From NCBI RefSeq assembly GCF_001050155.1, contig NZ_LFVY01000007.1, forward strand, positions 124,001 to 188,000: DNA of 64,000 bases, in the 5' to 3' direction. Source of the DNA: Nitratireductor soli (GTDB taxonomy: Bacteria > Pseudomonadota > Alphaproteobacteria > Rhizobiales > Rhizobiaceae). The first letter of the stretch is position 1, and each line of letters starts with the position of its first letter. A program made the translations under genes and the position numbers. The notes beneath the pieces were generated by a model that had not been told where the DNA came from, did no database searches, and saw only the letters and a list, made by a program, of their open reading frames with translations. Positions 1 to 64,000 of this stretch are shown here, one piece after another.

Positions 1-24
1 CGGACGGCCTGTAGAACATCGGCG

Positions 25-426
25 TCAGCCCTGCTTCGCCGCGACGACGTCGGCCTCGATCAGCCAGTCGGGATTGGCGAGGCCGGGAACGACGATGGCG
101 GTGGTCGCCGGCGGCGCGCCGTCGAAGAAGCGGTTGCGGATGCCGGCATAGGCGATGATCTCCTCGGCGCTGCGGCAATAGGCGTTGACCTTGACCACAT
201 CGGCGAAGTCCATGCCGGCCGAGGCGAGGACGGCGCCGATGTTGCGCATCATCTGCTCGACCTGTTCATCGAAACCCTCGGGCAGGCTGCCGTCCGGCCG
301 CACGCCGACCTGGCCGGCGACGAAGAGCTGGCGGCTGTTGGCCGGTATCTCGACAGCATGAGAATAGAGCCCACGCGCCGGCGGAGCCATATCGGCCGGA
401 TTGTGCGTGACATTGCTGGAAGCCAT
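25..426 (-). CDS. RidA/YjgF-family protein lacking the catalytic Arg
   Basis: Small Rid-family protein of 133 residues; relatives are cytosolic trimers, and classical members hydrolyse enamine/imine intermediates released by PLP enzymes. The start at 426 is chosen because AAAGGAG lies six bases upstream on the minus strand; a longer reading to 495 has no such site. Family blocks are visible: VAGQVGVRPDG near 36-46, VVKVNAYC near 77-84 and IEADVVA near the C-terminus. The Arg that follows PA in canonical RidA is Thr108 here (PPATTA), so this belongs with the Arg-less Rid subgroups and deaminase activity should not be assumed. A same-length paralogue, about two-thirds identical by eye, lies at 35428-35829. 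It diverges from the MarR gene across a palindromic operator, so it is probably under MarR control. Confidence 0.88.
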   Translation of the reverse strand: MASSNVTHNPADMAPPARGLYSHAVEIPANSRQLFVAGQVGVRPDGSLPEGFDEQVEQMMRNIGAVLASAGMDFADVVKVNAYCRSAEEIIAYAGIRNRFFDGAPPATTAIVVPGLANPDWLIEADVVAAKQG

Positions 427-519
427 TGCAAACTCCTTTGGAAAAACGATGCCGGGGACGGGCGCCGTGCGGAAGAGCGTTGGTGGATGGACCACCCGGC
501 GCTATATTGGTTGCTGAAA

Positions 520-553
520 TGAACTATATAGTTCACGAAGTCAACTATATAGG
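520..553. promoter_or_regulatory. Palindromic operator between RidA-like and MarR genes
   Basis: Positions 520-535 form a perfect 16-base palindrome, TGAACTATATAGTTCA. A wider perfect dyad follows: CTATATAGTT (524-533) and AACTATATAG (543-552) flank the spacer CACGAAGTC. The core AGTTCACGAAGTCAAC (530-545) recurs almost unchanged at 1296-1311, in front of the aldehyde dehydrogenase operon. Position between divergent genes, one encoding a MarR protein, makes this the likely MarR binding site (inference). Confidence 0.7.
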
Positions 554-664
554 CGGGCAGGCGACGCAATTGGGTTTGAAGTCGCGCGGTGATTTCAGCT
601 TGAGAAGGCCGCGTGTTTCATGGCTTCAGAGATGACGAGACATTTGCAGTTTGGGAGACATGGC

Positions 665-1231
665 ATGACAACCAATTCTAATGCGGCCGTTTCCGGTGCG
701 GCGGGCCGCGACGGAGCGGACCTCATGGACATGATGACGGCGCATGACGCCCGGGACCTGTTCTCCTTCCAGCTGCAGCGGCTTGCCTCGCTGTCGAGCC
801 GCATCGCGCTTCTGTCGATCGGCCCGCGCTACAAGCTGACGGTGCGCGAATGGCGTGCGCTGGCGGTGCTCGACTATCTCGGCGAAGCGCCGCTGCAACT
901 GCTCGCCAACCACAGCGGGCTGTTGAAAAGCCAGATGAGCCGCACCGTTTCCGGCCTGATCGAACGCGGCCTGATCAGCCGGTCGGAGAACCCGGAGGAC
1001 GGGCGCAGCATCCTGTTGCGCCTGACGGTTGCCGGCAAGGACGTTGTGGCGCGGATCCTGGCCGATTCCGAGCAGCGCAACGAGATGATGCTGGCCAGTC
1101 TTTCCCCCGCGGAGCGCGAGCAGTTGCAGAAGGCGATGCAGGCCGTCTTTGCCAGCAGCATCGGCTATTACGACCAGTTGCGCAAAGATGTGTCGGCGGC
1201 GGATGCCGCCGAATACGGCGCGGAAGACTGA
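665..1231 (+). CDS. MarR-family transcriptional regulator
   Basis: Winged-helix regulator of 188 residues from the ATG at 665, which is preceded by GGGAG; an in-frame ATG at 620 would add 15 residues and cannot be excluded. The winged helix follows the MarR plan: a recognition-helix region with NHSGLLKSQMSRTVSGLIER and the wing signature NPEDGRSILLRLT, then a C-terminal dimerisation helix. MarR proteins bind palindromes as dimers and usually repress until a small ligand binds. Closely related palindromes flank this gene on both sides (520-553 and 1292-1322), so it probably controls the RidA-like gene, itself and the downstream import/CoA operon. The ligand is unknown; the target genes suggest an amine or its aldehyde/acid product. 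Confidence 0.88.
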   Translation: MTTNSNAAVSGAAGRDGADLMDMMTAHDARDLFSFQLQRLASLSSRIALLSIGPRYKLTVREWRALAVLDYLGEAPLQLLANHSGLLKSQMSRTVSGLIERGLISRSENPEDGRSILLRLTVAGKDVVARILADSEQRNEMMLASLSPAEREQLQKAMQAVFASSIGYYDQLRKDVSAADAAEYGAED

Positions 1232-1291
1232 TCTGCCGCCGCTGACGCCTGCGGTCGCGGCCTTCGCTGCCCGGACAGGAATCTTCCGATC

Positions 1292-1322
1292 AGTTAGTTG
1301 ACGAAGTGAACGATATAGTTTA
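1292..1322. promoter_or_regulatory. Second copy of the putative MarR operator
   Basis: AGTTGACGAAGTGAAC (1296-1311) matches the core at 530-545 apart from two C/G swaps. TGAACGATATAGTTTA (1307-1322) matches the 16-base palindrome at 520-535 at 14 positions. It ends about 20 bases before the ribosome binding site of the aldehyde dehydrogenase, so a bound repressor would cover the promoter or early leader. Its presence argues that the real start of that gene is at 1357, not the open codon at 1306 inside the operator. Confidence 0.65.
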
Positions 1323-1356
1323 CAACATCAACCAAATTGCATGGAGGAAGCGGGCA

Positions 1357-2805
1357 TTGACCGAGCAGGCGCAGCTTTTCATCGACGGAATCTGGACGGA
1401 TGGCAGCACGGGCCGCACCGGGGCCGTGATCGACCCGGCGACCGGCCAGCCCTTTGCCACCGTCGCCCACGCATCCCCCGCCGATCTGGACCGGGCGCTT
1501 GCCGCCGCCGAGCGCGCCTTCGCCGAATGGCGCGCCGTGTCGCCTTATGAGCGTTCCAAGCTGCTGCGCGCCGCCGCCAATCTCCTGCGCGAGCGTGCGC
1601 CGGCCATTGCCAGGCTGATGACGCGCGAGCAGGGCAAGCCGCTGGCCGAGGCGCTGGGCGAGACGGTCGGTTCGGCCGATCACATCGACTGGTATGCGGA
1701 GGAGGGACGCCGCGCCTATGGCCGGCTGATCCCGGCGCGCGCGCCGGGCGTGCGGCAGATCGCGGTGAAGGAACCGATCGGCCCCGTCGCCGGTTTCTCG
1801 CCATGGAACTTTCCGGTCAGCCAGGCGGTGCGCAAGATCGCCGGGGCGCTCGGCGCCGGCTGCACGATCATCATCAAATGCCCGGAGGAGACGCCGTTCA
1901 GCTGCGTCGAACTGGTGCGCTGCTTCATCGATGCCGGCGTGCCGGCGGGCGTCGTCAATCTGGTGTTCGGCGTGCCGGCCGAGATTTCGGAACATCTCAT
2001 TCCGGCCCCGCAGATCCGCAAGGTCTCGTTCACCGGGTCGATCCCCGTCGGCAAGCATCTCGGCATGCTGGCGGCGCAGCATGTGAAGCGCTGCACGCTG
2101 GAGCTTGGCGGCCATTCGCCGTTCATCGTCTGCGAGGACGCCGATCCGGATGAGGCGGTGAAACTGGGCATCGCGCTCAAATACCGCAATGCCGGCCAGG
2201 TCTGCGCTGCGCCGTCGCGCTTCTACGTGCACGAGCGCCACTACAAGCGCTTCGTCGATGCCTTTGTTGCGGGATCGGAGGCGCTGGCGGTCGGGCCGGG
2301 CGACCAGGACGGCGTGACGATGGGGCCGCTCGCCAATGCGCGCCGGCTGGAGGCGATGGAGGGATTCGTCGCCGATGCGGAAGCGCGCGGCGCGAAGATC
2401 CTGACCGGCGGGCGGCGCATCGGCAACCAGGGCAATTTCTTCGCCCCGACCGTGCTGACGGACACGCCCGAGGACGCCCGCCTGATGATCGACGAGCCGT
2501 TCGGGCCGCTGGCGCCGATCGCGCCTTTTGCCGATCTCGACGAGGCGATCGCCCGCTCGAACAGCCTGCCCTTCGGCCTGGCCGCCTTCGCCTTCACCCG
2601 GTCGGAGCGGACGGCGACGCTGCTCGGCGACCGGCTGGAAGCGGGCATGGTGTCGATCAATCATTTCGGCATCGCCGCGCCCGAAACGCCGTTCGGCGGC
2701 ACGAAGGAGAGCGGCTATGGCAGCGAAGGCGGAAGCGAGGGGCTCGACGCATTCCTGCAGACCAAATTCATCAGCGAGGTCGGTCTGAGGGACGCGGCCG
2801 CCTGA
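1357..2805 (+). CDS. NAD(P)-dependent aldehyde dehydrogenase
   Basis: Aldehyde dehydrogenase of 482 residues, close to the succinate-semialdehyde dehydrogenase group in length. The start is a TTG at 1357 with GGAGGAAG eight bases upstream; upstream in-frame codons overlap the operator. Visible motifs: SPWNFP with the oxyanion Asn, FTGSIPVGK for cofactor contact, LELGGHSP with the general-base Glu near 249, and NAGQVCAAPSR with the catalytic Cys near 283. It oxidises an aldehyde to the acid using NAD(P). First gene of a long operon with a polyamine-type importer, an aminotransferase and CoA enzymes, so the likely substrate is a semialdehyde made by transamination of an imported amine. The exact substrate cannot be read from sequence. 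Confidence 0.92.
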   Translation: MTEQAQLFIDGIWTDGSTGRTGAVIDPATGQPFATVAHASPADLDRALAAAERAFAEWRAVSPYERSKLLRAAANLLRERAPAIARLMTREQGKPLAEALGETVGSADHIDWYAEEGRRAYGRLIPARAPGVRQIAVKEPIGPVAGFSPWNFPVSQAVRKIAGALGAGCTIIIKCPEETPFSCVELVRCFIDAGVPAGVVNLVFGVPAEISEHLIPAPQIRKVSFTGSIPVGKHLGMLAAQHVKRCTLELGGHSPFIVCEDADPDEAVKLGIALKYRNAGQVCAAPSRFYVHERHYKRFVDAFVAGSEALAVGPGDQDGVTMGPLANARRLEAMEGFVADAEARGAKILTGGRRIGNQGNFFAPTVLTDTPEDARLMIDEPFGPLAPIAPFADLDEAIARSNSLPFGLAAFAFTRSERTATLLGDRLEAGMVSINHFGIAAPETPFGGTKESGYGSEGGSEGLDAFLQTKFISEVGLRDAAA

Positions 2806-2808
2806 GCG

Positions 2809-2837
2809 CGGACAAGAGCCGAGGAACGCGTTGTCCG
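2809..2837. other. Intercistronic hairpin
   Basis: CGGACAA (2809-2815) and TTGTCCG (2831-2837) form a seven-base inverted repeat between the dehydrogenase stop and the binding-protein gene. There is no following T-run, so it is more likely an mRNA-stabilising or processing stem than a terminator. Confidence 0.35.
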
Positions 2838-2873
2838 GTGTAATCAACTGCACGTCATGAATGGGAGAATGAC

Positions 2874-3917
2874 ATGAAGAGACGCAGTCACATCAAGACG
2901 GGAATGCTGGCGGCGACGGCCATGGCCGTGGCCATCTCGACGGCGCACGGCGCCGACACGCTGACCATTGCCGGGCTCGGCGGCAAGCTGCAGGACGACC
3001 TGACCGCGACCCTGTTCGCACCGGCGGCCGAGAAGGCCGGCGTCGAACTGCGCGGCCAGTCGCATGACGGCCTGGCCGGCGTGCGCGTCCAGGTGCAGTC
3101 GGGCTCGCCCGGCTGGGACGTCGCCCATCTGGGCGCCGAGGATTGCGCCATCGGCGCCGGCGAGGGCCTGTTCGAGCCGATCGACTATCAGGTGGTCGAC
3201 GCCGACGGCATTGCCGAAAGCGCGCGCGGCGAAAACTGGGTCGGCACCAACACCTATTCGGTGGTGCTCGCCTGGCGGACGGACAAGTATGGCGACAACC
3301 CGCCGAAGGACTGGAAGGATTTCTGGGACGTCGAGGCTTTCCCGGGACGCCGCGCGCTCAGCGTCTATCCGCAGGAGATGATGGAGATCGCCCTGCTCGG
3401 CGACGGCGTGGCGCGCGAGGATGTGTATCCGCTCGACACGGAACGCTCGCTGGCGGCGCTGGAGAAGATCAAGCCGCATATCGGCGTCTGGTGGAGTTCC
3501 GGCGCGCAGTCGGCGCAGCTCATCAAGGACGGCGAGGTCGACATGGAGGCGATCTGGGGCAGCCGCGTGGCCGGCGTCATCGCCGACGGAGCGCCGGTCG
3601 CGTTCACCTATCAGGACGGGGTCATCGGCTTCGGCTGCGTTGCCGTCCTGAAGGGCTCGAAGAATGTCGAGGCGGCGCAGAAGCTGATCGCCAACATCGT
3701 CTCGCCGGAGATCCAGGCGCGCATCCCGACCATGATGAGCTATTATGGCCCGGCCAACAGGAAGGCGTTCGAGGTCAAGGAGTTCCCGGCCGACGTGATC
3801 GCCCAGTCGAACGCCTCGCCGGAGAATGCCGGCCGCCAGATCGTCATGCAGCCGAACTGGTGGGCCGAGCACAACCAGGACGTTCGCGAGGACTACAAGA
3901 ACCTGATGATCGAATAG
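2874..3917 (+). CDS. ABC transporter periplasmic binding protein, spermidine/putrescine type
   Basis: Solute-binding protein of 347 residues with an N-terminal Sec signal peptide (basic MKRRSHIK, hydrophobic stretch, probable cleavage after AHG near 25) and no lipobox. The fold matches the PotD/PotF-like group 1 binding proteins that deliver polyamines, amino-acid-like cations or opines. It starts at an ATG behind GGGAGA. It is followed at once by an ATPase and two permeases, giving a complete PotABCD-type importer. The gene order SBP, ATPase, permease, permease is common for rhizobial members of unknown substrate. Because the same operon encodes an aminotransferase and an aldehyde dehydrogenase, an amine-bearing substrate is likely (inference). 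Confidence 0.88.
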   Translation: MKRRSHIKTGMLAATAMAVAISTAHGADTLTIAGLGGKLQDDLTATLFAPAAEKAGVELRGQSHDGLAGVRVQVQSGSPGWDVAHLGAEDCAIGAGEGLFEPIDYQVVDADGIAESARGENWVGTNTYSVVLAWRTDKYGDNPPKDWKDFWDVEAFPGRRALSVYPQEMMEIALLGDGVAREDVYPLDTERSLAALEKIKPHIGVWWSSGAQSAQLIKDGEVDMEAIWGSRVAGVIADGAPVAFTYQDGVIGFGCVAVLKGSKNVEAAQKLIANIVSPEIQARIPTMMSYYGPANRKAFEVKEFPADVIAQSNASPENAGRQIVMQPNWWAEHNQDVREDYKNLMIE

Positions 3918-3939
3918 TCTGCGTCAAGTGGAGGCCGCC

Positions 3940-5004
3940 ATGCGAAGCAAGGTCGCAATACAGAAAATCAGCAAGGCCTATGGCGCCTTCATCGCGCTCG
4001 ACGACGTGTCGCTCGACATCAATCCCGGCGAGTTCCTGACGCTCCTGGGACCCTCGGGGTCGGGCAAGACGACGCTGCTCAACGTCCTGGCCGGCTTCGT
4101 CCGGCCGGACAGCGGCAGCGTCACCGTCGACGGCACGGAATTCCTGACCCTGCCGCCGCACCGGCGCAATCTGGGCATGGTGTTCCAGAACTATGCGCTG
4201 TTTCCGCATATGAGCGTGCGCAGCAATGTCGGCTATCCGCTGCGCCTGCGCGGCGTGCCGAAGGCGGAACTCGACCGGCGCGCCGGCGAGGCGCTCGACC
4301 TGGTGCAGATGGGGCATCTGGCCGACCGCGGCGTGCACGAGCTGTCCGGTGGCCAGAGGCAGCGCGTCGCGCTGGCGCGTGCCATCGTCTTCGAACCGTC
4401 CATGCTGCTGATGGACGAGCCGTTGTCGGCGCTGGACAAGAAGCTGCGCGAGCACATGCAGCTCGAACTGAAGCGGCTGCACCAGCGCCTGGGCACGACC
4501 ACGGTCTACGTCACCCATGACCAGCGCGAGGCGCTGACCCTTTCCGACCGCATCGCCCTGATCAATGGGGGCAAGGTCGTCCAGCTCGGCACGCCGGACG
4601 AGATCTACGACCGGCCGCGCAACAAGTTCGTCGCCGATTTCATCGGCGAAACCCGCTTCCTGCCGGTCGAGCCCGGCGCCTCGGGCCCGCTGCTTTACGG
4701 CCGCGCCCTGAAGACGCGCGACGGCGCCGCCGGCAGAAACGAGAAATCATGGCTGGTCGTCCGCCCGGAACGGCTGCGCTGGCGCGGCGGCGACGACGAC
4801 GGCAGCAACCGCATCGACGCCGAGGCGACCGATGTCATCTACCAGGGCGACAGCTATCTGATCACCGTCCGCCTGCCGGACGGGGCGGAGATCGATCTGC
4901 GCCGCTCGCCCGACATGGCCGGCGGCCGGCTGCCCGACCGGGGCGAGGGCATCCGGCTCTGGCTCGCCCCCGAACACACCATCCTGGTCACGGATCACGC
5001 ATGA
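3940..5004 (+). CDS. ABC transporter ATPase, PotA/FbpC type
   Basis: Nucleotide-binding subunit of 354 residues. The ATG at 3940 has GGAGG seven bases upstream; a GTG at 3928 would put that site inside the gene. Walker A is GPSGSGKT near 37-44, the signature LSGGQRQR near 134, Walker B LLMDEP near 157, and the switch His lies in YVTHDQ. The C-terminal third is a TOBE domain, typical of importers of polyamines, iron or sugars. It energises the importer formed with 2874-3917 and the two permeases downstream. The stop overlaps the first permease start (ATGA), so translation is coupled. Confidence 0.93.
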   Translation: MRSKVAIQKISKAYGAFIALDDVSLDINPGEFLTLLGPSGSGKTTLLNVLAGFVRPDSGSVTVDGTEFLTLPPHRRNLGMVFQNYALFPHMSVRSNVGYPLRLRGVPKAELDRRAGEALDLVQMGHLADRGVHELSGGQRQRVALARAIVFEPSMLLMDEPLSALDKKLREHMQLELKRLHQRLGTTTVYVTHDQREALTLSDRIALINGGKVVQLGTPDEIYDRPRNKFVADFIGETRFLPVEPGASGPLLYGRALKTRDGAAGRNEKSWLVVRPERLRWRGGDDDGSNRIDAEATDVIYQGDSYLITVRLPDGAEIDLRRSPDMAGGRLPDRGEGIRLWLAPEHTILVTDHA

Positions 5005-5909
5005 CCATGGCCATCGACCTCAAGGGCGGGGCTGCGCCCGCCACCCTCAACGAGCGCCTGCTGAAGCGCCACGACCGGCGCGAGCGGACGGCGCTGTCGC
5101 TCCTCACGGCGCCGGGCGCGCTGCTGATCCTCGTCGTTCTGATCCTGCCGATCGGCTGGCTGTTCTGGCTGTCCTTCTTCGACGCCTCGGGCGAGCCGAC
5201 GCTGGCCAATTACGCGCGCATGCTGCGTCCGGTCTACGTCAAGACCTTCATTTCGACCTTCCAGGTCGCCGGCCTGGTGACGGCGGCCTGCGTGCTGCTC
5301 GGCTATCCCGTCGCCTATCTCCTGTCGCAGCTTTCCGAGCGGACCGCCGGCATATTGATGATCTTCGTCATCCTGCCGTTCTGGACGTCGGTGCTGGTGC
5401 GCACCTATGCCTGGCTCGTCATCCTGCAGCGCACGGGGCTGATCAACACCTGGCTGACCGGCGCCGGCATCATCGAGGAGCCGATGCCGCTGGTGCACAA
5501 TCTGCTCGGCACGGTCATCGGCATGGTGCATGTGATGCTGCCGTTCCTGATCCTGCCGCTCTATGCCTCGATGCGCGCCATCGACCCGGTGCTTATGCGG
5601 GCAGCGGCCAATTGCGGCGCGACGCCGGCGCAGGCGTTCCGCCAGGTGTTCCTGCCCCTGTCGCTGCCGGGCCTGGCGGCCGGAATCGGCCTGGTGTTCG
5701 TGCTGTGTCTCGGCTTCTTCGTCACGCCGGCCCTGCTCGGCGGCGGGCGGGTCGCCATGTGGGCGATGCAGATCGCCGACAACATCGCCGTCTACGGCAA
5801 TTGGGGCGCGGCCAGCGCGCTGGGCGTGGTGCTTCTGGCGGTGACGGCGCTGATCCTGGTCGTGCTGCGGCGCATCTTCAAGGTCGACACGTTCGGAGGG
5901 GCACGCTGA
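5001..5909 (+). CDS. ABC transporter permease, PotB type
   Basis: Inner-membrane permease of 302 residues with about six hydrophobic segments and the cytoplasmic EAA-like loop (AANCGATPAQAFRQVFLPLS) that contacts the ATPase. The start at 5001 overlaps the ATPase stop by four bases. It pairs with the next gene as the two transmembrane halves of the polyamine-type importer. The N-terminal 30 residues are hydrophilic and basic, as expected for a cytoplasmic N-terminus. Confidence 0.9.
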   Translation: MTMAIDLKGGAAPATLNERLLKRHDRRERTALSLLTAPGALLILVVLILPIGWLFWLSFFDASGEPTLANYARMLRPVYVKTFISTFQVAGLVTAACVLLGYPVAYLLSQLSERTAGILMIFVILPFWTSVLVRTYAWLVILQRTGLINTWLTGAGIIEEPMPLVHNLLGTVIGMVHVMLPFLILPLYASMRAIDPVLMRAAANCGATPAQAFRQVFLPLSLPGLAAGIGLVFVLCLGFFVTPALLGGGRVAMWAMQIADNIAVYGNWGAASALGVVLLAVTALILVVLRRIFKVDTFGGAR

Positions 5910-6724
5910 TGCTCGGACGCCCCGCGACGACCACCCAGATCACCCATTTGCAGCGCTTGTGGCTGTATGTGCTGGTGGGGCTGGTCCTCGCCTTCCTGAT
6001 CATACCCTGCCTGATCGTCATTCCGATGTCATTCTCGGGCAGCCAGTATCTGGAGTTCCCGCCGCGCAGCTGGAGCCTGCAATGGTACCAGGCTTATCTG
6101 GGTTCGCCGGAATGGCGGGCGGCAACATTCGTGTCGTTCCGCGTCGCGCTGCTGACGACGCTGCTTGCGACGGTGCTGGGCACCATCGCCGCCTACGGCA
6201 TCGCCCGCGTGCGCGGCCTGTTGCCGGCGGCGGCGCGCGGCGTGTTCATGCTGCCGATGCTGGTGCCGCTGATCCTGGTCGCCATCGGCTGCTTCTTCGT
6301 CTATGCGCGACTCGGCCTGAACGGCACGATCCTCGGCCTGGTTCTGGCGCACACGGTGCTGGCGCTGCCGTTCGTCGTCATCGCCGTGTCGAGCGGGCTT
6401 GCCAGCTACGACATGAACCAGGAGCGCGTGGCGCAGAGCCTCGGCGCATCGCGGCCGTGGGCCTTCCTGACGGTGACCCTGCCGCAGATCAAGCTGTCGG
6501 TGATGTCGGGCGCGCTGTTCGCCTTCGTCACCTCGTTCGACGAGGTGGTGGTGGCGCTGTTCATCTCCAGCGGCGAGAACGCGACGCTGACGCGATTGAT
6601 GTTCGCCAACATCCGCGACCAGATCGACCCGACCGTGGCGGCCATCTCGTCGCTGCTGATCGGCCTTTCTGTCCTGCTTTTGGTCGGTTCGCAATTGCTG
6701 CGGCGCGGAGGCGAGCGCAGATGA
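5909..6724 (+). CDS. ABC transporter permease, PotC type
   Basis: Second permease of the importer, 271 residues, with six predicted membrane segments and an EAA-like loop (VAQSLGASRPWAFLTVTLP). The start at 5909 overlaps the previous stop (TGATG) and has GGAGGGG upstream. The C-terminus is short and basic (LLRRGGERR). With 2874-5909 it completes a PotABCD-like system in the MarR-flanked operon. Confidence 0.9.
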   Translation: MLGRPATTTQITHLQRLWLYVLVGLVLAFLIIPCLIVIPMSFSGSQYLEFPPRSWSLQWYQAYLGSPEWRAATFVSFRVALLTTLLATVLGTIAAYGIARVRGLLPAAARGVFMLPMLVPLILVAIGCFFVYARLGLNGTILGLVLAHTVLALPFVVIAVSSGLASYDMNQERVAQSLGASRPWAFLTVTLPQIKLSVMSGALFAFVTSFDEVVVALFISSGENATLTRLMFANIRDQIDPTVAAISSLLIGLSVLLLVGSQLLRRGGERR

Positions 6725-7665
6725 CCGCCGCCGTCACCATCTGCGAGTGCTTCGCGCGCGACGGGCTGCAGCATGAGCCGGAATTCGTCGCCACGGCCGA
6801 CAAGGTTGCTCTCATCGACGCCTTCACGGCCACGGGCTTCGCCCGCATCGAGGCGACGAGCTACAGCCATCCGGGCCGCGTGCCGGCGTTTGGCGATGCG
6901 CGCGCGGTGCTGGCCGGCATCGCCCGCCGTCCCGGCGTGTTCTATAAGGCCACCTGCCCGAACCGCATGGGCGTCGAGCGGGCGCTGGCCGACCTCGACG
7001 CGGGGCATGGGGCCAATGAAATCAGCCTGCTTGCCTCGGCGACCGAGGCCCATACCCGGCGCAACCTCGGCACGACCCGCGAGGGCCAGTGGCAGCGTAT
7101 CGAGGAGATGGTTGCTGCGGCAGGCAGCCGCTTCCGCCTGGTCGGCGTCATTTCGGTGGCGCTCGGCTGCCCGTTCGAGGGGGCGGTCGATCCGCAGCGG
7201 GTGGTCGACGACGTTCGCCGCCTTGCCGCCATGGGCGTGCGCATGGTGACCATCGGCGACACGACCGGGCTTGGCACGCCGACAAGCGTGAAACGGCTTT
7301 TCAGACTTTTGGCGGACGCAGCCGCCGAGGTGACGGCCGTGGCGCATTTCCACGACACGCGCGGTACGGGGCTGGCCAATTGCGTCGCCGCGTTCGAGGC
7401 CGGATGCCGCCATTTCGACGCCTCGCTCGGCGGTGTCGGCGGCCATCCCGCAACGATCCGTTACGGCTCTGGCCGCACGGGCAATGTGGCGACGGAAGAC
7501 CTCGTCAATCTGTTCGAGGCCGAGGGCATCGCCACCGGTCTCGACCTCGACCGGCTGATGGAGGCTTCTCGCCTTTGCGAGCGCGTCCTGAAACGTCCGC
7601 TCGACAGCAAGATTGCGCGGGCGGGCTTTGCGCCAACGGTCGCGAAGATGGCCGAACATGCTTGA
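6721..7665 (+). CDS. HMG-CoA-lyase-like TIM-barrel enzyme with altered active-site Cys
   Basis: Member of the HMG-CoA lyase (DRE-TIM metallolyase) family, 314 residues, starting at an ATGA overlap with the permease. Family members cleave 3-hydroxy-3-methylglutaryl-CoA to acetyl-CoA and acetoacetate with a divalent metal. Core elements are present: RDGLQ (Arg13, Asp14), IEATSY with the conserved Glu, metal-ligand histidines 209 and 211 in HFHDTRG, and TGNVATED. The mobile-loop Cys (Cys266 in the human enzyme, in GGCPYA) is His242 here (GGHPAT). The spacing to the metal histidines is exactly preserved, and the loop carries a few extra residues. The reaction may therefore be a related retro-aldol or Claisen cleavage of another 3-hydroxyacyl-CoA. 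Flanking CoA transferase and hydratases support a CoA-thioester substrate. Confidence 0.82.
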   Translation: MTAAVTICECFARDGLQHEPEFVATADKVALIDAFTATGFARIEATSYSHPGRVPAFGDARAVLAGIARRPGVFYKATCPNRMGVERALADLDAGHGANEISLLASATEAHTRRNLGTTREGQWQRIEEMVAAAGSRFRLVGVISVALGCPFEGAVDPQRVVDDVRRLAAMGVRMVTIGDTTGLGTPTSVKRLFRLLADAAAEVTAVAHFHDTRGTGLANCVAAFEAGCRHFDASLGGVGGHPATIRYGSGRTGNVATEDLVNLFEAEGIATGLDLDRLMEASRLCERVLKRPLDSKIARAGFAPTVAKMAEHA

Positions 7666-7675
7666 AAGGAACGGG

Positions 7676-8413
7676 ATGGGACAGAGCCTGATTGTGGAAG
7701 ACCGGGGTGGCGGGGTGCGCATCATCCGCATGAACCGGCCCGACAAGCTCAACGCGCTGAACACGGAGCTGACCCAGGCGCTGCTCGACGCGCTGGTCGA
7801 GGCCGACACGGCAAGCGAAGTGCGCGCCGTGGTGCTGGCCGGCGAAGGACGGGGCTTCTGCGCGGGCGCCGACCTTTCCGAATTCAAGGACCTGACGCCG
7901 GAGCACCAGCACCGCGTGCTGGAGCGCGCCGACCTGACGTGCCGCCTCCAATCGCAACTACAGCGTCTGTCGAAGCCGATCGTTTCGGCGGTGCAGGGCG
8001 CGGCCGTCGGCGGCGGGGCGGGGCTCGCCATTTCCTGCGACATGATGGTGGCGGGCAGCGACCTGAAATTCGGCTATCCGGAACTGAAGCACGGCATCGT
8101 GCCGGCCCTGGTGATGACCGGGCTGCAGCGGCAGCTCGGCCGCAAGGCGGCCTTCGAGATGATCAGCCTTGGCCGGCTGATCGGCGCCGAGGAGGCGAAG
8201 GCGCTGGGCCTCGTCAACCGGATCGCCGCGCCGGAGGCGGTTGTCGATGCGGCCCTGGAAATCGCCGAGGCCTGGGCCAAGGCCAGTCCAATGGCGATGG
8301 CGGCGACGAAAAGCCTGTTCTACCGCGTCGCCGATCTGCCCTTCGACGCGGCGATGGCTGCCGGACGGGACATCAACGCGCTGATGCGCGGCTTTCGCGA
8401 GCGTGAAGAATGA
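7676..8413 (+). CDS. Enoyl-CoA hydratase/isomerase-family protein (one catalytic Glu missing)
   Basis: Crotonase-fold enzyme of 245 residues from the ATG at 7676 (AAAGGA five bases upstream). The oxyanion-hole segments FCAGADL and AAVGGGAGLA are clear. Hydratases normally carry Glu in the second segment (GGGCELA); here that position is Gly (GGGAGLA), while the later PE motif (YPELKHG) is kept. It may act as an isomerase, a one-Glu hydratase or a thioesterase rather than a standard hydratase. It overlaps the CoA transferase (ATGA) and lies just after the lyase-like gene. A second paralogue at 9600 keeps both Glu residues, so the two are probably not redundant. Confidence 0.86.
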   Translation: MGQSLIVEDRGGGVRIIRMNRPDKLNALNTELTQALLDALVEADTASEVRAVVLAGEGRGFCAGADLSEFKDLTPEHQHRVLERADLTCRLQSQLQRLSKPIVSAVQGAAVGGGAGLAISCDMMVAGSDLKFGYPELKHGIVPALVMTGLQRQLGRKAAFEMISLGRLIGAEEAKALGLVNRIAAPEAVVDAALEIAEAWAKASPMAMAATKSLFYRVADLPFDAAMAAGRDINALMRGFREREE

Positions 8414-9597
8414 AGCCGCTCGACGGATTGAAGATTCTCGACTTCACGCGCGTGCTGGCGGGGCCGATGGCCACCCAGATCCTCGCCGAGCTCGGCGCCG
8501 AGGTGATCAAGATCGAGCGGCCGGGCACGGGCGACGAGACGCGCGTCTTCGAACCCAGGCTCGACAGCGGCGACAGCGGCTATTTCTTCGCCTTCAACCG
8601 GGGCAAGAAATCGGTGACGCTCAATCTCAAATCGCCGCGCGGCCAGGAGATTGCCCGTGCGCTGGCGCTGGAAGCCGACGTTCTGGTGGAGAATTTCCTG
8701 CCCGGCGAGATGGAGAAGTTCGGCCTCGGCTATGAACGGCTGGCGGCCGGCAATCCGGAACTCGTCTATGTGTCGAGCACCGGTTTCGGCCAGACGGGTC
8801 CGTACCGCGACCGCAACGGCTACGACACGATCTTCCAGGCTCTTTCAGGCGTCATGGCGCTGACCGGGCATCCGGACGGTCCGCCGGCCAAGGTCGGCGT
8901 TCCCTTCTCCGATCTCACATCCGGCCTGTGGCTGGTGATCGCCGTGCTTGCCGGGCTGGCCGGGCGCGGAACGAGCGGCAGGGGAACGCATGTCGACCTG
9001 TCCATGCTCGACGTGCAGGTAAGCCTCCTGACCATTGCCGCATCGCGGCATTTCCTGCTCGGCGAAGACCCGCAGCGCACGGGGACGGAGCATCCGGGAC
9101 GGGTGCCTTCCGCTGCTTTCGAATGCGCCGACGGCCGCTTCCTGCACATCAGCGGCAGCGACCAGCATTGGGCGGGGATATGCGCCGTGCTAGGCCTCGA
9201 TGAGCTGGCGGCGGATCGGGCGCTCGACCGCAATGCGGGACGCGTTGCGGAACGCGGCCGGGTGATGGCGGCGATGAGCACAGCCGTGGCGTCGCGCCCG
9301 CGCGATGAGCTCGCTGAGACGCTGCGCGCCGCCGGCGTGCCGGCCGGCGAGGTCAACAGCGTCGCCGAGATCCTTGGCGATCCGCATGTGCAGGCACGAG
9401 GAATGGTTTCTTCGTTCGAGCATCCGCAGGCGGGCGCCGTGCCGGCGTTGAAGACGCCGATCCGCCTGTCCGGCTTCGACGAGATTGCGCCGGGCGTGCC
9501 GCCGCTGCTGGGCAACGACACGGAGACGGTGCTGCAGGAGGCGCTCGGCCTGAACCGGGACGAAATCGACAGCCTGCGCGGCGAGGGAGTGATTTGA
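8410..9597 (+). CDS. Class III CoA transferase (CaiB/BaiF family)
   Basis: Family III CoA transferase of 395 residues. It transfers CoA from a donor acyl-CoA to a carboxylic acid through an enzyme-bound mixed anhydride, and works as an interlocked dimer. The N-terminal signature PLDGLKILDFTRVLAGP and AELGAEVIKIERP is typical; THVDLSMLD near 195 contains the Asp expected to form the anhydride. It overlaps the hydratase genes on both sides within a few bases. In this operon it would activate the acid released by the aldehyde dehydrogenase and pass it to the hydratases and lyase-like enzyme. Confidence 0.92.
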   Translation: MKPLDGLKILDFTRVLAGPMATQILAELGAEVIKIERPGTGDETRVFEPRLDSGDSGYFFAFNRGKKSVTLNLKSPRGQEIARALALEADVLVENFLPGEMEKFGLGYERLAAGNPELVYVSSTGFGQTGPYRDRNGYDTIFQALSGVMALTGHPDGPPAKVGVPFSDLTSGLWLVIAVLAGLAGRGTSGRGTHVDLSMLDVQVSLLTIAASRHFLLGEDPQRTGTEHPGRVPSAAFECADGRFLHISGSDQHWAGICAVLGLDELAADRALDRNAGRVAERGRVMAAMSTAVASRPRDELAETLRAAGVPAGEVNSVAEILGDPHVQARGMVSSFEHPQAGAVPALKTPIRLSGFDEIAPGVPPLLGNDTETVLQEALGLNRDEIDSLRGEGVI

Positions 9598-9599
9598 CG

Positions 9600-10376
9600 A
9601 TGTCCGAAGCAAAACCGGTCGAACTGGTGCGGGAAGGCGCGATCGCCCGCGTCGTCCTGATGCGCCCCGAGGCGCGCAACGCGCTCAACCTGCCGATGTG
9701 CCTGGCCCTGTCGGACGCCTTCAAGGCCATCGACCGCGACCAGGCGGTGCGGGCGGTGGTGCTCGAAGGGCAGGGGCCGGTGTTCTGCGCCGGCGCCGAT
9801 CTGAAGGAGCGTAAGGGACGGGATGCCGACTGGATCCGCCGCCGCCGCCTTGCCGCCTTCGAAGCCTATGCGGGGATCGAGCGCTGCTCGCGCCCGGTGA
9901 TGGCGCTGGTGCAGGGGCAGACGGTCGGCTCGGGCGGCGAAATCGCCATGAGCTGCGACTTCATCGTCGCCTCGGACGACGCCAGTTTCCGCTTTCCCGA
10001 GGCCCATTGGGGCACGGTTGGCGCGACGCAGCGCCTGCAGCGCGTGATCGGCCGCTCGCGGGCCAAGGAATTGCTGTTCACCGGCCGCGAAATGCCGGTC
10101 GAGGAAGCGCTGACCCTCGGCCTGGTGGCCCGCGTCGTCGCGGCGGGAGACCTGAAGGAAGCGGGGCGGTCCATCGCCCAGAGGATCGCCGAAGCGCCGG
10201 CCTTGTCCATGGCGCTGACCAAGCAGGCGGTCGACCTCGGCTCGCGGACCGATCTCGATGCCGGCATCCGCATCGAGCTGGCGGCGATCGAGCGCGTGCT
10301 GGCCGACAGCGGATGGAAAAGCGGCGTCGACAAGTTTCTGCGCACCGTCGGCAGCAGTGCGGCCGAAGCCAGTTGA
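9600..10376 (+). CDS. Enoyl-CoA hydratase-family protein
   Basis: Crotonase-superfamily enzyme of 258 residues. The ATG at 9600 is chosen over a TTG at 9594; GAGGGAG lies about ten bases upstream. Both hydratase Glu positions are present: TVGSGGEIAM and FPEAHWG. The oxyanion segment FCAGADL is also intact. Methylglutaconyl-CoA-hydratase-like activity would fit the neighbouring HMG-CoA-lyase-like gene, but substrate specificity cannot be assigned from sequence. It is followed after 37 bases by the aminotransferase. Confidence 0.9.
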   Translation: MSEAKPVELVREGAIARVVLMRPEARNALNLPMCLALSDAFKAIDRDQAVRAVVLEGQGPVFCAGADLKERKGRDADWIRRRRLAAFEAYAGIERCSRPVMALVQGQTVGSGGEIAMSCDFIVASDDASFRFPEAHWGTVGATQRLQRVIGRSRAKELLFTGREMPVEEALTLGLVARVVAAGDLKEAGRSIAQRIAEAPALSMALTKQAVDLGSRTDLDAGIRIELAAIERVLADSGWKSGVDKFLRTVGSSAAEAS

Positions 10377-10413
10377 ATTTCGCCGCAGCCAGCGGCCTTG
10401 CAGGAGAATCGCA

Positions 10414-11787
10414 ATGACCATGATCGCCAACTCGCCCTCCGCGCGCGACATCCTCTACCAGGTGCATCCGCAGACCAACATCCGCCTGCACGAGCAGGAC
10501 GGGCCGATGATCATCGCGCGCGGCGAGGGCGCCTATATCTTCGACAATGACGGCAACCGCTATCTGGACGCCATGTCGGGCCTGTGGTGCGTGTCGCTTG
10601 GCTATTCCGACACGGCGGTGAAGGACGCGGTGAAGGCGCAGATCGACGAACTGCCCTATTTCCACCTGTTCGCGCATCGCTCCAACAACCCGTCGATCGA
10701 CCTGGCGCAACGTCTGGTGGAGAAGACGCCGGGGATGGCGAAGGTCATCTTCCAGTGTTCCGGTTCGGAGGCCAACGACACCGCCGTCAAGCTGATCTGG
10801 TATTACTGGAATGCGCGCGGACGGCCGGAAAAGAAGAAGATCATCGCCCGCAAGCGGGCTTATCATGGCACGGGCATCGCCTCCGGCAGCCTGACCTCGC
10901 TGCCCAACATCCACCGCGAGTTCGACCTGCCGCTCGACCGCTTCCTGCACGTCACCTGCCCGCATTATTACCGGGAAGGGCTGCCGGGCGAGAGCGAGGC
11001 GGCGTTCGTCGAGCGCCTGGCCGACGAACTCGACGCGCTCATCGTCGCCGAAGGACCGGAGACGGTGGGCGGCTTCTTCGCCGAACCGGTGATGGGCACG
11101 GGCGGCGTCGTGGTGCCGCCGAAGGGCTATTTCGAGGCGATCCAGAAGGTGCTGAAGAAGCACGAGGTGCTGACCGTGTCGGACGAGGTGATCTGCGGCT
11201 TTGGCCGTACAGGCCATTACTGGGGTGCCGAGGCGGTGGGTTTTAAACCGGACATTCTCACTTGCGCCAAGTCGCTGTCCTCGGCCTATCTGCCGATCTC
11301 GGCGGTGCTGGTTTCGGAGGCGATCTTCGAGGCGATGCGCGAGCAGTCCGACAAGGTCGGCGTGTTCGGCCACGGCTATACCTATGGCGGGCATCCGGTC
11401 TGCGCGGCGGCGGCGCTGGCCTCCATGCAGCGCTATGACGAACTGGACGCGACGCGCAACGCGCGCGAGACCGGCGCCTATCTGCAGGAAAGGCTGCAGG
11501 CACTGGCCGACCATCCGCTGGTCGGCGAGGTGCGCGGCATCGGCCTGATGGCCGGGGTGGAACTGGTGCGCGACAAGGAGACGAAGGCGGCGTTCGATCC
11601 GGCCATGGCCGTCGGCGGCGCATGCTCGGCATTCGCGCTCAAGCGCGGGCTGGTGACGCGCAATCTCGGCGACACGATGTCGTTTTCGCCGCCGCTGATC
11701 ATCGGCCGGGCGGCGGTCGACGAGATCGCCGACACGTTCGCCGCCGCCCTCGACGAGACGCTGCAATGGGCACGGCAGAACGCCTGA
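10414..11787 (+). CDS. Class III PLP-dependent aminotransferase (omega-amino acid:pyruvate type)
   Basis: Fold-type I, class III aminotransferase of 457 residues, starting at an ATG behind CAGGAGAA. These enzymes move terminal or omega amino groups (beta-alanine, GABA, putrescine, taurine) to pyruvate or 2-oxoglutarate. Landmarks: MSGLWCVSLGY, CSGSEANDTA for phosphate binding, SDEVICGFGRTG with the PLP Asp, and the Schiff-base Lys in TCAKSLSSAYLPIS. It is the last gene of the operon and would yield the aldehyde used by the dehydrogenase at 1357. A related but distinct enzyme is cut by the right window edge (63316-64000). Confidence 0.92.
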   Translation: MTMIANSPSARDILYQVHPQTNIRLHEQDGPMIIARGEGAYIFDNDGNRYLDAMSGLWCVSLGYSDTAVKDAVKAQIDELPYFHLFAHRSNNPSIDLAQRLVEKTPGMAKVIFQCSGSEANDTAVKLIWYYWNARGRPEKKKIIARKRAYHGTGIASGSLTSLPNIHREFDLPLDRFLHVTCPHYYREGLPGESEAAFVERLADELDALIVAEGPETVGGFFAEPVMGTGGVVVPPKGYFEAIQKVLKKHEVLTVSDEVICGFGRTGHYWGAEAVGFKPDILTCAKSLSSAYLPISAVLVSEAIFEAMREQSDKVGVFGHGYTYGGHPVCAAAALASMQRYDELDATRNARETGAYLQERLQALADHPLVGEVRGIGLMAGVELVRDKETKAAFDPAMAVGGACSAFALKRGLVTRNLGDTMSFSPPLIIGRAAVDEIADTFAAALDETLQWARQNA

Positions 11788-11826
11788 GGGCAGGCGGCGG
11801 GCGCCGCCCGCGGACATCTGCAACCG

Positions 11827-11868
11827 AATGAAAAGCCCCGCCGGGCGATCCCGGCGGGGCTTTTCATT
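11827..11868. terminator. Strong bidirectional rho-independent terminator
   Basis: A 19-base perfect inverted repeat, AATGAAAAGCCCCGCCGGG, closes over a CGAT loop. Its A-rich and T-rich flanks give a U-tract on both strands. It lies between the convergent aminotransferase (ends 11787) and fusion gene (ends 11885), so it can stop transcription from both sides. Confidence 0.9.
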
Positions 11869-11884
11869 GGTGCCGTCATGAGGG

Positions 11885-14251
11885 TCAGGCGATGGTTTTC
11901 AGCGTGTCGTCCAGCGCTTCGAGCAGGGTGTCGGCGTGCTGGCGGGCAAAGATCATCGGCGGGCGGATCTTCAGCAGATTGCGGTTCGCGCCGGTGATGC
12001 CGACGAGCACGCCGCGTTGCAGCAAACCCTCGATGGCGGCGCGGGCCCTGGCCGGCGCCGGTGCGCCGTCCGTGACGATCTCGACGCCGGCGAATAGGCC
12101 GGTGCCGCGCACGTCACCGATCAACGGATGCCGCGGCATCAGGGCCTTGAGGCCGCTGCGCAGATATTTGCCGATGGTCAGCGCGTTGTCCTGGAGGCTT
12201 TCCTCGGCCAACACGTCAAGCACGGCCATGCCGGCCGCGGCGGCGACCTGGTTGCCGCCGAAAGTGTTGAAATAGCGCTCGCGCTTCAGGAAACCCTCGA
12301 CCAGCTCGCGGCTGGTGACGACGACGGCGAGCGGGATGCCGTTGCCCATCGGCTTGGCCATGGTGACGATGTCCGGGACGATGCCGGCATGCTCAAAACC
12401 CCAGAAATGCGTGCCGGTGCGGCCGAGCGCCGTCTGCACCTCGTCGGCGACGATCAGGCCGCCGGCGGCGCGGATTTCCGCCATGGCCGGGGCGAGATAG
12501 CCATCCGGCACGGAGCGCAGGCCATCGCTGGCAAAGACCGGGCAGACGAAGAAGGCGGCGGGCCGATGTCCGCGCTCGGCCAGGCCGTCGATCGCGCGCC
12601 GGTATTCGGCGGCGTAGTCCCCGGGGCCGGGCGGGGCCGGGGCATCGGCCGCCGCACCGGGAAAGCCGGGGGCGGGCACGGTCGCCACCCAGGGTTCGAG
12701 ACGGTCGGCTGAAAGCGTGCTGGTGTCGAGCGCGCCGATGATGGTGGAGTTTCCGTGGAACGCCGAGCGGGTGACGAGCGCGCCGTCGGCGCCGGTGTTG
12801 GCCCGGGCGATGCGCCAGGCCAGCTCGTTGGCCTCGGTGCCGGAACAGACGAACATGCAGACCTTCAGCGGGTCCGGCATGGTGGCGGCGATGCGCTCGG
12901 CATAGTCGACGATCAGGTCGCTCGAGTATCGCGTGTTCGAATTGAAGGTGCGGGCCTGGCGGGCGATGGCCTCGGCGACATGCGAGTGGCAATGGCCGAC
13001 ATGCGGCACGTTGTTGTAGGCGTCGAGATACTTGCGGCCGCGATGGTCGGTGACCCAGACGCCTTCACCCTTTACGGGGAAGAAGGGCTGCTCGTAAAAC
13101 TGCTTGTAAAGCGGTCCGAGAAAGGTCCGCCGCCGCTCCATCAGGGTATCATAATCGGGGTCCGAGGTTGTCGGGTGCGGGGCGATTGCGTTCGAGGTGG
13201 GGGACACTGCTTTCTCCAAATGGTGGGTCGCCTGGTCGGGATTGATGGCCATGCAAAGCTCGAGGGCCTGCCAGCCCATGTCAGAGATGTCGGATCGGTA
13301 GGTGGCGGCGCTGCCCGTCGCGGCGCGCCAGGCGGCGATGATCTCGCGCGACAGCAGCCGCATCTTGACCAGGTCGAACAGGATTGCGCTCTCGGCCGGC
13401 TCGATGGGCAGCACCGCGCCATATCCTTCCAGGAACTCGGTGGCGGCGGCCAGCACGTCCTGCTGCCGATAGAGCTGGTGGGCGATGGCGATGGCGATTT
13501 CGTTGACCAGGCAGGATCGCGCCATGTCGCCGAAATCGATGATACCGGTGATCTCAGCCGTGCCGGCGCCGCGCATGACGTTGTTCTGGTTGATGTCGTT
13601 GTGGATGAACTGGCGGCGCAGGTTGCCGAGGACGGGAACCGCGTGTTCGTCGAACCGGTCGATGACGCGCTCGGCAAGCTGTCGCCGGCGCGGATGCTCG
13701 ATGAAGCCGATGCGGTCGCGCAGTTGCGCGGCGTTGCTGAGATCCCAGATCAGGTTTTCCGGCGCGCCATCGTGGTGAAAGCTGGCGAGCGCGCGGTCGA
13801 GCCGGGCGACCATCCTGCCGAGCCGTCGGCGAAACAGCGGTGTGGCGCGGGCCGTCAGGGCGGGTTCGCCCGGCATGTGGGTGAGAAGCCGGGCGTTGAA
13901 GATGTTGCCGTTGCTGGCGACGGGCACGATGGTCTCGCCGGTGAGCGCGGGAATCGGGCGTGGGATCGGCAGACCAGGATCCTCGGCGGCAACATGTTCG
14001 AGCGCGGCGTTCTGGCAGGCGAGGAAATCCGGGTCCTCGGCCGTGTTGGCGATTTTCAGGACAAAGCTCGCGCCGACGGCCGTCTTGATGGCCAGGTTCT
14101 GGTCGCGCTCGCCGCTGAGCGGGCGGGACGCGCCGCAAAGACCGTATTTGTGCTGCAAAAGCTGCTCCAGCTCGGCGGTTTCCAGGCGCGGTATGGCGGC
14201 CGTCAAAATGCCTTCAGCGTCGTGCCGGCGGTCTGATTTGGCTTCGATCAT
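11885..14251 (-). CDS. Phosphotransferase-aminotransferase fusion (APH domain + class III aminotransferase)
   Basis: A 788-residue two-domain protein. Residues about 1-340 form an aminoglycoside/homoserine-kinase-type phosphotransferase with the catalytic HNDINQNN near 218 and metal motif IDFGDM near 241. Residues about 375-788 form a class III PLP fold with GTEANE, ADEVQTALGRTG and the Schiff-base Lys in MAKPMGNG near 634. The animal hydroxylysine pathway uses the same two activities as separate proteins: a kinase (AGPHD1/HYKK) and a phospho-lyase of the aminotransferase fold (AGXT2L/PHYKPL). By analogy the fusion may phosphorylate an amino alcohol and then eliminate phosphate and ammonia. 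GGAAAGGA lies upstream of the ATG at 14251. Some bacterial relatives have a peptidase-M23-like insert between the domains; none is seen here. Confidence 0.88.
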   Translation of the reverse strand: MIEAKSDRRHDAEGILTAAIPRLETAELEQLLQHKYGLCGASRPLSGERDQNLAIKTAVGASFVLKIANTAEDPDFLACQNAALEHVAAEDPGLPIPRPIPALTGETIVPVASNGNIFNARLLTHMPGEPALTARATPLFRRRLGRMVARLDRALASFHHDGAPENLIWDLSNAAQLRDRIGFIEHPRRRQLAERVIDRFDEHAVPVLGNLRRQFIHNDINQNNVMRGAGTAEITGIIDFGDMARSCLVNEIAIAIAHQLYRQQDVLAAATEFLEGYGAVLPIEPAESAILFDLVKMRLLSREIIAAWRAATGSAATYRSDISDMGWQALELCMAINPDQATHHLEKAVSPTSNAIAPHPTTSDPDYDTLMERRRTFLGPLYKQFYEQPFFPVKGEGVWVTDHRGRKYLDAYNNVPHVGHCHSHVAEAIARQARTFNSNTRYSSDLIVDYAERIAATMPDPLKVCMFVCSGTEANELAWRIARANTGADGALVTRSAFHGNSTIIGALDTSTLSADRLEPWVATVPAPGFPGAAADAPAPPGPGDYAAEYRRAIDGLAERGHRPAAFFVCPVFASDGLRSVPDGYLAPAMAEIRAAGGLIVADEVQTALGRTGTHFWGFEHAGIVPDIVTMAKPMGNGIPLAVVVTSRELVEGFLKRERYFNTFGGNQVAAAAGMAVLDVLAEESLQDNALTIGKYLRSGLKALMPRHPLIGDVRGTGLFAGVEIVTDGAPAPARARAAIEGLLQRGVLVGITGANRNLLKIRPPMIFARQHADTLLEALDDTLKTIA

Positions 14252-14290
14252 GGCGTCCTTTCCATCACTCCCGTGTTCCAGCGGCAGGCA

Positions 14291-15322
14291 TCAAGCGCCG
14301 GCGCCCGAGCGAAAACCCTCCATGAAGCGGATGAGATTTTCGCCGAGGATCGGTGAGGGATAGCCGCCTTCCTGGATGATGACGGTCGGCCGGCCGATGG
14401 CGCCCAGCATTTCGCCCATGCGGGAAAAGCCGTCGCTGGTCACGCGCATGCAGGCGAACGGGTCGGCTTCCGAAGCATCCAGGCCGAGCGCCAGAACGAC
14501 GAGATCGGGGCTGTAGGCGCGCGTCGCGGCGATCGCCTGCTCGACCGCGCCCAGATAGGCTTCGTCGCCGGAGTTCGCCGCCACCGGCAGGTTGAGATTG
14601 TATCCCTCGCCGGCGCCCGCGCCGCGTTCGTCGGCATAGCCGGCGTAGAAGGGAAAGGTGGTTTTCGGGTCGGCGTGAACGGAGACCGTCTGGATGTCGG
14701 CGCGGTCGTAGAAGATCGACTGGGTGCCGTTGCCGTGATGGACGTCGACGTCGAGGATGGTCACGCGGTCGATCGAGCGGCGGGCCAAGGCGGCGGCGAT
14801 GCCGGTGTTGTTGAGGAAGCAGTAGCCGCAGGCCATGTCGCGATAGGCGTGGTGGCCGGGCGGGCGGCACAGCGCGTAGGCCGCCACCTCGCCGTCGAGC
14901 ACGCGCTGCGTGGCGTCGAGGGCACTGGCGGCGCTGGCAAGGGAGGCGGTCCAGGTGTCCTCCAGAAGCACGCTCGCCGCGTCGTTGATGTAGTATCCGG
15001 CGCGGCCGAGCAGATCATCGGGCAGGCGGCGCATATAGGCGTTCGGATGCAGGCTCGGGCGAAGCTCGATGCTGTCGGGAAAGCGCTCCTTCCACGCCGC
15101 AAAACCCGTTTCGAGGAATTTCAGGTAATCGCCGTCGTGAATCTCCGCGATGACGGCGATGTCGGCGGGTTTCGGCTCGACGATGGCCGAGGTGCAGGTC
15201 CTGGCCGCTTCGAGCAGGGCGGAAAGCCGGCCCGGCGTCTCGACAGCCTCGACCAGCCGGCCGCCGAGCAGGCGCGTGCGCACGTGGTGTCCAAGCTCGT
15301 CGGGGTGAAATACGGTGATCAT
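14291..15322 (-). CDS. Histone-deacetylase-superfamily amidohydrolase (acetylpolyamine amidohydrolase type)
   Basis: Zinc-dependent deacetylase-fold enzyme of 343 residues. Start at 15322 is set by GGAGGA; an upstream extension has no supporting site. Catalytic tandem His are in PPGHHAYRD near 157. Zinc-ligand residues are in DVDVHHGNG near 192, with a further Asp in LGLDASEADP, and EGGYP lies near 316. Bacterial members remove acetyl groups from acetylated polyamines or other acylated amines. It is 39 bases upstream of the kinase-aminotransferase fusion on the same strand, so the pair may deacylate an amine that the fusion then breaks down. This fits the amine theme of the adjoining operon. 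Confidence 0.88.
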   Translation of the reverse strand: MITVFHPDELGHHVRTRLLGGRLVEAVETPGRLSALLEAARTCTSAIVEPKPADIAVIAEIHDGDYLKFLETGFAAWKERFPDSIELRPSLHPNAYMRRLPDDLLGRAGYYINDAASVLLEDTWTASLASAASALDATQRVLDGEVAAYALCRPPGHHAYRDMACGYCFLNNTGIAAALARRSIDRVTILDVDVHHGNGTQSIFYDRADIQTVSVHADPKTTFPFYAGYADERGAGAGEGYNLNLPVAANSGDEAYLGAVEQAIAATRAYSPDLVVLALGLDASEADPFACMRVTSDGFSRMGEMLGAIGRPTVIIQEGGYPSPILGENLIRFMEGFRSGAGA

Positions 15323-15464
15323 TGGGTCCTCCGATGCTGTTTCATACGGACGAAGGCGCTGCGGAACGCCGTCGAGAAAAACGATTGTCGGTGCGGCGAC
15401 GCGCGCGTTGACACGGGACGATGACAGCCGTTTGATGCGGCCATCGCAAGGAGATGGAGAAGAC

Positions 15465-15794
15465 ATGGCCGAGAACAAAACCGTCCTCATCAGCGGCTAT
15501 GCGCAGGCCCCGAGGGGAACCGGCATGTCGGAGACCATGACGTGGATCGGCGTCGTTCTCGAAATCGACCTCAACACCCACGTCATCGTCGCGGCCGACG
15601 CGACCTTCGTCACCGACCTGGCGCGCGACTTCTTCCGCCGCACGGTGATCGGCTATAAGCTGACGGACGGGCTGGACGGCCTGGTGAACCTGGTGGAAAC
15701 GCGGATCCATACGCCTTCAAAGAACTCCTTGCAGACGGCGCTTCAGGCCGCTTTCCAGCGCTATGTCGAATTCCGACAATCGGGAAAGGGCTGA
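15465..15794 (+). CDS. DUF3870-family protein
   Basis: A 109-residue protein that looks like the DUF3870 family of unknown function (small alpha/beta proteins with ISGYAQAP near the start and a C-terminal block of LQ.AL.AAFQRYVEFR type). AAGGAG lies about ten bases before the ATG. No catalytic motif can be named. It diverges from the deacetylase-like gene. Its last 78 bases overlap the 3' end of the convergent nitronate monooxygenase-like gene, so both proteins encode their C-termini in the same DNA. Confidence 0.75.
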   Translation: MAENKTVLISGYAQAPRGTGMSETMTWIGVVLEIDLNTHVIVAADATFVTDLARDFFRRTVIGYKLTDGLDGLVNLVETRIHTPSKNSLQTALQAAFQRYVEFRQSGKG

Positions 15795-16712
15795 GCCGCA
15801 CTCGGCGATCAGGCGGGCGGTGAGTTCGCCGGCGCCGGGCAGATCGTCGATCAGGCCGGCGCTCTGCCCGGCCTCGATCTTGCCGTTGTCGACGTCGCCA
15901 TCGAGGGCTGCCAGCTTGAGCGAGCTTTGCGCGAAAAGCGCGCGCCGCGCGGCGAGATCGTCGCCGCCCGCCTCGCTTTCGAGGTAGCGGGCCGAGAAAT
16001 CATTGGCGATCATGCGGATCGGGCCGAGCTCCCGGCCGACCAGGCGCGTGTCGGCAATGCCGGCGGCCAGCACTTTTTCCTTGTAGGCGGCATGCACGCC
16101 CGCCTCGCGGGTCGCCATATAGCGCGTGCCGAGCTGGACCGCATCCGCCCCGAGCGCCAGCATGGCGACGATGCCGGCGCCATCGGCGACGCCGCCGCCG
16201 GCGATAAGGATCGCCCCGGGGGCAGCCCTGGCGATGGCGCGCACCAGGACCAGCGTCGAAACCTGATCCGGCGGCGGATGGCCGCCGGCCTCGCCGCCTA
16301 CGGCGATGATCGCGTCCACGCCGGCTTCGAGCGCCTTCAGGGCGTGCTGCTCGGAAGCGACCACATGGATGCATTTGATGCCGGCCGACTTGAAACGTTC
16401 GATGTATTTGCGCGGTCCGCCCTGCGAGGCGATGAGGATCGGCGCTCCTTCCTGGACGACGATGTCGAGAATCTCGTCGGCCTGCGGCCGGTACAGCGGC
16501 ACGTTGACGGCGAAAGGCCGGTCGGTCGCCTGCTTGAGGGCGCGCAGGGCCTGGCGGAAGTCGTCGATGAACATCGGCCCGGCCGCCAGCACGCCGAGGC
16601 CGCCGGCGTTCGACACCGCCGCCGGCAGGGCGGCGTTGGAAGACGCCCAGCTCATGCCTGCCTGGACGATCGGCTGGGCAACGCCGAAATGATGGGTGAA
16701 GCGCGTGTTCAT
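15717..16712 (-). CDS. Nitronate monooxygenase / FabK-like flavoenzyme
   Basis: FMN-dependent TIM-barrel protein of 331 residues in the 2-nitropropane dioxygenase/nitronate monooxygenase family, which also includes enoyl reductases of FabK type. Start at 16712 overlaps the stop of the upstream ligase (ATGA). Family landmarks: PIVQAGMSWASS at the N-terminus, AVSNAGGLGVLAAGP, GGEAGGHP near 138 with the catalytic-type His, IAGGGVADG and ALGADAVQLGTRYM for FMN phosphate. The last roughly 25 residues go beyond the usual family end and are read antisense to the DUF3870 gene. Expressed with the acyl-CoA ligase, it may act on an acyl-CoA or a nitronate by-product; which one is open. Confidence 0.82.
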   Translation of the reverse strand: MNTRFTHHFGVAQPIVQAGMSWASSNAALPAAVSNAGGLGVLAAGPMFIDDFRQALRALKQATDRPFAVNVPLYRPQADEILDIVVQEGAPILIASQGGPRKYIERFKSAGIKCIHVVASEQHALKALEAGVDAIIAVGGEAGGHPPPDQVSTLVLVRAIARAAPGAILIAGGGVADGAGIVAMLALGADAVQLGTRYMATREAGVHAAYKEKVLAAGIADTRLVGRELGPIRMIANDFSARYLESEAGGDDLAARRALFAQSSLKLAALDGDVDNGKIEAGQSAGLIDDLPGAGELTARLIAECGSALSRLSEFDIALESGLKRRLQGVL

Positions 16713-18379
16713 GACGCGGCCTCCGGCGCGGCAAGGCCGAATTTCTCCAGCGCATGCTCGATCAGCAGGCGTTTCGGCACTTTCGAACTGGCTGTCAGGC
16801 CGATCACGTCGAAGCTTTCGATGATGGCGACGTGTCTCGGCATCTTGAAGCCGGCCAACCGCGGCTTTGCCCAGGCGAGCAGCTCCTCGACGGTCAGCAC
16901 CTCGCCCTCGCGGGGAACGATGTAGGCGCCGGGCACCTCGATCAGCCGGGGATCGGGCAGGGCGAAGACCTGCGCCTGGCGCACCTTGGGATGGCCGTTC
17001 AGCACGTCCTCGACCTCGGCCGGCGCGACGTTCTCGCCGCCGACGCGGATGATCTCCTTCAGCCGCCCGACGAAGGTGACGCGGCCGTCGGCGCGCATGA
17101 TGCCCATGTCGCCGGTGCGCAGGAAGCCGTCCGGGGTGATCGTCTCGCGCGTCGCCTCGGCATCCTTGTAATAGCCTTTCATGACGCACCAGCCGCGCAC
17201 GCGGATTTCACCCTTCTCGCCATGGCCGAGCGCGGCGCCGGTCGACGGGTCGCAGATGCACACTTCGAGGCCCGGATGCGGGCGCATCCAGCCGGCGATG
17301 CGCTCGGCGACCGGGTCGGCGTGATCGGAGGCCATGATGTTGGGCGAGGCTTCGGACAGGCCATAGCCGGTGACGGTTTCGACAGCGCCGAATTCCTCGA
17401 CGGTGCGCGCCATGATGGTCGGGCTGATGGCCGCCCAGCCGCCGCGCAATGTGTAGCCGCGCGGTTCGAAATCGGCACTGTTGAGCATCATCAGATACAT
17501 GGTGTCGTTGCCGGAGGTGAGCGTGCAGCGTTCCGCCTTGATGAGCCGGAGGGCGTCCTCGCCGGTGAAGCGGGCCATGGTGACGAGCGTGATGGCGTGG
17601 ACGCTGGCCAGCACCACGGCAAGCGTGGAGCCGGCGACGTGGAAGAACGGCCGGGCGCTGAGGTAGCGGTCGTCCGGACGCACGCCCATCCGCCTGCCGA
17701 GGAAATAGGCGTCGGTGACCATGTTGCGGTGGGTGAGGAGCACGGCTTTGGGGAACGAGGTCGATCCCGAGGTGAACTGGATCAGGGCCACATCGTCCGG
17801 CTCCGGCGTGGTGGGCAAGGGGTGGTTCCGGCCGTTCTCGATGAATGCCCGGAAGGTTTCGCAGGCGGCCGGCGCATCCTCGCCGAGGATGACGATGCGC
17901 TCGAGACAGGGCAGTTCGGAGGAGGGCAGGCGGCTGTCGACGGCGGGGCAGATCGACCGCATGACCGCGACGAAATCGATCTTCAGGAGCGTCTCGACCG
18001 TCAGCAGCATGCGGGCGTCCGACCGCTTGAGCTGCATCATGATCTCGCTCGGCGTCAGGCGCGTGTTGACCGGCACGCAGACGGCGCCGATGCGGACGAC
18101 GCCGTGGAACAGGATCGCCCATTCGACGCCATTGCCGGCGCAGATCGCCACGTGGTCGCCCTTGCCGATGCCGGCGGCGGCAAGGGCGCGGGCGACGGCC
18201 AGACTTTCGGCGTGCAGATCGGCATAGGTGATGCGGCCGCCATTGCCGACGATGGCGTCGGCCTGCGGGCGCCGGGTCGCGGCCGCGTCGAACGCTGTGG
18301 GGACGGTCGGCGGGATGTCGGCGAAGTCGGCCATTCCTGGCTCATTCGACGGGGAAACGCTCAACGGGGACACGTTCAA
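16709..18379 (-). CDS. AMP-forming acyl-CoA synthetase
   Basis: ANL-superfamily acid:CoA ligase of about 556 residues. The start is uncertain: a TTG at 18379 has GGAGG seven bases upstream and is used here, but an ATG at 18334 starting MADFADI is possible. Motifs: P-loop FTSGSTSFPKAVLLTH, YGLSEASPN, RTGDMG, GRLKEIIRVGGENVAP, and a late Lys in SSKVPKRLL. It converts a carboxylic acid to its acyl-CoA with ATP. It overlaps the flavoenzyme gene and is preceded by a hairpin plus T-run that could act as an attenuator. It diverges, with the Lrp gene, from the B12 mutase operon and may feed the same pathway. Confidence 0.88.
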   Translation of the reverse strand: MNVSPLSVSPSNEPGMADFADIPPTVPTAFDAAATRRPQADAIVGNGGRITYADLHAESLAVARALAAAGIGKGDHVAICAGNGVEWAILFHGVVRIGAVCVPVNTRLTPSEIMMQLKRSDARMLLTVETLLKIDFVAVMRSICPAVDSRLPSSELPCLERIVILGEDAPAACETFRAFIENGRNHPLPTTPEPDDVALIQFTSGSTSFPKAVLLTHRNMVTDAYFLGRRMGVRPDDRYLSARPFFHVAGSTLAVVLASVHAITLVTMARFTGEDALRLIKAERCTLTSGNDTMYLMMLNSADFEPRGYTLRGGWAAISPTIMARTVEEFGAVETVTGYGLSEASPNIMASDHADPVAERIAGWMRPHPGLEVCICDPSTGAALGHGEKGEIRVRGWCVMKGYYKDAEATRETITPDGFLRTGDMGIMRADGRVTFVGRLKEIIRVGGENVAPAEVEDVLNGHPKVRQAQVFALPDPRLIEVPGAYIVPREGEVLTVEELLAWAKPRLAGFKMPRHVAIIESFDVIGLTASSKVPKRLLIEHALEKFGLAAPEAAS

Positions 18380-18396
18380 CGGCAAGCCTCCAAAAC

Positions 18397-18446
18397 AAAA
18401 AAAACCGGCGGCTGCCGTGGCTGTTGGGCCAAGGCATCCGCCGGTT
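18397..18446 (-). terminator. Intrinsic terminator or attenuator before the acyl-CoA synthetase
   Basis: On the minus strand a 14-base stem with one mismatch (18433-18446 with 18403-18416) is followed by eight T residues and then, after a few bases, the GGAGG of the synthetase gene. It could simply end the Lrp transcript (stop at 18578). Its position about 20 bases from the next start, and a TTGACA box at 18537-18532 upstream of it, also fit conditional attenuation of the synthetase operon. Confidence 0.7.
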
Positions 18447-18577
18447 CGAAATCTTCGTCTCGACGCGGCCGATTTGGGCGGCGCGTCCAGAAATCTCCTA
18501 GCGCCCCAAGTCAGCCAGCCCGGCCGCCTTTTGTCAAGGGAGCCACCTCAGTTTTGCACGGAGAGCGCCAAAGGCCC

Positions 18578-19051
18578 TCATTTGCCGCCCTTGACGACCC
18601 CTGGCTTGGGCGAGAACTTGAACACGCGCTTGTGCGTTTCGAGGATGGCGCGGGTGTTGACGCGGACAATACCATCGACCGCCGCCAACTGGTTGGTGAG
18701 GAAATCGACGAACTCGGCGTTGCTGGCGAAGGTGGCGCCGGCGAAGATGTCGAAGCTGCCGGTGGTGATGTAGACGAAATAGATTTCCGGCAGGTCGGAC
18801 AGCTTCTTCGCCACCCGGCGGATGCTTTTCGTCTCGACCTCGATCTCCATCATGATCCAGGTCGAGTGGCCCAGATTGAGGGGGTTTGTCAGCGCGACGA
18901 ATTCGATCACGCCGGCCTTGATCAGGCGGCCGAGCCGGTTGCGCACGGTCGATTCCGGAACGCTCAGCGATTCCGCGATGGCCTTGGCCGGAGCGCGCGC
19001 ATCCTCATGTAAATGTTTGATGATTCCGACATCGAGGTCGTCGAGATTCAT
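18578..19051 (-). CDS. Lrp/AsnC-family transcriptional regulator
   Basis: Feast/famine regulator of 157 residues: N-terminal HTH (AIAESLSVPESTVRNRLGRL near 26-45) and a C-terminal RAM ligand-binding domain (GSFDIFAGATF). Such proteins form octamers or dimers that bind AT-rich dyads and respond to amino acids or related acids. It starts at 19051, divergent from the mutase operon across a 335-base AT-rich spacer that contains a long inverted repeat, so it probably regulates that operon and itself. Confidence 0.9.
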   Translation of the reverse strand: MNLDDLDVGIIKHLHEDARAPAKAIAESLSVPESTVRNRLGRLIKAGVIEFVALTNPLNLGHSTWIMMEIEVETKSIRRVAKKLSDLPEIYFVYITTGSFDIFAGATFASNAEFVDFLTNQLAAVDGIVRVNTRAILETHKRVFKFSPKPGVVKGGK

Positions 19052-19386
19052 TGCCGCGCTCCGCTTCTCTTATGGCGCGCCACATTACGGTGGAGGCCGG
19101 TGGATGGCAATCAAAGGGCTGGTTTACCCCCTGTTCGTCACGATGCGGGATGCGCAGACGGTGCGTTTGCGGGAGCAACGAGCCGCCCAGCGCAAGGCTT
19201 CGCGCGGCGATTTCGAGCGGCTATCGCGGCGCCATGATTGTCTTATCAACATAATTATACGCTTTAAAATACGATTTCAGCAAAAACTATTGAATAATAT
19301 TGCTGAAAAATCCATATTGACCTCATTCAGATAAGGCGCCGTGCATTCGACACGGTCGATGCCCGTTGACGATCGGAGGAGGAGCG
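19052..19386. promoter_or_regulatory. Divergent promoter region with TTTCAGCAA inverted repeat
   Basis: Gene-free spacer between the Lrp gene and the mutase operon. Its right part (about 19240-19330) is strikingly AT-rich. TTTCAGCAA (19275-19283) and TTGCTGAAA (19300-19308) form a perfect nine-base dyad separated by 16 bases, as expected for an Lrp-type site. No convincing coding region is seen in it. Confidence 0.6.
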
Positions 19387-21117
19387 GTGCTGGATCCATT
19401 ATCAGGCGACAAAGCCGGCCCGAGACAAGAGGCCGCCGACGCGGATCGGCCGGCATCATCCGTGGCCGCCGCGTATGCGCGCTGGCGCAGCGAGGCCTAT
19501 GAGCGCGAATTCGTGGGGCGCTCCCCGCGGCGGCCATTCGTCACCGACGTCGGGCTGGAGATTGAACCGCTGTACACGCCCGCCGATCTGGAAAAGGCCG
19601 GTTTCGACTATGGTCGGGACCTCGGGTTTCCCGGCGCTTACCCATTTACGCGGGGCGACCGTGCCGCGATGTACCGTTCCGAGCCCTTCGTCATCTCGGC
19701 CTATGCGGGCTTCGGCGACGGCGAGGTCTGCAACCGGCGTTTCAAGAACCTTTTGGAGATCGGCGCCGAGCAGATCCTGGTGGCGCTCGACCTGCCGACC
19801 CAGTGCGGCTACGATTCCGACGACCCGATGGCTGCCGCTGAGGTCGGCCAGGTGGGGGTGGCGATCGACACGCTGGCCGACATGGAAGCGCTGTTCGACG
19901 GCATCCCGGTCGACAGCGTCAAGCGGGTCGGCACGCTGGGCAATTCGATCGGGCCTATCGCGCTTGCCCTCTATGCGGCGCTGGGCGAGAAACAGGGTGT
20001 CGCCTGGAGCGACTACACGGTCAATCTGCAGAACGACCCGCTGAAGGAATACATCGCGCGCGGCACACAAATCCTGCCGCCGGCGCCGGCGGCCAGGCTG
20101 GCCTGCGACGCCGTCACCTGGTGCATCGACAAGACGCCGCACTGGTCGCCGATGACGGTCTGCGTCAACCACATCAATGCCGGCGGCGCCGGGTCTTCGG
20201 CGGCGACGGCGATCGCCCTGTCGAATGCGCTGCACTACATCGACGCCATGCTGGCAGCGGGCCACGCGATCGACGACGTGGCGCCGCTGATCCACATGTT
20301 CCCCGATGAACGGCACGATTTCTACATCTCGATCGCCAATCTCAGGGCGTTGCGGCGCATCTGGGCGCGCCTGATGCGCGAACGCTACGGCGCATCGCGC
20401 GCCGAGGCGCTTTCGCTGCAGACCACGGTCTACGGCCATGGCCAGGAATCGCTGCAGGAACCCTTGAACAACATCGTCCGCACGGCGTTCGGCACGCTGG
20501 CCTATGTGTTGGGCGGGGCAAGCTACGTCTATCTCGCCTGCTATGACGAGGCGGTGTCGACGCCGGGCGAGGAATCGATGCGCGTGGCGCTGCGCACGCT
20601 GCAGATCATCGCCAACGAGCATGGCATCGCCGATGCGATCGATCCGATGGGCGGATCCTATCTGATCGAGACCCTGACCAACCAGGTGGAGCGGCAGATC
20701 CTCGATTCGCTCGCCGAGATCGAGCGTCTCGGCGGGGCGCTCAGCGTCATCGACACGGGCTTCGGCCGGCGGCTGATGACGGAGGGCGCGGTGCGCCGGC
20801 AGCGCGCCATCGACAGCGGCCAGCGGCCCTGGGTGACGGTGAACCGGTGGCCGCAGAAGCCGAATGTGCCGAACACGGCGTTTCGCGGCGACCCGGAAGC
20901 GGTCGACCGCCAGTTGCGGCGTCTCAACGCGGTGCGGGCGCAGCGTGACGGCAAGCGCGTTGCAGCGGCGCTGGCTAAGATCGACCGCGCCTGCGCCGAG
21001 GGACGCAACGTCACCCCGGCGGTGCTCGAGGCGGTGCGGGCCTATGCCAGCGTCGGCGAGATCTGCCGCATCTGGCGCGACCGATTCGGCATCTTCACGC
21101 CATCGACCGATTTTTGA
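19387..21117 (+). CDS. B12-dependent acyl-CoA mutase, large (substrate-binding) subunit
   Basis: Methylmalonyl-CoA-mutase-family catalytic subunit of 576 residues, without the B12 domain, which is the separate next gene, as in isobutyryl- and 2-hydroxyisobutyryl-CoA mutases. Start is a GTG at 19387 right after GGAGGAGGA. Compared with the Propionibacterium enzyme, Tyr106 matches Tyr89, Arg225 matches the carboxylate-binding Arg207 and His262 matches His244, but Asn261 replaces Tyr243. The offset of 17-18 is constant, which supports the alignment. Keeping Tyr and Arg points to a carboxylated (methylmalonyl-type) substrate rather than the HcmA or IcmA type. Many other active-site stretches, e.g. 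TTVYGHGQES and MFPDERHDFY, are unlike the standard enzyme. Probably an undescribed specificity. Confidence 0.88.
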   Translation: MLDPLSGDKAGPRQEAADADRPASSVAAAYARWRSEAYEREFVGRSPRRPFVTDVGLEIEPLYTPADLEKAGFDYGRDLGFPGAYPFTRGDRAAMYRSEPFVISAYAGFGDGEVCNRRFKNLLEIGAEQILVALDLPTQCGYDSDDPMAAAEVGQVGVAIDTLADMEALFDGIPVDSVKRVGTLGNSIGPIALALYAALGEKQGVAWSDYTVNLQNDPLKEYIARGTQILPPAPAARLACDAVTWCIDKTPHWSPMTVCVNHINAGGAGSSAATAIALSNALHYIDAMLAAGHAIDDVAPLIHMFPDERHDFYISIANLRALRRIWARLMRERYGASRAEALSLQTTVYGHGQESLQEPLNNIVRTAFGTLAYVLGGASYVYLACYDEAVSTPGEESMRVALRTLQIIANEHGIADAIDPMGGSYLIETLTNQVERQILDSLAEIERLGGALSVIDTGFGRRLMTEGAVRRQRAIDSGQRPWVTVNRWPQKPNVPNTAFRGDPEAVDRQLRRLNAVRAQRDGKRVAAALAKIDRACAEGRNVTPAVLEAVRAYASVGEICRIWRDRFGIFTPSTDF

Positions 21118-21130
21118 TTGTGGGTGCGCA

Positions 21131-21541
21131 ATGACAGGACGGCGACTGCGTATTCTGATCGCGAAGGTGGGCCTGGACGGGCATGATGTGGGTGCCAGGG
21201 TGGTGGCGCGGGGCCTGCTCGATGCGGGCATGGAGGTCATCTATACGGGACTGCGCCGGACACCGGAGCAGATCGTCCGGGCGGCGATCGAGGAGGATGT
21301 CGACTGGATCGGCATCAGCCTCCTGTCCGGCGCGCACCGCGTGCTGGTGCCGCGCATCCGCGAACTTCTCGACGAAAGCGATGCCGGCGATATCGGTATC
21401 CTGGTCGGCGGCATCATTCCGCAGGAGGACGTCGCCGAGCTGGAAAGCGCCGGGGTGGCAAGGGTCTTCCTGTCGGGGACGTCGATCTCGGAGATCGTCG
21501 CCTTCCTGCAAACGCAAAGCGCGGATCTGAAGAATGCATGA
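21131..21541 (+). CDS. B12-dependent acyl-CoA mutase, small (cobalamin-binding) subunit
   Basis: A 136-residue Rossmann-like B12-binding domain. The base-off/His-on motif GLDGHDVGARVV near 15-26 provides the lower-axial His; ISLLSGAH and GGIIPQED supply the SxL and GG cobalamin-contact segments. It pairs with the large subunit 13 bases upstream to form the active mutase. Size and gene order match HcmB/IcmB-type small subunits. It overlaps the next ligase gene by eight bases. Confidence 0.93.
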   Translation: MTGRRLRILIAKVGLDGHDVGARVVARGLLDAGMEVIYTGLRRTPEQIVRAAIEEDVDWIGISLLSGAHRVLVPRIRELLDESDAGDIGILVGGIIPQEDVAELESAGVARVFLSGTSISEIVAFLQTQSADLKNA

Positions 21542-23084
21542 AACCGAGCAGGCACACGGCAGCACGGTCGGCCGGCTGATGGGCCAGGCGGCGCGGCGCT
21601 TCTGCGACCGGATCGCCTTGCGCCATGGCGGGGAAAGCTGGAGCTTCGCCGCCTTCGACGACATCGTCGCGCGGCTGGCGGCGGGGCTGTCGGATGCGCT
21701 TGCGCCGGGCAGCCGCGTCGCCCTGATGATGCGCAACCGGCCGGATTATCTTTTCCTCCAGGCGGCAATCGAGAGGGCGGGGCTGGTTCGCGTCCCGGTC
21801 AATGCGCTGGCGACGGTGCACGAGACGCGGCTGATCGACGAGGACTGCGCGCCCGCGGCCTGGTTTCACGACCGGCAGAGCGCCGACCGCGTGCCGCATC
21901 GCGACGGGCTGTGGCGCGCCTTCGTCGACGGGGGCGAAGCCGTTTGCGGCCCCGCCTACGCGGCGCTGCGCGCCACGCCGCTGCCGCAAGTCCCGCCAGC
22001 CGGGCCGCGGCTGGATGATCTATGCTCGATCAACTACACGTCGGGCAGTTCCGGCCGGCCCAAGGGGGTGATGCTGACGCATCGCAACTGGGCGGCGGTC
22101 TACCGCAACATGCTGATCGACCGTGATGTGCGGACCGACGACGTGATCGCCCATATCGGACCGCTGACGCATGCGAGCGGCACCTATTTCGTCCCCTGGT
22201 TTCTGCGCGGCGCCACGAACCTTTTGATCGACGGCGCGTCCGTCGAGGGGATGCTGGAGGCGGTGGGGCGGCATGGCGTGACGGTCTTCACCTGCGTGCC
22301 GACCGTGCTGACGCGGATGGTCAATCATCCGCGTGCCGCCGGCATCGACTTCTCCTCGCTGCGGATGATCGGCTATGGCGCCGAACCGATACCGCGCAAC
22401 ACGCTGACCCGCGCGCTCGATCTGTTCGGGCCGATCCTGGTGCAGAATTACGGCCTGACCGAAGCGATGATGACATGTGCAACGCTCGGCGCGGGCGATC
22501 ATTTCGACGGCGATGGCAATCCGCGCTTCGGCGCCATCGGTCGCGCCTACACATTCGTCGAAATCGTCCTGCGCGACCGCGACGGGCGACCGGTGCCGGC
22601 CGGCGAGATCGGCGAGATCACCATCCGCTCCGACCATGTGATGCGCGGTTATTGGGGCATGTCGGAGGCGACGGCGGCGGTGCTGCGCGATGGCTGGCTG
22701 TGGTCGGGCGACCTGGCGCGGATGGCGCCCGACGGGATCATCACGCTGGCCGGCCGCAGCAAGGACATGCTGATCTCGGGCGGGTTCAACATCTATCCGC
22801 AGGAAATCGAGGCGGCACTGACGAGCTGCGCCGACATCGTCGAGGCGGCGGTGCTGGGCGTTCCCGATGCCGACTGGGGCGAGATCGCGGTGGCTTTCGT
22901 CGCGCTGGCGGGGTGTTCGCCGCGCACATCGGAGGACATCATCGCCGAACTGAAGCCGCGCCTGGGGATCCGCACGCCGAAGCGCCTCGAAATCCTCGAC
23001 GCCCTGCCGAAGAATGCCAATGGCAAGGTGGACAAGAATGCGCTGCGGGCGCGCCGGCAGCTTTCGCCGACGGAGGCTTCATGA
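21534..23084 (+). CDS. AMP-forming acyl-CoA ligase
   Basis: ANL-family acid:CoA ligase of 516 residues: P-loop YTSGSSGRPKGVMLTH, NYGLTEAMMTC, WSGDLARM, GRSKDMLISGG and the adenylation Lys in NGKVDKNAL. The ATG lies inside the end of the mutase small subunit gene. In the best-known parallel, the 2-hydroxyisobutyrate operon, a CoA ligase sits next to the hcm mutase genes and makes the mutase substrate; here it likely activates the acid that is rearranged. It is a different protein from the ligase at 16709-18379, which lies in another operon. Confidence 0.9.
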   Translation: MHETEQAHGSTVGRLMGQAARRFCDRIALRHGGESWSFAAFDDIVARLAAGLSDALAPGSRVALMMRNRPDYLFLQAAIERAGLVRVPVNALATVHETRLIDEDCAPAAWFHDRQSADRVPHRDGLWRAFVDGGEAVCGPAYAALRATPLPQVPPAGPRLDDLCSINYTSGSSGRPKGVMLTHRNWAAVYRNMLIDRDVRTDDVIAHIGPLTHASGTYFVPWFLRGATNLLIDGASVEGMLEAVGRHGVTVFTCVPTVLTRMVNHPRAAGIDFSSLRMIGYGAEPIPRNTLTRALDLFGPILVQNYGLTEAMMTCATLGAGDHFDGDGNPRFGAIGRAYTFVEIVLRDRDGRPVPAGEIGEITIRSDHVMRGYWGMSEATAAVLRDGWLWSGDLARMAPDGIITLAGRSKDMLISGGFNIYPQEIEAALTSCADIVEAAVLGVPDADWGEIAVAFVALAGCSPRTSEDIIAELKPRLGIRTPKRLEILDALPKNANGKVDKNALRARRQLSPTEAS

Positions 23085-24262
23085 GCGGCCGGATCGTCAT
23101 CGGCTCCTACGCCCGCACGCCGTTCGGCAAGTTCGGCGGGGCGCTCAAATCGCTCTCCGGGCCGGAACTGGGCGCCTTCATCATCGATGCGGTGCTCGAC
23201 CGCTCGGGAATCACGGCCGCTGATGTCGAGGCCGCCTATTTCGGCGTCGGCATGATTGGCGGCGGCATGCTGACGCCGACGCGCCAGGCGGTGCTGCGCT
23301 CGCGGCTGCCGCAGGAGACGCCGTCGCTCGCCGTCGACCGCGCCTGCTGTTCGGGGATGTCGGCGATCGGCCTGGCCTACAAGGACATCAAGGCCGGCGA
23401 GGCGGGCCTGCTGATGGCCGGCGGTTTCGAAAGCCTGTCGCGCACGCCGCAGCTTCTGCCGCGCGCCAGGGAAAAACAGGTCGGCCGGCTGACGGTCGAT
23501 GATCCCTTGCTGATGCGGGGGGAGGTGGTCGAGGCATCGATCGCCGGCTACACCGCCCGCGAGGCGCTGCGGAACGGCATCGACCGGGCGATGCAGGACG
23601 AATGGGCTCTGGCCAGCCACGAACGGTATTTCGCCGCCGACGCCAGGGGGTTCTTTGACGCCGAAAGGGTCGCGGTTCCGGTCGGCAACGGCATGATGGC
23701 GAAGGACGAGGCGCCGCGCGCCGACACTTCGCCCGACAAGCTCGCCGCCCTGTCGCCCGTCTACGACAGCGAGACCGTGACGCCTGGTAACGCGCCGGGA
23801 CTGAGCGATGGGGCGGCGGGGCTGCTGGTGGCCAGCGAGGCGCGCGCGCGCGATCTCGGCCTGCGAGCCGAGGCCATCATCCATGGCTATGTGCAGGTCT
23901 GCGACGGACCCACTTCGGGCTCCTACACGCCGGCCATCGCCATCCGCCGGCTGCTCGACCGGCATGGACTATCGCTCGACGACATCGCTCTGATCGAGAT
24001 CAACGAGGCCTTTGCGGCGACACCGCTTGTCTCGACGCACAGGCTCGCCGATGGCGAGGCGGGATTGGCGGAGAAATTGCGCCGGCGCACCAACATTCAT
24101 GGCGGAGCGGTGGCGATCGGGCATCCGCTCGGCGCCAGCGGCGCGCGGCTGGCGATGACGCTGGCCAGCGCGCTGCGCGCACGCGGTGGCGGGTTCGGGA
24201 TTGCAGCGATCTGCGGCGGCTTCGGCCAGGGCGACGCCATCCTGCTGGAGGTGGCCGGCTGA
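23081..24262 (+). CDS. Thiolase (acetyl-CoA C-acyltransferase)
   Basis: Thiolase of 393 residues. The nucleophilic Cys is in RACCSGMSAIG near 89, NEAFAATP and GGAVAIGHPLGASG supply Asn and His, and ICGGFGQGDAI carries the second Cys. It would cleave a 3-ketoacyl-CoA with CoA to release acetyl- or propionyl-CoA. It overlaps the ligase (ATGA) and the MeaB gene (TGATG). No acyl-CoA dehydrogenase or 3-hydroxyacyl-CoA dehydrogenase accompanies it, so steps between mutase and thiolase must be supplied elsewhere or are not needed. Confidence 0.92.
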   Translation: MSGRIVIGSYARTPFGKFGGALKSLSGPELGAFIIDAVLDRSGITAADVEAAYFGVGMIGGGMLTPTRQAVLRSRLPQETPSLAVDRACCSGMSAIGLAYKDIKAGEAGLLMAGGFESLSRTPQLLPRAREKQVGRLTVDDPLLMRGEVVEASIAGYTAREALRNGIDRAMQDEWALASHERYFAADARGFFDAERVAVPVGNGMMAKDEAPRADTSPDKLAALSPVYDSETVTPGNAPGLSDGAAGLLVASEARARDLGLRAEAIIHGYVQVCDGPTSGSYTPAIAIRRLLDRHGLSLDDIALIEINEAFAATPLVSTHRLADGEAGLAEKLRRRTNIHGGAVAIGHPLGASGARLAMTLASALRARGGGFGIAAICGGFGQGDAILLEVAG

Positions 24263-25350
24263 TGGATGGGAGCGCGCGCCGCAGGATTGCCCGGGCGATC
24301 AGCGCCGTTGAGAACCGCAGCGGCGCCTACGAAGCGACCCTGCGCGACGCCTACCGCTCGCCGCAATGGGCGCGGATCATCGGTGTGACCGGGCCTCCAG
24401 GCGTTGGAAAATCGACTTTCGTCGACCGGTTCTCACTGCATCTGGCCGAGGCGGGCCACCGGGTGGCGGTTCTGGCGATCGATCCCTCAAGCCCCTATTC
24501 GGGCGGCGCGCTGCTGGGCGACCGGGTGCGGCAGGGCGACAGCGCGGCGCACGACGCCATCTTCTTCCGCAGCGTCTCGGCGCGCGGGCATATCGGGGGC
24601 TTGAGCGAAACGGCGGTCGACGTGATCGCCACGCTGAGCAGCTTCGGCTTCGGTTACGTGCTTCTGGAGACCGTCGGCGCCGGGCAATCGGACGTGGAGA
24701 TCCAGGAGATCGCCGATTGCACGCTGGTGATGACCGTTCCTGGCCTTGGCGACGGCGTCCAGGCATCGAAGGCCGGGCTGATGGAGATCGGCGATCTGTT
24801 CATCGTCAACAAATCCGACCAGTCGGGCGCCAAGGACACGGCAAGGCTGATCCGCTCGGTGATCGCGGCGGCCTATATGGGCGAACCGGGGCTGAACCGT
24901 GTCGAACGGCAGCAACTTCATGGCGAGCATAGGATGCCGGCCAGTGCCGGGTCGCTGGCCCTGATGCGCCGGCATGGCGACATGGTGAACGAGGAAACGA
25001 TCTGGGTGCCGCCGGTGCTGCAGGTCTCGGCGAACGCCGGGCAGGGGATCGACGCGGTGGCAGGGATGGCGCAGTCGTTTCTCGACTGGTTCGCGGCCAC
25101 GGGACGGCGCGAGGCGCGCCATCGCGACCGGCTCTACCGGCAGATCCTGCGCGCCTTGTCGGCGCTTTTCCTGGCGCCTTACCGGGTGCCGCCGACAACC
25201 GCCGACTATCCCGCCGCCGTCGGCGCCTGGGTCGATCGTGTCTCGGCCGGCGAGGCAAGCCCGTTCGATGCCGCCCGCGCTCTGGCCGCCTGTGCGGGCA
25301 GCGCTGCCGGCCGGCGGCCCGACGCGGCGAAGAACAACAAGGGAGGATGA
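24262..25350 (+). CDS. meaB: MeaB/ArgK-type GTPase, mutase chaperone
   Basis: G3E-family GTPase of 362 residues that protects and reloads B12 mutases. Motifs: Walker [11 protein letters not shown] near 44-53, [15 protein letters not shown] with the MeaB base-sensing segment, [12 protein letters not shown], and NKSD for guanine recognition. A dedicated copy next to the mutase subunits supports the B12 assignment. The C-terminal 30 residues are Ala/Arg/Gly-rich and probably flexible. The start overlaps the thiolase stop (TGATG). Confidence 0.93.
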
Positions 25351-25351
25351 G

Positions 25352-26434
25352 ATGGCGACCGTCGAACTGCAGGGGGTGCGCAAGAGCTTTGGGCAACTGG
25401 AAGTGGTGCATGGCGTCGATCTCGACATTGCAGAGGGCGAGTTCGCCGTGCTGGTCGGGCCATCCGGCTGCGGAAAATCGACGCTTCTCAGGATGATCGC
25501 CGGGCTGGAGGAGATGACGTCCGGCGCGATCCGCATCGGCGGCGCCATCGTCAACCACCTGCCGCCGAAGGACCGGGACATCGCCATGGTGTTCCAGAAC
25601 TATGCGCTGTACCCGCACAAGACGGTGCAGGCGAACATGGAGTTCGGCCTGAAGCTCAGGAAGACGCCAAAGGCCGAGATTGCAAGGCGGGTCGCCGACG
25701 CCGCTGAAATCCTCGGCCTGACGGAACTGCTCGGACGGCATCCAAGGCAGCTTTCCGGCGGCCAGCGCCAGCGTGTCGCCATGGGGCGGGCCATCGTCCG
25801 CGACCCGCAGGTCTTTCTCTTTGACGAACCGCTGTCCAATCTGGACGCCAAGCTCCGGGTGCAGATGCGCACCGAGATCAAGGCGCTGCAGAAGCGGCTC
25901 GGCACCACATCCGTCTATGTGACGCACGACCAGGTGGAGGCGATGACCATGGCCGACCGCATCGTCGTCATGCGCAACGGCCATATCGAGCAGGTGGGCG
26001 CGCCGCTCGATCTCTACGAGCGGCCGGCGAACATGTTCGTCGCCGGCTTCATCGGTTCTCCGGCGATGAATTTCATTCCCGGCACCGTCGTGCGCAACGG
26101 GGCGGGACCGGTGCTGCGGGCCGCCGACGGCGTGACCCTGCGGCTGGCGCCCGATTGCGCCTGCGAGGAGGGGCGCCAGGTGGTCTGCGGCATCCGGCCC
26201 GAGCACCTGACGATCTGTAGCGACGCGGAACAGGATGCCGTTTCGGCGGCGCTGCGCTACATCGAGCCGACGGGATCGCAGACCTTCGTCTTCGCCGACA
26301 TCGCCGGCGGCGTCCAGCTTTGCCTGATCGCCGCGCAGCCCCGCTTGCTAGCGGCGGGATCGACGATCCGCCTGCGCGCCGAGCCTTCGGCGGTGCATCT
26401 GTTCGACGGCGCGTCGGGCGCGGTGCTTCACTAG
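25352..26434 (+). CDS. ABC transporter ATPase, MalK/UgpC type
   Basis: Sugar-importer-type ATPase of 360 residues: GPSGCGKST near 36, [39 protein letters not shown], then TOBE/MalK regulatory domains with IRPEHL. GGGAGGATGA precedes the ATG at 25352. It is cotranscribed with the mutase operon. The SBP and permeases at 29361-32632 have no ATPase of their own, so this protein probably drives them, which ties the importer to the mutase pathway. The TAG stop abuts a palindromic repeat. Confidence 0.92.
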
Positions 26435-26438
26435 GGCA

Positions 26439-26535
26439 TTTTGCAGTCAGGTGGAATCACCTGACGTCCGCATAAATGCAGAAAAACAAAGAGTTAGACC
26501 GGTTCAACGTTTCTATGAAACGCTGAACCGGTCTA
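26439..26535. repeat. Triple-hairpin intergenic palindromic repeat, copy A
   Basis: About 97 bases with three stems: CAGGTGGAATCACCTG, GCATAAATGC and a long one made of AGACCGGTTCAACGTTTC and its complement. Copies occur at 43464-43563, 61875-61976 (reverse orientation) and, in reduced form, 55104-55150. It separates the convergent ATPase and dimethylformamidase-like genes, and the latter's stop codon (26533-26535) is inside it. It looks like the RIME-type mosaic repeats of rhizobia; the family name is an inference. Confidence 0.85.
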
Positions 26536-29082
26536 GGGCAGCACGAACGGTTCCGGGTCGATGAAGCGTTGCAACACATTGCCGGTTAGCCGGGCGATGT
26601 TGTTGGCGTAGCCATTATGGGCGAGGCTGCCGGCATAGGCGATCGAGCCGGTGGAGAAGACCGCGCCGCCGCCGGGGCATTCGAAGAACACCATGTCGGC
26701 CCGCACCGCCGGGTTGAACGGGCCGGCGGTGCCGCCATGCGGCACCATGACGGTGTCATTTGCCGGCTGATAAGTCGGCGAATGGTTTTCCGACGAGGCG
26801 ATCACCAGCGCGTGCCGGGGCGAACCCTGGCGGAGATCGAAACTGTCGAGCTCCTCGCCCGCCGCGCCGTCGCCGGCCGTGCCGAAATCGCCGAGGATCT
26901 CACCCTCCACGCCGTCGAAGATGAACGCCACGCGCGGGTCGCGGCTTGCCGGCGTGCGACGATAGTAGCTCGACCGGTCGAAACCCTGCGCGGCGAAGCC
27001 GATGCCGGCCAGCATGTGCGGCGCCCGTCCCTGGCGGCGCCACAGGCCGCCCATCTCGCCGGTAAAGCCCATATGGTATTCGCCGGCTTCGGCATCCCAT
27101 GCGCGCGTGCCGTCTTCGGCCCGTCGCGTCTCGACGATGCCGGGTTCGCCGGGGCGAAAGGCGATGCGCCAGTAGAAGCCGTTGCCGCCCAGATAGATGA
27201 AACGGCCGCCGCCCCTCACATAGGTTTCCAGCCCGTCCAGCATTTCGAGGCTGACATATTCGGGATGCGTGCCGGTGACGACGCATCGGTAAGGGGCGAG
27301 CAGCGTCGCGCCCTCCCGGTGCAGATCATCGTCGGTGATGACGTCGAACGGCTCTCCCAGATGTTCGAGCCACTCGATGACGAACAGGTCCTCGCTGAAA
27401 TTCCACAGGCGGCCCTTGGGGCGGAAATTGGTCACGGGGCGCAGGCGCGTGCCGTAGCAGACGCCGCTGCCGTCATTGTGGACGCAATAGGTCGACAGGC
27501 CGAGCGGGTGGTCGAGAAGCTGCAGGTCGGCGGCGTCGAAATCGAGCAGGCGGCCGCGGATCAGCTCCGTGGTGGGGCTGAAGAAGCGGGCGCGGTTGTT
27601 GGCGTAGACCGTGTAGGTGGCGGTCGGGGCGAGGAAAGCGATGCGCGCCCTGGCGGCTGCCGGGCGGACGAAGAAGGGAATGTAGGTTTCAGCCGCGCCG
27701 CCGCGCAGGCGCGCGGCGTAGACGCCGCTTTGCCAGTCGTCGCCGACGGTGACCTCGATGTCGGTCTGCCAGCCGGCATCGTCGATGTCGTCGTCGTGGA
27801 AATGGATGGCGCCATAGTGCGCGGGGGCCTGGGTCCAGTCGCGGACGGTGCCGTCCCAGAGATGGCCGGTCATGGCGCGCGTCGGCTGGTTGACCAGCCG
27901 CGCGTGACAGCCGGCCGGCCCGCGGTCGATGACGGCGCCGGTGTGCATCTCCAGGGAGAAATCCCAGGCGGCGGCGATGTCGGGCAGGGTGGCCAGTGTC
28001 TCGCTGGCCATGGGCAGGGCGCTGAGCGCCTCGGCAGTGACGGCCGCGCCGAGGATCGCCGGTGCCTCGATCTTGCCGTTGAAATGGCCGCCATGCGCCG
28101 CACCGTGCGCGTCGTCGGCATGCCAGGCGGCGATCAGGCCGGGACGGTGCGGCAGGCGCGGGCGCAGTTTTGTCCGGCGGCTGACCGCAACGGGCCTGGC
28201 GGCGCTGAAGCCGTGGGCGCCGATTGGCTCCTGCAGCAGGTGAACGGTGCCGCCGGCGGCGTCGAAGCTGGCGCTGACGCGGCTCCATTGGCGTGGCGGA
28301 AGGCTGACGCCGGTGGAGATTTCCTCCTGGTCGGCGCCGTCGCCGATGCGCAGGGCGAGCGACCCGGCGGCATCGACGATGAGGGCGATGCCGGTCCGCT
28401 CGGATTGCGACCAGTTGCCGATCAGAGCGGCCGCATCGCGGTTGAGCGTCGGCCAGACGAGCGCCTGCAGGGTGAGGCTCATCGGTATGCGCAGCGTGTC
28501 GGGCAGGCGGGCGAAGGAGCCGAGACGCAACGGTTGCACACGGCCCACAAACGCGCCCAGGCCCTGCACCATGTTTTCGCGAAACCCTTCCTCTCCCGCC
28601 GCGCGCGCCGGGGCGTGCAGGCGGACGATGTCGGCGCGGTAGTTGGCGATGCCGGGCGTGCTGACCTTGAAGGCGATCGTATCCCCCGGCTTGACGCCGA
28701 GCCTGTCGGCGTAGGCGAGGATGACGCGGCTCGTGTCCGGCGGCGCGAGGGGCGCGGCCGGCTGGTGCGGCGGTTCGCCGAGCGCTTCATCGAGATCGTG
28801 GCCGGTGAGGATCGCCCAGCGCAGCTTGAACACCGTCCATTCGGCCTCCTCGATGGACGAAAAGACATAGCCGGGAACGACCTCGGGCCTGGGCGGAGCG
28901 CCGGTGATGCGGGCGAGCAGCCATTTGCGGCGCGGCTCGACGACGATCAGGCAATGCTTGCCCTCGATCGGCAGGCCGCGCATGCGCAGCAGCACGGCCT
29001 GCAACTCCTGGCTATGGGCCCCGAGGGGATTGGCCTTGAACTCGCGGGCGAGGTCGAGGCGAGAAGGGTCGATCTCATACAT
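26533..29082 (-). CDS. N,N-dimethylformamidase-like amidohydrolase, small and large subunits fused
   Basis: An 849-residue protein related to N,N-dimethylformamidase. That enzyme is normally two chains, about 130 and 760 residues, with an unusual mononuclear iron bound by two Tyr and one Glu. Residues 1-130 (with SSIEEAEWTVFKLRW near 75-90) resemble the small subunit, and the rest the large one, so this seems a natural fusion. Candidate metal ligands are a Tyr in YTVYANN (~490), Tyr in STYCVHNDG (~530) and Glu in THPEYVS (~605); their spacing roughly follows that recalled for the Paracoccus enzyme. A laminin-G/concanavalin-like segment lies in the middle. The start at 29082 has only a weak ribosome site. 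Lying between the ATPase and the remaining importer genes, it probably hydrolyses the imported amide. True substrate unknown. Confidence 0.8.
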   Translation of the reverse strand: MYEIDPSRLDLAREFKANPLGAHSQELQAVLLRMRGLPIEGKHCLIVVEPRRKWLLARITGAPPRPEVVPGYVFSSIEEAEWTVFKLRWAILTGHDLDEALGEPPHQPAAPLAPPDTSRVILAYADRLGVKPGDTIAFKVSTPGIANYRADIVRLHAPARAAGEEGFRENMVQGLGAFVGRVQPLRLGSFARLPDTLRIPMSLTLQALVWPTLNRDAAALIGNWSQSERTGIALIVDAAGSLALRIGDGADQEEISTGVSLPPRQWSRVSASFDAAGGTVHLLQEPIGAHGFSAARPVAVSRRTKLRPRLPHRPGLIAAWHADDAHGAAHGGHFNGKIEAPAILGAAVTAEALSALPMASETLATLPDIAAAWDFSLEMHTGAVIDRGPAGCHARLVNQPTRAMTGHLWDGTVRDWTQAPAHYGAIHFHDDDIDDAGWQTDIEVTVGDDWQSGVYAARLRGGAAETYIPFFVRPAAARARIAFLAPTATYTVYANNRARFFSPTTELIRGRLLDFDAADLQLLDHPLGLSTYCVHNDGSGVCYGTRLRPVTNFRPKGRLWNFSEDLFVIEWLEHLGEPFDVITDDDLHREGATLLAPYRCVVTGTHPEYVSLEMLDGLETYVRGGGRFIYLGGNGFYWRIAFRPGEPGIVETRRAEDGTRAWDAEAGEYHMGFTGEMGGLWRRQGRAPHMLAGIGFAAQGFDRSSYYRRTPASRDPRVAFIFDGVEGEILGDFGTAGDGAAGEELDSFDLRQGSPRHALVIASSENHSPTYQPANDTVMVPHGGTAGPFNPAVRADMVFFECPGGGAVFSTGSIAYAGSLAHNGYANNIARLTGNVLQRFIDPEPFVLP

Positions 29083-29360
29083 GAAGCGCTCGTTGAAGAT
29101 GCGTGGCGGCAGATGGCGTGATGCAGGCGGCGCGGCCGGTGGGATCCGCGAATGGCGGGGCGGAGAGTCCAGTGTTGCAGTTTCACCGGATTTTCCAGTG
29201 CGAGGCAATGGGCGGTGATCGGATTCGTGAATAGCTGAAAACGTCCAATATATATAATGATTTTGCGATTTACGCAATACACAGGCTTAAATTGTGTTGA
29301 AAATGCATAAAAGATACCCTACGGTTATGTTGGCCAATGGGAAGGGCCAGGGAGGATGTC
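29083..29360. promoter_or_regulatory. Divergent promoter region with TTGCG dyad
   Basis: AT-rich spacer between the dimethylformamidase-like gene and the importer operon. TTGCGATTTACGCAA (29263-29277) is a five-base-arm dyad next to the AT run TATATATAA; TTGAAA at 29297 could be a -35 element for the importer. No gene is seen in it. Confidence 0.4.
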
Positions 29361-30674
29361 ATGTCAGGCAAGAGAATTTCAGGCACGACAAGAAGAGCGT
29401 TCATGCGCAATGCCGGCCTCGTGTCGCTGGCTGCGGCGACCGGAGGATTGTCCGCGCGGTTCGCGCGGGCGGCGACGCCGATCAGCCTGGTCGGCTGGAC
29501 GTTCAGGCCGGACATGGTCCAGGCCTATATCGATTTCTTCAACGAGAAGTATGGCGAGGCGGTCGACTATTCGACGCTGCCTTGGCCGACCTTTCACCCG
29601 ACGCTCGAGCAGCGGGCCTTTGCCGGCGACATCGTCGACGTGATGTATTGCACGCACAACAACCGGCAGCGCTGGTTCGAGCGCGGCATGATCCGCAGCC
29701 TCGAAGACCTGCCGGGCTTCGACGAGATCAAGTCCGCCATGCTGCCGGCCAGCCTGTCGAGCCTGACCAGCAAGGATGGCGCGCACGTGATCGCCCTGCC
29801 GTATTACTCGGCTTACTACATCATGATGTACAACGACCCGATGCTGAAGAAAGCCGGTTTCGACAAACCGGGCGCCGGCTGGGACGAGATCATCGAGCAA
29901 TGCGTCAAGCTGAAGACGGACGGCATCTCGGAATATCCGATGCTGCCCAACTGGAATCCGACGCAGACGGGCACCAACCCGCAATTCCTCAGCGATTGCT
30001 TCGCCGAGGGGGCGGCGCTGTTCGACGACGCCAACAAGCTCCAGGCGGACCAGGACGCGGTCGCCCATGTGATGGAGCGGTGGCAGAAGATGTACGAGCT
30101 GGGACTGGTGACGCCGGAAATCTTCACCCAGGCCTCGTCGACCGACACGCACCGGATGATGTTCACCGGCAAATACGCCTTCCATTCGAACCATTGCAAC
30201 TATCTGCAGGACACGGCGACGGACGCGGCGCAATCGCAACTCGCCGGCAAGAAGGCGCGCATCACGCCCTATCCGGGCAAGACGGGCGACACCTATGCGT
30301 GGACGGATTCCTACGTGATGAACGCCAAGACGGCGGCGTTGGAATCCGCATGGAAGCTGCTGCAGTTCCTCGGCGCCAACCTGAACGGCGACTGGTATGT
30401 GCAGAAGGAGTGGGCGATCTCGTCCGGCGTGCAGAACCCCTATCCGGCATTCTACGAGGACCCGGCCGTCATCGCCTCCACCGAGGAGTGGGTCGATCCG
30501 GCCATCCTCAAGGAGCAGGCCGGCAAGGGCAAGGTCATCAACGCCTTCAAGGAGACCTGGTATCCCGAATACGACACCAAGGTCGTGCCGATCATGCACG
30601 ACATGATCCGCAAGAAATCGTCGGTTCCCGAGGCGATCAAGGCGATGACCGACCTGTATCAGTCGCTCGCCTGA
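29361..30674 (+). CDS. ABC transporter binding protein, sugar type, Tat-exported
   Basis: Family 1 extracellular solute-binding protein of 437 residues. The ATG at 29361 follows AGGGAGGA. The N-terminus has a twin-arginine motif (TRRAFMRNAG) before a hydrophobic stretch and ARA cleavage site near 36, so export in folded form is likely. The fold class binds sugars and glycerol phosphates, but in rhizobia also many other neutral compounds. Next genes are two MalF/MalG-type permeases; the ATPase is at 25352. Divergent from the dimethylformamidase-like gene, which suggests that the ligand is an amide or a sugar amide (inference). Confidence 0.9.
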   Translation: MSGKRISGTTRRAFMRNAGLVSLAAATGGLSARFARAATPISLVGWTFRPDMVQAYIDFFNEKYGEAVDYSTLPWPTFHPTLEQRAFAGDIVDVMYCTHNNRQRWFERGMIRSLEDLPGFDEIKSAMLPASLSSLTSKDGAHVIALPYYSAYYIMMYNDPMLKKAGFDKPGAGWDEIIEQCVKLKTDGISEYPMLPNWNPTQTGTNPQFLSDCFAEGAALFDDANKLQADQDAVAHVMERWQKMYELGLVTPEIFTQASSTDTHRMMFTGKYAFHSNHCNYLQDTATDAAQSQLAGKKARITPYPGKTGDTYAWTDSYVMNAKTAALESAWKLLQFLGANLNGDWYVQKEWAISSGVQNPYPAFYEDPAVIASTEEWVDPAILKEQAGKGKVINAFKETWYPEYDTKVVPIMHDMIRKKSSVPEAIKAMTDLYQSLA

Positions 30675-30728
30675 GACCCGCCTGACCGGGGCCGCCCGAA
30701 GCAATAACCCGTGGGAGAAACACGGCCG

Positions 30729-31736
30729 ATGGCCGATCTTCTCGAACCGATGAAAAGAGACGTTCGGGCACAGCCCGGAACCGGGCGAAACGGCGGTCTC
30801 ATCCGCCGTTTCAGCCTCTATGCGAACACGCAGGCGGGTTTTGCGACATTGCTGATCCTGCCGGCGCTGACGGTGATCTTCGCCGTGGTCTTCTTTCCGC
30901 TGGTCTATTCGATCTGGCTCAGCCTGGCGGAGGTCGACCTGCTTGACACGAGCGGGCCGACGCTGAACCTGTTCGGCTTCAACCTGCCGCTCTACAAGTT
31001 CATCGGCTTTGGCAATTACCGCGACATCGTCGGCGATCCGCTCTATTGGGGCGCGCTCGGGCGCACGGTGTTCTTCGTCGCCGCCTTCGTCGTCGAGGCG
31101 ACGGTGATCGGCCTCGCCATGGCGCTGATCCTCAATTCGGAATTCTTCGGCCGGCCGATCCTGCGCGCCGCGCTGCTCATTCCATGGTCGATGTCGCGGG
31201 TGGTGGTGGGCCTGTTATGGCTCGGCATGCTGTCGGCCGATTTTGGCGCGCTCAACGCGATCCTCAGCCGGCTGGGCCTGATCGACCACTACATCTCCTT
31301 CTTCCAGAACGGCTTTTCGGCGCTGAACGTGCTGGTGCTGGTCTATGTGTGGAACCAGGCGCCCTTCGCCACCGTGCTGTTCTTGGCCGGGCTGCAGTCG
31401 ATCCCGAAGGATCTTTACGCGGCGGCCGAGGTCGATGGCGCGGGGTTCTGGCGCAAGCTGTGGCATGTGACGCTGCCGTCGCTCCGGCCGATGATGTTCC
31501 TGGTGCTGGTGCTGTCCACGGTCAACGGCTTCCTGATGCTCGATCTGATCTTCGTCATGACCTTCGGCGGTCCGGGCAACGACACGACGACCGTTTCCTG
31601 GCTCGGCTATGTGACGGCGTTCAATTTCTTCCAGTTCGGGCCGGGCACGGCGATCCTGTTCACGCTGACGCTGATCTGCGTCGTGCTGACCGTGGTCTAC
31701 CAGCGCCTGATCCTGGCGAAATTCCAGGCGGAGTGA
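30729..31736 (+). CDS. ABC transporter permease, MalF/UgpA type
   Basis: Permease of 335 residues with six or more membrane segments and the EAA loop (AAEVDGAGFWRKLWHVTLPS). The ATG at 30729 is preferred over a GTG at 30711 because GGGAGAA falls between them. The long hydrophilic N-terminus of about 40 residues is cytoplasmic. It forms the membrane channel with the next gene, fed by the binding protein at 29361. Confidence 0.9.
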   Translation: MADLLEPMKRDVRAQPGTGRNGGLIRRFSLYANTQAGFATLLILPALTVIFAVVFFPLVYSIWLSLAEVDLLDTSGPTLNLFGFNLPLYKFIGFGNYRDIVGDPLYWGALGRTVFFVAAFVVEATVIGLAMALILNSEFFGRPILRAALLIPWSMSRVVVGLLWLGMLSADFGALNAILSRLGLIDHYISFFQNGFSALNVLVLVYVWNQAPFATVLFLAGLQSIPKDLYAAAEVDGAGFWRKLWHVTLPSLRPMMFLVLVLSTVNGFLMLDLIFVMTFGGPGNDTTTVSWLGYVTAFNFFQFGPGTAILFTLTLICVVLTVVYQRLILAKFQAE

Positions 31737-31741
31737 GGGCG

Positions 31742-32632
31742 ATGAGCGTGCAAGCGGTGCCCTATCGTCAACCCGTCCTGACCAGGATCATTTCCGCCTG
31801 CGGCATCTATGTGCTGGCGGCGCTTGTCGCCATCTGGCTGATCGGCCCGTTCCTGTGGCTGTTCATCACCTCGATCAGCTATCAGCGCGACCTGCTCGCC
31901 CTGCCGACACCGCTGATCCCGGTCAATCCGACGCTGGAGAATTATGGAAAGATCCTCGGGCTGGTGGAGTTCAACCATGCCGACCAGGCGCGGCTGGTGA
32001 TCGCCTCGCTGGGCAACAGCTTCATTGTCGCCATGGCCGTCACGCTGATCAACATCGTCTTCGGCAGCGCCGCCGGCTATGCCTATGCACGCCATCGTTC
32101 GCGGCTGATGAGCCTGTCGCTCTACCTGGTCCTGTTCACCCGCATGCTGCCGGTGGTGGTGCTGATCCCGGCCCTGTTCCTGATGCTGCGCCAGCTTGGC
32201 CTGCAGAACAGTTTGACCGGCCTGACGATCGCCTATTGCTCGTTCACCTTCCCGTTCACCATCTGGATCATGAAGAGCTATTTCGAGACGATCCCGCGGG
32301 AACTCGAGGAAAGCGGGCTGGTCGACGGCTGCACGCGGTTCCAGGTGTTTTGCCGGCTGATCGTGCCGATCTCCGGGCCCGGCTTCGTGGCGGCGGGCGC
32401 CTTCACCTTCGTCCTGTCCTGGAACGAGTTCCTGGTCGCCCAGGTGCTCAATTCGAAGCGCGGCATGACGACCCTGCCGCCGGCCATCGCCGGCATGCTG
32501 GGACAGGCCAATCTCGACTATTCGATCATCGCCGCCTCGGGTTTCCTCTCCGCCCTGCCGGCGGCGGTGCTGGCGCTGCTGTTCCAGCGCTACATGGTCC
32601 AGGGGCTGACCGCCGGCTCGGTCAAGGGCTAG
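31742..32632 (+). CDS. ABC transporter permease, MalG/UgpE type
   Basis: Second permease, 296 residues, six membrane segments, EAA loop (EESGLVDGCTRFQVFCRLIV). It starts five bases after the previous stop. The TAG stop (32630-32632) is part of a small palindromic element, CTAGAGCA...TGCTCTAG. This gene ends the importer; the aldehyde dehydrogenase that follows 110 bases later may be a separate unit. Confidence 0.9.
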   Translation: MSVQAVPYRQPVLTRIISACGIYVLAALVAIWLIGPFLWLFITSISYQRDLLALPTPLIPVNPTLENYGKILGLVEFNHADQARLVIASLGNSFIVAMAVTLINIVFGSAAGYAYARHRSRLMSLSLYLVLFTRMLPVVVLIPALFLMLRQLGLQNSLTGLTIAYCSFTFPFTIWIMKSYFETIPRELEESGLVDGCTRFQVFCRLIVPISGPGFVAAGAFTFVLSWNEFLVAQVLNSKRGMTTLPPAIAGMLGQANLDYSIIAASGFLSALPAAVLALLFQRYMVQGLTAGSVKG

Positions 32633-32663
32633 AGCAATTCCAGGAAAAGCGGAAATGCTCTAG
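32629..32663. repeat. Short palindromic element containing a gene stop
   Basis: CTAGAGCA (32629-32636) and TGCTCTAG (32656-32663) form perfect arms, with an inner TTCC/GGAA pair. It resembles the AGAGCAATTCC palindromes frequent in Mesorhizobium-type genomes. The permease stop TAG lies in the left arm. It may stabilise or end the transcript. Confidence 0.6.
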
Positions 32664-32742
32664 CGGAATCACACCATCGGGCCAGGCCGGTCCGCATCTT
32701 TCCACGGCGCCTGAATGCGCCATGAAGCAGGAGGTTTGCACC

Positions 32743-34236
32743 ATGAACATCATCGCCCAGGAACGACCGGCGTTTCTGACCACCGGACCGAAAAAGATGC
32801 TGATCGACGGCCGGTGGGTGGAGGCCGCCTCCGGCAAGACGTTCGAGACCGTCAATCCGTCGACCGGCGAGGCGATCGCGACCATTGCCGAGGGCGAGCG
32901 GGAAGACGTTGACCGCGCCGTGGCGGCGGCGCGAAAAGCCTTCGACGAAGGACCGTGGCGCAAGTTCAAACCGCACGACCGGCAGGAGATCCTGCTCAAG
33001 CTGGCTGATCTGGTGGACAGGAATTTCGAGGAATTCGCCCTGATCGACGCGCTCGAAATGGGCGAGCCGATCACGCGGCGCAAGAATGCGCGGCGGCGGG
33101 TGCTGGGCCTGATCCGCTATTACGCCGGCATGGCGACGGCGCTGCATGGCGAGACGGTCGAGAATTCGATGCCGGGCGGCGACTTCACCTCCTACACGCT
33201 ACGCGAACCGGTCGGCGTCGTCGGTGCGATCGTGCCGTGGAACGGGCCGATGGTGTCGTGGATATGGAAGCTCGGGCCGGTGCTGGCGACCGGCTGCACC
33301 GCCGTCTACAAGCCGTCGGAGGAGGCTTCTCTGTCGGCGCTGCGGCTGGGCGAATTGCTGTGCGAGACGGGCATTCCGGACGGCGTGGTCAACATCGTGC
33401 CGGGCTTCGGACACGCCGCCGGTGCTGCGCTGGCCGAACATCCGGGCGTCGACAAGATCGCCTTCACCGGCTCGGTCGAAACCGGCCAGAAGATCCTGAT
33501 GGCATCGGCCGGCAATCTGAAGCGCGTGACGCTTGAACTGGGCGGCAAGTCGCCCGACATCGTCTTTGCCGACGCCGACATGGAGCTGGCCGTGCCGGGC
33601 GCGGCGATGGCCTGCTTCGGCAACACCGGCCAGGTGTGCAGCGCCGGCACGCGGCTCATCGTCGAGCAAAGCGTCTATGACGAATTCAACGAGCGGCTGG
33701 CCGATTTCTCGAAGACGCTGAAGGTGGGCAATTCGCTCGACGCGGAAACGCAGATCGGTCCGCTGGTTTCCAAAAAGCAGCTCGACCGCGTGTCCGGCTA
33801 TCTCGATCTCGGGCGGTCGGAGGGCGCGCGCGTCCTTTCGGGCGGCGAGCGGCTGAGCGACCCGGACCGCGCCAACGGCTATTTCATCCCGCCCACCGTT
33901 TTCCGCGACGTGAAGCCGGAAATGCGCATCGCCCGCGAGGAAATCTTCGGCCCGGTGGTCAGCACCATGCCCTTCACCGACATGGAGGAGGTGGCGCGGC
34001 GGGCCAATGACACGCATTTCGGCCTCGGCAGCGGCGTGTGGACCCGCGATGTGAGCAAAGCGCATTACCTGGCTAAAAATATTCGCGCGGGCTCCGTCTG
34101 GATAAACTGCTATCAGATGATGGACCCCGCCATGCCTTTCGGAGGATACAAGATGAGCGGTTATGGACGTGAATCGGGCACCGCCCAGTTCGACGATTAT
34201 CTGAACGTCAAGGCCGTGTGGATCCGGACCGCTTGA
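32743..34236 (+). CDS. Aldehyde dehydrogenase family protein
   Basis: NAD(P)-dependent aldehyde dehydrogenase of 497 residues: VPWNGP with the oxyanion Asn, FTGSVETGQ, LELGGKSPDIV with the general-base Glu, NTGQVCSAGTR with the catalytic Cys. The ATG at 32743 follows CAGGAGG; an ATG at 32722 would place that site inside the gene. The length and LELGGKSP block recall betaine/gamma-aminobutyraldehyde and phenylacetaldehyde dehydrogenases. The stop overlaps the flavoenzyme start. Third of its kind by position with 1357 and 50872, but the sequences differ clearly. Confidence 0.92.
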   Translation: MNIIAQERPAFLTTGPKKMLIDGRWVEAASGKTFETVNPSTGEAIATIAEGEREDVDRAVAAARKAFDEGPWRKFKPHDRQEILLKLADLVDRNFEEFALIDALEMGEPITRRKNARRRVLGLIRYYAGMATALHGETVENSMPGGDFTSYTLREPVGVVGAIVPWNGPMVSWIWKLGPVLATGCTAVYKPSEEASLSALRLGELLCETGIPDGVVNIVPGFGHAAGAALAEHPGVDKIAFTGSVETGQKILMASAGNLKRVTLELGGKSPDIVFADADMELAVPGAAMACFGNTGQVCSAGTRLIVEQSVYDEFNERLADFSKTLKVGNSLDAETQIGPLVSKKQLDRVSGYLDLGRSEGARVLSGGERLSDPDRANGYFIPPTVFRDVKPEMRIAREEIFGPVVSTMPFTDMEEVARRANDTHFGLGSGVWTRDVSKAHYLAKNIRAGSVWINCYQMMDPAMPFGGYKMSGYGRESGTAQFDDYLNVKAVWIRTA

Positions 34237-35396
34237 TGGGCGCGACACTGTTTTCCCCGCTGACGGTCGCCGGGACGACGTTCCCCAACCGGATCGTCGT
34301 TTCGCCGATGTGCCAATACCGCGCCATCGACGGCGCGGCGTCCGACTGGCACATGATCCATCTCGGCCAGTTCGCCCTGTCGGGCGCCGGGCTGGTGATG
34401 ATCGAGGCGACCGGGGTCGAGGCTGCCGGCCGCATCACGCCGGGTTGTCTCGGCCTGTACACCGACGCGCAGGAAGAGGCGCTGGCGCGCGTGCTCAAGG
34501 TCTTCCGCCATGTGGGGAAAATGCCGGTCGGGATTCAGATCGGCCATGCCGGGCGCAAGGCATCGAGCCATGTGCCGTGGGATGGCGGGCACGGCCTTGC
34601 CGAAGGCGAGGGCGCCTGGACCATCGTCGCGCCGTCGGCGGTCGCTTATGACGAACACAGGGCGGTTCCCGAAGCGCTCGACGGCGAGGGCATGCGCCGC
34701 ATCGTCGCCGCCTTCGTGCAGGCGGCCGAACGGGCCGAGCGGATCGGCCTCGACGTGGTCGAACTGCACGCGGCGCATGGCTATCTGCTGCACCAGTTCA
34801 TCGCGCCGCTGGTCAACCGGCGCACCGACGCCTATGGCGGCAGCCGCGAAAACCGGCTGCGCTTTCCGCTGGAAGTGGCGGCGGCGCTGCGCGCCGTCTG
34901 GCCCGAGGGGAAGGTGCTCGGCGCGCGGATCAACGGGCCGGACCTGTTGCCGGGCGGGGCGACCATCGAGGACACAATCGCCTTCGCCGATGGGCTCAAG
35001 AAGGCCGGCTTCGACTATGTCTGCGTCTCGGCCGGCAGCCTCATCGGCGGGCAGCGCTTCGAGGCGTTTCCAGGCTACCTTCTGCCCTATGCGGAAGCGG
35101 TGAAGCGGGAAACGGGGCTGGTGACGCAGGGCGTCGGCATGATCGTCGATCCGTTCCTGGCCGAACAAAGCATCGCCACGGGCCAGGTCGACATGGTGGC
35201 CATCGCCCGGGCATTTCTCGAAGACCCGCGCTGGGTCTGGCACGCGGCCGAAAAGCTCGGCATCGCCATGCCGTTCCCGCCCGAGTATCGCGGCGCCGAT
35301 CCCGCCATCTGGCGCGGCGCCGCTCACCGGCCGCTGCTGTGCAGCGAGCCTGGAACCACCGCCGAAGCCATGCGAACCGCTTCGGCCGCAACCTAA
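34236..35396 (+). CDS. Old-yellow-enzyme-family NADH:flavin oxidoreductase
   Basis: FMN-dependent ene-reductase of 386 residues of the YqjM/NamA type: SPMCQYRA near the start, GIQIGHAGRKA, the substrate-binding pair in ELHAAHGYLLHQF, and the RENRLRFP block. Such enzymes reduce activated C=C bonds with NAD(P)H; relatives oxidise N-methyl groups (e.g. of proline betaine) or act in xenobiotic pathways, usually with extra domains not present here. It overlaps the aldehyde dehydrogenase (TGATG) and lies 31 bases before the Rid-like gene, so the three form an operon. Confidence 0.9.
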   Translation: MGATLFSPLTVAGTTFPNRIVVSPMCQYRAIDGAASDWHMIHLGQFALSGAGLVMIEATGVEAAGRITPGCLGLYTDAQEEALARVLKVFRHVGKMPVGIQIGHAGRKASSHVPWDGGHGLAEGEGAWTIVAPSAVAYDEHRAVPEALDGEGMRRIVAAFVQAAERAERIGLDVVELHAAHGYLLHQFIAPLVNRRTDAYGGSRENRLRFPLEVAAALRAVWPEGKVLGARINGPDLLPGGATIEDTIAFADGLKKAGFDYVCVSAGSLIGGQRFEAFPGYLLPYAEAVKRETGLVTQGVGMIVDPFLAEQSIATGQVDMVAIARAFLEDPRWVWHAAEKLGIAMPFPPEYRGADPAIWRGAAHRPLLCSEPGTTAEAMRTASAAT

Positions 35397-35427
35397 ATCC
35401 GTTACCGAACCGCTCAGGGAGACCGCC

Positions 35428-35829
35428 ATGACTTCAAGCAACGTCCGCCACAATCCCGCAGAACTCGCCCCGCCGACGCAGAACCTCTATTCGCACGCGG
35501 TGGAGGTGCCCGAGGGCTGCCGCACGCTGCATGTGGCCGGCCAGATCGGTGTTCGGCCGGACGGCACGATCGCCGACACGCTGGAGGAACAGGTCGAGCA
35601 GCTGATGAAGAATTTCGAGGCGATCCTGGCCTCGGCGAAGATGAATTTTGCCGACGTGGTGAAGATCAACGCCTATTGCCTGACCGCCGCCGACATCATC
35701 ACCTATGCCGGCCTGCGCAATCGCTATTTCAACGGCAAGCCGCCGGCGACGACGGCCGTCGTCGTGGCCGGGCTGGCGCTGCCGCAATGGAAGATCGAGG
35801 CTGATCTGGTGGCCGCAAAGCGCGGGTGA
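35428..35829 (+). CDS. RidA/YjgF-family protein, second copy
   Basis: 133-residue paralogue of the protein at 25-426, same length and motif order (VAGQIGVRPDG, VVKINAYC, IEADLVA). The canonical catalytic Arg is again replaced by Thr (PPATTA), which places both in an Arg-less Rid subgroup. GGGAGA lies before the ATG. It ends the aldehyde dehydrogenase-flavoenzyme operon. Both Rid-like genes are thus associated with an aldehyde dehydrogenase gene and amine or amide catabolism, which suggests a shared role, perhaps with N-substituted or imine by-products. Confidence 0.88.
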   Translation: MTSSNVRHNPAELAPPTQNLYSHAVEVPEGCRTLHVAGQIGVRPDGTIADTLEEQVEQLMKNFEAILASAKMNFADVVKINAYCLTAADIITYAGLRNRYFNGKPPATTAVVVAGLALPQWKIEADLVAAKRG

Positions 35830-35890
35830 CGAGGCGTTTGCCCGCCCGCTCCGGACGGCATAGGCGAAATCAGCCTTTCAATAGCCAATA

Positions 35891-35939
35891 TTTGGCAAAT
35901 TACGCAAAATGAATTGACTTATTTTGCTGAAATGCCAAA
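35891..35939. promoter_or_regulatory. Nested inverted repeats before the peptide-type importer
   Basis: The outer arms TTTGGCA (35891-35897) and TGCCAAA (35933-35939) enclose inner arms GCAAAAT (35904-35910) and ATTTTGC (35921-35927). TTGACT at 35914 could be the -35 box, with AAAATA about 17 bases on. TTTTGCTGAAAT (35922-35933) echoes TTGCTGAAA at 19300. Probably the operator/promoter of the five-gene ABC operon downstream. Confidence 0.5.
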
Positions 35940-36082
35940 ATACAACAGCGGAAATTGGCGATGCCGCCAATGATGGGATGGAGATACCTGGCAGGCATCA
36001 CAAGCGCGCAGACCGCATTGTCGCCGAAGGGCCGCAATGCGGGCGAGACGCTGGCCTGTTCCGCGCAACAGGGAGGAAATCG

Positions 36083-37627
36083 ATGCGCAGATACATGGCA
36101 TTTGCGGCGGCTTGCGCTGCGCTGATCGCCGGTGGGGTGAGCGAAGGTCGGGCGAACAAGGCCGACGACACGCTCAACTGGGCGACGGCAACGGAAATCG
36201 ACACATTCGACATCTATTATCAGGGTTTGCGCGAGGTGGTCATCGCGACGCTCTACAATTGCGATTCACTGATGTATCGCGACCCGGCGAGCAATGAATA
36301 CAAGCCGCTTCTGGCGGAAGCCTATCGCTGGGTCGACGACACCACGCTGGAGCTCGATCTCCGGCAGGGGATCAAGTTCACCGACGGCACCGATCTCGAC
36401 GCCGAGGATGTGGCCTACACCTTCAACCATGTGATCAAGCCGGACAGCGGCATCAATGTCCGCCTGACAGTCGACTGGATCGACAGTGTCGAGGCAGTCA
36501 ATCCGCATCAGGTGCGGATCAAGGCCAAGGCGCCGACGCCGGCGGCGCTCGAATATCTTTCCGGCAACACGCCGATCTACCCCTCCGGACATTACGACAA
36601 CGCACCGGTGGTGAGCGTGGCGGGCGACAAGACCCGACAGGATTGGGGCGCCGTGCTGCCGGTCTGCGCCGGACCCTACAAGCTCACCCAGTTCGAGCCT
36701 GGCCGCACGGCGACCTGGGAGAAGAACCCGGACTATTTCGCCGACAGTCCGAAGGGCCAGCCGCAACTCGGCAAGATCGTCTATCGGACGATCAGCGACA
36801 CCGAAGCGCAGCTCGCGGAACTCTTGACGGGCAGCGTCGACTGGATCTGGGGCGTTCCGCCGGAGAATGTCGAGCAGTTGTCGACCTATGAAAACGTCAC
36901 GGTCGAGGCGGCCTCGACGACGCGCATGGCCTTCCTCATGCTGGATGCGGCCGGACGCTCGGGCGACACGCCGGCGAAGGATGTCCGCATTCGCCAGGCG
37001 ATCGCCCACGCGATCGACCGCGATGCGCTGGCCGACCTGGTCGGCAACTCCGCCGGCGTGCTGCGCTCGATGTGCTATGCCGACCAGGTGGGCTGCACCG
37101 AGGACGTGACGCAATACGACTACGATCCGGAAAAGGCGAAGGCGCTGCTTGCCGAAGCCGGCTACAAGGACGGGCTCGACCTGCCGTTCTACGCCTATCG
37201 CGACCGGCGCTATTCGGAAGCGGTGCTGGCCTATCTGAGGGCGGTCGGCATCCGCCCGGATTTCCAGTTCATCCAGAATGTGGCGCTCAGGCCGCTGATC
37301 ATCGACGGCAAGGTGCCGATGGCGCATCTGACCTGGGGGTCGCAGGGCATGATGGACGCCTCGGCCTCGGTTAGCCTGTACTTCAAGTTCGGCGTCGACG
37401 ACTATGCCCGCGATGCGGAGCTGAGGGACATGCTGGTGGCGGCGGACACGGCGATGGATCCGGAAAAGCGCAAGGAGCTGTACGCCCAGGCGCTCGCCCG
37501 CATTGCCGACCAGGCCTATTCCGTCCCGCTGTTCACCTATGGCCGGGCCTATGCCTACAGCAGCGACCTCGGCTACCAGGTCACTTCGGACGAGATCGCG
37601 CATTTCTATCTTGCCAAGTGGAAGTGA
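36083..37627 (+). CDS. ABC transporter binding protein, dipeptide/oligopeptide type
   Basis: Family 5 extracellular binding protein (DppA/OppA class) of 514 residues. It starts at an ATG with GGGAGGAAA upstream. The signal peptide spans about 1-25 with no lipobox Cys. The repeated segment pattern LRQGIKFTDGTDLDAEDVAY near 95-115 is a hallmark of the family. Members bind peptides, but also nickel, opines or glycosides. It is followed by two permeases and two ATPases. A GC-rich hairpin after the stop may allow more binding protein than membrane components to be made. Confidence 0.92.
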   Translation: MRRYMAFAAACAALIAGGVSEGRANKADDTLNWATATEIDTFDIYYQGLREVVIATLYNCDSLMYRDPASNEYKPLLAEAYRWVDDTTLELDLRQGIKFTDGTDLDAEDVAYTFNHVIKPDSGINVRLTVDWIDSVEAVNPHQVRIKAKAPTPAALEYLSGNTPIYPSGHYDNAPVVSVAGDKTRQDWGAVLPVCAGPYKLTQFEPGRTATWEKNPDYFADSPKGQPQLGKIVYRTISDTEAQLAELLTGSVDWIWGVPPENVEQLSTYENVTVEAASTTRMAFLMLDAAGRSGDTPAKDVRIRQAIAHAIDRDALADLVGNSAGVLRSMCYADQVGCTEDVTQYDYDPEKAKALLAEAGYKDGLDLPFYAYRDRRYSEAVLAYLRAVGIRPDFQFIQNVALRPLIIDGKVPMAHLTWGSQGMMDASASVSLYFKFGVDDYARDAELRDMLVAADTAMDPEKRKELYAQALARIADQAYSVPLFTYGRAYAYSSDLGYQVTSDEIAHFYLAKWK

Positions 37628-37650
37628 TCTGCTGATCCTTCCCGGGCTTG

Positions 37651-37676
37651 CCGGCCGGCGCGAAACCGCCGGCCGG
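37651..37676. other. GC-rich intercistronic hairpin after the binding-protein gene
   Basis: A ten-base perfect stem, CCGGCCGGCG / CGCCGGCCGG, with a six-base loop and no T-run. It lies 24 bases after the binding-protein stop in a 121-base gap. This is the usual place for a stem that protects the upstream message from 3' decay and lowers downstream expression. Confidence 0.55.
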
Positions 37677-37748
37677 AATCTGTAAAGCCGCGGCGGAACC
37701 GCCGCTTCCGGTTTCGCCACGCAATTCAAGCCGGCACAGGAGAGCGCC

Positions 37749-38663
37749 ATGGGCATGTTCATCGTCAAGCGGCTGGGCGTGACCGCCCTCGTCCTGTTGG
37801 TGACGTCGATGATCTCGTTCTCGCTGATCCATCTGGCCGGCGACCCGGCGGTGGCGATGGCCGGCGAGCGGGCGACGCCGGAGCAGATCGAGACCATCCG
37901 CCGCCTCTACGGGTTCGACCGGCCGTTTCACGAGCAATACCTGCATTGGGTCGGCAATGTGCTCGAGGGCAATCTGGGGCGCTCGAACTATCTGAAGGAG
38001 GAGGTGGCGCCGATCCTCGCCCGCCATCTGCCGGTGACGGCGCAGTTGGGCGTCCTGGCGCTCGCATTCGCCCTATTCGTGTCGATCCCGCTCGGCGTGA
38101 TCGCCGCGCTCAGGCCGAACTCGCTGATCGACCGGGCAGCGCTGGTGATCGCGGTGACCGGCCAGTCGATGCCGTCCTTCCTGTCGTCGATCGCGCTGAT
38201 CTTCGGCTTCGGCGTCATGCTGCGCTGGCTGCCGATCTCCGGCACGGGCAGCTTCGCCCATTACATCCTGCCGGCCATCGCACTCGGCTACTACGCCTCG
38301 CCGGCGATCATGCGGCTGACCCGGTCGGGCATGATCGAGGTGCTGCAATCCGACCATGTGCGCACGGCGCGCGCCTATGGGCTGTCGGCCTGGCAGATGA
38401 TCGTGCGGCATGGCCTGCGCCATGCGATCATCCCCGTCGTTTCCGTCGCCACGGTCCAGTTCGGCTACATGCTCGGCGGCTCAGTGGTGGTCGAGGCGGT
38501 GTTCTCGATGGACGGGATCGGCAACCTCGCCTGGTTGTCGATCCGGCGCTACGACGTGGAAGTCATTCAGGCCATCCTGCTGATCGTCGCGGCCACCTAT
38601 GCGCTGCTGGCGCTGGCGGCCGATCTTCTCAATGCCGTTCTGGATCCAAGGATTCGCGTTTGA
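37749..38663 (+). CDS. ABC transporter permease, DppB/OppB type
   Basis: Permease of 304 residues: N-terminal membrane helix (MGMFIVKRLGVTALVLL), a periplasmic segment with FHEQYLHWVGNVLEGNLG, then five helices and an EAA-like loop (ARAYGLSAWQMIVRHGLRHA). CAGGAG precedes the ATG. It pairs with the DppC-type permease; the stop overlaps the next start. Confidence 0.92.
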   Translation: MGMFIVKRLGVTALVLLVTSMISFSLIHLAGDPAVAMAGERATPEQIETIRRLYGFDRPFHEQYLHWVGNVLEGNLGRSNYLKEEVAPILARHLPVTAQLGVLALAFALFVSIPLGVIAALRPNSLIDRAALVIAVTGQSMPSFLSSIALIFGFGVMLRWLPISGTGSFAHYILPAIALGYYASPAIMRLTRSGMIEVLQSDHVRTARAYGLSAWQMIVRHGLRHAIIPVVSVATVQFGYMLGGSVVVEAVFSMDGIGNLAWLSIRRYDVEVIQAILLIVAATYALLALAADLLNAVLDPRIRV

Positions 38664-39580
38664 TGAGCACCATCGCCAACGAACAGACGAACACGCCCGC
38701 CACACCCAAACCCGAACGCGTGTCGTCGCCGGGGCGGCTGGCGTTGCGCCGCGCCCTGCGCCACACCGGTTTCTGGGTCGGCGGGGTGATCCTGGCCGTG
38801 ATCCTGATCGCGGTCCTGGGCGCGCCGCTGTTCACCGGCTCGGACCCGGCGCTGCAGGATCTTTCCCACCGGCTGGCGCCGCCGGTCTGGCACGCGACGG
38901 GCGACTGGAGCCACCCGCTCGGCACCGATCATCTCGGCCGCGACTATCTGGCGCTGCTGCTCTATGGCGGGCGCATCTCGCTGCTGATCGGCTTCCTGAC
39001 CATCGTCCTGTCGAGCCTGATCGGCGTGACGCTCGGGGTCGCGGCCGGCTATTGCGGCGGAACGGTCGATCTCGTGGTCAATTTCATCCTGACGGTGCGG
39101 CTGACCCTGCCGGTCGTCCTGGTGGCGCTGGTGGCCGTCGCCGTGCTGGGGCAGTCGCTGCCGCTGCTGGTGCTGGTGATCGGCGGCCTGATGTGGGACC
39201 GGCTGGTGATCGTCACGCGGGCGACGACGCAGCAGCTCGCGCGGCGGGATTTCATCACCGCGGCGCGCAGCATCGGCAGCTCGATGCCGCGCATCTTCCT
39301 GCGCGAATTGCTGCCCAACATCACGGCGCCGTTGATCGTCGTCTGCACGCTGGAGCTGGCGCGGGCGATCCTGCTGGAATCGACGCTGACCTTCCTCGGC
39401 CTCGGCGTCCAGCCGCCGCTGACGTCCTGGGGCCTGATGGTGGCCGAGGCGAAAAGCCAGTTCCTGTTCCGACCCTGGCTGATCGCCATTCCCGGCCTGT
39501 CGCTGGCGCTGCTGATCCTGTCGATCAACCTGCTTGGCGATGCGCTGCGCGATGTCACCGCGCCCGACGGGAAGGCTTGA
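38663..39580 (+). CDS. ABC transporter permease, DppC/OppC type
   Basis: Second permease of 305 residues. The first 45 residues are hydrophilic, followed by six membrane helices and the EAA loop (AARSIGSSMPRIFLRELLPN). The start overlaps the DppB-type stop (TGATG). The conserved periplasmic block with HPLGTDHLGRD is typical of DppC proteins. Part of the importer 36083-41577. Confidence 0.92.
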   Translation: MSTIANEQTNTPATPKPERVSSPGRLALRRALRHTGFWVGGVILAVILIAVLGAPLFTGSDPALQDLSHRLAPPVWHATGDWSHPLGTDHLGRDYLALLLYGGRISLLIGFLTIVLSSLIGVTLGVAAGYCGGTVDLVVNFILTVRLTLPVVLVALVAVAVLGQSLPLLVLVIGGLMWDRLVIVTRATTQQLARRDFITAARSIGSSMPRIFLRELLPNITAPLIVVCTLELARAILLESTLTFLGLGVQPPLTSWGLMVAEAKSQFLFRPWLIAIPGLSLALLILSINLLGDALRDVTAPDGKA

Positions 39581-39583
39581 GGG

Positions 39584-40609
39584 ATGGAGTTGCTTCTGGA
39601 GGTGCGCGGCCTGAGGATATCGATCCCGACGGATGGGGGCGTGCTGCATCCCGTGCGCGGCGTCGACCTGTCGGTCGGGCGCGGGGAAACCCTGGCCGTC
39701 GTCGGCGAATCGGGTTGCGGCAAGAGCCTGACCGCGCAGGCGATCCTTGGTCTTCTGCCGAGGAATGCCCGGCTCGAAGCCGAGCGCATCGCCTTCGACG
39801 GGATGTCTCTGCTTGGCCTCGGCAACCGACAATGGCGGCAGATACGCGGGCGGCGCATCGCCATGATCTTCCAGGATCCGATGACGGCGTTCGATCCCTG
39901 CTACCGCATGGGCGACCAGATCGCCGAGATCGTCCGCTGGCATCGCCCGCGCAACGCCACGCCGGCGCGGATGACGGAGATGCTGGCGAAGGTCGGCATT
40001 TCGGCGCCCGACGAGCGGCTCGGGCAATATCCGCACCAGCTTTCAGGCGGCCTGCGGCAGCGCATGATGATCGCCACGGCGCTGCTGTGCGAGCCGGACC
40101 TGATCATCGCCGACGAGCCGACGACGGCGCTGGATGTGACCATCCAGGCGCAGATCCTGCGATTGCTCGCCGACCTGCAGGCGGAGACCGCCGTCGGGCT
40201 GATGCTCATCACGCACGACCTGGGCGTGGTGGCTGGGATCGCCGACCGTATCGCCGTGATGTATGGCGGGGAGGTGGTGGAGACGGGGTCCAAGGCGGCC
40301 ATTCTCGATGATCCGCGCCATCCCTATACGAAAGGGTTGCTCGACTGCATCCCGACGCCCGGCGAGACCGGACGGCGCTCGGCGCTCGGCTTTATTCCCG
40401 GCGTCGTGCCGCGGCCGCTCGGCGCGCTGACCGCCTGCAATTTCCGCGACCGCTGCGCGCGCGCCATGCCGGCCTGTCATCGCGGAACGGTTCCGCTCAT
40501 GCCGATGGAGGATGGCCGCCTGGTGCGCTGCCGCCTGTACGATCCGCCAGGCGCGGTTCCGGTCCGTGAACCACAGAAGACGCTGCGCAACGCCGAGGGG
40601 GTGGCATGA
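39584..40609 (+). CDS. ABC transporter ATPase, DppD type
   Basis: ATPase of 341 residues with the oligopeptide/dipeptide C-terminal domain. Walker A GESGCGKS near 41, signature QLSGGLRQRMMIATAL, Walker B LIIADEPTTALDV, switch His in LITHDLGVV. The C-terminal CNFRDRCARAMPACH carries the Cys residues that bind an iron-sulphur cluster in OppD/DppD proteins. It starts three bases after the permease stop and overlaps the DppF-type gene. Confidence 0.93.
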   Translation: MELLLEVRGLRISIPTDGGVLHPVRGVDLSVGRGETLAVVGESGCGKSLTAQAILGLLPRNARLEAERIAFDGMSLLGLGNRQWRQIRGRRIAMIFQDPMTAFDPCYRMGDQIAEIVRWHRPRNATPARMTEMLAKVGISAPDERLGQYPHQLSGGLRQRMMIATALLCEPDLIIADEPTTALDVTIQAQILRLLADLQAETAVGLMLITHDLGVVAGIADRIAVMYGGEVVETGSKAAILDDPRHPYTKGLLDCIPTPGETGRRSALGFIPGVVPRPLGALTACNFRDRCARAMPACHRGTVPLMPMEDGRLVRCRLYDPPGAVPVREPQKTLRNAEGVA

Positions 40610-41577
40610 GCTTCGTGGCAATGAAGAGCGTGCGCCGGGACTACACGCTTAACCCGGGATCACCCTTCCGCAAAACCACGGTGCTGCGCGCCCTGCGCGG
40701 CGTGGAACTGGCGATCGAGGAGGGGGAGATTCTCGGCCTGGTCGGGGAATCGGGTTGCGGAAAGAGCACGCTGGCGCGCCTGCTCCTGGGGATCGAACAG
40801 CCGAGCCAGGGCGAGGTGCTGGTCGATGGCCGGCCGATCTCCTCATTCAGCGCGCTCGAGCGGGCCCGGCTGATCCAGCCGGTTTTCCAGGATCCCTATT
40901 CGTCGCTCAATCCGCGCATGACGGTGGCGACGACCATCGGCGCGCCGCTCGCCGTGCAGCGGACGGGCGATGCGCGAGCGCGCGCTGCGGCGGTGGCGCG
41001 CATGATGGAGGCGGTCGGGTTGCCGCCTTATCTGGCCAATGCCTATCCGGTGCAGCTTTCAGGCGGACAGCGCCAGCGCGTGGCGATCGCCCGGGCGCTG
41101 ATCGGCCAGCCGAAAATCCTCGTCTGCGACGAACCGACCTCGGCGCTGGATGTTTCGGTGCAGTCGCAGATCCTCAATCTCCTGATCGAACTGCACCGCA
41201 CATTCAAGCTGACCATCGTGCTGATCAGCCACAATCTGGCGGTGGTCAGCCATCTGGCCGACCGGGTGGCGGTGATGTATCTGGGACGGGTGGTGGAGAG
41301 CGGGCAGACCGATGCGATCTTCAACGCGCCGCGCCACCCCTACACACGCGAACTGCTGCGCGCCATGCTGCTGCCGCAGAATGGAACCGGCCTGCCGAAA
41401 CTGGCGCTGAACAACGAGTTCCCCAGCCCAGTCGCTCCGCCGCCCGGCTGCAGTTTTCACCCGCGCTGCGAAAGGGCCGGTGCGTTGTGCCGCGAGGCGA
41501 TGCCCGAACTTGTCTCTGCGCTCGGAACCGGCGGGCGCGAAGTGGCTTGCCACGACCCCTTGCCGTCGACGGCTTGA
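40606..41577 (+). CDS. ABC transporter ATPase, DppF type
   Basis: Second ATPase, 323 residues: [46 protein letters not shown], and the C-terminal CSFHPRCERAGALC cluster-binding region. ATGA overlap with the DppD-type gene. It completes a five-gene importer with two different ATPases. No catabolic gene is directly attached to this operon, so its ligand cannot be inferred from neighbours except that the region is rich in amine/amide genes. Confidence 0.93.
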   Translation: MSFVAMKSVRRDYTLNPGSPFRKTTVLRALRGVELAIEEGEILGLVGESGCGKSTLARLLLGIEQPSQGEVLVDGRPISSFSALERARLIQPVFQDPYSSLNPRMTVATTIGAPLAVQRTGDARARAAAVARMMEAVGLPPYLANAYPVQLSGGQRQRVAIARALIGQPKILVCDEPTSALDVSVQSQILNLLIELHRTFKLTIVLISHNLAVVSHLADRVAVMYLGRVVESGQTDAIFNAPRHPYTRELLRAMLLPQNGTGLPKLALNNEFPSPVAPPPGCSFHPRCERAGALCREAMPELVSALGTGGREVACHDPLPSTA

Positions 41578-41652
41578 GACCGCCTCGGCGCAAAAAAGAA
41601 ACGCGGAAGCGATAGCCGCCGCGCTTGGCAACGATCCTGCCAGTGGGGAGTT

Positions 41653-42105
41653 TTACGTAATCCGCTTCCAGGTGAGCGTCGCGCGGACGATGCGGCCATC
41701 CCATGGATTGTTCGACGGTCCGGCGATCAAGGTGAGCGTGTCGCCGTCGACCTTGAAGCGCCGGGGCTGGTCGGTGTTCGCCCAGGCTTCGTTCCAGGAT
41801 ATCTCGGTTCTGTGGATCAGCGTGTCTTCGCCCGTCACCACATAGCTGCCGGCATAGGCGGTCAGCCCCTTGAACAGCGCCAGCGCCTCGGCATCGGTCG
41901 GCGCGAGGCCCTTCGGGGCCTCCCGCTCGCCCGGCACGTTGAGGATCGAGAAGCGGCCGTCGTCCGTGTAGGTGACGAGGCCGCGCGGGTTGGGACCGCG
42001 CGGGTAAGTGATTTCGCCCGTCTCCATGTCTTCCTGCTTGTGGCTTTCAAGTCGCCACGTGGAAACGAGCGGCATTCCCAGCCGCGCTGCATCCCGATCC
42101 GTCAT
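41653..42105 (-). CDS. Lipocalin-like domain protein
   Basis: 150-residue protein resembling the lipocalin-like family (Lipocalin_5): an opening WRLESHKQED block, PRGPNPRGLVTYTDDGRFS typical of the family, a central beta-rich part and a final ATLTWKRIT strand. AGAGGAC is upstream of the ATG at 42105. No signal peptide, so probably cytosolic; relatives are found near secondary-metabolite and hydroxylation genes but have no settled function. It follows the SMP-30-like gene by 40 bases on the same strand and is probably cotranscribed. Confidence 0.75.
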   Translation of the reverse strand: MTDRDAARLGMPLVSTWRLESHKQEDMETGEITYPRGPNPRGLVTYTDDGRFSILNVPGEREAPKGLAPTDAEALALFKGLTAYAGSYVVTGEDTLIHRTEISWNEAWANTDQPRRFKVDGDTLTLIAGPSNNPWDGRIVRATLTWKRIT

Positions 42106-42145
42106 GTCTTGTCCTCTGTTGTTTCTCGGCTTTGGCGTGGGCAGG

Positions 42146-43171
42146 TTAGCTGCCCGGCACGCCCTGTGTGTTGACATAGAGCGAGTAGACACCACGTCCC
42201 GTCACCATGAAAAGCCGGTTGCGCTTCGGTCCGCCGAAACACAGATTGGCGGCACGCTCCGGCAGGCCGATATGGCCGATCGCCTTGCCCTCGGGCGAGA
42301 TGACGAGGACGCCGTCCCACCCCTCCTTCACCGCGCCATAGGCGCACCAGAGATTGCCATCGACATCGCAGCGTATGCCGTCCGGCGCCTCGCCTTCGCC
42401 GCAGGTGAAGAAGACGCGGCCGTTCGACAGCGACGTGCGGTCGTCGGAGACGTCGTAGACACGGACGGTTACCGGCCTTGCACCGGAATCGACGATGTAG
42501 AGCCTTTTCTCGTCGGGCGAGAAGCACAGCCCATTGGGCGCGGCGACGTCGCTTGCGGCAATGGTGGCCTGGCCGGTTGCCGGGTCCAGCCGGTAGACGC
42601 TGTTCGGCAGCTCGGACTTGCCCTTGTCGCCGGAATAATTGCCGGCGATGCCGAAGGGCGGGTCGGTGAACCAGACGCTGTCATCCGAGGCGACGACCAC
42701 ATCGTTGGGCGAATTCAGGGGCTTGCCCTCGAACGCGTCCATCAGCACGGTGATCGTGCCATCATATTCGGTTCGGGTGACGCGGCGCCCATGCTCGGCC
42801 GTCACCAGTCGTCCCTGGCGGTCGCGGGTGCTGCCATTGGCATAGTTGGCGGGCTGGCGGAAGACGCTGACCACACCCGTCTCCTCTTCCCATTTCAGCA
42901 TGCGGTTGTTGGGAATGTCGCTCCACACCAGGTAGCGGCCGTCGCCGAAATAGACCGGCCCCTCGGTGTAGCGCATGCCGCCGGCATAGAGCTGCTCCAC
43001 GGCGGCAAAGAAAACCATGTATTTTGAGAAACTCTGATCCAGCGCCCGGATGGCCGGATCCGGATATCGGATGCTGGGCTCCCATGCCGCCACGGCCGGC
43101 GAGGCCGCCGCACTGGCTAGAAATGTCATGCCCATTGTCTGCAAGAGACTGCGTCTGCTCGTTCCTGACAT
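42146..43171 (-). CDS. SMP-30/gluconolactonase-family protein, exported
   Basis: Six-bladed beta-propeller hydrolase of 341 residues. The ATG at 43171 is preceded by a GGGGGG run. The N-terminus has SRRSLLQTMG followed by a hydrophobic stretch and AVAA, a plausible Tat or Sec signal, so a periplasmic location is likely. Metal-site motifs of the family are visible: TEGPVYF, LNSPNDVVV and IVDSGARP. Family members open lactones of sugars or other metal-bound esters. It is transcribed with the lipocalin-like gene. Substrate unknown. Confidence 0.85.
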   Translation of the reverse strand: MSGTSRRSLLQTMGMTFLASAAASPAVAAWEPSIRYPDPAIRALDQSFSKYMVFFAAVEQLYAGGMRYTEGPVYFGDGRYLVWSDIPNNRMLKWEEETGVVSVFRQPANYANGSTRDRQGRLVTAEHGRRVTRTEYDGTITVLMDAFEGKPLNSPNDVVVASDDSVWFTDPPFGIAGNYSGDKGKSELPNSVYRLDPATGQATIAASDVAAPNGLCFSPDEKRLYIVDSGARPVTVRVYDVSDDRTSLSNGRVFFTCGEGEAPDGIRCDVDGNLWCAYGAVKEGWDGVLVISPEGKAIGHIGLPERAANLCFGGPKRNRLFMVTGRGVYSLYVNTQGVPGS

Positions 43172-43600
43172 GATATCCCCCCTGTTTATAATAGGAGAGT
43201 TCATAAAGCCAATTTGGGGCGATTTCAACAAAAAATAGATATCAACAATGTGTAATCAGCAATTATAATAGCACTTTATGGCTGTTTCGACTTTTCAGGC
43301 AAGCATGTCGCCTCTGCTGGCGATGCACGGCGAACGGCGGCCATCCGGCCGGGGCTGTGGCACTTGCAACGGCGGTGGCGAGGCCATGATGGGTGATCCG
43401 TCCTGGAAGTACTCGGCTCCATGCGCGGGTCCGAAGGCATCGCGTGCCGCCGGACGGCTGGAGTATTTTGCAGTCAGGTGGAAGCACCTGGCGCCTGCGC
43501 AAATGCGATAACACAAGACATTACAACAGGTCAGCGCTTCCGTGAAACGCTGACCTTCTCTAAGCGTGGCGATGGGAAACGTGTCCTGCGCTGAAGCGGA
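43172..43600. other. 429-base gene-free region upstream of the SMP-30-like gene
   Basis: The left part (43195-43275) is AT-rich and should hold the promoter of the SMP-30-like operon. The middle has a short open frame (43278-43511) with no recognisable family or ribosome site, so I do not call it a gene. The right part is repeat copy B. I see no RNA gene. Confidence 0.5.
43464..43563. repeat. Triple-hairpin intergenic palindromic repeat, copy B
   Basis: Same order as copy A: ATTTTGCAGTCAGGTGGAA, a CAGGTG/CACCTG stem, a GCGCAAATGCG-like stem, and a terminal GGTCAGCG...CGCTGACC palindrome. More diverged than copies A and C. It lies just downstream of the XRE-cupin gene, whose stop is at 43601. 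Confidence 0.75.
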
Positions 43601-44239
43601 TCAGCCGGAGCGGTCCGAGTCCGAGATGACTTGCGGTACCTCTTCCTCGCTTGATGCCTTGCCGACGAAGCGGCCGGTCAGGAAGCCGGCGGGGGTGCGG
43701 GCGATCAGCAATTTGGCCATGCCTTCGCCGATGTTCTCGACGCGGTGGGGGATGCTGCCGTCCCAGTGATAGCTGTCGCCTTCATAGAGGACGTAGCTTT
43801 CATCGCCCTGGGTGGCGCGGATCGTGCCTTCCATCACCAGATGGCACTCCTCGCCGTCATGCGAGTGGTCGCGGTCGGCGGCGTCGTAGCCCGGCGGGAT
43901 TTCCAGAAGCACCATTTCCAACTGCCGGTTGGGCGCCGACAGCATGTTGATGCGCTTGCGCTGGGATTCCTTCCCCCTGGCCAGGCCGTAAATGATGACC
44001 TGACGATCGTCCTTGCGGGTGATGTGGTAGTTGAAGGTGTCGTCGACGAAGAGATAGGAGATCGGAATCTCCAATGCCTGCGCCAGGCTCTCCAGCGCCG
44101 TCAGCGAGGGGAGCGCCTTGCCGGTTTCGACCTGGCTGATGTAGGCGCGCGACAAGCCGCTTTTGTCGGCCAGGTCGTCGATCACCAGATCGCGCTGCTT
44201 GCGGAATTTTCTTATGCGTTGGCCGACCTGAATTGTCAT
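43601..44239 (-). CDS. XRE-family regulator with C-terminal cupin domain
   Basis: 212-residue regulator: an HTH_3 domain at about 1-60 (LADKSGLSRAYISQVETGKA), then a cupin sensor at about 105-185 (RDHSHDGEECHLVMEG, WDGSIPHRVEN). Such proteins (PuuR-like) control catabolic operons, often for polyamines or amino acids, with the cupin binding the metabolite. It diverges from the TTT transporter operon, and a perfect nine-base dyad lies in the shared spacer (44283-44305), so it is the likely regulator of that operon. Confidence 0.9.
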   Translation of the reverse strand: MTIQVGQRIRKFRKQRDLVIDDLADKSGLSRAYISQVETGKALPSLTALESLAQALEIPISYLFVDDTFNYHITRKDDRQVIIYGLARGKESQRKRINMLSAPNRQLEMVLLEIPPGYDAADRDHSHDGEECHLVMEGTIRATQGDESYVLYEGDSYHWDGSIPHRVENIGEGMAKLLIARTPAGFLTGRFVGKASSEEEVPQVISDSDRSG

Positions 44240-44282
44240 CGTTGCTGACCCAACCGATCCTTCATGCGTGTCACAATGAGAG

Positions 44283-44305
44283 AAAGATTGCTATTGGCAA
44301 TCTTT
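44283..44305. promoter_or_regulatory. Perfect dyad, likely operator of the XRE-cupin regulator
   Basis: AAAGATTGC and GCAATCTTT flank TATTG. It lies between the divergent XRE gene and the TTT operon. TTGACG immediately follows (44308) and could be a -35 box for the transporter. A weaker 12-of-17 match to its core is at 46582-46598 before the binding-protein gene. Confidence 0.6.
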
Positions 44306-44464
44306 TATTGACGACAGCAATATTCCTGCCGTAGAAGGAATCACACAAAGTTTGCTGCAGTCAAACATGACGGTAGCGACCCCGGGCAGGGGGGTCAAAC
44401 ATTTCATCACTCTTCGACAGCGAGGGCTTCAAGGGGATTTGAGGCCCGGGAGGATCGCTCGCAA

Positions 44465-46504
44465 ATGGATGTACTTCACATGGCGGTGAGCGCGTTGGGG
44501 ATCATCATGGATCCCTCGCGCATCGGTTTTCTGTTCATCGGCGTGCTGATCGGCCTGGTGGTCGGCGTCGTGCCAGGGCTCGGCGGCGTGGTCGGCTTAT
44601 CGCTGCTGCTTCCCTTCACCTTCACCATGGACAGCTACTCGGCATTCGCCATGATGATGGGACTGCTGGCGGTGTGCGTCACCTCGGACACGATCCCGGC
44701 CGTTCTGTTTGGCGTTCCAGGCACGGTCGGCTCGGCGGCAACCGTGCTCGACGGCCATCCGATGGCCCGCAATGGTGAGGCGGGCCGGGCGTTCGGCGCG
44801 GCGTTCACCGCCTCGATGCTGGGCGGGCTTTTCGGCGCCGTCGTTCTGGGTTTGGCGGCGCCGGTGCTGCGGCCGCTGATCCTCTACATCGGCTCGCCGG
44901 AGCTGTTGTCGATCTGCCTTTTCGGCCTGTCGCTGGTCGCCATCCTGAGTGGCAGTTCGCCGGCGAAGGGCGTGGTCGCCGTGTGCATCGGCTTCCTGCT
45001 CGCCAGCATTGGCGACGAGCCCAATTCGGGAATGATGCGCTTCACCTTCAACACGCTCTACCTCTGGGACGGGCTGCCGCTGGTGCCGCTGGCGCTCGGG
45101 CTGTTCGCCATACCGGAGATCGCCGATCTCGTCGTGCAGCGGTCATCGGTCGCTGGCAGTTCCAAGGCCAAGGGCAATGATCAGTTGAAGGGCGCCAAGG
45201 ATGTTTTTGCCAATTGGTTCCTGATGCTGCGCTGCTCGGCGATCGGCGCCGCGCTGGGAGCCGTTCCGGGCGTCGGCGCGTCGATCATAGACTGGATCGC
45301 CTACGGCCACGCGGCCAAGACGGAAAAAGGTGCAGCAGAAACGTTCGGCAAGGGCGACGTGCGCGGGGTGATCGCCTCGGAGAGTTCGAACAACGCCAAG
45401 GAAGGCGGCACGCTGATCCCGACCATCGCCTTCGGCGTGCCGGGGAGCGCGCCGATGGCCTTGCTGCTCGGCGCGTTCCTCATCCATGGCCTGGTACCGG
45501 GGCCGAAAATGCTCACCGAGCGGCTGGATGTTACCTATACGCTGGTGTGGAGCGTCGCCATCGCCAATGTGATCGGCGCCGGCATCTGCTTTATGTTCGC
45601 CAGCCAGTTGGCAAAGCTGGCAACGGTACGCATAGGTGTTCTGGCGCCGTTGATCCTGTCGGTGATCTTTGTTGGGGCGTTCCAGGGCTCGCAATCCTAT
45701 GGCGATTTGTGGACGTTGGTGGCGTTCGGACTTCTGGGCTGGATCATGAAACGCCTGCGCTGGCCGCGACCACCGCTGCTGCTCGGTTTCGTGCTGGGCG
45801 CGCTGGTGGAGAAGTACCTGTCGATCTCGGTGATGCGCTATGGCTGGGACTGGCTGACTAATCCGGTGGTGATGGTGTTCCTGGCGCTCACCGCTTACGG
45901 CCTGATCCGCCCGGCGATCGCCTCGACCCGGGCGCGGCTGGCGCGGCGCGGCGGCTTGACCAGGCCTGGCTTCAGCCTGCGTGCGGCCGGCGCCGACGGG
46001 CTTTTCGCGCTGGTTCTGGCAGCGTGTTTTGCCGCTGCCTTCGCCGTTGCGCAGCAATGGCCGGCGACGGCCAGGCTGATGCCGCAACTCGCCTGTTGCC
46101 TGGCGTTCGCCATGATTGCCCTGCTGCTCGCCTCGAAGGTTCTCAGGAGCCCCGGCGGCGCGGCCGTGGGCGCAGGCGGCAGCCATTTCGACCTGACCAG
46201 CGAGTTCACCGACATTGACGACCGCGAGGTGTTGCGGCGCTCGGGCATATACTTCCTGTGGATCCTGATGCTGTTCGGGATGATCTTCGTATTCGGCATG
46301 CTGTCGGCGATCGCCCTGTTCATGCTCACATACCTCGTCTTCTCATCGGAGGAGCGCTGGCGCATCAGCTTCCTCGTCACGGCGGGAGCGCTGGCGGCCT
46401 ATTACGGGATGTTCCACATCCTGCTCAACACGCCCTGGCCCACCAGCGTGATCGGCCAGATTTTCCCGGCTCTGAAGACCTCCGCCTATTTCAACCTGTT
46501 TTGA
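44465..46504 (+). CDS. Tripartite tricarboxylate transporter, TctA-TctB fusion permease
   Basis: 679-residue membrane protein. Residues about 1-500 are TctA-like: about a dozen membrane segments with GLVVGVVPGLGGVVG, FGVPGTVGSA and AKEGGTLIPTIAFGVPGSAP, the duplicated Gly/Pro-rich carrier motifs. After a basic linker near 495, residues about 510-679 hold four hydrophobic segments typical of TctB. In most systems TctA and TctB are separate genes; here they form one chain. It imports carboxylates with the binding protein at 46662. The ATG at 44465 follows a GAGGATCG stretch. Confidence 0.88.
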   Translation: MDVLHMAVSALGIIMDPSRIGFLFIGVLIGLVVGVVPGLGGVVGLSLLLPFTFTMDSYSAFAMMMGLLAVCVTSDTIPAVLFGVPGTVGSAATVLDGHPMARNGEAGRAFGAAFTASMLGGLFGAVVLGLAAPVLRPLILYIGSPELLSICLFGLSLVAILSGSSPAKGVVAVCIGFLLASIGDEPNSGMMRFTFNTLYLWDGLPLVPLALGLFAIPEIADLVVQRSSVAGSSKAKGNDQLKGAKDVFANWFLMLRCSAIGAALGAVPGVGASIIDWIAYGHAAKTEKGAAETFGKGDVRGVIASESSNNAKEGGTLIPTIAFGVPGSAPMALLLGAFLIHGLVPGPKMLTERLDVTYTLVWSVAIANVIGAGICFMFASQLAKLATVRIGVLAPLILSVIFVGAFQGSQSYGDLWTLVAFGLLGWIMKRLRWPRPPLLLGFVLGALVEKYLSISVMRYGWDWLTNPVVMVFLALTAYGLIRPAIASTRARLARRGGLTRPGFSLRAAGADGLFALVLAACFAAAFAVAQQWPATARLMPQLACCLAFAMIALLLASKVLRSPGGAAVGAGGSHFDLTSEFTDIDDREVLRRSGIYFLWILMLFGMIFVFGMLSAIALFMLTYLVFSSEERWRISFLVTAGALAAYYGMFHILLNTPWPTSVIGQIFPALKTSAYFNLF

Positions 46505-46566
46505 ACACGCCGGGCGGCACCCGCTGGGGGCGATTTCCGGCAAGGCCGGGTGATGGCGTTTGTATG

Positions 46567-46598
46567 TTGACAGAATACTTTGTTTGCTAATAGAAAAC
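46567..46598 (+). promoter_or_regulatory. Putative promoter/operator of the binding-protein operon
   Basis: TTGACA (46567-46572), 17 bases, then ATAGAA (46590-46595) give a sigma70-like promoter. GTTTGCTAATAGAAAAC (46582-46598), overlapping the -10, matches the core of the dyad at 44283-44305 at 12 of 17 positions, so the XRE-cupin regulator may act here too. Confidence 0.45.
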
Positions 46599-46661
46599 AT
46601 ACCTGGGGAATGGGGGCCATTGCCGCCTCCCTTCCGAAACGGGGTTTCAAAGGGAGGAAGA

Positions 46662-47681
46662 ATGATGTTGCGTGGACTCAAGCGGGCGAAGCTCGCACTC
46701 GCTCTGGTCGCGGGGCTTGCCGCCATCCCGGTGGCGCAGGCGCAGGATTTTGCCGGCAAAACACTGAGGATCTACGTCGGCACCGGGCCCGGCACGACCT
46801 ATGACGCTTATGCGCGGCTGCTGGCCGAGCGGATCGGCAGCTACATTCCCGGCAATCCCGGCGTTATCGTCGAAAATATGGCGGGTGCCGGCGGCACCAA
46901 GGTGGCCGATTTTCTTGCCAATGTGGCGCCCAAGGATGGAACGGCGCTCGGCCTGTTGCACCAAAACCTGCCGCTGGGCCAGGTGCTGACTCCCGATGCG
47001 ATCACCTACAACCTGGCAGATTTCAACTGGCTGGGCTCGATCACCTCGGCGATCAGCGTGATCGCCGTGTGGCACGAAGCGCCGGCCACGACGGTGGACG
47101 AGGCCAGGCAGGTCGAGCTGTTCATGGGCACGACGGGGCGCGGCTCCGAGACCTACCAGGTGCCGACGGTGATGAACAATCTGCTCGGCACCAAGTTCAA
47201 GGTCGTCGCCGGCTACAGCGCGCTCGGCGAGATGGACAAGGCGATGGAACAGGGCGAGTTGCACGGCCGCGGCGGGTCGCTCCTGAGCTGGACCTCGCGC
47301 CACGCCGACTGGGTTGATGAAGGCAAGGTCAAGTTCCTGGTGCAGGTCGGCCTGACCAAGGACAAATCGCTCGAAAATGTGCCGCTTCTGGTCGATCTGG
47401 CCGAGAACGAACAGGACCGCGAAATCCTCGAACTGCTGTCGGCAGCTGGCACGATCGGCCGCCCGCTCGCCGCCCCTCCGGGAACCGACGCGGCAGTATT
47501 GGCCGTGTTCGAGAAGGCGTTCGAGGAGACGATGAAGGACGAGGCGTTCCTGAAGGCGGCGGCGGCGCAGGACCTGTCCGTCGAACCGGAAGCAGGCGAG
47601 ACCATCGCCGGATTGGTGAAGAAGACGGTCAATCTTTCCGAAGACCGCGCCAAGGCGTTCCGCGAAGCGGTGGGTTTCTAG
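46662..47681 (+). CDS. Tripartite tricarboxylate transporter binding protein (TctC/Bug family)
   Basis: Periplasmic receptor of 339 residues with a Sec signal peptide (about 1-25, cleavage after AQA). AGGGAGGAA precedes the ATG; the second codon is also ATG. The Bug-family start AGKTLRIYVGTGPGTTYD replaces the more common GG.. and lacks the usual Asp-rich pocket signature, so the ligand is hard to guess. It delivers substrate to the TctAB fusion 158 bases upstream. A strong hairpin follows the stop, as for other binding-protein genes in the window. Confidence 0.88.
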   Translation: MMLRGLKRAKLALALVAGLAAIPVAQAQDFAGKTLRIYVGTGPGTTYDAYARLLAERIGSYIPGNPGVIVENMAGAGGTKVADFLANVAPKDGTALGLLHQNLPLGQVLTPDAITYNLADFNWLGSITSAISVIAVWHEAPATTVDEARQVELFMGTTGRGSETYQVPTVMNNLLGTKFKVVAGYSALGEMDKAMEQGELHGRGGSLLSWTSRHADWVDEGKVKFLVQVGLTKDKSLENVPLLVDLAENEQDREILELLSAAGTIGRPLAAPPGTDAAVLAVFEKAFEETMKDEAFLKAAAAQDLSVEPEAGETIAGLVKKTVNLSEDRAKAFREAVGF

Positions 47682-47705
47682 AGGCCGTTTCCGCGACCAG
47701 AGATT

Positions 47706-47732
47706 CGCGGGCGATCCCGATGATCGCCCGCG
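47706..47732. other. Intercistronic hairpin after the TctC-type gene
   Basis: An 11-base perfect stem, CGCGGGCGATC / GATCGCCCGCG, with a CCGAT loop 24 bases after the binding-protein stop and no T-run. It covers the ATG at 47720, which makes that a poor translation start and favours 47756 for the next gene. Confidence 0.55.
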
Positions 47733-47755
47733 CCGACTGCACATCAAAATGCAAC

Positions 47756-48799
47756 ATGATCGAGGTTTTAGACGCCGTGGGCGATACCGCATCCGCAGTT
47801 TCCGGCGAGGCATTCTCGCGACCGGTTTTCCTTTCCGCCGAAACGGTGATGTCGGTTCTCGACTGGCCGCAGGTGATCGCACGCATGCGGGCGATTTATA
47901 CCGTGCCGCAGGGCGCGGATGTGAGCCCGCCGCGCGTGGTGGCGCGCGGCGAAGCGGTGGCGCTACGGGCTCTCGTCGCGGCGCCTGCCGATCATAAATT
48001 CATGGGCGCCAAGATTTTTGGGCGTGGACGCAACCGGGGCATGGAATATGTGCTGGTGCTGATCGACCAGGAGAACGGGCGCATCGCGGCGCTTGTCGAC
48101 GCCAATCCGATCACCGCCTTTCGCACCGCGGCGACCTCGGCGGTGGCGGTCGATCGTCTCGTTAAGACGCGCGCACCACTCGTCGTCGGGGTGCTGGGAA
48201 GCGGCACCGAGGCCCGGTCGCATATCGCCGCGATCGCCGCCGTGCGCGCGCTGAAGGAGATCCGCGTCTACAGCCCGACACGCGAGAACCGCGAGGCCTT
48301 CGCCGCCGAGATCGGTGCGCAGCTTGGCGTTTCCTGCATGGCGGTGGAGAGTGGGCGTGAGGCGATCGTCGATGCTGATCTGGCCATTGCGGCCTCTCGC
48401 TCGCATGACGAGCAGCCGATTCTTCTGGGCGAATGGCTGAAGCCCGGCATGATGGTGGTTTCGGTCGGCTCGACACTGCCCGAGCAGCGCGAAGCCGATA
48501 CGGCGGCCATCGCCGCCTGCGATCTCATCGTTTGCGATGTGGTCGACGAGGTGCGCGACGAAAGCGGCGACATGATCGCTGCGCGCCGGGATGGTGTCGC
48601 CGTCGACGGCAAGCTGCTCTCGCTGAACGATCTCTTGCGCGGCACCGCCGACATCGACGTGGACGCGATCCGCCTGCCGATGTTCAAATCGGTCGGTGCC
48701 GCCATCCAGGATATCGCCGCCGCCGAACTCGCCTACGACCTCGCTGTGGCGCGCGGGCTGGCCGGCGAAATGCCGATCGCCTTTCAAGGAAAATCCTGA
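47756..48799 (+). CDS. Ornithine cyclodeaminase / mu-crystallin family protein
   Basis: 347-residue NAD(P)-binding enzyme. The start is uncertain; 47756 is used because an ATG at 47720 lies inside a strong hairpin. Family features: substrate Arg/Lys region SPPRVVARGE, MGAKIFGRGRN, DANPITAFRTAATSAVAVD, and the Rossmann motif GVLGSGTEARSH. Besides ornithine cyclodeaminases the family includes ketimine and pyrroline-2-carboxylate reductases and alanine dehydrogenases. In an operon with DapA-, FAH- and aldehyde-dehydrogenase-type enzymes a pyrroline/ketimine reductase is more likely than a true cyclodeaminase; the latter is better matched by the gene at 53905. Confidence 0.85.
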   Translation: MIEVLDAVGDTASAVSGEAFSRPVFLSAETVMSVLDWPQVIARMRAIYTVPQGADVSPPRVVARGEAVALRALVAAPADHKFMGAKIFGRGRNRGMEYVLVLIDQENGRIAALVDANPITAFRTAATSAVAVDRLVKTRAPLVVGVLGSGTEARSHIAAIAAVRALKEIRVYSPTRENREAFAAEIGAQLGVSCMAVESGREAIVDADLAIAASRSHDEQPILLGEWLKPGMMVVSVGSTLPEQREADTAAIAACDLIVCDVVDEVRDESGDMIAARRDGVAVDGKLLSLNDLLRGTADIDVDAIRLPMFKSVGAAIQDIAAAELAYDLAVARGLAGEMPIAFQGKS

Positions 48800-48862
48800 C
48801 CTCTCACGCACCGCCTTTCCTCTCGCGGGAGCGGTCCGATCATGCAAGGAGCACGAAGCAAG

Positions 48863-49879
48863 ATGGCATCATATTCAAGGAGTGAGGCGCGGGCATGGGC
48901 CAAGGAACATTTGCGGGGCATCGCCAATGTGGTCATCCCCACCTACACCTCCGACCTCAGGGGGCTCAACGAGGCAGGCATCCGCCACGATATCCGCAAG
49001 GAAATCGAGCTGGGCTTTTCCGGCGCGCTGCTGGTGTCGGAAGTGGCGATCACGCTGCCTGAATACGAGCAGTTCTTCCAATGGTCGAATGATGAGGCCA
49101 AGGGGCGCCTGCAACTCATCCACCATGCCAGCTTCAACACGCTGGAAGAAAACATCGAGGCAACAAAGATCGCCGAGCGCCATGGCGCCGACCTGGCGTT
49201 GCTATCTTATCCGGCCAATTTCTACGCCGAGAACGCGCAACAGATCTACGACTACACCAAGGCCTTCTGCGATGCCACGGACCTGGCGGTGATGGTGTTC
49301 CAGGTGCCACATTGGGGGTTCGAGCGAGTGCATCCCTCAGACATCGAGGCAGGGTTGCTGCGCCGGCTGATCGACGATTGCCCGAACGTTGCGGCGATCA
49401 AGGCCGAGGGCGGCATGCCGAGCATCATGGGCTGGGTCGAGGCGCACCGCCTGTTCAGCAAGGAAGTGGTGGTGACCATGCCGCTGGAGCAGTACGCCAT
49501 TCCGTTCGCCCAACTCGTGCCTTTGCAGTTCGTCGGCACCAGCGACACGGAATATTACGGGCCGATGATCCCGCGCATCTTCAAGCTGGTGCAGGAGGGA
49601 GATTACGACGAGGCGACCAGATTGTACTGGCAGCTTCAGCCGGCGCGCAAGGCGCGGGCGGCAGCCAATTCCTATTCGGCGCAGGCGATGTTCCTGAATC
49701 GCATGGTGTGGAAGTTCGAAGGCTGGCTGAACGGCTTCAACGGGGGGCCGCTGCGCCAGCCGACCATGAAGATCAACGAGGCGACCATGAACAATCTGCG
49801 TGCCGGCATGGAGAAGTCCGGCCTCGTGCCGACCGACCTGCCCAACCGCGATTTCTTCATCGGCCGCAACCCGGCCTGA
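48863..49879 (+). CDS. Dihydrodipicolinate-synthase-family aldolase/dehydratase
   Basis: DapA-family TIM barrel of 338 residues. AAGGAG lies about 11 bases before the ATG at 48863; an ATG at 48842 is possible. The Schiff-base Lys is Lys180 (AAIKAEGG). The Tyr of the usual YNVP motif is Phe146 (VFQVPHWGF), and the GTTGE-type pocket is replaced by LVSEVA, so it is neither DapA nor a standard sialate or glucarate enzyme. Likely a dehydratase, deaminase or aldolase on a 2-keto acid. The next aldehyde dehydrogenase recalls hydroxyproline and sugar-acid routes via 2-oxoglutarate semialdehyde (inference). Confidence 0.85.
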   Translation: MASYSRSEARAWAKEHLRGIANVVIPTYTSDLRGLNEAGIRHDIRKEIELGFSGALLVSEVAITLPEYEQFFQWSNDEAKGRLQLIHHASFNTLEENIEATKIAERHGADLALLSYPANFYAENAQQIYDYTKAFCDATDLAVMVFQVPHWGFERVHPSDIEAGLLRRLIDDCPNVAAIKAEGGMPSIMGWVEAHRLFSKEVVVTMPLEQYAIPFAQLVPLQFVGTSDTEYYGPMIPRIFKLVQEGDYDEATRLYWQLQPARKARAAANSYSAQAMFLNRMVWKFEGWLNGFNGGPLRQPTMKINEATMNNLRAGMEKSGLVPTDLPNRDFFIGRNPA

Positions 49880-49899
49880 GGCGTGCCGATCAGGACACA

Positions 49900-49918
49900 G
49901 AGCGCGCGTGGCGCGCTC
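49900..49918. other. Small GC hairpin between DapA- and FAH-family genes
   Basis: GAGCGCGC (49900-49907) and GCGCGCTC (49911-49918) with a GTG loop; no T-run. Probably an mRNA processing or stability stem. Confidence 0.35.
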
Positions 49919-49938
49919 ACCGGCAATGGAGAGACGAG

Positions 49939-50826
49939 ATGAAACTGGTGACTTTCAGGCAAGGCGGCAAGAGCAGCGTTGGCGTGCAGATCGGTGAAGA
50001 GGTGCGACGCTTGGACGAACTCGTGCCAGGCGCGCCGCAGGACATGCTGGGCGTGATCGATGCGGGCGCCGCCTTGCTCGATCAGGCTGATGAGGCGCTG
50101 CGGCAGGGGCGTGGACAGTCTTATGCCCTTTCCGACGTGAGACTGCTGGCGCCGATCCCGCTGCCGCGCCGTAACGTCCTTTGTGTTGGCAAGAACTATC
50201 ATGAGCACGCGGCGGAGTTCGCCAACAGCGGCTATGATTCATCGAGCGGCGGCCAAGACATCCCCGACGTGCCGATCGTCTTCAGCAAGTTCCCCGAGAC
50301 GGTGATCGGGCCGAACGCCAACATTGAAGGCGGGCTCGATCGGGACGGCACGCTCGATTACGAGGGCGAACTGGCGGTGGTCATCGGCAGGGCGGGACGC
50401 GAGATCGCCAGCGAAGCCGCGCTCGCCCATGTCTTCGGATACACGATCGTCAATGACGTCACCGCGCGGGCGGCGCAGAAGCGGCACAAGCAGTGGTTCC
50501 TTGGCAAATCCTGCGACACGTTCTGCCCCATGGGGCCGTCGATCATCACCGCCGCCGCCGTTCCGGACGTCACGAAGCTTCGCCTGCGCACCTGGGTCAA
50601 CAATGAATTGCGCCAGGATGCCTCCGTGCGGGATCTGATCTTCGATATCCCGACGATCATCGCGACAATCTCGCGATCAATCAGCCTCAAGCCGGGTGAC
50701 ATCATCGCCACCGGCACGCCGGCCGGCGTCGGCATCGGCTTCGACCCGCCGCGCTACTTGGCGGCGGGAGACAAGGTGACAATCGAGATCCCTGAAATCG
50801 GCACGCTGACCAACCGCGTGGTCTGA
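49939..50826 (+). CDS. Fumarylacetoacetate-hydrolase-family protein
   Basis: 295-residue FAH-family enzyme. Typical start LCVGKNYHEHAAEF near 76-90 and the metal-binding block DYEGELAVVIG near 140, where Asp/Glu/Glu bind Mg. Also IVNDVTARAAQ and GDIIATGTPAGVG. Relatives hydrolyse C-C bonds of acylpyruvates, decarboxylate oxaloacetate, or dehydrate 2-keto-3-deoxy sugar acids. It follows the DapA-family gene by 59 bases and precedes the aldehyde dehydrogenase by 45, so it acts in the same pathway on a 2,4-diketo or 2-keto-3-deoxy acid (inference). Confidence 0.9.
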   Translation: MKLVTFRQGGKSSVGVQIGEEVRRLDELVPGAPQDMLGVIDAGAALLDQADEALRQGRGQSYALSDVRLLAPIPLPRRNVLCVGKNYHEHAAEFANSGYDSSSGGQDIPDVPIVFSKFPETVIGPNANIEGGLDRDGTLDYEGELAVVIGRAGREIASEAALAHVFGYTIVNDVTARAAQKRHKQWFLGKSCDTFCPMGPSIITAAAVPDVTKLRLRTWVNNELRQDASVRDLIFDIPTIIATISRSISLKPGDIIATGTPAGVGIGFDPPRYLAAGDKVTIEIPEIGTLTNRVV

Positions 50827-50871
50827 GGATCGCGCGGCATCCAACAAGTCTGCAAGGAACGGGAAAAGAGC

Positions 50872-52317
50872 ATGCAATTGATCGAAGGGCTTCAAACCGA
50901 CCTTCATATTGGTGGAAGCCGGCGGCCGGCCTCCAGCGGGGAGCGCTTCGACGTCATGAACCCGGTCGACGAGACCGTGCTGGCATCGGTGGCGTCGGGC
51001 ACACCGGAAGATGCCATCGCCGCGGTGGCAGCCGCCCACGAGGTGCTCGGCGCGTGGGGACGCCGTTCGCCGCGCGCCCGCGCCGACGTGCTGCGCCGGG
51101 CGTTCGAACTCCTCGACACGCGCAAGCACGCGTTCGCGCGGCTGGTGACGCTGGAGAACGGCAAGGCTGGCGGCGATGCGCTGGCGGAGATCAACTATTC
51201 GGCGGAATTCTTTCGCTGGTACAGCGAGGAAGCCTGCCGCAACCTCGGTACGGTTTCTCAGGCACCGGCAAGCGGCGCGCGCATCCTGGTCCAGCATCGG
51301 CCGGCGGGCGTCGGTGTCCTGGTCACGCCGTGGAACTACCCGGCGGCCATGGGCGCCCGCAAGATCGCCCCGGCGCTCGCCGCCGGCTGTTCGGTCGTCG
51401 TCAAGCCGGCATCGGAAACGCCGCTGACGATGCTCGCTTTGGCGTCGCTTCTGGAAGAAGCCGGTGTGCCGCCGGGCGTCGTCAACGTCATTCCGTCCCG
51501 CTCGTCCGGCGCAGTGGTTGGGGCGATGCTGCACGATCCCCGGGTGCGCGTCGTGTCCTTCACAGGATCGACCGAAGTGGGTCGCGAGCTCCTCAAAACG
51601 GCTGCCGATTGTGTGGTCAATCCGGCCATGGAACTGGGCGGCAACGCGCCGCTGATCGTCTGTGCCGACGCCGATATCGACCAGGCGGTGGAAGGGGCGA
51701 TGCAGGCGAAGATGCGCAATCTGGGCGAGGCCTGCACGGCGGCCAACCGTTTCTATGTTCATGCCTCGGTGAAGGAGGCTTTCGTTGAAAAATTCGTCAC
51801 GGCGATGGGCGCGCTCAAAATGGGCAACGGATTGGATGCGGGCATCGATGTCGGCCCGCTCGTCAATGCGCAGACGCGAGACAAGGTGGAGGCGCTGGTC
51901 CGTGACGCGGCAAACAAGGGCGCCAGGGTCCTGCTCGGCGGAACCCGGCCGGGCGGCCCCGGCTTTTTCTATCCGCCGACGGTCGTGGTCGACGTTCCAG
52001 ACAATGCCGATCTCCTGCGCGAGGAGATTTTCGGCCCCGTCGCGGCCATTCAGACCTTCGAGGATGAAGACGATGTCATAGCCAAGGCGAACGCGACCGA
52101 ATACGGCCTCGTCGCCTATGTCTTCACCCGCGACATGGCGCGTGGCCTGCGGATGTGCGAGCAATTGGAGTTCGGCATGGTTGGGCTCAACCGCGGCCTG
52201 GTTTCCGATCCGGCGGCACCCTTCGGCGGGGTGAAGCAATCGGGCATCGGCCGCGAAGGCGCGACGGAAGGAATGCGTGAGTTCCTCGAAACGCAGTATG
52301 TGTCCGTGGTGTGGTGA
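50872..52317 (+). CDS. Aldehyde dehydrogenase (succinate/2-oxoglutarate-semialdehyde type)
   Basis: 481-residue NAD(P)-dependent dehydrogenase: TPWNYPAAM, FTGSTEVGRE, MELGGNAPLIV with the base Glu, and NLGEACTAANRF with the catalytic Cys. The sequence style (LVTLENGKAGGDALAEI, SGIGREG near the end) is that of the GabD/semialdehyde group. It ends the operon begun by the OCD-family gene and would oxidise the aldehyde produced there to a dicarboxylate for the TCA cycle. Confidence 0.92.
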   Translation: MQLIEGLQTDLHIGGSRRPASSGERFDVMNPVDETVLASVASGTPEDAIAAVAAAHEVLGAWGRRSPRARADVLRRAFELLDTRKHAFARLVTLENGKAGGDALAEINYSAEFFRWYSEEACRNLGTVSQAPASGARILVQHRPAGVGVLVTPWNYPAAMGARKIAPALAAGCSVVVKPASETPLTMLALASLLEEAGVPPGVVNVIPSRSSGAVVGAMLHDPRVRVVSFTGSTEVGRELLKTAADCVVNPAMELGGNAPLIVCADADIDQAVEGAMQAKMRNLGEACTAANRFYVHASVKEAFVEKFVTAMGALKMGNGLDAGIDVGPLVNAQTRDKVEALVRDAANKGARVLLGGTRPGGPGFFYPPTVVVDVPDNADLLREEIFGPVAAIQTFEDEDDVIAKANATEYGLVAYVFTRDMARGLRMCEQLEFGMVGLNRGLVSDPAAPFGGVKQSGIGREGATEGMREFLETQYVSVVW

Positions 52318-52414
52318 GGCCAACTGTTTTCGTCGCGGCCGGTTTTCGACAAGCCGATGCGCGGCTCTATACTGTTCGGGCGCCGCTTGCGCGTTCGCAT
52401 GGCCGCTGGCTGAT

Positions 52415-52852
52415 CTAAAGCCGCGCCCGCGTGCTGTGCGGTGTCGCCAGGAGGAGATTGGTTTCGCTGGCCATGATGCCGGGGATGAGGCGGATGCGGC
52501 GCAGCACGGTGTCGAGATCGGTGAGGGTTGCAGCACCCAGCTCTGCGACGATGTCCCAGCGGCCATTGGTGGTGTGGATCGTCGAGATTTCCGGAAAGCC
52601 GCTCAAGGCGTGGACGACCCGGTCGGCCATGCGGCCCTCGATCTCGACCATCATGATGCCGCGCACCGGCGAACCCACCGCATCGGCGCGCAGGATCACC
52701 GTATAGCCGAGAATGGCGCCGGTCTGCTCCAGCCTGGCCATGCGGGTGCGCACCGTGGCGCGCGAGACGCCGAGATCCAGCGCCAGATCGGAGATGCCGC
52801 GCCGCGCATCATGCCGCAACAGGGTGATCAGGCGTTCGTCGAGTTGATCCAT
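52415..52852 (-). CDS. Lrp/AsnC-family regulator, probably of arginine catabolism
   Basis: 145-residue Lrp-family protein: HTH at about 1-60 (ISDLALDLGVSRATVRTRMA) and a RAM sensor domain (TTNGRWDIVAELGA). It diverges from arginase across 126 bases. Alphaproteobacterial arginase/ornithine operons are often controlled by such an adjacent Lrp-type activator responding to arginine or ornithine, so that role is likely here. It converges with the aldehyde dehydrogenase at 52317, leaving a 97-base gap with no obvious terminator. Confidence 0.9.
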   Translation of the reverse strand: MDQLDERLITLLRHDARRGISDLALDLGVSRATVRTRMARLEQTGAILGYTVILRADAVGSPVRGIMMVEIEGRMADRVVHALSGFPEISTIHTTNGRWDIVAELGAATLTDLDTVLRRIRLIPGIMASETNLLLATPHSTRARL

Positions 52853-52873
52853 GGTGCCAAAACGGGTGTTTGA

Positions 52874-52912
52874 TTTCCCAGATTGATAAATAGTTTTGTC
52901 TATCTTGGCAAA
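52874..52912. promoter_or_regulatory. Imperfect AT-rich dyad, probable Lrp site
   Basis: TTTCCCAGAT (52874-52883) and ATCTTGGCAAA (52902-52912) form an imperfect dyad around an AT-rich centre between the divergent Lrp and arginase genes. Suited to an Lrp-type regulator. Confidence 0.4.
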
Positions 52913-52978
52913 TTGGATCGTTCAATCCGCCAGTGAAACGCGGTCAAATGCCTGTGGTTTCAGGCGTGGGAGACAGCG

Positions 52979-53899
52979 ATGCATTGCAAGATATTGGGCG
53001 CCCCCGTGCAGGACGGGGCGGGCCGGATGGGATGCGAGATGGGGCCGAGCGCCCTGCGCACCGCCGGGCTCATCGCCGCGCTCGGCGATCTTGGCCATAC
53101 GGTGAGCGATCTCGGCACCGTCACGCCTGCGTTCGGGCAAACTCTCGTCCACGGCAACACGGCGCTGAAGGCACTGCCGCAGATCGTCGCCTGGACGGCG
53201 GCCATCGCCGAGGCCGCCTATGCGGCGAGCGGCGAGGGCATGCCGATCTTTCTCGGCGGCGATCACAGCATTTCGGCCGGCACGGTTTCCGGTGTCGCCC
53301 GGCGCGCCGCCGAGATCGGCCGGCCGCTGTTCGTCCTGTGGCTCGACGCGCATCCCGATTTCCACACGCTGGACACCACGGCGAGCGGCAATCTGCACGG
53401 CGTGCCGCTCGCCTATGCCAGCGGCCAGACCGGGTTCGAGGGCTATTTCCCCGCCCTGCGAGCCCCGGTCGATCCGGCGCGCATCTGCACGCTCGGTCTG
53501 CGCAGCGTCGATCCTGCCGAGCGCGCGGCGCTGAACGCGGCCGGTGTTACGGTGCACGACATGCGTGCCGTCGACGAGCATGGGTTGGCGCCGCTTCTGC
53601 GGGCATTCCTCGATCGCGTTTCGGCGGAGAACGGTCTTCTGCATGTCAGCCTCGACGTCGATTTCCTCGACCCATCGATTGCGCCGGCCGTCGGCACGAC
53701 GGTGCCGGGCGGGGCCACGTTTCGCGAGGCGCATCTGGCAATGGAAATGCTGCATGACAGCGGCCTTGTCAGCAGCCTCGACCTGGTCGAGCTCAATCCC
53801 TTCCTCGACGAGCGCGGGCGCACGGCGACGCTGCTCGTCGACCTGACGGCGAGCCTGATGGGCCGCCGCATCATGGACCGTCCGACAAGGAGCCATTGA
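52979..53899 (+). CDS. Arginase
   Basis: Ureohydrolase of 306 residues that cleaves arginine to ornithine and urea with a dinuclear manganese site. Metal motifs: FLGGDHS near 93-97, WLDAHPDFHT near 121 (canonical DAHAD is DAHPD here), and SLDVDFLDP near 225. SGNLHGVP is the substrate-binding loop of arginases rather than agmatinases. It is followed within five bases by ornithine cyclodeaminase; together they turn arginine into proline, ammonia and urea. Regulated probably by the divergent Lrp-type gene. Confidence 0.93.
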   Translation: MHCKILGAPVQDGAGRMGCEMGPSALRTAGLIAALGDLGHTVSDLGTVTPAFGQTLVHGNTALKALPQIVAWTAAIAEAAYAASGEGMPIFLGGDHSISAGTVSGVARRAAEIGRPLFVLWLDAHPDFHTLDTTASGNLHGVPLAYASGQTGFEGYFPALRAPVDPARICTLGLRSVDPAERAALNAAGVTVHDMRAVDEHGLAPLLRAFLDRVSAENGLLHVSLDVDFLDPSIAPAVGTTVPGGATFREAHLAMEMLHDSGLVSSLDLVELNPFLDERGRTATLLVDLTASLMGRRIMDRPTRSH

Positions 53900-53904
53900 C
53901 CGCC

Positions 53905-54990
53905 ATGACCGACCATCTTTCTCACGGCCAGCTCAACCTCGTTCCCTTCGTAAGCGTGCACCACATGATGGAGCTGGTGTTGGAGATCGGCGTCGAGCGG
54001 TTCCTGACGGAGTTGACCGCCTATATCGAAGAGGATTTTCGCCGCTGGGAGGCGTTCGACAAGACGCCGCGCGTCGCCTCGCACAGCCGCGAGGGCGTGA
54101 TCGAGCTGATGCCGACCAGCGACGGCAAGCATTACGGCTTCAAATACGTTAACGGCCATCCGAAGAACACGCGCGAGGGGCGGCAGACGGTCACCGCCTT
54201 CGGCGTCTACGCGGATGTCGGCAATGGCTATCCGCTGCTGATCACCGAGATGACCATACTGACGGCGTTGCGCACCGCGGCGACTTCGGCGCTGGCCGGC
54301 AAGTATCTGGCGCCGAAGGGCGCGCGCACCATGGCGTTGATCGGCAATGGCGCACAGTCCGAGTTCCAGGCGATGGCGTTCAAGGCGCTCATCGGCGTCG
54401 ACCGGCTGCGGCTCTACGACATCGACCCTGCGGCGAGCGAAAAATGCCTGCGCAACCTGACCGGCCTCGGCTTCGACCTGACGGTCTGTACAAGCGCCCA
54501 GGATGCCATGGAGGGCGCTCAGATCGTCACCACGGCCACCGCCGACAAACAGTATGCAACGATCCTGACCGACAACATGGTCGGTGCCGGCATCCACATC
54601 AACGCGGTGGGCGGCGACTGCCCAGGCAAGACGGAGCTGCATCGCGACATCCTGACCCGCTCGGATATTTTCGTCGAGTATCCGCCACAGACGCGCATCG
54701 AGGGCGAAATCCAGCAACTAGACGCCGATCATCCGGTCGAGGAATTATGGCGCGTCATCACCGGGCAGGCCGTTGGCCGACGCGAGGCGAGCCAGATCAC
54801 GCTGTTCGATTCGGTCGGCTTCGCGACGGAGGATTTTTCCGCCCTGCGCTATGTGCGCGACAAGCTTGCCGGCACCGGCCATTACGTCGATCTCGATCTG
54901 CTCGCCGATCCCGACGAGCCGCGTGATCTGTTCGGCATGCTGCTGCGCTTCCCGGGATCGTCGCTGCTGGCGGGCCGCAAGAGCGCTTGA
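53905..54990 (+). CDS. ocd: Ornithine cyclodeaminase
   Basis: 361-residue enzyme converting ornithine to proline and ammonia with bound NAD. The ATG at 53905 is preferred to a TTG at 53896; GGAG lies about 12 bases upstream. Long-form features: VSVHHMMELVLEIGVERFL near the start, KYVNGHPKNT, LRTAATSALAGKYLAPK, the Rossmann ALIGNGAQSEFQ, and VGGDCPGKTELH with the catalytic Asp. These are the features of the Agrobacterium/Rhizobium Ocd type. Directly after arginase, hence arginine utilisation. Confidence 0.93.
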   Translation: MTDHLSHGQLNLVPFVSVHHMMELVLEIGVERFLTELTAYIEEDFRRWEAFDKTPRVASHSREGVIELMPTSDGKHYGFKYVNGHPKNTREGRQTVTAFGVYADVGNGYPLLITEMTILTALRTAATSALAGKYLAPKGARTMALIGNGAQSEFQAMAFKALIGVDRLRLYDIDPAASEKCLRNLTGLGFDLTVCTSAQDAMEGAQIVTTATADKQYATILTDNMVGAGIHINAVGGDCPGKTELHRDILTRSDIFVEYPPQTRIEGEIQQLDADHPVEELWRVITGQAVGRREASQITLFDSVGFATEDFSALRYVRDKLAGTGHYVDLDLLADPDEPRDLFGMLLRFPGSSLLAGRKSA

Positions 54991-55103
54991 GGCCTCAGTC
55001 AGGTTTGGCCGCGGGTCTATCGCACAAAGTGACGCTGGTTTGTGAGTGGTTCCTCCTGTAGGACGGTTGCTGTGCGGTTGCCGTTTCTTCCTCAGTCTTC
55101 AGG

Positions 55104-55150
55104 CCGGTTCGTTGTTCCATGGGAACGATGCTCCGCCTGACTGCAAATGC
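55104..55150. repeat. Degenerate, shortened copy of the palindromic repeat
   Basis: CCGGTTCGTTGTTCCATGG and the following AACGATG resemble the long terminal palindrome of copies A and C. CCTGACTGCAAATGC then matches the other end with one base lost. The two middle stems are missing. It lies in the 217-base gap before the glutathione transferase gene, where I see no other structure. Confidence 0.45.
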
Positions 55151-55207
55151 TATATGGAAGGCAGGGCACCGGTTAGCACCGACCCGTTCGGACCAGTGGA
55201 GTTCTCC

Positions 55208-55822
55208 ATGAAATTGTTCTTTTCGCCTGCTTCACCCTATGTGCGCAAAGTCATGGTCAGTGCCCATGAAAAGGGCGTGGCCGAGCGGATCGAATTGCTC
55301 GATTGTGCGGCGAACCCGGTTCGCCGCGACAAGACCATCGTTGCCAGCAACCCTTCCGGCAAAGTGCCGACCCTGCTGCTTGGCGACGGTCGCGTATTGT
55401 TCGACAGCCGCGTCATCTGCGCCTATGTCGACGCGCAGGCCGAAACGCCTCGGCTGATGCCGGAGGGTGGTGACGCGCGTTTTGCCGTGCTGACGCTGGA
55501 GGCGCTGGCGGATTCGATCCTCGATGCGGCCGTTCTGGCGCGCTACGAAACGGCGGTGCGGCCGAAGGAACTGCTCTGGGACGCCTGGTTCAACGGCCAG
55601 ATGGAGAAGATCGACAGCGGCCTCGACGCGCTCGGCGAAAACTGGATGGCGCTGCTTTCAGGCCCGGTCAACACCGGCGCCATCGCCGCGGGGTGCGCGC
55701 TCGGCTATCTCGATTTCCGCTTCCCGGACAAGGATTGGCGCACCGGCAGGGAAGCGCTGGCCAACTGGTTTGCCGGTTTTTCAGAGCGCGACTCCATGCG
55801 CAGGACAATGCCGCACGGCTGA
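55208..55822 (+). CDS. Glutathione S-transferase family protein
   Basis: 204-residue GST. N-terminal thioredoxin-like domain (MKLFFSPASPYVRKVMV, NPSGKVPTLLL, FDSRVICAYVD), then an all-helical domain. The SP.SPY opening with Ser rather than a Tyr suggests the beta/zeta-like bacterial classes. GTGGAG is upstream of the ATG. Probably a single-gene unit; role in detoxification or in an unknown glutathione-dependent step. Confidence 0.9.
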   Translation: MKLFFSPASPYVRKVMVSAHEKGVAERIELLDCAANPVRRDKTIVASNPSGKVPTLLLGDGRVLFDSRVICAYVDAQAETPRLMPEGGDARFAVLTLEALADSILDAAVLARYETAVRPKELLWDAWFNGQMEKIDSGLDALGENWMALLSGPVNTGAIAAGCALGYLDFRFPDKDWRTGREALANWFAGFSERDSMRRTMPHG

Positions 55823-56010
55823 TCCGCTTGCCAAAATTGCCGCGCGTTACAAATCGTCATCAAGTTTTGTGGCGGCGGCGTATCGTTGCGTTCCTATAAG
55901 GGGTGCGTGCCCTTGATCATGGCGGCGCTCTCTGATTCCTTCGGGTGGACGAGCCTGCCAATCGATTCGAAATCGCTTGTGCCCCGGCTCCCCAAGAAGG
56001 ACCTCGCCCA

Positions 56011-57039
56011 ATGACGGACAACAAGAAGCCCGAGATTTCGGAGATGCGGCCGAAAATCACCATCATCGGTGTCGGCGGCGGCGGCGGCAACGCCGTCAAC
56101 AACATGATCGCGCAGAATCTGGAGGGCGTCGATTTCATCGTCGCCAACACCGATGCCCAGGCGCTGACCATGTCGAAGGCCGAGCGGCTGATCCAGCTCG
56201 GTGCCAATTCGACCGAAGGGCTGGGCGCCGGATCATTACCGGAAATCGGCCAGGCGGCGGCCGAGGAAACCATCGCCGAGATCATGGACCATCTGTCGGG
56301 CACGCATATGTGCTTCGTCACCGCCGGCATGGGCGGCGGCACGGGAACCGGCGCTGCTCCCGTGATTGCGGCGGCGGCGCGCAATGCCGGCATCCTGACG
56401 GTGGCCGTGGTCACCAAGCCGTTCACCTTCGAGGGCAATCGCCGCATGGCCATCGCCGAGCGCGGCATCGAGCTCCTGCGCGACAGCGCCGATACGGTGA
56501 TCGTCATCCCGAACCAGAATCTGTTCCGCATCGCCGATGCCAAGACGACCTTCGCCGACGCCTTCGCGCTGGCCGACAAGGTGCTTTACTCGGGCGTCGG
56601 CTGCATCACCGACCTGATCGTCAAGGAAGGCCTGATCAACCTCGATTTCGCCGATGTGCGCTCGGTGATGCGCGATATGGGCCGCGCCATGATGGGCACC
56701 GGCGAGGCCTCGGGCGACGCACGGGCGATGAAGGCCGCCGAGGCGGCGATCGCCAATCCGCTGCTCGACGAAGCCAATATGACGGGCGCCAGGGGCGTGC
56801 TCGTGTCGATCTCGGGCGGCCGCGACATGACGCTGTTCGAGGTGGACGAAGCCGCGACCCGCATTCGCGAGGAAGTCGGCGACGATGCCGAGATCATCGT
56901 CGGGGCGATCTTCGACAACAGCCTCGAGGGCACGTTCCGCGTGTCGGTGGTGGCCGCCGGCCTTGCCGGCCCGGAAGCCGGGGATCGGGCCGCCGAGCGC
57001 CGCGATCCGAACGATTTCCGCATCCAGACGGTCCACTGA
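56011..57039 (+). CDS. ftsZ: Short FtsZ homologue (FtsZ2-like)
   Basis: 342-residue tubulin-like GTPase. GTP-binding blocks are intact: [12 protein letters not shown], the tubulin signature [11 protein letters not shown], and [14 protein letters not shown]. The T7 synergy region has [11 protein letters not shown]. The protein stops soon after the second domain (ending NDFRIQTVH), so the variable linker and the C-terminal peptide that binds FtsA/ZipA in cell-division FtsZ are missing. Rhizobia are known to carry such a second, truncated FtsZ besides the dcw-cluster copy. One usual residue is changed (GAGSLPEIG for GAG.xPE). No division genes adjoin it. AGAAGGAC lies before the ATG. Confidence 0.9.
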
Positions 57040-57083
57040 GCGCAGCTATTTGCGCCGGGCGTGGCTTGCCCGGCCGTTCGCAT

Positions 57084-58061
57084 TCAGGCAATCACCTGCG
57101 GCTGCAGATGCAGGTAGTGGGCGACCTTGCGCTTGGCGGCGATGTCGCGCCAGACCAGTCGAACCTGTTCCTCGCTCAAACCGGCAGCCTTGGCCACTTC
57201 GGCCGGGGCAATGCCCTTGTCGAGCCCGTACAGGCACAGATCCATTTCGCGATAGGGCAGGGCGAAGTAGAACTCCTCCTGGGTCTGGGCCAGAGAATAG
57301 GTGTCCGTCGTCGGCGTCCGCCGGCGGATTTCGTCGGGCACGCCGAGATATTCGGCGAGCTGATAGACCTGCGACTTGTAGAGATGGGCGATCGGCTTCA
57401 CATCGGCCGCGCCGTCGCCATTCTTGACGAAGAAGCCCTGGTCGTGCTCCAGCCGGTTGGGGGTGCCGAGCACCGCGTGGTTGAGGCGGTCGGCATGATA
57501 GTATTCGAACTGCTTGCGGGTGCGCTGCTTCATGTTGGTGGCGGCGACGATGCCCAGATAGACGGCAGGCGGCAGGCGGTGTTTCTCGATCTCGCCGTCC
57601 GGACGGCGCACCACCAGCGATGAGATGTTGTAGCCGCCAGTCTCGAGCGCGCCGGCGATGACGATCTTCGAACTCCAGCCCTCGCCGTAATCGGGAACGA
57701 CCTGGCGGATAAACGCGTCGCGCCGCTCATAGCAGCCCATGGCGGCAAGCGTGGGGCCGATGTCCTCGACGGTGCTTTCCAGGCCGTATGTTTCGGCAAC
57801 CAGCCGGCCAAGACGCAGGCTCTCGGGGTCGGAATCGTGCTCGGGCATGAACAGGCAGAAGACACGCTCAGGACCGAGCGCGCGAGCGGCGAGCGCCGCG
57901 CAGACACTCGAATCGATGCCGCCTGAAAGGCCAAGCACCAGGCCGCGCTTGCGTATGACCGTGCGCAATTGTTCGCGTAGCGCGCCGGCGATGCGCTCGG
58001 TTTCGGCGGCCGGGTCGATCTCCAGCGCGGCGGCGGAGAATGAAGTCTCGTTGGTCGTCAT
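57084..58061 (-). CDS. nadE: NAD synthetase-like ATP-pyrophosphatase
   Basis: 325-residue ammonia-type NadE: ATP P-loop GLSGGIDSSV near 44, ATNMKQRTRK, LGTPNRLEHDQGFFVKNGDG, and LYKSQVYQLAEYLG. It lacks the nitrilase domain of glutamine-dependent enzymes. It would adenylate deamido-NAD and replace AMP with ammonia. But it is the last gene of a four-gene unit with asparagine synthetase, a carrier protein and an adenylating ligase, and its start overlaps the ligase stop (ATGA). It could therefore be a housekeeping enzyme caught in the operon or an amidating enzyme recruited to it. Confidence 0.88.
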   Translation of the reverse strand: MTTNETSFSAAALEIDPAAETERIAGALREQLRTVIRKRGLVLGLSGGIDSSVCAALAARALGPERVFCLFMPEHDSDPESLRLGRLVAETYGLESTVEDIGPTLAAMGCYERRDAFIRQVVPDYGEGWSSKIVIAGALETGGYNISSLVVRRPDGEIEKHRLPPAVYLGIVAATNMKQRTRKQFEYYHADRLNHAVLGTPNRLEHDQGFFVKNGDGAADVKPIAHLYKSQVYQLAEYLGVPDEIRRRTPTTDTYSLAQTQEEFYFALPYREMDLCLYGLDKGIAPAEVAKAAGLSEEQVRLVWRDIAAKRKVAHYLHLQPQVIA

Positions 58062-59599
58062 TGGGTGGGCATCGCCTCCATTGCGGCAAGGCGGCGGCTG
58101 ATCTTGCCGCTCGCCGTTCTTGGCAGTTCAGGCCGGAAGGTCACTTTCTTCGGCACCATCGCATCGGGCAGGCGACGGGCGCAGAATTGCATCACGGCAC
58201 GCTCGGTCAGGTCGGCGTCGGAGCGCACGACGAGGGCATGCACGATGTGGCCGAGGATCGGCTCGGGTTCGCCGAAGACAATTGCCTCGCGCACCCCTGG
58301 ACAGGATTGAAGGACGCTCTCCACCTGTCCGGGCGCGACCTTCTCGCCGCGGACCTTGATGATGTCGTCCCTGCGCCCGACGAAATGCAGATAGCCTTCG
58401 GCGTCGGTGCGGAACAGGTCGCCCGTGTGAAGCGCCTTGCCCCTGCCATCGGGAAGGGCGCGCAGGACCGCATCGGTGGCCGCAGGATCGTTCCAGTATC
58501 CGCGCATCACATGCGGCCCGCGAACGACCAGTTCGCCCGTCGTGTCGCTGGCGGCGGGCCAGCCATCGTCGTTGATGACGAAGGCCTCCGTTTCCGGCAG
58601 CGCCTTGCCGACGGATCCCGGCCGCCGGTCGATCTCGTCGGGCGGCAGGAACGTGGCGCGGGCGCATTCGGTCAACCCGTACATGGAATAGAGTTCGGCC
58701 TTGGGAAACATCGTCCTGAGCGTCGCCAGATGGGCCGGCGGCAAGGGGGCGGCGGCGTTGGTGATGTAACGCAGCTTCGGCAGAAAGCCGGCCGGGCTTT
58801 CCTTCATCGAGACGATCATCGCGGCGATGGTCGGCACCAGCGGGAAGCCCGTCACGCCTTCCTCCCGTGCTTTCTCGAGAACCGCATGGGGAAAGGCGAA
58901 GCTCTTCTCGAGAACCAGCCTTGCGCCGAAGCGGACTGAAACGAGAAGCTGGTAGAGCCCGTAGGTGAACGAAAGGGGCAGGACGCTGAGGATCACGTCG
59001 CTCGGCGTGTTGTCCAGATAATCGCCGATGAGGCGCGATGCCGCGTCGACATTGCGATGCGTCATCATCACGCCCCTGGCGCGGCCCATCGAACCCGATG
59101 TGTAGATGATGAAGGCGAGGTCGTCGTCATCGCCTCTTGCGCCGGCGGCCGGTGCGTTCGCCTCGAGGCATTTTTCGAATGTGATGGCTTGCGACGGCGG
59201 ATTCTCACCGGCCCTGGCCACGATGCGCACGGGGGCGGAGGTGCCGGCGCGCTCCGCCTCTTGGCACAGAGGCAGATGCCGGGCGTCGAGAACGATGGCG
59301 CGCGGGCGGCAATCGCCCAGCACATGGGCAAGGCCATCCGCCTTCACGCCGGGATTGGCCGGACAGGCCACGGCGCCTGCCTTGAGCACCGCGAACAGCG
59401 CAACGGCCATTTCCCAGCAATTGTCCATGAACAGGACGACACGGTCGCCATGGACGACGCCATGTGCCGTCAGGCTTGCCGCAAGACGATCCGAAAGTGC
59501 GTCGAGCGCGCCGTAATCCAGCCGCGTCTCGTTTGCGACGAGGGCGATCGCCAGCGGGTCGCCTGCCGCCTGCGCCCGCAACAAGGTCTCGACGCGCAT
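58058..59599 (-). CDS. Class I adenylate-forming ligase (acyl-AMP ligase, carrier-protein associated)
   Basis: 513-residue ANL-superfamily enzyme: IIYTSGSMGRARGVMMTH, MYGLTECARATFLPP, HTGDLFRTDAEGYLHFVGR, IKVRGEKVAPGQVE, and the adenylation Lys in PRTASGKISRR. The ATG at 59599 lies seven bases from the carrier-protein stop. Close coupling to a free-standing acyl carrier protein suggests that it loads an acyl or amino-acyl group on that carrier rather than on CoA, as in small nonribosomal or acyl-amide pathways (inference). Confidence 0.88.
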   Translation of the reverse strand: MRVETLLRAQAAGDPLAIALVANETRLDYGALDALSDRLAASLTAHGVVHGDRVVLFMDNCWEMAVALFAVLKAGAVACPANPGVKADGLAHVLGDCRPRAIVLDARHLPLCQEAERAGTSAPVRIVARAGENPPSQAITFEKCLEANAPAAGARGDDDDLAFIIYTSGSMGRARGVMMTHRNVDAASRLIGDYLDNTPSDVILSVLPLSFTYGLYQLLVSVRFGARLVLEKSFAFPHAVLEKAREEGVTGFPLVPTIAAMIVSMKESPAGFLPKLRYITNAAAPLPPAHLATLRTMFPKAELYSMYGLTECARATFLPPDEIDRRPGSVGKALPETEAFVINDDGWPAASDTTGELVVRGPHVMRGYWNDPAATDAVLRALPDGRGKALHTGDLFRTDAEGYLHFVGRRDDIIKVRGEKVAPGQVESVLQSCPGVREAIVFGEPEPILGHIVHALVVRSDADLTERAVMQFCARRLPDAMVPKKVTFRPELPRTASGKISRRLAAMEAMPTQ

Positions 59600-59606
59600 G
59601 GCCGTT

Positions 59607-59885
59607 TCAGCCCTCTGCCAGCGCAAGCCCGGCGGCGGCCCGTTTGCCGTTGACGAAGGTCATGAGCCTGGCGACGGAATCGAAATTGTCCGGCACGATC
59701 TCGGCATCGGCGACGGAGATGGCGAAGCGTTCCTCGAGGAACAGCACCATTTCCAGAATGCCGGTCGAATCCACCAGATCGGTTTCGATCAGCGAGGTTT
59801 CGTCTGCCGGCACCTGGCTCTCGTCGCCGAACAGGAAGTTTTCGACGATGAAGGCGCGGATCTCTGATTTGACGGAAGCGGACAT
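59607..59885 (-). CDS. Acyl carrier protein
   Basis: 92-residue carrier protein. The phosphopantetheine Ser is in LVDSTGILEMV near 37-47, preceded by the acidic helix-2 start. The four-helix pattern (FIVENFLFGD, LFLEERFAISV, TFVNGKRA) fits the PP-binding fold. It lies between asparagine synthetase and the adenylating ligase, 27 and 7 bases away, so it is a dedicated carrier for the ligase rather than the fatty-acid AcpP. Confidence 0.9.
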   Translation of the reverse strand: MSASVKSEIRAFIVENFLFGDESQVPADETSLIETDLVDSTGILEMVLFLEERFAISVADAEIVPDNFDSVARLMTFVNGKRAAAGLALAEG

Positions 59886-59912
59886 TCTGAAATTTCCCCC
59901 GTGGTCTCGATG

Positions 59913-61853
59913 TTACCCCGCCAGCGCGGCGGTTTGACCCTGTTTGGAAGCAGCGAATTGACGATGCCAGAGCTGCGTTGAAAGGATGCCGACGAAAGCG
60001 GCGTTGTCGCGGAAGCCGGTAAGGGCGCCCTTGCGGCTCTTCTGCACGAGCCTGCCGGTGGTTTGTGGATTGAACAGCCCGGTTTCGGCCAGGGCGACGT
60101 CCGAGAGCACGGCGGTCAGCCTGCTCGCCGCCGCGCCGGTAAAGGCGCTGCTTTCGGGCGCGCGGTAGGGCTGCTTCGGCCGCGTGCCGATGCGCGCCGG
60201 CAGGAGGTCGGCGGTGGCCTGGCGCAGCAGGTGCTTCTCACGCAGCCCCTTGAGCTTCATGTCCGCCGGGATGCGGGCCGCCAGTTCGACCAGGCGATGG
60301 TCGAGGAAGGGGAAGCGTGTTTCGATGCCGTGCGCCATCGCCATGCGGTCGCCCTGGCTCGACAGGATGTAGCCGGGCAGCAGGAAACGGGTTTCCAGAT
60401 ATTGCGCCTGGTGCAGGGGGTGCCAGCGCGCAAAAGCGCCGGGCAGGAGCGAGGCCATCTCGTCGGCGGCGTCATAGCCGGCGAGCCTTTCGCGCAAGGG
60501 TTCGGAGAAGAACAGCTTGGCGCCGGCCGTGGCGCGAAAGCGCGGGCGATGGGAAAACAGCGGGTCGTCCGGCTGATCGGCGCCGACGCCGAAGAAGGCG
60601 CCGAGATATTGCGGCGTCTGCCGCTGCAGCGCCGACAGATAGGGATAGATTCGGCGGAACAGATGCGGCCTGAAACGCGAGCCGGGCTGGCGGGCGCAAA
60701 AGCGACGGATGCGCGCTTCCTTGAAGATGTCGTAGCCGGCGAAAACCTCGTCGGCGCCTTCGCCCGACAGCACCGCCTTGATGCCTTCGCTCCTGACCAG
60801 CTGCGACAGGCGGTAGAGCGGTGCCGGCCCGGTGCGCAGGATGGGCTGCTCGGCGTGCCGCACCACGTCGGCGAAGACGGCGGCAATGTCGTGCGGGCCG
60901 CTGGTGATCTGATGATGCTGCGTGCCGAGCGCATCGACCATGATCTTCTGGAAATCGCCCTCGTCGAAGGCGCTGTCGGAGAAACCGATGGCAAAGGTCC
61001 TGAGGCCCGCCGGCGCCATGCGTGCGGCCATGGCCGAGACGATGGACGAATCGAGACCGCCGGAGAGATAGGCGCCCACTTCGACATCGGCGCGCAGCCG
61101 GATGCGCGTGGCGTCCTCGAGCAGGGCGCGTGCTTCCTCGGCGTGTTCGTCTTCGCTGCGTGCAGCGGCGCTGTCGGAAAAGTCGAGTGCCCAATAGGCG
61201 TGCTGCCGCACGGTTCCGTCCTCGACGGTCATCACATGCGCCGGCGGCAATTCCGCTATACCGGCGAAGATGGTGCGCGGCGGGATCGGCGCCCAAAGCG
61301 TAAAGATCTGATCGAGCGCCAGGGGGTCGATGCGCGCCGCGACGCCGGGGACGGTCAGCAGCGCCTTCACCTCGGAGGCGAAATGGAAGCGCCCCTCATG
61401 CCAGGTGTGATAGAGCGGCCGCACCCCCATGCGGTCGCGGGCAAGCATAAGGCGCCGGCGGGGTTCATCCCAGATGGCGAAGGCAAAATCGCCGTTGAGC
61501 AGCGAGACGCAGTCGGTTCCCATCCGCTCGTAGAGATGGAGGATGACCTCCGTGTCGCTGCCCGTGCGGAACCGGCAGCCGCGGCTTTCGAGGTCGCGGC
61601 GCAGCTCGATGTGGTTGAAGATCTCGCCATTATAGGTGATGTGCAGCGTACCGCCGGCATTCGCCATGGGCTGCTGGCCGTCGCTGAGGCCGACCACGGC
61701 GAGGCGGCGATGCGCCAGGCCGACGCCGTTGCCGACATAGATGCCGGCATCGTCGGGCCCGCGATGGGCGACGGCATCGGCCATGGCGCGCAGATGCGGT
61801 GCTGCGGCCTCAGGCGGCAGGCCTGCGCCGACATAACCGGCGATGCCGCACAT
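59913..61853 (-). CDS. asnB: Asparagine synthetase-like glutamine amidotransferase
   Basis: 646-residue AsnB-family protein: N-terminal Ntn glutaminase with Cys2 (MCGIAGYVG), RGPDDAG and YNGEIFNH, then the ATP-dependent synthetase domain with AYLSGGLDSSIVSA near 258-271 and SGEGADEVFAGYD. Besides making asparagine, such enzymes amidate carboxyl groups in antibiotic and exopolysaccharide pathways. Co-transcription with a carrier protein and adenylating ligase suggests such a tailoring role. The start at 61853 has only a weak ribosome site (AGGGCTG). Repeat copy C lies directly upstream. Confidence 0.9.
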   Translation of the reverse strand: MCGIAGYVGAGLPPEAAAPHLRAMADAVAHRGPDDAGIYVGNGVGLAHRRLAVVGLSDGQQPMANAGGTLHITYNGEIFNHIELRRDLESRGCRFRTGSDTEVILHLYERMGTDCVSLLNGDFAFAIWDEPRRRLMLARDRMGVRPLYHTWHEGRFHFASEVKALLTVPGVAARIDPLALDQIFTLWAPIPPRTIFAGIAELPPAHVMTVEDGTVRQHAYWALDFSDSAAARSEDEHAEEARALLEDATRIRLRADVEVGAYLSGGLDSSIVSAMAARMAPAGLRTFAIGFSDSAFDEGDFQKIMVDALGTQHHQITSGPHDIAAVFADVVRHAEQPILRTGPAPLYRLSQLVRSEGIKAVLSGEGADEVFAGYDIFKEARIRRFCARQPGSRFRPHLFRRIYPYLSALQRQTPQYLGAFFGVGADQPDDPLFSHRPRFRATAGAKLFFSEPLRERLAGYDAADEMASLLPGAFARWHPLHQAQYLETRFLLPGYILSSQGDRMAMAHGIETRFPFLDHRLVELAARIPADMKLKGLREKHLLRQATADLLPARIGTRPKQPYRAPESSAFTGAAASRLTAVLSDVALAETGLFNPQTTGRLVQKSRKGALTGFRDNAAFVGILSTQLWHRQFAASKQGQTAALAG

Positions 61854-61874
61854 CAGCCCTGTCTCCCCGCGCGG

Positions 61875-61976
61875 CTAAACCGGTTCAGCGTTTCATAGAA
61901 ACGCTGAACCGGTCTATCTCTTTGTTTTTCCGCATTTATGCGGACGCCAGGTGATTCCACCTGACTGCAAAATCTA
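61875..61976. repeat. Triple-hairpin intergenic palindromic repeat, copy C (reverse orientation)
   Basis: Nearly identical to the reverse complement of copy A: ACCGGTTCAGCGTTTC palindrome, CCGCATTTATGCGG stem, CAGGTGATTCCACCTG stem, then ACTGCAAAAT. The stop codon of the upstream GNAT-like gene (61974-61976) is at its right end. All of the space between that gene and asparagine synthetase is taken up by it. Confidence 0.88.
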
Positions 61977-63083
61977 ATCAAAACGGTCTCCAAGCAGGCG
62001 CGACCAGGATTCTCCGGCGAAGCCGTTGAAGAAGGCTTGTCCGGTGCGAAACGGCTCGATCAGGCTCTGGTCCCTGGCGTGGACGATGCTCGACGCGGCA
62101 TGGACGAAGGCGAAGCGACGGCCGAGCATGGCGTCGAGCAAAGCCGGCTGGGTGCGGCCGCGCAGCGCCACAAGACCGCGCTCGCAGGCGTCGGCCAGCA
62201 TGCTGTCGATCACCGCGCCTTCCTGGCCGGGCAAGGCGAGAATCTGGATCACCCGGCCGATGCGGGCCCGGTCGCCATAGTAGAGGAACATGCCGACCGG
62301 TGTCCCGCTGCGCGAAGACACCTGGCGGCGGACCATGCCGCCGTAATTGGCCTTGCGGCCGGATTCGGCGATCATCCGCTGCAGCTCCGCCTCGGGCCAA
62401 TCCGGGCGCAGGCGGTGTGACTGGACGAAGCGCTGGAAGAGGGTGGCTGACGTCTCGTCGTCGGCGTCCGCGCTTGGCAGGACCTTGCCCCGCAGGGCCG
62501 TCGCCGGAAGGTGGGCCCAGCCGGCGTGGGGTGCTGCCCGGCGGATGAGCGCATCGACCGGGCGGGCCAGCGGCGAGACCAGCCTGGCTGCGCCAACGGC
62601 CTTGGCGGCCATTTCGACGGTGAAGGCGGCGGGCCTGATGACGCGCAGCCATTCCAGGCTGTAGTCGGGCAGGATCACGCCGCGCAGCTTGCGCCACATG
62701 GCGGTCGAGACGTCATTGGCCGTCTCCGTCAAGGAGAGGTCTTGCGGGCCGTTCTGAAAGGCGCGCAGAAGACGCGCGCCCGCATAGGGATCGTCCTCGT
62801 AGCCCTCGACCATGAAACTGCCGCCGATGGCGGCTTGCAGCCGCCGCCCTTCGAACACCATCGGCATGGGCAATACGCCCATGAAGCCCGAGACGCTGCC
62901 GTCGGCGCGCAGATGAACCAGGGAGGCGATGTGGGGATCGCGGTTCGGCGGATCGAGGAAGAGCCGGGTGAGGTAGGCGGTCAACGCCGGCGACGGCGCA
63001 TGCCTGTCCTTGCGCAGAATGCGCTGGAACATGGAGGCGATGGCTGGCACATCCTCCGGCGCCAATGGGCGAATCTCACTCAC
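61974..63083 (-). CDS. GNAT-fold acyltransferase-like protein
   Basis: 369-residue protein that looks like one or two GNAT (N-acetyltransferase-like) folds. The first 35 residues follow the GNAT beta1-alpha1 pattern (IRPLAPEDVPAIASMFQRIL), and later parts (VSGFMGVLPMPM, YAGARLLRAFQNG) fit the central beta-bulge region. I cannot name a closer family. The start is a GTG at 63083 without a clear ribosome site; the N-terminal sequence still looks native. The stop TAG is supplied by repeat copy C. It is transcribed toward asparagine synthetase and could add an acyl group in the same product pathway. Confidence 0.7.
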   Translation of the reverse strand: MSEIRPLAPEDVPAIASMFQRILRKDRHAPSPALTAYLTRLFLDPPNRDPHIASLVHLRADGSVSGFMGVLPMPMVFEGRRLQAAIGGSFMVEGYEDDPYAGARLLRAFQNGPQDLSLTETANDVSTAMWRKLRGVILPDYSLEWLRVIRPAAFTVEMAAKAVGAARLVSPLARPVDALIRRAAPHAGWAHLPATALRGKVLPSADADDETSATLFQRFVQSHRLRPDWPEAELQRMIAESGRKANYGGMVRRQVSSRSGTPVGMFLYYGDRARIGRVIQILALPGQEGAVIDSMLADACERGLVALRGRTQPALLDAMLGRRFAFVHAASSIVHARDQSLIEPFRTGQAFFNGFAGESWSRLLGDRFD

Positions 63084-63254
63084 AGCAACAGCACCAATAA
63101 TGGTTTGCGACTGGCCCCCTCAGGTGTGGCCTTTGGGGATGTGTGACTCAAAGTTGTTTATGAATTGTGCTGTCGGATGTCTTTTGGTGCAGGTTTTCTG
63201 CGTGGTTTCTTCAATTCCACTGTGATCGGCCGCATGCCGGCGTAACGCAAAGAC

Positions 63255-63275
63255 GCCGGCGCGATGCGCGCCGGC
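63255..63275. terminator. GC-rich hairpin after the truncated aminotransferase
   Basis: GCCGGCGCG (63255-63263) and CGCGCCGGC (63267-63275) with a three-base loop. On the minus strand it is followed by GTCTTTGCGTT, a weak T-rich tail. It lies 40 bases beyond the stop of the aminotransferase gene and may end that transcript. The rest of the 63084-63315 gap shows nothing else. Confidence 0.5.
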
Positions 63276-63315
63276 GGTGTCCATGAGGCATGTCGGCCCG
63301 CGTGTGGGTGCCCCG

Positions 63316-64000
63316 TCAGGCTGAGACGGCGCCCTTCGGCAAGGCGGCCAGCGCGTTGTCCAGCCCGGTCCTGAAGAGAGCCAGCAGGGCGTCGACCTCG
63401 CCGGCCTGGATGATCAGCGGCGGGCAGAAGGCCACCGCATCGGTCATGGCGCGGCTGATGAGGCCGGCCTCCTGCAGATGCGCGTTGACCAACCCACCCA
63501 GCGCGCCGGGCGTTTCCAGCGCCGTCCTAGCGGATTTGTCGGTGACCAGTTCGACGGCGGCGATCAGGCCGACGCCGCGCACCTCGCCGACCAGCGGGTG
63601 GTCCGACAGGGCGTTGAGCCCGTCGCGCAGGCGCTGGCCCATGGCGGCAGCGTTGCCGACCAGATCGCGCTCCTCGATGATCTTCAGGTTTTCCAGGGCG
63701 ACGGCGGCGGCGACCGGATGGCCACTGGCGGTGTAGCCATGGCCGAGCGTGCCGATCTTGTCGCTCTCCTCCATGATCGGCCCGAACACCTTGTCGTTGA
63801 TCAACAGGGCGGAGGCGGGCAGGTAGGACGAGGACAATTGCTTCGACAGGACCATGATGTCGGGCTCGATGCCGTAGGTGGTCGAGCCGAACATGGTGCC
63901 GGTGCGGCCGAAACCGCAGATCACCTCGTCGGCGACCAGCAGGATGTCGTATTTCTTCAGCACCGCCTGCACCTTCTGCCAATAGGTGGCGGGCGGCACG
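63316..64000 (-). CDS. Class III aminotransferase, C-terminal part (gene cut by window edge)
   Basis: The last 228 residues or so of a class III PLP aminotransferase; the N-terminus lies beyond base 64000. It begins around PPATYWQKVQAVLKKYD, has ADEVICGFGRTG with the PLP Asp, VLSKQLSSSYLPAS with the Schiff-base Lys, and LGHGYTASGHPVAAA. Resembles the omega-amino acid:pyruvate type found at 10414-11787 but is clearly a separate paralogue. Upstream partners cannot be seen. Confidence 0.9.
   Translation of the reverse strand, partial: VPPATYWQKVQAVLKKYDILLVADEVICGFGRTGTMFGSTTYGIEPDIMVLSKQLSSSYLPASALLINDKVFGPIMEESDKIGTLGHGYTASGHPVAAAVALENLKIIEERDLVGNAAAMGQRLRDGLNALSDHPLVGEVRGVGLIAAVELVTDKSARTALETPGALGGLVNAHLQEAGLISRAMTDAVAFCPPLIIQAGEVDALLALFRTGLDNALAALPKGAVSA

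Follow-up and report, generated by a model that had tools for sequence, protein, structure and literature searches.

In the window (the whole 64,000-nucleotide stretch of Nitratireductor soli DNA that was analysed), we found a B12 mutase that, with its orthologs, makes up a new and very long-branched clade within the methylmalonyl-CoA-mutase family. Together with a CoA ligase, a thiolase and MeaB, it is encoded in a conserved bacterial operon. This is a stronger find than the link to an amide pathway that the original prediction had drawn: the mutase operon on the one hand, and a dimethylformamidase (DMFase)-like enzyme with an importer on the other, are best read as two adjacent catabolic modules. 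Gene boundaries and families were taken from open frames and profile matches and agree with where the original prediction had placed them (Table 1).

Table 1. Genes and signals of the two modules and of the region beyond them, with positions in the window
Feature	Position	Strand	Remarks
Mutase large subunit (substrate TIM barrel)	19387..21117	+	PF01642, 490 bits
Mutase small subunit, B12-binding	21131..21541	+	DGHDxG motif
AMP-binding (AMP-forming) acid-CoA ligase	21534..23084	+	
Thiolase	about 23081..24262	+	start approximate; motifs present that we take to be the nucleophilic Cys, His and second Cys
MeaB-type GTPase (B12-mutase chaperone)	24262..25350	+	above NCBIfam MeaB cut-off
CUT1 (UgpC/MalK) importer ATPase, last operon gene	25352..26434	+	508.9 bits, cut-off 432
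Terminator-like hairpin, 19 pairs, T-rich tail	26495..26535	-	end of DMFase-like gene, consensus match
DMFase-type amidohydrolase, fused small and large parts	26533..29277	-	single open frame, DMFA2_C 317 bits
Importer binding protein, SBP_bac_8	29337..30674	+	
Importer permease, UgpA/MalF-like	30711..31736	+	
Importer permease, MalG-like	about 31739..32632	+	start approximate, inside frame 31046-32632
Aldehyde dehydrogenase	32791..34236	+	start approximate, inside frame 31855-34236
Old-yellow-enzyme family flavoprotein	34218..35396	+	best NCBIfam scores all below cut-off

A divergent clade of B12 mutases

The PF01642 barrel and the DGHDxG subunit place the protein in the methylmalonyl-CoA mutase family. 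It did not reach the methylmalonyl-CoA mutase equivalog NF006944, a model spanning both subunits in one chain (399 bits for the large and 128 for the small subunit, cut-off 876). It is 36% identical to the 2-hydroxyisobutyryl-CoA mutase of known structure; for human methylmalonyl-CoA mutase the figure is 33%. Fifteen orthologs shared 62–75% identity with the mutase, the next relatives reaching at most 46%, and in a tree of 51 rows the mutase and its orthologs formed one side of a branch with a support of 100/100. Orthologs occur, for example, in Aminobacter carboxidus DSM 1086 and Parapusillimonas granuli. Stem lengths were 1.95 changes per site for this clade and 1.68 for the methylmalonyl-CoA-mutase group (12 rows), placing the clade about as far from its neighbours as that group is from its own. 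A plasmid search for orthologs returned 427 matching records, every one below 60% identity, and a second mutase gene elsewhere in the genome (C33) is a 714-aa open frame with 36% identity.

Aligned with methylmalonyl-CoA mutase (human MMUT, 2xiq, and the Propionibacterium enzyme, 4req), the window mutase shares the B12 motif and Y110, Q218, R228 and H265 (human numbering; Y106, Q215, R225 and H262 in its own), which are kept in all orthologs as well. R228 binds the substrate carboxylate, and Y110 is presumably the other part of this carboxylate clamp, which is thus present here. In contrast, R108, Q109, R304, S306 and Y264 of methylmalonyl-CoA mutase are replaced throughout the clade, all orthologs carrying V106, S108, A109, N264, L304 and H306. 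Following database annotation, R108, Q109, R304 and S306 are presumed CoA contacts. All of the 83 other mutase rows have R108, Q109 and a T or S at 106, and 80 have S306. Positions 304 (Q in 62/83, R in only 20/83) and 264 (A in 62/83, Y in 21/83) vary elsewhere too. Such a clade, with its conserved operon but no R108 or Q109, makes it possible to test directly how substrate choice evolves among B12 enzymes.

That several normally conserved positions have changed could also mean that the large subunit is catalytically dead, as the methylmalonyl-CoA mutase beta chain is. We consider this the least probable of the explanations weighed here, given that Y110, Q218, R228 and H265 persist in every ortholog and that the B12-binding subunit (15/15 ortholog loci) and MeaB (14/15) are conserved along with it.

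A conserved operon without a recurring dehydrogenase

The tight operon claimed for both mutase subunits, the ligase, the thiolase, MeaB and the importer ATPase was borne out, with gaps between successive genes of +13, -8, -4, -1 and +1 nt, the last being that between MeaB and the ATPase. A promoter scan of the stretch gave two sites compared with 2.4 in shuffles, which is not clearly above chance. Across the ortholog loci, the thiolase was found in 11/15 and a ligase of the same type in 11/15; both were absent next door in four, of which two are short contigs (L025 and L027) and two are not (L024 and L037). Thirteen ortholog loci extend past MeaB, and in none of them does an ATPase adjoin this gene. 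Other neighbours, each family named on one representative, included a tripartite-transporter carboxylate receptor directly upstream of the mutase (4/15), an aminotransferase (4/15) and a HyuAB pair (3/15) whose best match, below cut-off, was caprolactamase, a cyclic-amide hydrolase. Single loci have dehydrogenases, but none recurred beside the operon among the neighbour clusters seen.

The nearest solved structure and fold is 2-hydroxyisobutyryl-CoA mutase, HcmAB of Aquincola tertiaricarbonis (PDB 4r3u), whose large and small subunits are likewise separate. The window could therefore encode a variant 2-hydroxyisobutyrate pathway, in which a 2-hydroxyacyl-CoA mutase would be followed by oxidation and thiolysis of a 3-hydroxyacyl-CoA. 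We consider this very improbable. The mutase has Tyr and Arg where HcmAB has the marker residues Ile (at Y110) and Gln (at R228), and Gly in place of the small-subunit Asp, as read from alignments. The operon differs in having a thiolase as well. Its ligase is of another AMP-binding type: among solved chains it is closest to a fatty-acyl-CoA synthase, a feruloyl-CoA synthetase, FadD8 and a malonyl-CoA synthetase, and the solved 2-hydroxyisobutyrate-CoA ligase is not named among the best 60 of 113 solved relatives. An identity as 2-hydroxyisobutyryl-CoA mutase was rejected on the marker residues and ligase type, and the analogy in the original prediction falls with it, even though PMC7176365 describes ligase and MeaB-type (MeaH) chaperone genes in one operon with HcmAB, as in the window.

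The amidohydrolase and the split importer

Between the operon and the permeases lies, as predicted, a large DMFase-type Fe amidohydrolase with a DMFA2_C domain. It keeps the iron ligands Y399, Y440 and E521 and the catalytic residues H519, N547 and E657 (6lvb numbering), the 2-Tyr-1-Glu site and the catalytic set being as given in PMC7686228. These residues are shared with both N,N-dimethylformamidase (6lvb) and N-acetyl-(R)-beta-phenylalanine acylase (8i5a), and the protein scores nearer to the latter, a beta-amino-acid acylase (470 bits compared with 423 for 6lvb). Unlike either, it begins with a fused part that resembles a small subunit. Counted from TTG the frame has 914 aa; the start is probably the ATG of codon 66, at 29082. 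The predicted fusion is supported by residues ~66–170, which in 16/20 related loci have a counterpart immediately ahead of the large subunit. In relatives, this counterpart either matches separately or is set off by a stop (four places with one stop), and in one genome (G163) it forms a 122-aa frame of its own. A comparison of residues 66–173 with solved chains did not match the known small subunit. Pantothenate was considered as an amide substrate and dropped, with nothing to support it. A terminator scan of the stretch gave 11 sites compared with 9.0 in shuffles (sd 3.3), not clearly above chance.

Beyond the amidohydrolase, the binding protein and two permeases lie where the original prediction placed them, and no ATPase follows them; the aldehyde dehydrogenase, possibly in one transcription unit with the importer, and the old-yellow-enzyme type protein come next. 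Relatives of the latter occurred in 2/15 mutase loci and 0/20 DMFase loci. The UgpC/MalK ATPase, the MalF/MalG-type permeases, which score below equivalog cut-offs, and the SBP_bac_8 binding protein are those of a CUT1 importer. Since CUT1 is the class of the ATPase as well as of the permeases, a split importer assembled from the two sides of the DMFase-like gene is plausible on sequence grounds. A search of the family sample for relatives of the binding protein (E 1e-40) matched its own genome and none of the 150 others, and one of the 15 ortholog genomes (E 1e-15), run without a positive control, gave no match either. Its best plasmid match was 34% identical, with mostly hypothetical proteins as neighbours.

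The two modules are not a conserved unit

The original prediction joined these genes in a single system, in which an amide would be imported and hydrolysed by the DMFase-like enzyme, and its acid CoA-activated, rearranged and thiolysed. The genes do interlock: the mutase operon ends with the importer ATPase, whose likely permeases are found on the far side of the DMFase-like gene, and that gene is divergent from the binding protein. The lactamase-like pair in 3/15 ortholog loci points the same way. However, the conserved neighbourhood in relatives that the original prediction had set as its own test was not observed: no DMFase-like gene was found in any of the 15 mutase-ortholog loci (nine of which had 10 kb on both sides) and no mutase in any of 20 DMFase loci, which is why we treat the modules as separate. 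In whole-genome searches of draft contigs, a DMFase-like match was absent from 10/15 ortholog genomes, and the five holding both genes never had them on one contig. DMFase-like genes also lie near importers of several other classes, and an ABC ATPase occurs in 16/20 DMFase loci compared with 3/15 mutase loci. The one-pathway reading was thus rejected as a conserved link, and as an account of the window we judge it unlikely. The operon, the fused enzyme and a plausible split importer stand; the joining of both enzyme types into one pathway is not supported. Some feed of amide-derived acid into the mutase is still thinkable, since HyuAB and the aminotransferase appear in a few ortholog loci.

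A tentative free-acid route

We tentatively favour two modules in which the mutase rearranges a free 4-oxo acid whose product the ligase and thiolase then cleave; here we infer substrate, step order and products. The substrate would be R-CO-CH2-CH2-COO-, for example levulinate, and not a CoA ester; levulinate is succinyl-CoA with a carbon group in place of S-CoA. The conserved Arg and Tyr would hold the carboxylate, and Gln and His the ketone. Migration of the acyl group to the neighbouring carbon would yield a 2-methyl-3-oxo acid, which the CoA ligase would activate and the thiolase split into propionyl-CoA and an acyl-CoA, with MeaB loading and repairing B12. The second module would comprise the DMFase-type Fe amidohydrolase and the ABC importer, whose ATPase gene would now form the tail of the first. 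This scheme would explain a mutase, ligase and thiolase without a dehydrogenase, because the mutase product would already be a 3-oxo acid, and the carboxylate receptor, HyuAB and aminotransferase of some ortholog loci fit a path from lactam to amino acid to keto acid. It also gains from glutamate mutase, lysine 5,6-aminomutase and ornithine 4,5-aminomutase, B12 mutases that are more distant but related in fold (Foldseek E 1e-6 to 2e-4) and that act on free acids.

Almost as likely is a CoA-ester substrate: the ligase would activate a branched or keto dicarboxylic acid, the mutase would rearrange it with altered CoA binding, and enzymes coded elsewhere would oxidise the product before thiolysis. 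The close solved relatives are all named CoA-ester mutases, the ligase and thiolase are CoA enzymes, and a CoA ester with a carboxylate, methylmalonyl-CoA for instance, suits the kept R228 and Y110. Set against this, every ortholog has lost R108 and Q109, which are universal in the other rows, and a recurring dehydrogenase is lacking among the neighbour clusters described above.

The free-acid reading is in turn weakened because methylmalonyl-, isobutyryl- and 2-hydroxyisobutyryl-CoA mutase act on CoA esters, as do, to our knowledge, all described members of the family. The CoA-tail role of the lost residues is presumed from database annotation, CoA may bind differently here, and two of the changed positions (304 and 264) vary in other mutases. 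Each of the supporting neighbours is limited to 3 to 5 of 15 loci, four loci have no adjoining ligase and thiolase, the ligase's nearest relatives point to no short 3-oxo acid, and free 3-oxo acids are prone to losing CO2. A literature search found no B12-mutase rearrangement of free 4-oxo acids; PMC7888143 deals with B12-linked ketone activation in sulfate reducers. We consider it less likely than not that this is the first family mutase acting on a free acid, converting a 4-oxo into a 2-methyl-3-oxo acid for CoA activation and thiolysis in a new route for keto acids and possibly lactams.

If the substrate were indeed a free keto acid, the reaction would be new for the mutase family, and the operon would lead from levulinate-type acids to propionyl-CoA by a short B12 route, which would be useful in practice for levulinate obtained from biomass. 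The Lva pathway for levulinate in Pseudomonas putida would serve the same substrate class; it is not known to include a B12 mutase. The known levulinate route starts with CoA activation of levulinate (PMC6692424).

Gene layout around the mutase operon

All genes named in the original prediction, which combined an importer, a dimethylformamidase-like (DMFase-like) enzyme and a B12 mutase operon into one amide-degradation system, were recovered in the window from open frames and family matches (table). Successive intergenic gaps from the mutase large subunit to the importer ATPase were +13, -8, -4, -1 and +1 nt. Because homology in the furthest-extending relatives of the DMFase-like protein begins at residue 59–76, its start codon is probably the ATG at 29082. 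At the thresholds used, the mutase ortholog, the DMFase-like gene and the binding protein were absent from both of the two other same-genus genomes sampled; the region is therefore patchy.

Features of the window (window coordinates)
Feature	Position	Strand	Remark
Phosphotransferase (APH) domain fused with class III aminotransferase	11885-14251	-	
Histone-deacetylase-type amidohydrolase	14291-15490		Adjoins the APH/aminotransferase fusion
Mutase large subunit	19387-21117	+	Operon gene 1
Mutase small subunit	21131-21541	+	Operon gene 2
CoA ligase	21534-23084	+	Operon gene 3
Thiolase	about 23081-24262	+	Operon gene 4
MeaB	24262-25350	+	Operon gene 5
Importer ATPase	25352-26434	+	Operon gene 6
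DMFase-like protein	26533-29277	-	Single frame without interruption
Binding protein, then two permeases	from 29337	+	
Old-yellow-enzyme family gene	34218-35396		After importer and aldehyde dehydrogenase
TctA and TctB (tripartite carboxylate transporter)	44465-46504		Matched within one frame; then receptor and ornithine-cyclodeaminase family gene
FtsZ/tubulin-family frame, 364 aa	55945-57039		Flanked by GST-like and NAD-synthase-like frames; no other cell-division gene named nearby

The mutase belongs to a separate clade

We searched for orthologs by scanning genome contigs with exact short peptide patterns, a procedure that may miss some. Related stretches numbered 408; of the best 80, the 15 at loci L024–L038 were 62–75% identical to the window mutase, and non-ortholog mutases reached 45% or less among these matches and 46% or less in nine that were aligned. 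In a midpoint-rooted tree of 51 rows (the window mutase, the 15 orthologs and 35 others chosen from the loci), the window mutase and its orthologs occupied one side of a branch that was 1.95 changes per site long and had 100/100 support; the stem of the 12-row methylmalonyl-CoA mutase group measured 1.68. By sequence, the 16 proteins are a clade of their own, and the deeper order is unsure since long branches meet (program warning).

The predicted structure of the large subunit has the mutase fold (pTM 0.82, mean pLDDT 78). Its nearest solved chain is 2-hydroxyisobutyryl-CoA mutase (4r3u, 36% identity), followed by human methylmalonyl-CoA mutase (2xiq, 33%). The genome encodes a second mutase, a 714-aa open frame on contig C33 that is 36% identical to the window mutase and is presumably the canonical methylmalonyl-CoA mutase.

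Presumed acyl-pocket residues are retained, many presumed CoA contacts replaced

Residues were compared across 99 loci (L003–L021 and L024–L103) in human methylmalonyl-CoA mutase numbering. The ortholog group filled 16 rows, L003 and L034 being the same gene; the 15 distinct orthologs and the window gave 16 sequences. We take the malonyl-CoA contacts of the human enzyme to be positions 96–99, 106–110, 216–218, 255 and 304–306, with Y110, Q218 and H265 presumably lining the acyl pocket. Invariant in the orthologs and the window were F105, V106, S108, A109, Y110, L217, Q218, R228, N264, H265, L304 and H306. The 83 other mutases, mostly mycobacterial and not independent, had R108, Q109, Q218, G263 and H265 in 83/83, and R228 and S306 in 80/83 each. 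Judged from this pattern and the assumed contacts, the orthologs appear to retain the acyl pocket and to have largely swapped the presumed CoA side for other, equally invariant residues. Positions 304 (Q in 62, R in 20), 264 (A in 62, Y in 21) and 255 (R in 57, K in 23) vary among the 83 as well and therefore count against a simple story.

According to PMC10356863, where a printed primer fixes the numbering, human R228 forms a salt bridge with a substrate analogue and also touches the chaperone and a corrin side chain, and R228Q is without detectable activity.

L045–L103, mostly from mycobacteria and other Actinomycetota, form another mutase group; in its aligned members SGYH is replaced by AGAHF and R304 by Q, but the R108/Q109 pair is kept. 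We know of no described role for this group. A Rokubacteria locus (L040, 2970-11982) holds four large-subunit-like and three small-subunit-like stretches in ~9 kb, adjoining relatives of CoA-transferase and enoyl-CoA hydratase.

Operon content and a candidate reaction

The small subunit accompanied the mutase in 15/15 ortholog loci, MeaB in 14/15, thiolase in 11/15 and a ligase of the window type in 11/15 (12 with a 31% match in L024). Ligase and thiolase were missing beside the mutase in L024, L025, L027 and L037, of which L025 and L027 hold just 1.3 and 2.3 kb past the mutase. Gene order varied, with the mutase first or, in L032–L036, small subunit-ligase-thiolase-MeaB-mutase large. No ATPase adjoined MeaB in the 13 ortholog loci with sequence beyond it; Pot-type ATPases lay at greater distance in three (L032, L033, L035). 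In a Rhodoplanes locus (L024, 12120-12521), a lipocalin-like frame sits between the small subunit and MeaB.

Clustering of neighbouring proteins, with one representative per cluster named by family scans, returned a tripartite-transporter receptor immediately upstream of the mutase (4/15 loci) and, near it, a LysR regulator (5/15), a class IV aminotransferase (4/15) and a HyuA/HyuB pair (3/15). The representative pair matched caprolactamase subunits best, at 558 and 272 bits against cut-offs of 1000, and is therefore a relative rather than a certified caprolactamase; acetophenone carboxylase was the second-best family for HyuA.

A 1,2-shift on 2-hydroxyacyl- or dicarboxyl-CoA esters gives a product that needs oxidation before thiolase can act. 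We propose instead that the mutase may act on a free 4-oxo acid, with the ketone acyl group migrating. The product would be a 2-methyl-3-oxo acid, which the CoA ligase and then the thiolase would finish. Such a route would explain why the carboxylate clamp is retained while other residues are lost, and would fit the operon content, the carboxylate receptors and the lactamase-like and aminotransferase neighbours. Ketone migration is chemically plausible because methylmalonyl-CoA mutase accepts a ketone analogue of its own substrate (carba-dethia series). The last Foldseek matches of the window mutase include B12 mutases that are more remote but related in fold, and their substrates are free amino acids. 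Nearly as likely is that CoA esters remain the substrate and are bound in another mode. For the operon itself, or for a B12 mutase acting on free keto acids, we found no description in titles and abstract starts, a search that covered few subscription papers.

The DMFase-like gene and the mutase operon are probably separate units

In alignment, the DMFase iron ligands are present as Y558, Y597 and E673 (Y399, Y440 and E521 of 6lvb), and H671, N699 and E809 correspond to H519, N547 and E657; roles of these residues follow PMC7686228. Among solved chains, N-acetyl-(R)-beta-phenylalanine acylase is the nearest. Relatives occurred in 22/151 family genomes, its own included (E 1e-30), and in 5/15 mutase-ortholog genomes (E 1e-20).

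We compared 20 DMFase loci from 16 genomes: 12 regions (13/23 family-genome places outside its own) and 8/9 main places of the ortholog genomes, since the ninth is the gene already covered by L127. The expectation of a conserved mutase/DMFase neighbourhood failed, with the mutase in 0/20 DMFase loci; the window-type binding protein was likewise in 0/20. Comparing 392 kb of DMFase loci with 264 kb of mutase loci (10 kb on both sides in 9/15), we found an ABC ATPase in 16/20 versus 3/15, and class III aminotransferase and aldehyde dehydrogenase each in 6/20 versus 0/15. All five genomes carrying both genes have them on separate contigs, in draft assemblies; in one (G163, L036) the mutase is at a contig end. 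The surroundings of the DMFase-like gene in the window resemble those of some relatives, with a PotA-type ATPase, class III aminotransferases and a histone-deacetylase-type amidohydrolase 11–23 kb upstream. On these comparisons, the DMFase-like gene is part of a putative amide/amine catabolic region that encloses the mutase operon as a distinct unit.

The importer ATPase at the operon's end probably works with the ATPase-less CUT1 permeases past the DMFase-like gene; it was the only UgpC-type ATPase in the subset of window frames scanned. This partnership would join operon, DMFase-like gene and importer physically, in the Nitratireductor soli genome only. Functional linkage of the three is improbable to doubtful, according to how strict a reading is applied.

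Relatives of the old-yellow-enzyme family gene were present in 0/20 DMFase loci and 2/15 mutase loci.
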